From a virus: DNA of 22,659 bases. The DNA is taken from positions 1 to 22,659 of the IMG/VR virus record IMGVR_UViG_3300017989_000459; one strand, written 5' to 3'. The position numbers were made by a program, and so were the translations under genes. Positions 1 through 22,659 of the stretch are shown one piece after another; the stretch's first letter is position 1; each line of letters begins with the position of its first letter. The notes under the pieces are model-generated. The model had not been told where the DNA came from, made no database searches, and saw only the letters and a list, made by a program, of their open reading frames with translations.

Positions 1-1319
1 ATGTGATACAGCCAAGAACTCAGGATAACTGGAGAGATGTTTTACTGCCGGTAGTAGGATATACTTACAATAGCATTACCCACAGGCCGTATAGTCTTAT
101 CTGGAGTACGAAAGACCTTCAGAAGCTATATAAGATCGTAAGTTATCACAGAGAGCTGATGCTGGCTGTCTCCGGAACCCGTGGAAACATTATGGATATG
201 TCTCAAAAGCCTCCTGATCTGTCAAGAGATGAGTGGGAGTATCAGATGAAAATGGGCCGTTGGTACATTTCCAGTACTGATGAAGATGGCCGGCGTAGAG
301 ATACCTCTTTTAATCAGTTTCCCGGATATGATCATACCATTAGCCAGGCTATTCAATTTCTGGACAATATCCTGGTAAGCATAGATAATGAGATCGGTGA
401 AACCATGGGCATTTCCAGACCACGTTTGGGCCAGCAGGTATCTACTGATAAAGTAGGAACCAATCAGCAGTCTCAACAAATGTCTGAGCTTATTACAGAG
501 ATCCTTTATTACGACCATGATACTATAGAGGCCCGGGCACTTACCCAGCTTATCAATTTGAAGATAAAATACGGAATGTCTGAAGATGAACATTTCGAAG
601 TATTTGATGCCAACCTTAACCGTGATCTTGTTAAGATACCTAAAGGTAAATTGCTTAATGCAGATTTTGAGGTACTGGTAAGTGATAATAACAAACAGCT
701 AAGGACAATGGAAGAGTTGAAGCAGTTTGCTATTCGTCAGAATGAAAAGGGGCAGTTACCGTTTTTGGATCTTCTTACAATGTGGACTTCAGAATCCCTG
801 GCAGAGATGCAGGTTAAGCTGGAGTACTTTACAGAGGAGTCTCAGAAACTTGCTGCTAAAATGGCACAGCAGGAACAGCACAATCAAAAAGAGCTGCAGC
901 GTGAGAAGATAGAGCTGGATAATCAGTATAAGAAATTCTTTGAAGAACAGAGAGCACAGATAGAAAAGTATAAAGCTGATTTAGATGATGCTCAGGCTAA
1001 ACGTTCAGAGGATCTTGAGAGACAGAACCAGGCATTGAAGAAATACGAAATCGATGTTGATAAGAACCTTCGTCTTATGGAAATTGCTACGGAAGATAAA
1101 ACCGAAAGCAATATGCTTAAGAACCAGGATAAGCACCAGACCATTCAGGAAAAACTACGTGCTATAGAATTACAGATGCAGCAGGTAATGAATTTTGCAC
1201 AGCTTCAGGTGCAAAAGGACACAGATGATAAAAAGCATACAGAGGCTATGGAGAAGATAAAAGTGGAAGATAAGAAGGCACAGACAATGGGCCGAAAAGA
1301 ACACTTAGTTGATAATTAA
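1..1319 (+). CDS. Portal protein, C-terminal part (5' end outside the window)
   Basis: This is the 3' part of a phage portal gene; the frame is open from the first bases, and the GTG at position 3 is only the first in-window codon, not a real start. The portal forms the dodecameric ring at one capsid vertex through which DNA enters and leaves. The visible 438 residues contain a mixed alpha/beta part (about 1-270) with the aromatic, Gln-rich stretch around residues 143-175 that I recognise from crAss-like portals. A long, highly charged helical tail rich in Glu, Lys and Gln (about 275-435) follows and should form a coiled coil. Members of this family are usually around 700-850 residues (from memory), so roughly half is missing. 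The position two genes before the major capsid gene fits. Identity is by eye; the order portal-scaffold-capsid is the main support. Confidence 0.8.
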   Translation, partial: VIQPRTQDNWRDVLLPVVGYTYNSITHRPYSLIWSTKDLQKLYKIVSYHRELMLAVSGTRGNIMDMSQKPPDLSRDEWEYQMKMGRWYISSTDEDGRRRDTSFNQFPGYDHTISQAIQFLDNILVSIDNEIGETMGISRPRLGQQVSTDKVGTNQQSQQMSELITEILYYDHDTIEARALTQLINLKIKYGMSEDEHFEVFDANLNRDLVKIPKGKLLNADFEVLVSDNNKQLRTMEELKQFAIRQNEKGQLPFLDLLTMWTSESLAEMQVKLEYFTEESQKLAAKMAQQEQHNQKELQREKIELDNQYKKFFEEQRAQIEKYKADLDDAQAKRSEDLERQNQALKKYEIDVDKNLRLMEIATEDKTESNMLKNQDKHQTIQEKLRAIELQMQQVMNFAQLQVQKDTDDKKHTEAMEKIKVEDKKAQTMGRKEHLVDN

Positions 1320-1322
1320 AAA

Positions 1323-1352
1323 TTGACATGACTATATTTATATTATAATTTT
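1323..1352 (+). promoter_or_regulatory. Possible promoter between portal and scaffold-like gene
   Basis: A perfect TTGACA (1323-1328) is followed, after a 15-base spacer, by a perfect TATAAT (1344-1349), in one of the longer gaps of the window (1320-1381). The spacer is two bases shorter than the sigma70 optimum. The primary Bacteroidota sigma factor prefers a TAnnTTTG-type -10; the overlapping TAATTTTA at 1346-1353 matches that in all but the last base. An internal promoter here would raise scaffold and capsid expression over portal. The region is very A/T-rich, so a chance match is quite possible. Confidence 0.35.
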
Positions 1353-1381
1353 ACATAATTATTAATCTAAAACAATGAACA

Positions 1382-2443
1382 ATGGTACCAGATGATGTAA
1401 ATGCAACAGAAGAAACTCAGGAGACTGCAGCGGTGGATCATAATTCTTTAGTAGAGCCGGAAACGGCAGAAACTATAGAGACCGTGGAAACAGTAGAAAC
1501 ACAAGAAACTACTGAAACACAAACGCAAGAGACTACCGAAACACAGCAGACTACAGAGACACAGGAAACAGTAACGGTTAATCCTATATGGGATTCTATT
1601 TCTAAGAAGTATGGCACAGAAGAAACTCCTTTTGTTATTCCGGAAGCTATAACAAGCGGTAATATTCCGGAAGGCAGAACAGAGGCAGATCTTATCATTG
1701 AAGCTATCGAAAACAATGTAAGACCTCCCCAGGCAGAGATTCTAAATGATCCTTTCATTCAGAATTATGTTACTGCCAGCCAGGGAGAAGATTTTAACAG
1801 GAGTGAATGGTTGATTCAACAGAGCCAGGAAATTTCTGTTCTTGGTTTACCCTCAGATAAGTTTCTGGAATTTTATCTCAGGGAGACTAACGGCCAGACT
1901 GAAGAAAACCCTAACGGATATACAGAGGAAGATATTTCAGAGTATATTTCCAGTAAAAACCGTATAGAGCTGGATAGAGAGGCCAACGCCATGAAGGAAG
2001 ATTGGCAGAAGCAACTCGATGCCAAAGGTGCAAAGCAAAGAGAGGCTGCACAGCAGGCAGAAATACAGAGGTTCCAGCAATCAGAACAGGATAATCAGCA
2101 GCTTATAGCTGATCATATAAAAACTATAGCTAATGAGAAATCTTTTATGGGCTTAGAGTTTAGCGAAGCAGATAGGGCTCAATTCATAAAAGATCTTCCG
2201 GCAATGTTTACAAGAGATCCCAAAACACGGATGAATAAGTTCGAAGAATTAATATTCAATGATGAGTTTATATTAAAGCTCGCACCGCTGGTTTGGCTCG
2301 GAGAAAAACAAATGCGTGGGAAGATCAGTGATATGAAGGAATCCATAAAGAAGGATATTAGCACAAAGTTAGGCGTAACTCCAAAGGAACAGGCAGGGCC
2401 ACCAGCGGCACCGAAAGCGGTAGACCGTTCAAGGTTGGTTTAA
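1382..2443 (+). CDS. Putative capsid scaffolding protein with Thr/Glu/Gln repeat
   Basis: A 353-residue protein placed directly between portal and major capsid genes, the usual place for a scaffolding or head-assembly protein. It is strongly acidic at the N-terminus, with a low-complexity stretch of ET, ETQ and ETT units at residues about 28-64. A globular-looking part follows (65-190), then a charged helical, coiled-coil-like region rich in Gln, Glu and Lys (about 193-255) and a basic C-terminus with a Pro/Ala run. Long helices with an acidic, disordered end are typical of scaffolds, but no family motif is recognised, so the role is inferred from position and composition. An ATG at 1375 opens only a six-codon frame; the ATG at 1382 is the first useful start. 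The leader is A/T-rich with no Shine-Dalgarno sequence. Confidence 0.55.
   Translation: MVPDDVNATEETQETAAVDHNSLVEPETAETIETVETVETQETTETQTQETTETQQTTETQETVTVNPIWDSISKKYGTEETPFVIPEAITSGNIPEGRTEADLIIEAIENNVRPPQAEILNDPFIQNYVTASQGEDFNRSEWLIQQSQEISVLGLPSDKFLEFYLRETNGQTEENPNGYTEEDISEYISSKNRIELDREANAMKEDWQKQLDAKGAKQREAAQQAEIQRFQQSEQDNQQLIADHIKTIANEKSFMGLEFSEADRAQFIKDLPAMFTRDPKTRMNKFEELIFNDEFILKLAPLVWLGEKQMRGKISDMKESIKKDISTKLGVTPKEQAGPPAAPKAVDRSRLV
1463..1573 (+). repeat. Degenerate GAAACx/ACxGAA repeat coding for Thr-Glu-Gln tract
   Basis: Imperfect six- to nine-base units such as GAAACA, GAAACT and GAGACT recur in frame and code for residues 28-64 of the scaffold-like protein, mostly Glu-Thr pairs with some Gln and Val. 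The third codon positions vary, so the tract is old or kept by selection on the protein rather than a fresh expansion. Tracts of this kind can change length between related phages. Confidence 0.75.
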
Positions 2444-2485
2444 TATGGAGTAAACATTTTTTATTCTCACTTAAATTAAAAAGAT

Positions 2486-3964
2486 ATGAGATATTTACCG
2501 GGGCAGCCGAGAGATATTGCAAATGAGTCTATATCCTCTCACAGTCTAATGGACGCTGCCGTAGCAAACGCTGATATTCTCCCTACAGTTTTTGAGTTGT
2601 GGAAAGAGGAAGAATCTCCTCTTACGTCGCTTCTTAATGTGAAAGGGATGAAGACTACCGGGCTTTTCGATGGCATGGTAAATAAAAACTACCGTGTAGT
2701 AAAGTCGAATCATGTCCAGTACGCTATTAAGAGTTCAGATAAACGCAAACTGCGTATAAGAAGTAACCCTGATGTGGGTGCTACTTTTTATTCTCCTACC
2801 TACCCGACACAGCCTGGTTTTAACCAGACACCCTTTTACATCTTTTGTGATAGTAACTGGGCGGGCCCAAAAGAGATCCTTGAACTTAACGACAACGACA
2901 CACAGCTTTATATTTATGACGATAATCCTCCTGTAGAATTCGGTGATGCGTGGAGATATGAAGTAAAGCTGATTACCACCGTAAAAGAAGACTTCGTAGA
3001 TGTTTCACTGCTTGCTGAAGGCAATGAGATCGGAGTCGTATCAACAATGGATATCCATGACTTCTCCGAAACAGGTGTTGAGAAATATACCTTCGATGGT
3101 TGGGGCCACGCTTACATGACTCTTCAAAGGCTGAAATATTCCTGGTCAGGTACAGCTGCCGCTATGAAAGAAGATAAATTATGGACTATCCATAATGGCC
3201 AGCAGACTTTCCTTACCCATGCTCAGAATGAAATGATGAAACGTGCAGCACAGTATCACGAATACTGGATGATTTGGGGTAAAGGTACGGTCAGTATGGA
3301 TGGTGAAGTGTTGATGAAGGATAAGAAAAACCGTGAGGTTATGGCCGGTCAGGGTGTTATACACCAGAATGACGGTGCATATGAATATCCTTATAACAAA
3401 TGGACAATGAAGTTCATTGAATCGCTTATGGAAGATGCTGATATCAGAGCCGGTATGGATGGTCTACAGGAAATTGTATTCCTGGGTGGCCGTAAAGCTG
3501 TTTCTGGTTTCTCACAGGCATTACGTGATGCTGGGTTTGTTACTCAGAATAACAACGTAGTAGGCGATGGTGCTTCAAAGGGTGTTATCAACACCTATAG
3601 CTACTATGAGGTTGACGGTGTAAGGATCATACCTAAAAGGTACCGTTGGCTTGATAGCCAGGAAAGAGCTTCTATGTATCTTGATGATGGTACACGAAAA
3701 GGATCTTGGGATGGTATTTTTGTTCCTCTGGGCAATACTCAGGGTGGCGATAAAGGTGTAGAGCTTGTACAGCTCAGGCCTCCTAAGACCGGTACAGTAA
3801 GTGGTATTGATAAAGGTGGTGAAATGGCTACCTCAGTTGATGGTTCACATAAGCATGTACTTTTCCAGACCGGTATCATTTCCAGGAATAAGATCCAGAA
3901 AATCTTCCGCCCTGTTCAGAGCGATTCAGTGTACCTTACACTTGAAGACCAGGGATCACAGTAG
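2486..3964 (+). CDS. Major capsid protein (crAss-like, HK97 fold expected)
   Basis: A 492-residue protein that I recognise as the major capsid protein of crAss-like phages. The N-terminal region (about residues 1-60, helical, with the LMDAAVANADILPTVFELW stretch) and the later glycine-rich segments (for example around 325-335 and 350-360) fit the family. The usual length in this group is about 490-510 residues. It would form the hexamers and pentamers of the icosahedral shell; the HK97 fold is established for crAss-like capsids. No protease gene or obvious cleavage site is seen nearby. Start is ATG at 2486 after an A-rich leader lacking a Shine-Dalgarno sequence, 42 bases downstream of the scaffold-like gene. 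It stops with TAG; reading through that codon would add only two residues before TAA. Confidence 0.88.
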   Translation: MRYLPGQPRDIANESISSHSLMDAAVANADILPTVFELWKEEESPLTSLLNVKGMKTTGLFDGMVNKNYRVVKSNHVQYAIKSSDKRKLRIRSNPDVGATFYSPTYPTQPGFNQTPFYIFCDSNWAGPKEILELNDNDTQLYIYDDNPPVEFGDAWRYEVKLITTVKEDFVDVSLLAEGNEIGVVSTMDIHDFSETGVEKYTFDGWGHAYMTLQRLKYSWSGTAAAMKEDKLWTIHNGQQTFLTHAQNEMMKRAAQYHEYWMIWGKGTVSMDGEVLMKDKKNREVMAGQGVIHQNDGAYEYPYNKWTMKFIESLMEDADIRAGMDGLQEIVFLGGRKAVSGFSQALRDAGFVTQNNNVVGDGASKGVINTYSYYEVDGVRIIPKRYRWLDSQERASMYLDDGTRKGSWDGIFVPLGNTQGGDKGVELVQLRPPKTGTVSGIDKGGEMATSVDGSHKHVLFQTGIISRNKIQKIFRPVQSDSVYLTLEDQGSQ

Positions 3965-3981
3965 TATTAACTATTTAATTT

Positions 3982-5088
3982 ATGACAATGAAAAGCACAG
4001 GAATAACTAAAAAAGTTGTACGGGTCATATCAGTTGACCCCAGGTACAGGAAATCTCCTTATCCGGCTGTTGCCGTTCTTGATGAAAGAGCCAATACTTA
4101 CATCACGGGCCAGCACATTAATCCGGAAGACCCAAGCACTATTGGCAACCTGACTATTAAGGAAATGATTGGCGAAGTAGACCTGAGTGAAGATAAGAAG
4201 AAGAAATTTCCTTATATTATTAACCCTGAAAATCCCGTTCCGATTATTCATTTAAAAAGACTTAACCTCAGCAGATATGAAGATGGAAGTTATGTAGCTC
4301 CGAAGGATAAAGCTCTATATGACTTCTATCAACTGCAGAGGAGAGTTGTTGCACCCTCTAAAGACAAAGTTAAAAAGGGTACACATTATTTTTATATTGA
4401 AGATAAGGAACAGGAAGCAAGGCAATATGTAACCAAAAAAGATACAATCTTCAAAGCTCAGAAACTGGTTAGGGAACAGACAGCAGCACGATCTCTGGTC
4501 GATGTGGCTCTTTTCCTAAACTATAGTGTCCCGGGCTTTAATGTAAACGTTGATGTTTTAACAAAGCTGCAGTTAGAGGAGAAGATCCTTGTGGCTTGTG
4601 AAAAGCACCCGTATGATGTTATTAAGAGTTATAGCAAAGATTCTAAACAGATTCTTTATATACTCAAGTTGGAAACTAATAAGATCATTCAGCGTAAAGA
4701 GGGTAACTTTTTTGATGGTGGCAGGTTCTTAGGTGCTACGGTAGAAGAAGTCATTCGCTTTATGGATAGAAAGGAAAACGAAACCTTTGTAACCAAGTGG
4801 GCTAAACAGTACCACGATAAAGTAAAGACCCTTCCCGATGATATTCCGGAAACCAGTGTTGAAGGTGTTGATGAAGAAAAGGCTAAGGAGAAAGCTATTT
4901 TAGAGAACCAGGTTAAAGTGCGTAATGCAAAAAGAGGACAGCTGAAATCGAGGATGTCAAGAACTAAAGATGATGATAAGCTAATTGCTATAGCTATTGA
5001 AAATGGTGTAACAGAAGCTCATGCCCAGAAACTCTTTGAGGGAGCTGGCCGTGATCTTCTTATTGATTTTACAGTTAATCTTATATAG
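3982..5088 (+). CDS. Conserved-looking virion protein of unknown role, downstream of capsid gene
   Basis: A 368-residue protein starting 17 bases after the capsid gene. I do not recognise a domain. The N-terminal part (1-110) looks beta-rich, the middle (about 115-285) is mixed with a hydrophobic segment around 170-190, and the C-terminal third is charged and Lys/Glu-rich with probable helices. The protein is basic overall in its C-terminal half (residues about 310-340). Genes at this place in crAss-like phages are usually conserved structural or assembly proteins, so a head-associated role is the best guess. Two ATGs (3982 and 3988) are only two codons apart; either could be the start. It ends with TAG, two bases before the next ATG. 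Confidence 0.6.
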   Translation: MTMKSTGITKKVVRVISVDPRYRKSPYPAVAVLDERANTYITGQHINPEDPSTIGNLTIKEMIGEVDLSEDKKKKFPYIINPENPVPIIHLKRLNLSRYEDGSYVAPKDKALYDFYQLQRRVVAPSKDKVKKGTHYFYIEDKEQEARQYVTKKDTIFKAQKLVREQTAARSLVDVALFLNYSVPGFNVNVDVLTKLQLEEKILVACEKHPYDVIKSYSKDSKQILYILKLETNKIIQRKEGNFFDGGRFLGATVEEVIRFMDRKENETFVTKWAKQYHDKVKTLPDDIPETSVEGVDEEKAKEKAILENQVKVRNAKRGQLKSRMSRTKDDDKLIAIAIENGVTEAHAQKLFEGAGRDLLIDFTVNLI

Positions 5089-5090
5089 CC

Positions 5091-5921
5091 ATGTTATTAA
5101 CGACTCAAGAGCTTTATTATGCCTTTTTGGATGGTATCCGTAACTATAAAACAGATACAGTGCCTCCGGATAGGTTTAATCGATTGATCAATGATGCTCA
5201 GGATATATGGATAAGAGAGAACATTCCTTTCACCGATCTTACTCAAGAAAACATAGATAAACTGGAAGCGATCCACGTTATAACAGATGGAGTATGTGTG
5301 CATGAAGGAATAACTTTATATCCTATCACACCTGAGAGTGCCGGCAATCCGAGCGTGTTCACACTGCCTTTGGATCCTGATGCCGACATTCCGAATGATC
5401 AGGAGACTACACAGAACTATCCAAGGTATATAAGAGCTTTGGGAGTTTCGTTTAAAATTAACTACGGAGATGATGATAATTGTGAGCAATCGGGTATTAG
5501 TGATTGGCTGGAACTGGATTTAATCCGTTCTGATGCCAGAACTGCCGAAGAACACAATCATTATAAGAAAGCTACTAACAGAAGAATTAAGTACGATATC
5601 AAAGGTGGCCTTATTTATTTATATACCGGTGGTGCCACTGGGCACAGTTTCCGGTTAGAATATCTGAGGTATCCCCGCAAAATATGGTATGATGATGATG
5701 AATTTGTAGCGGGCAGAGACCATGGTACTTTTACTCCTGCAGTAGATGTTGATCCGTATGTTAATGGCTATGGAAGTATTAATTGTGAGATACACCCACT
5801 ATATCGCAGAGATATAGTAGCTATCGCAGTGCGTACTTATCTTGAAGGTTCTGGCGATCCCAGGTATCAGTCCTATCTTGCAGAACAATCTTTAAGACAG
5901 AATAACCAAACAGTTAAATAA
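5091..5921 (+). CDS. Putative connector/collar ring protein
   Basis: A 276-residue protein with a helical N-terminus (residues about 5-65, with a Phe-Asn-x-x-Ile-Asn-Asp-Ala type segment) followed by beta-rich segments and a C-terminal helix after an Arg-Arg-Asp-Ile-Val pattern near residues 239-255. This layout resembles the adaptor and ring proteins that sit under the portal in podovirus-like and crAss-like virions. It starts two bases after the previous stop, so the two genes are probably translationally coupled. The assignment rests on layout and neighbours; a direct family match cannot be shown here. An alternative is a capsid-vertex or head-completion protein. Confidence 0.5.
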   Translation: MLLTTQELYYAFLDGIRNYKTDTVPPDRFNRLINDAQDIWIRENIPFTDLTQENIDKLEAIHVITDGVCVHEGITLYPITPESAGNPSVFTLPLDPDADIPNDQETTQNYPRYIRALGVSFKINYGDDDNCEQSGISDWLELDLIRSDARTAEEHNHYKKATNRRIKYDIKGGLIYLYTGGATGHSFRLEYLRYPRKIWYDDDEFVAGRDHGTFTPAVDVDPYVNGYGSINCEIHPLYRRDIVAIAVRTYLEGSGDPRYQSYLAEQSLRQNNQTVK

Positions 5922-5936
5922 AATAAATTATAAATC

Positions 5937-7376
5937 ATGGGAAATTTATCAAAACCTATCCCGAAGCTGCTCTTTAATACATTAGCGGCTTCAGACTTTG
6001 GCATATCTCAGGATATGTTAATCGCTTTGCAAGGCAGCTATTTCAGACCAGGCTTTAAGTTTCATGCTCTTGGTGTAGGCCTTGAAATGGAGTGTTACAT
6101 GACTGGGTGTATTACCAGAGAGAAGATTGAGCCGGATGATGGTTCAATCAAATGCCAACTGCTTACTATTAACGATCTTTGCCCTTGCGAGGATTGTAAC
6201 TACGAATACGGAATTACCATTGAGGGTACCGTGAGAGATCCCGGTGTGCTTAATGATAACTACTACCCTACCAATCGTTTTTATGGTAGTGTCCTTGATA
6301 ATGTTCAGGAATGCAGCGATGGAACGATGAGTGAAGAAGATGTACTTCTGATGGAGGATACAATCCTGAAACAGATCTTTGATGATGAGGATGCGATTGT
6401 GGAGGCCGGAAGAATGTACCTGATCAGTGATGATGATGCTACAGATGAGAGTACGCTTGTTATTAACAGTAACGGAAACACTATTACCATTACAGTAGCA
6501 GGCGATCACAGTACCCCGGCTGTTACCGGAATCAGTGATTTTGTTACTGCTATCAATGTTCAGCTTGCCGGCGAGATCACTGCTTTTCCTGGTGCTACTG
6601 ATACAGAGTTTTATCTTATTTCTCCTGTAGGGGGAGCTAACTTCACGGTTGAAGCTGGCACCGATACAAGTATAACCTGGAGAAAGATTGCTATCAGGCA
6701 GAAAGATGTGAACGTTCAGTTCCACGTTAAGTATGATAATTCATTTGTAGCTGGTATTGAAGGATGCTACGGATTTATGCTTGATTGTACTGATGATTCA
6801 GTAGCAGATGTGGATATTTACTTCCAGGATGGATCTGGAGATAGTTTTTCTGAAGCAGATATTGACGACCTTGTAGATTCTATCAATGATGCAGATATCG
6901 GTCTTCGTGCTGTTAATGTTGACGGATACCATGTCTGGGTAACAGGTGTGCAGGAATTCGATGATCTTTCTATCAGGGTAACATTCCCTGCAGGCTCAAG
7001 TATTTTACTGGTAGGGCTTGTGCAAGATCCATTTGGAAGATTCCCGTATCTTACGTCTGATGATGTATTCAGGGTGTTTATGCACGTTCCTCAGAATGGT
7101 ATGCTTTCCAATATGACTTACAGAAGGAATGAACCTATTGACGGTGAAAGATACGTCAAGTATATCCTTACTTCAACCTGTGATCACGTTGATTCGCTTA
7201 GTGAGGGTGCGAGCCACCTGAACCTGTTCAGAGGAAGTATTGAAATTTATATCCTTGAGAGCCTGGTCGATGACCTTCTCTGGGATTCTAATGACTGGAT
7301 GGATTCAGATCCGGCTATACCGGATTCATCTTTTGATGATCTGATAGAAGCGTTCTGTCCGGTAATTGGCCCGTAA
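5937..7376 (+). CDS. Acidic beta-rich structural protein with duplicated internal domain
   Basis: A 479-residue, strongly acidic protein that I cannot assign to a family. An N-terminal part (1-150) carries a Cys cluster (C82, C84, C87, with C53, C58 and C73 nearby). Two similar segments follow, about 158-240 and 277-352. Each has a beta strand with alternating hydrophobic residues, a helix of the type (F/L)Vx(A/S)IN, an Ile-x-(A/L)-x-Ala strand and a final strand ending near Ser-Pro or Thr-Gly. That beta-beta-helix-beta-beta pattern recalls repeats found in flagellar hook/filament proteins and some phage tail or decoration proteins. It is the last gene before the intrinsic terminator and so closes the head module. 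Capsid decoration, head fibre or tail hub are all possible. Confidence 0.55.
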   Translation: MGNLSKPIPKLLFNTLAASDFGISQDMLIALQGSYFRPGFKFHALGVGLEMECYMTGCITREKIEPDDGSIKCQLLTINDLCPCEDCNYEYGITIEGTVRDPGVLNDNYYPTNRFYGSVLDNVQECSDGTMSEEDVLLMEDTILKQIFDDEDAIVEAGRMYLISDDDATDESTLVINSNGNTITITVAGDHSTPAVTGISDFVTAINVQLAGEITAFPGATDTEFYLISPVGGANFTVEAGTDTSITWRKIAIRQKDVNVQFHVKYDNSFVAGIEGCYGFMLDCTDDSVADVDIYFQDGSGDSFSEADIDDLVDSINDADIGLRAVNVDGYHVWVTGVQEFDDLSIRVTFPAGSSILLVGLVQDPFGRFPYLTSDDVFRVFMHVPQNGMLSNMTYRRNEPIDGERYVKYILTSTCDHVDSLSEGASHLNLFRGSIEIYILESLVDDLLWDSNDWMDSDPAIPDSSFDDLIEAFCPVIGP

Positions 7377-7393
7377 TCGAAACTAACAAGATT

Positions 7394-7428
7394 GAGAGGC
7401 AGCCTTCGGGCTGTCTTCTCTTTCTTTT
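7394..7428 (+). terminator. Intrinsic terminator with UUCG tetraloop between head and tail modules
   Basis: An 11-base 5' arm (7394-7404) pairs with a 12-base 3' arm (7409-7420) around the extra-stable C(UUCG)G loop at 7405-7408, with a single bulged T near 7417 and one G-T pair. It is followed directly by TTTCTTTT. It lies 18 bases after the stop of the acidic structural gene and ends just before the next ATG at 7441. It probably lowers transcription from the head genes into the tail genes rather than stopping it fully, since no clear promoter fits in the 12 bases that remain. Confidence 0.9.
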
Positions 7429-7440
7429 AATAACACACCA

Positions 7441-8130
7441 ATGGCAAATCCTAAATACAAAATAAGAGATAACATCATTCTTCAGCTTGAGGGTCTAAAG
7501 CTAACAGATGATAGCTTACTTGATCCTGAGTTTATAGAAGATCAGATGGATATTATGCGTGCCTCTCTGATAAGAGAAGATTTCGATAATAAGAAAATGT
7601 CCGATGAATACTATCAGATTGTGGATTGCCTGGAAGTACAGTGTGAATCTGCTTCTGAGTGTACCATTGACGGTATTACTATTGAGTCTAATGAGAAGTT
7701 TTATTATGTTAATCTGCCTACTCTTGTAACAAAGATAGAATGGAAGAACATAAAATATCTGGGTACTGATAAGTTCGGCACAAGAAATAACTTTGTACGC
7801 AAAACCTTATCCGGATATATAGCTTCTGCAGGAAACAGGTACACGGGCCATAATCCTCTATATACTGTTGTCGGAGAACAGGCTGTTTTAAAGAACCTGC
7901 CCTCACTATCTCCAAAGTTTCTTACAATGGTAGCGATCTTAAATGATCCGCTTACAGCTTGTAATTATGATGCTGAAGATGATTATCCTGTACCCTCAGT
8001 AAACAAGTTACAGTTATTGGTATTAAAGCAGGTGTTATCTGCATACGGCCTGACCAGGGATCATATTAATGATGCCCTGAGAGAACCGATGATGACACTG
8101 GGAGAAAATGTAAGAACCAGTAAACAATAG
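7441..8130 (+). CDS. Putative neck adaptor/ring protein
   Basis: A 229-residue protein with a helical N-terminus (about 1-65), a central beta-rich part and a C-terminal segment reading roughly Tyr-Pro-Val-Pro-Ser-x-Asn-x-Leu followed by a long helix and Asp-His-x-Asn-Asp (residues about 184-215). The C-terminal pattern (aromatic-Pro-x-Pro, hydrophobic helix, then Asp and Asn-Asp) is one I associate with neck or tail structural proteins in phages of Bacteroidota, but no name can be given with certainty. It is the first gene after the terminator. It stops at TAG (8128-8130), and the next gene starts one codon later in the same frame (GAA, then ATG at 8134), so amber readthrough would join the two products. 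Confidence 0.5.
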   Translation: MANPKYKIRDNIILQLEGLKLTDDSLLDPEFIEDQMDIMRASLIREDFDNKKMSDEYYQIVDCLEVQCESASECTIDGITIESNEKFYYVNLPTLVTKIEWKNIKYLGTDKFGTRNNFVRKTLSGYIASAGNRYTGHNPLYTVVGEQAVLKNLPSLSPKFLTMVAILNDPLTACNYDAEDDYPVPSVNKLQLLVLKQVLSAYGLTRDHINDALREPMMTLGENVRTSKQ

Positions 8131-8133
8131 GAA

Positions 8134-8403
8134 ATGGCATTAAATGTAAAGGAGAAAGCCGAAGGTCTTAGGCAGATAATAGCAGGCTGGAGAAATTACA
8201 TATTTGAAAACCCAAATGTTGAAAAAGAGGCCCACAGAAGAATTAAGATATGCTCGGATTGTTTCTACTGCGATAGAATTACAGTTACCAGGCGTATCCC
8301 TGTTCTGAAAAAGGTCTCTTACATAGGCTGCACTAAATGTAAGTGTCCTATAGAAACAAAAACAAGGAGTTATAAATCAGCATGTCCGATGGGGAAGTGG
8401 TAA
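8134..8403 (+). CDS. Small zinc-ribbon-like protein
   Basis: An 89-residue protein with a helical N-terminal half (residues 5-38) and seven Cys in the second half: C40, C43, C46, then C66, C69, C71 and C84. The CxxCxxC and CxxCxC groups are spaced as in zinc ribbons or treble-clef knuckles and should bind one or two zinc ions. No enzyme motif is present. It is in the same frame as the upstream adaptor gene, separated only by TAG and GAA, and overlaps the next gene by 22 bases. Possible roles are a structural neck component held by zinc or a nucleic-acid-binding assembly factor; neither can be decided from sequence. The bases AGGA close to the start are too near to act as a normal Shine-Dalgarno sequence. 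Confidence 0.7.
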   Translation: MALNVKEKAEGLRQIIAGWRNYIFENPNVEKEAHRRIKICSDCFYCDRITVTRRIPVLKKVSYIGCTKCKCPIETKTRSYKSACPMGKW

Positions 8404-8867
8404 TAGGAAGAATCGTAATGTATGAATCGATCAGGATGAAAGGTAGTGAAGATAACTACCAGTGGTTCCTGGTTAACAGACAGTACGATTATACGGATAC
8501 TCAGATGATTGTTAATCAGTGTGAGGATTGTGCCGTAACATACCAGAAACAGCAAATGATCCATTATAAGGTTTATGTGGATGATGAGTATTTCTGGATA
8601 CCTGATTACGCCTGTGTCGTTTATAATCCGGAGATACCTGAAGAATGGCAGAACAAAGACAAGTATGCCAGGGAGAAGTATGAGGATAAGACTCCGGACA
8701 TGATACAGACCTCAAGAGATGTATTCGGTCAGCCGATAGATAACACCTACAAGATTGATATTAACGACAGACGTTATAAACAGGCCATACAGAAGATTAA
8801 AGAGCAGAACAGAATAATGAAAAGATCGAAAGGATATGGAAAACAGCCAGGGCAACCGGAAGTTTAA
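8382..8867 (+). CDS. Small protein of unknown function in neck/tail cluster
   Basis: A 161-residue protein not recognised as any family. It has a beta-rich, aromatic N-terminal two thirds (Tyr, Trp and Phe frequent, residues about 5-95) and a charged, basic helical C-terminus (about 125-160). The ATG at 8382 overlaps the zinc-ribbon gene by 22 bases and has AAGGAG (8364-8369) twelve bases upstream, which supports it. An in-frame ATG at 8418 would remove the overlap and is the alternative start. The 3' end overlaps the following gene by 32 bases. The chain of overlaps with flanking tail genes suggests co-translation and a role in tail or neck assembly. Confidence 0.6.
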   Translation: MSDGEVVIGRIVMYESIRMKGSEDNYQWFLVNRQYDYTDTQMIVNQCEDCAVTYQKQQMIHYKVYVDDEYFWIPDYACVVYNPEIPEEWQNKDKYAREKYEDKTPDMIQTSRDVFGQPIDNTYKIDINDRRYKQAIQKIKEQNRIMKRSKGYGKQPGQPEV

Positions 8868-9372
8868 GCCACACCTTCAAGAATATGATCAGGTAGATAT
8901 ATATGATTTGTTAAATGATGAAAGTTCTTTGTATAAGGTAAACCGCAACTTTGGATCCTGGGAGGAGCTGATCGGGAATCTGGTAGAAGGTAAGACCAAG
9001 CATTATAAGAGAAGCAGAAAATCACTAAGGCAGAAAGTAGTTACAGAGGTAGTATATGCTTTTCTTGATAGAATGATGAAAGATGTTATATACCACAATG
9101 AGACTTTTGTGTTTCCATATAACAGCTTTGCCAAACTTACCATAGGGATTAATTACGATTTTGATAGTCCTAACTACCGGTTTAATATAATGACTGAAGG
9201 ACTAAACTTTGCTCCCCGGATACTTCTTTCGAACTACTCTTATAAGAAGATAGGAAAGATGTACTATACACGGTTTACCCGAAGATGGAGAAAGCGTCTT
9301 TACATCGAGATTGATAACGGCCACCGTTATGCACCTCAGAAAAAGATAAAATATGAATTACGACAACTCTAA
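8836..9372 (+). CDS. Basic small protein, weakly HU/IHF-like
   Basis: A 178-residue basic protein. Residues about 66-104 read as helix, turn and strand in the order seen in HU/IHF proteins: a Val-Val-x-Ala-Phe-Leu-type helix, then a Phe/Val strand with an aromatic where the 'GFGxF' loop would be. A beta-rich part and an Arg-rich patch (146-154) follow. Crassvirales are known to encode divergent IHF-like proteins, which is why this is worth noting, but the conserved Gly and Pro of the HU arm are not evident, so this is only a suggestion. Otherwise it is an unknown tail-cluster protein. AAAGGA lies immediately before the ATG. It overlaps its upstream neighbour by 32 bases and its downstream neighbour by 20. 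Confidence 0.55.
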   Translation: MENSQGNRKFKPHLQEYDQVDIYDLLNDESSLYKVNRNFGSWEELIGNLVEGKTKHYKRSRKSLRQKVVTEVVYAFLDRMMKDVIYHNETFVFPYNSFAKLTIGINYDFDSPNYRFNIMTEGLNFAPRILLSNYSYKKIGKMYYTRFTRRWRKRLYIEIDNGHRYAPQKKIKYELRQL

Positions 9373-9979
9373 ATACACTGATCACTTAAATATACTTGCA
9401 AGGTTAACCAGGTATATAAAGCAAAAAGAATTTCACCCTGATGATGTAATGGAATGGTGTCAGGAGGTGGAAACAGATTATCTGGGAGATGTGGACAATA
9501 TGTTTTTATTCCTGCAAGTTCCTTTGGTTGTAACCAACTATGCAGCTAAACTTCCTTGTAATGTTCACCGGGTAATAGATATCTACACCGATCCTAACGA
9601 TAATGGATCTATCGTATTTGCAAACAATGACGGAGCCAAACTTTTCTTAGGAAACTGGTACAACAAGGATTATGTATATATAAACTATTACGGCACACCT
9701 ATTAATGATCAGGGAGTGCCTATGATTATCAGGGGCCATGAGCAGGCTTGTGAGGCATATTGTATCCTGAAGGTTTATTATGAAGATATACTCAATGATA
9801 AGGTTTCTACACGTTCTGCTGTAGAGATGAAAGAGGAGTTTAGAAACAAATTGAACATGGCACGCAGAATGGTATTCAGGCATATGACCAGAGAAGATGT
9901 TAATAAAGGAGTTATTATCAGGCATAGTATGATAACACATATAGGCAATCTTGCATTAAAACAAAAAGAGTTTGAATAG
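9353..9979 (+). CDS. Tail adaptor/tubular protein, P22 gp4-like
   Basis: A 208-residue protein resembling the gp4/'tail tubular' adaptors of P22-like and crAss-like phages, which form the ring joining portal and tail. The N-terminal helices (1-50) are followed by the Leu-Pro-Cys-Asn-Val-His-Arg-Val segment (about 68-76), comparable to the 'LPxDxxR' strand of this family. A Tyr-x-Tyr-Ile-Asn-Tyr-Tyr-Gly strand follows, then the Asp-x-Gly-Val-Pro-Met-Ile turn (about 118-126), a long helix with paired Tyr and Tyr-Glu residues and a basic C-terminal helix. Its position directly before the stabilisation protein is the same in P22 and in crAss-like phages. The stop codon TAG shares its final G with the GTG start of the next gene. 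Confidence 0.65.
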   Translation: MNYDNSKYTDHLNILARLTRYIKQKEFHPDDVMEWCQEVETDYLGDVDNMFLFLQVPLVVTNYAAKLPCNVHRVIDIYTDPNDNGSIVFANNDGAKLFLGNWYNKDYVYINYYGTPINDQGVPMIIRGHEQACEAYCILKVYYEDILNDKVSTRSAVEMKEEFRNKLNMARRMVFRHMTREDVNKGVIIRHSMITHIGNLALKQKEFE

Positions 9980-12900
9980 TGAGACAGGTAAATGACTTTT
10001 CAAAAGGGCTTGTAGCTGATCTGGACTATTGCAGACGGCCTACCGGATCGTGGGATTTCCCTACTCAGGGTTACAGGATAATTAATAAAGACGGCCAGGG
10101 TCTTGTGCTTAGTACCATAGATGGTACAGAACACGCTTTCTCTTTGTCGGAAGGTTTTATATCCATGGGTGGCTGTGAGCATAATGGCATCCTTTATATA
10201 GCTTCTTACAATCCTTCTACCGGTCTCTCAGAGGTAGGATCATATCCGAGTCCTAATCAGATAACGGTTGCCGGTACGGGTACCATAAGCTTTGATACCA
10301 GTTTGACCGGATTCTCAAGGACATACAAACCATTGGGTAATATGTACGACGGTATGCTTGCCTTTTTGAAACTCTCTACTTCAGAGCTTAATTTTGGAGA
10401 GGCCTGGGATGATCACAAGCAGATCGATATGTTTGCCCGTGAGGATTATGACGGAAGTGTTAACCTGTATATTACTGATGATACCAATCCTGTTAAGGTT
10501 ATTAATTCTGGTTTCGATCAAGATGGTGTAATGAAATATGGATTAACGCCTGTTCTTGCACCATGGGGAAGGTATTATAATATCGGACAGATAGACAGGC
10601 AGACACGGCTGATTAAACTTACAGACAGCATACCTGGTATTACGGTAAATTCTATTACCAGTGGCGGAAGGCTTAAACCAGGCAACTACTATTTATTTAT
10701 CAGGTACTCTACCCTATCTTTTGATAAGACACCTTTTATTGCGGAGTCTGGCCCGGTACAGGTATTCGATGGTAACAATATGGTAGACATAGAAGGTGCT
10801 ATTGACAATGGCACTACATTTTTGAATAAAAAGATAGCCCTGACCATTGATAATCTTGACCAGGCTTATTCATATTTTGAGATAGGTGTTATCCGTTATT
10901 CCGGAGAGTTTTCACACCTTACCCTTAATGATTACTACCTGATCGATAAGTACTATGTTATTGATGGTGCTACAAAAGATGTTACTATCTATGGCACTGA
11001 AGATAAAATAGACCTCAGCCTGGCAGACTATATAAAAACACCTCCTGCAGAAACTATCTGTAAGGCACATATGCAATCCGACAACCGTTACTGGGGCATA
11101 CACTGGAGAGAAGAACAGCTGAATAAAAATGAACTGGCAGATTTAGCACAGCTGGCACAAGTAACCTACTGGAGAAAAGATATCACAGACGCCATGAGAG
11201 ACGATTACTGGAACTTTCAGAGCTTTGGTGGGCCCGATATACTTGGACAGCATAAAGACTTTCAGAACACCTTAGAATTTACAACTTATTTCAGGGGTGA
11301 GATATATCCTTTTGCTCTTGTTTATTTGCTTGAAAGCGGTCTTGAGACGGAGGCTTATCCTATCCAGGGCCTCGATGAATATAACAGTGCTGCTGCTACT
11401 ACAGGAGTAAACACAAAAGGTATCTATCGTTTTCCTTTCTATAACGGTGGTGCTTACGGTCAGAATGAAAATAACATGGGCCAGGTATTTGGCGTTAAGC
11501 TAAACCTTGTAGCTATACAGGCTGAGATAGCAGCTAATCCGGATAAGTATAGCCACATAAAAGGTTTTTACCTTGTACGTGGAGATCGTATACCCAATAT
11601 GCTGTACCAGGGATTTATGCTAAAGGCTTTTAACGGAGTAACTCCTTACCAGCATGCAGGCGGCCCGGGCACACAAGGCTGGCTCAGGTGGAAGTCTCCG
11701 TATAATAATGATGATATGTTTTTCGGTAATTCTGATGCTGTTACCGGAGAGCTTGCCAATGAAGGTAATTCAAAATACTTTCCCTTTTATAGAGGGTGGA
11801 TGCCTACTGATGATAATATTTCCGGAGAGCATGACAGTGGAAGTCCGAGTATAGGCAGGGCAGATTACATACCTACTCAGGATAGCTTAACCAATACTGA
11901 CTTTCTCAGCCAGGGTAAGCCTAAATATGGTATCTATAGTCCGAGCCATTTATTTGAGATAAGCAATATAGTATCTGATAACGAAACTGTTTACATACGC
12001 AAGTTATATACCGTTACCTCCCCATCTGGTTATGAGCATAGCATATCTGATATCTCACCTGAAACTTTTCTCTTCGATCTTGGTATAGGACTTGATCCTA
12101 CTGTTAATGTAGAAGCTCTTACGGCCAATAGCTATAAAGCTAAGTTCTACAATGTAGTGGGATCTTCTTACGGAACGGTTGCACAGTTTTGCTCTAAGTT
12201 TGAGGACTACTATAATAATCATCAGGAAATGGCTTTTGCCTGGATGCGGAGATTAAATGTTTCTACTTTAAACTGGGAAGATATATGTAACAGGAGTATT
12301 AAGACCTGCAGGTATATCGGAATAGAGCTGGATGATCCTACAGCTGATCTGGGCAATAATACAATGGTAAACATTAATCGTTATGCAGATCCTACAAGTT
12401 ACTGGGATGCCTCCCTTGCCGGCTTTTCTCCTGAGAATGCCAATTATTATAAAATATCTGACCTTATCGAAATAGACAGCGTACCCTCTAATGTGCTTGT
12501 CTACCGTGGAGACGGTTTTCTGCAGAGAACTTTCTTCAGACAGTTACGCTGGAATTTGATACCTACTATCTGGGATGATACAAAGACACCTGAATACAAG
12601 CATGGCCTGGTTATGGGATTTGTATCTGAGAACACTATTAATACAGCAATGAGAAATGACGTTCCGTGGGAGACTTCAGAGAACTCCGGAACATATACAT
12701 ATTATCCTAAGTCTCTTAACAGAGGATTATCAAGCGGAGATGTACTGCAGTGGGGAGCATTGCAGGAGGGTGATGATTATCTTCAAGAGGCTTTTTATAT
12801 AAACCCTGGGTACAATGTTACCACATCTGAGAAGTTTTACACCGGATTTAATGCACATCTGCCATTTTATCCGAGCAAGAAACCAACCAGGATAAGGTAT

Positions 12901-14028
12901 TCATCAGTACATACGCCATACAGTTATATCGATGGATATGCCATTATGGATATAGATGCTTATCAGGATTATGATCTTTCTAAAGGAGAGATGGTAGGTA
13001 TCGGAGAAATTAATAATCGTATTGTTACCATACAACACAGAGCTATCAACAGACATTTTAGTAGCGAAAGACAAGTACAGGCTCCCACAAGCGAAGGAGA
13101 AATAATTATCGGTACCGGAAGTATTCTTACATCACAGGTACAGGTATTGGCAGAGTACGGCAGTCAGCACCAGTGGAGTATTCAGCATGGTTACAGAGGC
13201 GTTTATGGTGTGGACTGGAACATGAGGATCATCTGGAGGATTAATGAGGTTAAATCAAATTTGGGAAGTAGGTATTTTACGGTGGATAATCTTACAGAAG
13301 ATAAACTGGTTAGTACATGGCTGGAGAACCTTGCAGACGACAACCAGAGTGATATCACGAACCAGCTTGGCGATAACCCGATAAGGTCAAGTGGAGTGCT
13401 AACCGGTTTTGATCCTCGGTTTAAGGAAATGTATTTTAATTTTGCTATCTATGATGATAGTGTAGATCCGGAACTGGGTAACATTAATCAGACCTTGCTG
13501 TTTTCTGAGAGGCTGGACTTCTTCTTAGGAACAGTACCTTTGCAGGAGCCGGGTATGTTCTTTAACATAAATAATGAGCTGTTAGGATGCCAGAAGTTAT
13601 CAGGAGATATACACCTGTTCAATGAAGGAGATCCTTTGGTATTCTTCGGAGAAAGACAGGATGCTATTTTCTCAGTTGTAGTCAATGGCCTTAATGAAGG
13701 AGAGAATACGGCTGACCTGGTTAAGTACTATGGAGATATTAAGATCCTTACCAATGCTACCTCTTTCAGTGAGCTGGTGCTGCAGACGCTTTACCAGCTT
13801 GAAACAAGGAACCCGTTTATAGATCCTAATAAGTTTTGGTTAAATGCAGAGTACCTTGATCATAAATGGAGGATACCAATAGGCAAGCAGACCAGTCCTA
13901 AAGCAAATGAGTTTGAAGCTGATTCACGTATCAGGGGGGCCTGGATGAAAATGTCTTTAACATACTCAGGAGAAGAAGAAGTTTTTGTAAAGTTTGTAGA
14001 CACGGAGTTTAATTTAAGTTTTGTATAA
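9979..14028 (+). CDS. Tail muzzle / stabilisation protein
   Basis: A 1349-residue protein, the largest complete one in the window. The first residues (Arg-Gln-Val-Asn-Asp-Phe-Ser-Lys-Gly-Leu) match the opening I know from the crAss-like tail stabilisation proteins, distantly related to P22 gp10 (about 470 residues) and called the muzzle in the crAss001 structure. It forms the lower part of the short tail that controls genome release. The sequence is rich in Tyr, Gly, Asn and Asp with short beta strands throughout, as expected of propeller and beta domains. The C-terminus (Arg-Gly-Ala-Trp-Met near 1317, then beta strands) is also typical. The start is GTG overlapping the previous TAG by one base, with AAAGAG (9965-9970) upstream. 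The stop TAA shares its last A with the next ATG. Confidence 0.85.
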   Translation: MRQVNDFSKGLVADLDYCRRPTGSWDFPTQGYRIINKDGQGLVLSTIDGTEHAFSLSEGFISMGGCEHNGILYIASYNPSTGLSEVGSYPSPNQITVAGTGTISFDTSLTGFSRTYKPLGNMYDGMLAFLKLSTSELNFGEAWDDHKQIDMFAREDYDGSVNLYITDDTNPVKVINSGFDQDGVMKYGLTPVLAPWGRYYNIGQIDRQTRLIKLTDSIPGITVNSITSGGRLKPGNYYLFIRYSTLSFDKTPFIAESGPVQVFDGNNMVDIEGAIDNGTTFLNKKIALTIDNLDQAYSYFEIGVIRYSGEFSHLTLNDYYLIDKYYVIDGATKDVTIYGTEDKIDLSLADYIKTPPAETICKAHMQSDNRYWGIHWREEQLNKNELADLAQLAQVTYWRKDITDAMRDDYWNFQSFGGPDILGQHKDFQNTLEFTTYFRGEIYPFALVYLLESGLETEAYPIQGLDEYNSAAATTGVNTKGIYRFPFYNGGAYGQNENNMGQVFGVKLNLVAIQAEIAANPDKYSHIKGFYLVRGDRIPNMLYQGFMLKAFNGVTPYQHAGGPGTQGWLRWKSPYNNDDMFFGNSDAVTGELANEGNSKYFPFYRGWMPTDDNISGEHDSGSPSIGRADYIPTQDSLTNTDFLSQGKPKYGIYSPSHLFEISNIVSDNETVYIRKLYTVTSPSGYEHSISDISPETFLFDLGIGLDPTVNVEALTANSYKAKFYNVVGSSYGTVAQFCSKFEDYYNNHQEMAFAWMRRLNVSTLNWEDICNRSIKTCRYIGIELDDPTADLGNNTMVNINRYADPTSYWDASLAGFSPENANYYKISDLIEIDSVPSNVLVYRGDGFLQRTFFRQLRWNLIPTIWDDTKTPEYKHGLVMGFVSENTINTAMRNDVPWETSENSGTYTYYPKSLNRGLSSGDVLQWGALQEGDDYLQEAFYINPGYNVTTSEKFYTGFNAHLPFYPSKKPTRIRYSSVHTPYSYIDGYAIMDIDAYQDYDLSKGEMVGIGEINNRIVTIQHRAINRHFSSERQVQAPTSEGEIIIGTGSILTSQVQVLAEYGSQHQWSIQHGYRGVYGVDWNMRIIWRINEVKSNLGSRYFTVDNLTEDKLVSTWLENLADDNQSDITNQLGDNPIRSSGVLTGFDPRFKEMYFNFAIYDDSVDPELGNINQTLLFSERLDFFLGTVPLQEPGMFFNINNELLGCQKLSGDIHLFNEGDPLVFFGERQDAIFSVVVNGLNEGENTADLVKYYGDIKILTNATSFSELVLQTLYQLETRNPFIDPNKFWLNAEYLDHKWRIPIGKQTSPKANEFEADSRIRGAWMKMSLTYSGEEEVFVKFVDTEFNLSFV

Positions 14029-14453
14029 TGCCACTACCATTAGTACCATTGTTAGCAGGAATATCCGCAGGTAGTAAACTACTTGGCGGATTCTTGGGTA
14101 ATAGGAATGCTGTAGAAGTACAGGAGAGAAACTACCTTACAAGAGAAAGCCCTTATCTTGGATATGCTCCGGGTTTAGGATCACAGATGAAGCACGAAAG
14201 AATAGAAACAGAGTTTCAAGAGAGAAATCCATTCGGAAAAGCTATGGATGCTATAAGTACTTTTTCAGGACTTGGCTCCAGCATGGTTAATCTTGTTAAT
14301 CCTGGTGCAACGTTAGGGCAAGCACCTTCGCTGGTAAATCCTATTGTAAAGAGTGCTGTATCACAAGAGAATCAGTCTTATGATGATTATTACAGCAAAC
14401 AAGGACTTTTAAGAACAACAGAATTAGGAACACCACCATTTAAAACATTTTAA
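14028..14453 (+). CDS. Small Gly-rich virion protein, possible ejected/cargo protein
   Basis: A 141-residue protein whose N-terminus (residues 2-26) is hydrophobic and rich in Gly, Ala, Leu and Ser in a glycine-zipper-like pattern, with no charged residue before about position 17. A helical and then polar segment follows with no recognised motif. Short proteins of this kind just after tail genes often belong to the set packed inside the head or tail and inserted into the host envelope during ejection; here that is an inference from position and composition. Start ATG overlaps the muzzle stop by one base (TAATG). The next gene begins one base after its stop. Confidence 0.6.
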   Translation: MPLPLVPLLAGISAGSKLLGGFLGNRNAVEVQERNYLTRESPYLGYAPGLGSQMKHERIETEFQERNPFGKAMDAISTFSGLGSSMVNLVNPGATLGQAPSLVNPIVKSAVSQENQSYDDYYSKQGLLRTTELGTPPFKTF

Positions 14454-14454
14454 G

Positions 14455-15543
14455 ATGGCACTTTTAAACAGAATATATGGAGATAATCCTCCTGGAAATA
14501 CACCCAGCTATATGACAAAGAGTTTTTGGAGTGGTATAGGTAAGAAGATCGTAGGAGATTTAGGAATTAATACAGATATTCCTGCGGAGACGGTAGAAAC
14601 ACCGGTTCCTTTGCCTACATCAAAACGTGCAGCTGGTGGAGCTTTTGTTACACCAACAACATCTGGTGTAAATACACTTGTCAGTAAACCGGCTATGACA
14701 ACTATGGGCAGTACAGCATTTGCACCTACCGACACTCAGGGATACAGGCCACAAACTGTAGGTACAACACAGCCTGCCCAGGCTTCTGGCCCGCCTGCTA
14801 CACGCACACCTATTCCAGATCTGAATACCGACCTGGAGGCTATACCTCCTCCAACATCTATAAGTGCAGGTAATCTGGAACAATTAAAAAGAGAGGGTAT
14901 CGCAAAGAGTAAATATGAATCTTTATATCAACCGGAGAAATCTCAGAGCCTTTCAGCCCTTGAGCAGTACAGAAATATGGTAGATAAAGCTGTACGCACC
15001 GGAGGCTTGGTAGATGCTGCCTCTGCTTTTTACAATATGGGTATTGCTCAAAGAGAACTTAATCGGATCCCTTCTGATAAACTGGAAGCACCTATTGTAA
15101 GAGCTCCCCGGCTGTTAAGTCCTGCTCAGGCTGTAAAAACTGCAACCACAGAGGAGATCAAGAGAACATACAGCGGAGCCAGGCAACTGTTATCAGAAAG
15201 CGGCAGAGGTGATCTTATTGTTGGTCTTACAGCAGATGAAGTGGCGGCTCGCAGTGATGTAGCTGCACAGGCCGCAATAACTGATTATGATGTTATCAAC
15301 AAAAATATTGCTGCAGAGACAGAGGCTCTTAACCTGAGCGATTCAATCCGTATGGATGTTGACTTTAAAAATATGCAAATGCAGATACAGGAGAATATGA
15401 TGTCAGGCCAGATTATATCTGAGGCAGTAGCTTCGTTGGGAGATACCGCCAGGCAATTTATTAACAGAATGACAGAGGCGGAGTATGATAAGTGGGTAGC
15501 TGATTTATTAACCAGAGAGAGAAACATGCAGTTTCTTGGATAA
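14455..15543 (+). CDS. Putative virion cargo protein, unrecognised fold
   Basis: A 362-residue protein without a recognised domain. Residues about 1-30 are polar and aromatic. A long Pro/Thr/Gly/Ala-rich, probably disordered stretch (about 40-140) follows, and the remainder is mainly helical with many Ala, Glu, Gln and Arg (about 140-360). This 'flexible N-terminus plus helical body' layout fits internal virion proteins, which must unfold to pass through the tail. Position between tail and giant-protein genes supports a cargo role but does not prove it. It starts one base after the preceding stop and ends eleven bases before the next gene. Confidence 0.55.
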   Translation: MALLNRIYGDNPPGNTPSYMTKSFWSGIGKKIVGDLGINTDIPAETVETPVPLPTSKRAAGGAFVTPTTSGVNTLVSKPAMTTMGSTAFAPTDTQGYRPQTVGTTQPAQASGPPATRTPIPDLNTDLEAIPPPTSISAGNLEQLKREGIAKSKYESLYQPEKSQSLSALEQYRNMVDKAVRTGGLVDAASAFYNMGIAQRELNRIPSDKLEAPIVRAPRLLSPAQAVKTATTEEIKRTYSGARQLLSESGRGDLIVGLTADEVAARSDVAAQAAITDYDVINKNIAAETEALNLSDSIRMDVDFKNMQMQIQENMMSGQIISEAVASLGDTARQFINRMTEAEYDKWVADLLTRERNMQFLG

Positions 15544-15554
15544 AATCTAATACT

Positions 15555-17384
15555 ATGCCATTAGTAAAATCAAAAAGAGGTGGTCAGGCTTTATTTCTTA
15601 CTCCGTACAGATCGGAGATTCCTATCGCTATACCTCCCCCAGATATATTTAATAAATTATTAAGTGCTACTCGGGCAAGATCTTCCGGAACATCTAAAGA
15701 AGATGATATTGATGCTCTTCCTGAACAGCATTTAGGATTGTTAAGGCAAAGACGTTCTATTGCTGGTGCAGAGAGGGCTCTTAGGAGAGATGCTGTAAAT
15801 CTGCTTGATCAGGAATATAATGGCGACTTTGAGGCTTTTATTGAGGGTGAACGCAAAAAGGGCACTGATGGATATTTTTCCAGAAGAAATGCTATCTATG
15901 ATCTTGAAGATATGTACCAGGTTAACGTAGGTATAGCAGGTGCGGAAAAGGAGAAATACGAAAAAGCATATAATGAAGCTCTTACTAACCAGGCTTTGTA
16001 TGATTATGCTATCGACCCAAAGACCGGCCAACGCAGACCTAAGTATGATCTTACCGGAGAGTTTACGGGAGAATATTACACTGTACTGGAATGGTTAGAA
16101 CGTGGTAGGTTCGGACTTCAGATAGATCCTAATGTTGGAACAGCACAAACGTATGTGTGGGGAGATACTGAGAAGGCCGGACAGTTTCAGGAGAAGATAA
16201 ACACCTTGACCTCAAGAGCTGCAGGATCGTGGGATAAATATACTACACAGAGCAGTTTGTTTGATCAGAATGATAAGTTGTTGATTTCCGGAGATGATAT
16301 GTATAGTTTTATTCCCAGGACTACCACTACCGTTACAACTAATAAAAGACAACTGGATGCTGTAGCCACTACCATGGAAGATGTTCTCAATAGAGATGAA
16401 CGCAGAGATATGATGCAGGAATGGTGGGCGTTTAAGGATACTCATCATATGGTTCCAGGATTAACCGATAGACAAAACAGGGCTATATGGTTACAGGCCA
16501 GGGTAAGAGGAGAAACAGACCTTGCAGAAAAGTATGGATTTGAATCTAAGACAGGACTTATCAGGCCCGGAGATATAGCAGATCCTAAAGCAGAAAGTAT
16601 TTTCTGGCAGGCACACACAGGCAAACTGCAAAGTGATACACCTTCAGAAGTATATCGCAGGGGTGCAGGAACTACTATTGTGGGCCCAAGCACTTATGGT
16701 ACTCAGGCTAAGATAGCAGCACCGCACCAGGCAGATAATGTTAATGATGCTCTGCTTACAAGCCTGTTGAGAGGCAACGGTTATAAAGCCTCCTCGATGC
16801 CTTCTAAATTCTTTTACAGTTATAATGATGTTCCTAATCCTATGTCTGTATTCGAAAATAAGAAAGCATATCTTATTGGTGTTACCACTAATTTTAAAGA
16901 TGAACCGGCACCAGTAACTTATGAGAATGAACAAAGGGAGATGGTTTATGATCTTTTTGATGTACCTGGTATTGCTAAAGCATATAATACTACCAATCGT
17001 GCTGCAGAACAGATATTGGCCGAAGGCGGAATACCTGTAAAGACAGTAGAGATGCAGATCGCTGTATCTTCAGATGATTGGAAAGAGGTAAAGAAACAGA
17101 TCAGAGATATAAAACTTAGCGGAAAGAACGCTATGAAGGTAGTAGAAGGAGGTATAGAAGAAGATGATGTAATTACCCTGAGTAAAGGATCAGGATCCTG
17201 GGTTGAGGGAGATTATCATCTTATTACTATCAGAGGAGTGCTTGACGAAAATATGGCACAATTCTTCTCTAACCTTTCATTTGCAAAAGGACAATCACAG
17301 ATAAGCTCGGGTCGTTATGAGCAAGGACAGCAACAACGGCAAAGCCAAATTGAACATATAAAAAGCATAGGGGAGATTGAATAA
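15555..17384 (+). CDS. Putative virion cargo protein, 609 residues
   Basis: A 609-residue protein that I cannot assign to a named family. The first 16 residues resemble the N-terminus of the adjacent cargo-type genes (short, basic, hydrophobic). A charged helical region (about 50-150) follows, then mixed alpha/beta segments with many aromatic residues (150-330), a beta-rich part (about 430-580) and a Gln/Ser-rich end (580-609). No catalytic motif was found. Crassvirales carry several large proteins at this position that are found in the capsid lumen or tail as cargo, so the same is inferred here. Its stop TAA overlaps the start of the giant frame by one base. Confidence 0.58.
   Translation: MPLVKSKRGGQALFLTPYRSEIPIAIPPPDIFNKLLSATRARSSGTSKEDDIDALPEQHLGLLRQRRSIAGAERALRRDAVNLLDQEYNGDFEAFIEGERKKGTDGYFSRRNAIYDLEDMYQVNVGIAGAEKEKYEKAYNEALTNQALYDYAIDPKTGQRRPKYDLTGEFTGEYYTVLEWLERGRFGLQIDPNVGTAQTYVWGDTEKAGQFQEKINTLTSRAAGSWDKYTTQSSLFDQNDKLLISGDDMYSFIPRTTTTVTTNKRQLDAVATTMEDVLNRDERRDMMQEWWAFKDTHHMVPGLTDRQNRAIWLQARVRGETDLAEKYGFESKTGLIRPGDIADPKAESIFWQAHTGKLQSDTPSEVYRRGAGTTIVGPSTYGTQAKIAAPHQADNVNDALLTSLLRGNGYKASSMPSKFFYSYNDVPNPMSVFENKKAYLIGVTTNFKDEPAPVTYENEQREMVYDLFDVPGIAKAYNTTNRAAEQILAEGGIPVKTVEMQIAVSSDDWKEVKKQIRDIKLSGKNAMKVVEGGIEEDDVITLSKGSGSWVEGDYHLITIRGVLDENMAQFFSNLSFAKGQSQISSGRYEQGQQQRQSQIEHIKSIGEIE
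17369..17375 (+). promoter_or_regulatory. Strong Shine-Dalgarno-like site before the giant gene
   Basis: AGGGGAG lies eight bases before the ATG at 17384, inside the last codons of the upstream gene. This is one of the few starts in the window with a clear anti-16S complementarity at good spacing, and it supports the chosen start of the giant protein. The codons it overlaps code for ordinary residues (Gly-Glu), so chance cannot be excluded. Confidence 0.5.
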
Positions 17385-20300
17385 TGCCAGACAACCAACC
17401 TGATGTTAAAAAGTATGATTACTTACCATTTTTTTATGGAGGATTATCAACACAAGAAATAAATAAGACTTTAGAAAATGAATTGCGATCTAACCCGGGA
17501 TTAGGAATAGATATGCAATTTTTGCCTTACGACGAATCCAAAAAAAAGTATGTCGAAGGCGGTCTTATTCCTGAAGGAGATTTTGACGGAATATATAATG
17601 CTGCTTACCAGAGCTACGATCAGTGGTCAAGAAATAAATTCAATGGCCGTGTAGCACCTTTATGGAAGTATGATGCCGGATTAGATCAGGAACGGCCTGA
17701 TCAGTATATTAATGGTAACTTAGACTTCAGCTTTATAACTCCTCAGCCTAAGCTGGGCTATACTATTCAGGGAGAAAAGAAACTTTCTGAAGAACAGATA
17801 GCTGATGGTCGTGGAGTATTTATTGATATGCAGGGTAACAGGCAAGAGCTTGATACCGGCTTTCTCAGTAATACATTTAAAGTTGTTGATGGCCTTATTA
17901 AATCTGCTGCAGCTGTATGGTACGATGAAGATAAAATGAATACACTTTATCAGCGTGCAGAAGCAACAGATCAGGATTTCTTTAAAAGGCCTACTTTATA
18001 TGCTCTTACTTATGATGAAGATAGTGTTCCTATCTGGAAAGAGGTAGATTATAAAGAAGCACAAAAAGGTTCTCAGATACGATCTATATTTGGCCCTAAT
18101 GCTATGCACAATTCTTTCATGGGATCTTTTGCCAGGGGGCTCTATAAAATCCTTCCGAGTCTGTATTCCATGGGCGGTTCTATGCTTGAAGTGGGAGATA
18201 ATCTTACAGACCTGATCTTTAATGAAGGGGTGGATAGACCCAGTAAGGTAGAGGATCTGGGCAGGATACTGCAGAACTTTGCTGCAGCTACCTCAGCTAA
18301 ACCCAGCGAGGAGGCCTTAAATGAAGGTATCTTTAAATCATGGGAGTCTTTCGGATATCAGTTTGGTAATGTTACCAGCCAGCTTTTACTTCAGGCTCTT
18401 TCTGCAGGTACTCTGTCTGCATTGGGATTTGGTGTTAAGGCAGCACAGTGGGGATCTTTTGGAGTATTTGGAATATTGGGTATGGATGCCATGAACCAGG
18501 TAGGTAAAGAAAATGGAATCGATCCTATGGATATAGCATGGATGGCTCCGACTGTAGGTGCTATAGAAATGATTACAGAAGGTGTTATCGGCCCTCATGT
18601 TATTAGTACTACCGGATCACAACTATTAAGGCGTGGAGCTGCTAAAAAGGCTATAAAGGATGCTGTAGATGAAACGGTACGCAAGTATGGTGTTAAGTCT
18701 GTAAGAGACCTTTCTACTGAAGGTAAAAAAGCTGTAGTCCGAGGATCAATACGCAACCTTAACAAACTATTCTCAGACCTTTCTACTCCTGTAGGAAGAA
18801 CAGCTATGGCTGCCCGGGAAGAAGGACTTGAGGAAGTAGTAGCAGAATTAGGCCAGAATGTATTGACCTTTATCCATGATGCAAGAGAATCTGTAACCAA
18901 TCCTGCAGCAACGCCAGGCTTCGGATTATTCGGAGAAATTGATGAGAGTTCCTGGGATAGAGGTTTCTTAAAAAGGCTCCCGGAAGGAATAATGGAGTCT
19001 TTTGTTCTCGGTGCACTGGGAGGTATGACAGCTTATGCCGGTAAGAGTGGCGTAGATCGCTGGACAATGGGTGCAGAACAGTGGCGTAATCAGAAAAGAA
19101 GGCAGACTATTCGTGAAGTAGTTGCCCAGGGAGATGCCAAAAAGCTGTACGGTATCCTTGAGGATATGTATCAAAAAGGACAGCTGGAGTATAACCACCT
19201 TGACTCTAAAGGAAATGTTATTACAGCTAACCTTATGGGCCAGGTTGAGTCTCTGAATGATGTTATGTATAAGACCATTAAAGAGGAGATCGATTACTAT
19301 GAACAACTGCGTACCCAGTATGGTTTAACCAGGCCTGATATTATTGAACGTTTTGGAGGAGATTTCGCCTCTGCAGATAAGGCCCTTGAACAGCTGGATA
19401 TAATGACTAAAACACAGGAACAGATAGCTGATATGGAGGCTAAGAGTTCCAGTGGTGAAACTCTTGAAGGTACACAGCAGGATGATCTGCAAACGCTTCA
19501 GGATACCTATAAGAAAGCACAGGAAGAATTTAACCGTATTACACAGCCTGAGCATAACAATACTAAGTACAGCGAGTATTATAATGATAAGGTAAAAGAT
19601 GCTTCTGCTAAGATTACTCTTTCACAAGGCATGGCTGATGCCTACTATAAAAACCAGAAGAAAAATGTTACAGATGATTTTCGCAAGACACCGGAATACC
19701 TGAATACTCTTGGAGCCTTTTCCTTATTTGTACCAGATTCTTTTTATAACAATGTAAAGACTTTTAACCAGGGCTTTGAAGAGTATAAACAGGAACAGGC
19801 TCAGATTGAACAGGATCGTACCACTCAGCAAGAGAAAAAGGTATCAAGTATAGAAAAACTGATTAAAGAAATCCCAGGTCTGCCTAAAGAAAATATTAAT
19901 GATGCTGTACGGTCTATAGGGCTGCAATTATCCGAGATTCTTAATATAGGATCAGTAGAAGGTGTTACTCCTCAAATGTCTGAAGAATTTCAGAGTATTT
20001 TCGATACTGCTCTTTCGGAACTAAAAGAATTAGGCGGAGAGGAGCTTCAGGAATATGAGACCCTTGAACAGCAATATGAGGCCGGTACCGAACAGGAGAG
20101 AGAAGATATTGTTGAGAAGTTGGATTTTCATCCTGCAAGAAAAATATCTCAGGATATTAAAGGCATGGGTGATACAGTTAAAAGTATCGTTGAAGGACTT
20201 ACTCCTAAAAAGCGTAGGGGTAAAACAGAAAAACAATTACTCAGGGATTATTTTTCTAAGAGCATAAGAGAACAGGTAGATGCTTTATTAGTACCTAAGA

Positions 20301-22659
20301 CCGGTGCTGATGGTAAAGTAACCTATGAAGTTAATCCTGCAGCTTTACAAGGACAGAATTTAGAAGCCTTACAAAACGATATAGAATCATTTATTAAGAT
20401 AGCTAATGAGAATCTTATGATTGCCAACTTTGATCATAAGGTACTTAATAATGAGTTTAAAGATGATCCTGATAAAAGGCAACATATCAGTAAGAATGAT
20501 AATGTTCTATCCCAGAATCAATATGATCAAATCCGGAAAGATCTGGAATCGGTTTTGATGAAGCTCAGAGCTGTTAAGACTGATGTTCAAAAGGCCAGTG
20601 CTGACAGAGATATATTTCAGCAGAAGCTTAGGCAGATGAATGCAGAGTTTGATAGAATTACTCTTTCCTTGCTTATGGACTCAGAGATAGGCAAAAGCTT
20701 TCCGGAGATCCGTAACCTGGTTAATGCTTTAAAGAAACTCAATGATGATGTTCGTGTAAGTGATAAGACCCTTACTGAAGAACAAATAGCAGAACTTAAT
20801 GATAAAGAAAAACAGCTGCAGAACATCAATGAGCTAATATATAAGAACAGGGATAAGATATTTACTCCTGAGAACATCAAAAGGGTTATTACAAATGTAT
20901 TTCAGACACGCAAACGCCCACGTTATTACCTGCAGTCAAGAGAATATACAGGTAACTACCGACAAAAGCTAAGAGAGCTGGGAGAACATAACTTTGCTAA
21001 TAGTGATTTCGGGTATGTTCATTTTGTCAACTACATGACTAAAGTTGGTGCTGTTAATACTAAGGACTTACTTGCCAAAAGGAAAAAGATGATCGATCTT
21101 TATGTAAGCGGTAAGTATCAGTTTTTATCTTCTTATGAGCAACAACAGGTAGAGGATCTGGTAGTAGCATTTTTAAATGGAGGCACAAGTGTACTGGAAG
21201 CTGTTATTGAGGCTGAAACGGCCTATGCTAATTCTGTAGGAACTACCAAGAAGACACAAGATGCAAACCTGGGCCTGTTTATCGAAAACACTTTGTTTAT
21301 AAGAGGAGACTACGGATCTGGTAAGTCTAACCAGGTTTTGCCTATGGCACTGGAACTATACTATAGAATTAATAATAACAAGCCTGTTAAGAATGTTCTT
21401 ATTGTAGGTATATCCCCACATATAGAAGCACAGCTAAAGGCGGCTGTTCCAGATGGATTTGCAAAAAACCTGAAAGTTGTAACGACACAACAATTTTTTA
21501 GCAAGAAATCACTTCCTAAAGCAGATATTGTACTTTGGGATGAAGCCTCTTTGCTTACAAAAGAGCACTATAATAGTATCCGTTCCCGCAGGCCTAAAGG
21601 ATCTAAGATGGTATTTATGGGAGATGATTCACAGATGCGTTCTATGGAAACCAAACGTTCCGTAGCAGAGTCTCAGAATGCTTCTTTAAAAACAGCACCC
21701 CTGACTACCATATATTCTACTGGCTCTTCTATTATAACCAATCTTGCAAATGCCTGGCGTTATCAGGCTGTAAGGATGAAGTCTGCAGAGGAGTTTCCTA
21801 AAGCCTACCATGAAGCTGATTCTTCTGGTAATGGTATGCGTGGTACAGAATATTTTGCTACGGAAGATGATGTAGTTAAAGCCTTTGTTGCAAGCAACTC
21901 TACTGATAAGGCATTGATTCTGCTTAACGATCAACATTTCGAGGAGTTTTTGAAAAAGTATCAAGATGTTTGGGATAACCACAAGTCCAATATTTATATT
22001 TTGGATCCACGAGTAGCACACCAGACACCCCCCAATCATCCTCAGAGTATGCAAGGTTCAAGAGCCAATGATGTTTATGTAGCAATTAACCTGTATGATA
22101 TAGACTATAAGTTTCCAGGGATCAGAGATGCTACTAAATCAGCTGCCGGTTATACAGCTATTACCAGGGCCCGTAATTATGTGGGCATGGTAGGATATTC
22201 TGCATGGGAAGTTGATGTAGGTGGTAATACTGCCAGTAAGGAGCTTACAGCATGGAGAGATGCAGAGCCTTCTTTGTCTCAAGAAGAAAAAGATCGAATC
22301 CTTAAAGAGTACACAGATCGTATTAATCGGATCCTGGGAGAGCAACAAAGCCCTCAGCCTACAGAAAAAGCACCTGACACCACTCCGGAAGATAAAACAA
22401 TCAGGGTAAAGAAAGGTGGTTTCTACCGTATTAACAAGGGTGATAATAAGGGCAAACTGGTTAAGGTAACATCAGAGCCTATCAGACTGGATGGAGATGT
22501 GGTTTTTGAAGTGCAGGAATATATTAACAGGAAAACACCTGTTGATAATAAAATGAATGTAGCTCAGGAATTACTTTCATCTGAAGCAGGATATACCAGA
22601 GGAGAAGGACACCGGCCAATGTCTACCAGCACTATGTTCGGATTGTCTACCAATGAAAG
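17384..22659 (+). CDS. Giant multidomain virion protein with internal SF1 helicase (3' end outside the window)
   Basis: An open frame of 1758 codons with no stop, running off the window; I translated it row by row. Start ATG overlaps the previous stop (TAATG). Residues 1-240 are unassigned. Residues about 240-420 hold Gly/Ala-rich hydrophobic stretches (best at 327-420), and a further one lies at 537-550, as in internal virion proteins that cross the host envelope. An acidic Glu-rich helix at 479-495 precedes this last one. Residues about 600-1280 are charged, helical and coiled-coil-like. Residues about 1295-1610 carry superfamily 1 helicase motifs: Walker A GDYGSGKS (K1314), Walker B DEAS (1386-1389), GDDSQ (1413-1417), MQG-type motif V (1556-1558) and YTAITRAR motif VI (1590-1597). 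A Pro/Glu linker and KOW-like segment follow. Delivery with the DNA is inferred from position; the missing 3' part may hold further domains such as a polymerase. Confidence 0.85.
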   Translation, partial: MPDNQPDVKKYDYLPFFYGGLSTQEINKTLENELRSNPGLGIDMQFLPYDESKKKYVEGGLIPEGDFDGIYNAAYQSYDQWSRNKFNGRVAPLWKYDAGLDQERPDQYINGNLDFSFITPQPKLGYTIQGEKKLSEEQIADGRGVFIDMQGNRQELDTGFLSNTFKVVDGLIKSAAAVWYDEDKMNTLYQRAEATDQDFFKRPTLYALTYDEDSVPIWKEVDYKEAQKGSQIRSIFGPNAMHNSFMGSFARGLYKILPSLYSMGGSMLEVGDNLTDLIFNEGVDRPSKVEDLGRILQNFAAATSAKPSEEALNEGIFKSWESFGYQFGNVTSQLLLQALSAGTLSALGFGVKAAQWGSFGVFGILGMDAMNQVGKENGIDPMDIAWMAPTVGAIEMITEGVIGPHVISTTGSQLLRRGAAKKAIKDAVDETVRKYGVKSVRDLSTEGKKAVVRGSIRNLNKLFSDLSTPVGRTAMAAREEGLEEVVAELGQNVLTFIHDARESVTNPAATPGFGLFGEIDESSWDRGFLKRLPEGIMESFVLGALGGMTAYAGKSGVDRWTMGAEQWRNQKRRQTIREVVAQGDAKKLYGILEDMYQKGQLEYNHLDSKGNVITANLMGQVESLNDVMYKTIKEEIDYYEQLRTQYGLTRPDIIERFGGDFASADKALEQLDIMTKTQEQIADMEAKSSSGETLEGTQQDDLQTLQDTYKKAQEEFNRITQPEHNNTKYSEYYNDKVKDASAKITLSQGMADAYYKNQKKNVTDDFRKTPEYLNTLGAFSLFVPDSFYNNVKTFNQGFEEYKQEQAQIEQDRTTQQEKKVSSIEKLIKEIPGLPKENINDAVRSIGLQLSEILNIGSVEGVTPQMSEEFQSIFDTALSELKELGGEELQEYETLEQQYEAGTEQEREDIVEKLDFHPARKISQDIKGMGDTVKSIVEGLTPKKRRGKTEKQLLRDYFSKSIREQVDALLVPKTGADGKVTYEVNPAALQGQNLEALQNDIESFIKIANENLMIANFDHKVLNNEFKDDPDKRQHISKNDNVLSQNQYDQIRKDLESVLMKLRAVKTDVQKASADRDIFQQKLRQMNAEFDRITLSLLMDSEIGKSFPEIRNLVNALKKLNDDVRVSDKTLTEEQIAELNDKEKQLQNINELIYKNRDKIFTPENIKRVITNVFQTRKRPRYYLQSREYTGNYRQKLRELGEHNFANSDFGYVHFVNYMTKVGAVNTKDLLAKRKKMIDLYVSGKYQFLSSYEQQQVEDLVVAFLNGGTSVLEAVIEAETAYANSVGTTKKTQDANLGLFIENTLFIRGDYGSGKSNQVLPMALELYYRINNNKPVKNVLIVGISPHIEAQLKAAVPDGFAKNLKVVTTQQFFSKKSLPKADIVLWDEASLLTKEHYNSIRSRRPKGSKMVFMGDDSQMRSMETKRSVAESQNASLKTAPLTTIYSTGSSIITNLANAWRYQAVRMKSAEEFPKAYHEADSSGNGMRGTEYFATEDDVVKAFVASNSTDKALILLNDQHFEEFLKKYQDVWDNHKSNIYILDPRVAHQTPPNHPQSMQGSRANDVYVAINLYDIDYKFPGIRDATKSAAGYTAITRARNYVGMVGYSAWEVDVGGNTASKELTAWRDAEPSLSQEEKDRILKEYTDRINRILGEQQSPQPTEKAPDTTPEDKTIRVKKGGFYRINKGDNKGKLVKVTSEPIRLDGDVVFEVQEYINRKTPVDNKMNVAQELLSSEAGYTRGEGHRPMSTSTMFGLSTNE
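21266..22210 (+). other. SF1 (RecD/Dda/UvrD-like) helicase domain inside the giant frame
   Basis: Helicase motifs appear in the correct order: motif I (Walker A, 21302-21331), Ia-like VLIVGISP (near 21398), Ic-like VVTTQQFF (near 21476), motif II DEAS (21539-21550), III GDDSQ (21620-21634), IV-like YSTGSSII ending in an Arg at 21758, V MQGSRANDVYV (near 22049) and VI YTAITRAR (22151-22174). DEAS and TAITRAR are most like RecD/Dda/TraI-type enzymes. The usual Tyr-Arg-Ser of motif IV reads Tyr-Ser-Thr here. All ATP-contacting residues needed for activity appear present, so a working DNA translocase is predicted. Confidence 0.82.
22403..22491 (+). other. KOW/SH3-like segment after the helicase
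   Basis: Residues about 1674-1703 read Val-x-Lys-Gly-Gly-x-Tyr-x-Ile-x-x-Gly-Asp-Asn-x-Gly-Lys-Leu-Val-x-Val, the spacing of a KOW motif (hydrophobic strand, Gly-Asp, Gly-Lys, hydrophobic strand). KOW and SH3-like beta barrels bind nucleic acid or protein partners. It follows a Pro/Thr/Glu linker after helicase motif VI. The match is by eye on a short stretch. Confidence 0.4.

Follow-up and report, generated by a model that had tools for sequence, protein, structure and literature searches.

Why should a giant protein in the cargo region of a crAss-like phage contain an SF1 helicase, and is this helicase delivered into the cell with the virion cargo? The window, a stretch of 22,659 nucleotides (IMG/VR record IMGVR_UViG_3300017989_000459), is 22.7 kb of such a phage genome. 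All features located here are on its plus strand: the C-terminal part of the portal protein (3..1319; phrog_6547 portal, 1.3e-21), the major capsid protein (MCP, 2486..3964; Crass_capsid, 3.9e-20; PDB 7qof gp32), the muzzle protein (9979..14028; crAss_MUZ, 1.4e-26), ORFs of 141, 362 and 609 aa, and a giant ORF (17384..22657). MCP and muzzle are Crassvirales markers, and with order-specific MCP, muzzle and portal all present, the virus is placed in this order, in agreement with an earlier sequence-only reading that had called it crAss-like. The 362-aa ORF (14455..15543; no Pfam match) and the 609-aa ORF (15555..17384; no confident Pfam match), which adjoins the giant ORF upstream, are in the positions of cargo proteins 1 and 2 by synteny with DAC15 and PhicrAss001. 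Muzzle, smaller ORFs and giant follow one another as the virion cargo genes do in these two phages, and the assignment of the locus to a cargo region therefore holds. Positions 1-9611 are 100% identical to IMGVR_UViG_3300017987_000113 (54.3 kb, another dataset), and the two contigs jointly span about 67 kb of the window virus. This second contig prolongs the window in the upstream direction only, and its 54.3 kb have no match to the RNA polymerase (RNAP) profile. The proposed extension at the 3' end failed, as an exact 38-mer searched in viral contigs had no match.

The giant ORF runs from an ATG, which overlaps the stop codon of the upstream ORF (TAATG) and has GGGGAG upstream, to the end of the contig through 1758 codons with zero stops. 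The frame is open at the contig end and the protein is thus incomplete at its 3' end, as had been recognised. Single-sequence searches with the giant retrieved nothing from IMG/VR, INPHARED or PDB; relatives were found via MCP-based searches, and one more via the helicase alignment. Residues 3-1702 are colinear with the giant of the relative G012, an independent contig (E=5e-68). The window is a metagenomic contig only and its frame ends at the contig edge, as might be expected if a virion gene and a helicase gene had been joined in an assembly chimera. However, the colinear G012 giant and five more independent records have the same order, which upholds the unbroken frame and refutes a chimera for the helicase-bearing giant family; the probability left to this explanation is close to nil.

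The helicase module covers residues ~1167-1624 (20882..22255), as defined by AAA_30, the family profile, PDB profile matches and Foldseek, with the helicase itself at ~1253-1610. Pfam AAA_30 itself covers residues 1307-1461 (E=4.2e-7, above the curated cut-off). The sequence shows SF1 motifs Q, I, II, III, V and VI, beginning with a Q-motif-like Q1253. In an alignment of seven homologues (A5; 15-25% identity to the window), twelve columns are invariant and nearly all of these are catalytic SF1 positions. Motif I (Walker A) is GDYGSGKS (residues 1308-1315, 21305..21328), with G and K invariant, and motif II (Walker B) is DIVLWDEAS (1381-1389, 21524..21550), with D1381 and E1387 invariant. Motif III is GDDSQ (1413-1417, 21620..21634; G, D and Q invariant), motif V is QGSRANDV (~1557-1564, 22052..22075; G1558 invariant), and motif VI is YTAITRARN (1590-1598, 22151..22177), where T1591 and the arginine finger R1595 are invariant. 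A profile of the seven homologues, searched against PDB, matched RecD, Pif1-type, DSH9 and TraI chains. An AlphaFold model, built from the window and IMG/VR alignment rows only, has moderate confidence (pLDDT 61.6, pTM 0.62). With this model, Foldseek retrieved RecD, RecD2, Dda, DSH9 and nsp13-type helicases; the probability is 1.0 for RecD, Dda and RecD2, yet the TM-scores are ~0.2. With such TM-scores and moderate model confidence, the fold match lends support without deciding the matter. The complete-looking SF1 motor is recovered by motifs and profiles, and more loosely by structure prediction. Taken together, the sequence comparisons confirm the prediction of an SF1B-type (RecD/Pif1/Dda-like) helicase in the window giant. 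The helicase alignment, searched against a collection of bacterial genomes, found no relatives.

The motif IV arginine is present in G002, G008, MT835470 and MT835492, is unaligned in the window and G013, and is not clearly aligned in G012. Thus, activity in the sub-branch of window, G012 and G013 could be altered. Together with the fast evolution and low identity of the module, this would fit an ATPase that has lost its activity or degenerated and now has a structural or DNA-binding role. However, the Walker A K, Walker B E, motif III GD-Q, motif V G and motif VI T--R are invariant in 7/7 sequences, which implies selection for ATP hydrolysis and makes an inactive domain improbable.

Upstream of the helicase, the N-terminal region (residues 1-650, 17384..19333) is alignable among the seven helicase-bearing phages (alignment A7) and has no confident transmembrane segment. 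This part had been described as membrane-like, but the hydropathy scan of the window ORF gave no 19-residue segment with a mean of at least 1.5, and residues ~240-560 are Gly/Ala-rich and weakly hydrophobic at most, so the description is the weaker part of that reading. The middle part is plausibly a coiled-coil. Homology of the N-terminal region to the N-terminus of PhicrAss001 gp47 was also considered, and is not supported, as the profile comparison gave no significant match.

Six further divergent crAss-like phages have the helicase in the corresponding position: G002, G008, G012, G013, MT835470 and MT835492. As it is the same domain, in the same relative place, with invariant catalytic residues, the fusion is no accident of assembly. 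A helicase profile built without G012 and G013 recovered both (G013, 2.4e-13, in a 3690-aa ORF open at its 3' end; G012, 3.7e-11, 4886 aa). The most complete view comes from G002 (IMGVR_UViG_3300028840_006004, 92.6 kb), whose 144-bp terminal direct repeat indicates a complete genome. Here the muzzle is followed by ORFs of 323 and 849 aa and then by a single 6810-aa ORF, with the helicase at ~1436-1936 (Walker A at 1561), HExxH at 2937, GSDYDID at ~4680 and a second HExxH at 5462. The 6663-aa giant of G008 (IMGVR_UViG_3300001335_000566) has the same domains in the same order at 1477, 2828, 4485 and 5288. The chain in both is thus N-terminal region, helicase, zincin, RNAP loop GSDYDID, second zincin and C-terminus. 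Giant ejected proteins of this group are known for RNAP domains, and G002 and G008 join the helicase to RNAP and zincins. The place of the window's 609-aa ORF is taken by an ORF of 635-849 aa in G002, G008, G012 and G013. In the human gut phage MT835470 the helicase is inside a 2967-aa ORF, and separate RNAP (split) and zincin ORFs follow it. In MT835492, also from human gut, the N-terminal part and the helicase are separate neighbouring ORFs, with TAG read as sense; its stretch (MT835492.1) has no ORF of at least 250 aa under table 11 and nine above 400 aa with TAG as sense. The giants of cr272_1 (NC_055903.1) likewise have 37 and 18 in-frame stop codons, of which zero remain with TAG = Q. 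Scanning the rest of the giants with Pfam and PHROGs gave no confident further domains.

An RNAP block alignment (A4) was made from six sequences: PhicrAss001 gp50, cr272_1, G002, G008, MT835492 and, in part, MT835470. These have a common PT...S...GSDxDxD core (MT835470 in part). The A4 profile recovers the held-out virion RNAP (vRNAP) gene g066 of phi14:2 (1.5e-23) and also matches DAC15 and three further Suoliviridae, and a profile of the first zincin recovers PhicrAss001 gp47 (1.2e-8). From these matches, the full-length relatives look like gp47-type and RNAP-type cargo fused with a helicase. Mass spectrometry has identified PhicrAss001 gp47, gp49 and gp50 as proteins of the virion (PMC10172136). 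On the strength of the virion-type domains of its relatives and the gene order, we infer that the window protein is packaged in virions.

The position after the muzzle gene is shared by the window protein and gp47, gp49 and gp50 of PhicrAss001 (Steigviridae), and the gp47 HExxH zincin and gp50 GSDxDxD block are common to the full-length relatives. However, the PhicrAss001 cargo is three separate proteins with no helicase by profile, and with N-termini not detectably related to the window giant. In phi14:2, gp66 shares the RNAP block matched by the A4 profile, which comes partly from G002 and G008, but is a protein of 2180 aa without helicase, and the window stretch ends short of the RNAP.

The window contig ends before the zincin and RNAP positions, and G012 (IMGVR_UViG_3300025316_000011, 36772-51432), its closest relative by giant ORF, is of special relevance here. 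The giant ORF of G012 has a normal end, and in its C-terminal part it matches G002 and G008. However, its zincins are about 1,040 residues apart, versus about 2,500 in G002 and G008, and the profile finds no RNAP block in the 81 kb of this genome. As G012 lacks a terminal repeat, an RNAP in an unsequenced part is possible; a natural loss of vRNAP in a crAss-like phage is likewise possible. The tie between helicase and RNAP is therefore not general, and the window virus may lack the RNAP as well; its architecture may be of either the G002 or the G012 type. The G012 sequence between the zincins (EIQSDWGQ...) looks similar to domains found in polyvalent proteins of phages.

With all HMMER filters off, the helicase profile matched none of the giants of PhicrAss001, cr272_1, cr130_1, cr55_1, cr10_1 and cr273_1, nor DAC15 gp078, phi14:2 g067/g068 or the part of the cr60_1 giant searched. 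A degenerate helicase hidden in gp47, g067 or the Suoliviridae giants was rejected on these grounds. Whole-record searches of these genomes and of cr124_1 with the profile were also empty, and in one Intestiviridae and one Crevaviridae genome the helicase matches fall in stand-alone ORFs (390 and 501 aa). Thus, cr50_1 apart, no giant-protein helicase was found in the tested Suoliviridae, Steigviridae, Crevaviridae and Intestiviridae genomes. The survey suggested earlier thus finds the helicase at this place in six crAss-like relatives and its absence from most other giants tested. As most tested Crassvirales giants have no helicase, it is not essential for vRNAP delivery.

The exception, gp059 of cr50_1 (Suoliviridae), is a 4774-aa giant with a zincin at 1665, GSDFDID at 3153 and a complete C-terminal SF1B helicase (Walker A at 4275). 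Like the window lineage, it combines SF1B helicase, zincin and RNAP in a single chain, encoded at the same locus. Unlike in that lineage, the helicase is at the extreme C-terminus and belongs to a different SF1B branch, clustering with stand-alone phage helicases apart from the window's family (split support 100/99). The cr50_1-type helicase is missing from the related cr10_1 giant. From this branch placement and the absence in cr10_1, two independent fusions are the best reading. Residues ~4040-4110 of cr50_1 gp059 (FVFGSNTQGKHGKGAA), between RNAP and helicase, look like a macro-type domain.

The window ORF is best read as a quarter or a third, at the N-terminal end, of a giant crAss-like phage cargo protein made as one chain. 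In the lineage to which it belongs, the gp47-type zincin is preceded by an SF1B helicase, which would be ejected as a translocase on incoming DNA, with or beside vRNAP; a probability of about 0.6 is given to this reading as a whole. The giant protein would be packaged and ejected like gp47, gp49 and gp50, and would refold inside the cell. The helicase would then use ATP to translocate along the phage DNA as it enters, drawing the genome in, stripping bound proteins and opening the DNA for early transcription by vRNAP. In giants that have no vRNAP (G012, perhaps the window virus), the role in DNA entry and clearing would stand alone. A wider proposal is that at least two independent builds of an SF1B motor into the ejected vRNAP chain of Crassvirales gave a self-contained machine for entry and transcription, the motor outlasting a lost polymerase in one branch. 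The repeated, independent fusion suggests that the pairing of helicase and vRNAP is functional; the proposal as a whole is tentative, at less than even odds.

SF1 helicases occur among the replication genes of crAss-like phages (PMC7886860), and the helicase could accordingly be a non-virion one that lies in the late operon by chance and is active in replication only. However, MT835470 and MT835492 have a second, stand-alone SF1 helicase outside the cargo block (MT835470.1 3354-3935, 456-aa frame; MT835492.1 46665-47162, 506-aa frame), and the giant's helicase is in the cargo block, in the same chain as virion-type RNAP and zincin. A role confined to replication thus seems very improbable.

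The main rival to an ejected translocase working on incoming DNA is a motor injected against host defence in the manner of the polyvalent protein DarB, which would act on defence or repair complexes at the ends of the entering DNA and not with vRNAP. Injected polyvalent proteins encoded near virion genes combine zincins, helicases and other activities, and in N4 a metallopeptidase is joined to the vRNAP (PMC5512222). The relatives of the window protein have features of this type (helicase, HExxH zincins and RNAP, beside virion genes). The RecD-like fold of the helicase fits such a role, and G012, where the helicase is kept and RNAP was not found, is somewhat in its favour. However, two independent SF1B fusions into RNAP-bearing chains point to DNA opening and transcription, and in the giants Pfam confidently recognises neither a methylase or nuclease nor any other partner dedicated to counter-defence. 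LPD, MPTase-PolyVal or similar families also have no Pfam match in the giants of the window, G002, G008, G012 and G013. The anti-defence role is on balance unlikely, but carries more weight than any other alternative.

P1 DarB and other polyvalent proteins resemble the relatives here as injected multidomain giants that have zincin and helicase modules and are encoded close to virion genes, but the helicase of DarB is SF2 (SWI2/SNF2) with a methylase, versus SF1B here; SF1 UvrD is reported in polyvalent proteins of conjugative-type contexts only, and crAss phages are not mentioned (Iyer et al. 2017, PMC5512222). RecD/RecD2, Dda, Pif1 and DSH9, the best profile or fold matches of the helicase, are themselves stand-alone proteins or RecBCD subunits, and the match of HelD, which is SF1-type and RNA polymerase-bound, is limited to the region around Walker A. 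The N4 vRNAP fold is of the single-subunit type and differs from the crAss RNAP. The N4 protein (Schitoviridae) is a giant ejected RNAP with a metallopeptidase, and no helicase is among its listed associations (PMC5512222).

The sequence-only reading knew of no helicase described in a giant ejected protein of this group. In part this stands, as no description of a crAss vRNAP-helicase fusion was found in the literature searched, which takes in few of the subscription journals. However, RefSeq names cr50_1 gp059 'DNA helicase', and injected polyvalent giants with SF2 helicases (DarB), and SF1 in conjugative elements, are published (PMC5512222). Giant crAss vRNAP proteins of up to ~6,000 aa are also known (PMC10136315). 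Already known, therefore, are the crAss vRNAP giants, helicases in injected giants outside Crassvirales, and the helicase label of cr50_1 gp059.

The finding touches on the way in which podophages with ~100-kb genomes use protein cargo to complete DNA entry and begin transcription. If packaged, a helicase in the vRNAP chain would be a concrete, testable motor for this step. Helicase-bearing giants are also a marker for little-described environmental and gut Crassvirales. The crAss-like phages are among the most abundant human gut viruses, and MT835470 and MT835492, with the N-terminal-type helicase, together with cr50_1, suggest that the helicase matters in the gut too. Giant cargo genes carry scattered, inconsistent names: the RNAP/zincin giant gp79 of cr130_1 is a 'DprA-like DNA recombination-mediator protein' in RefSeq. 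A protein of CrAss-like virus ctcfK29, at least 1310 aa long, is likewise listed in BFVD as an 'ATP dependent DNA helicase'.
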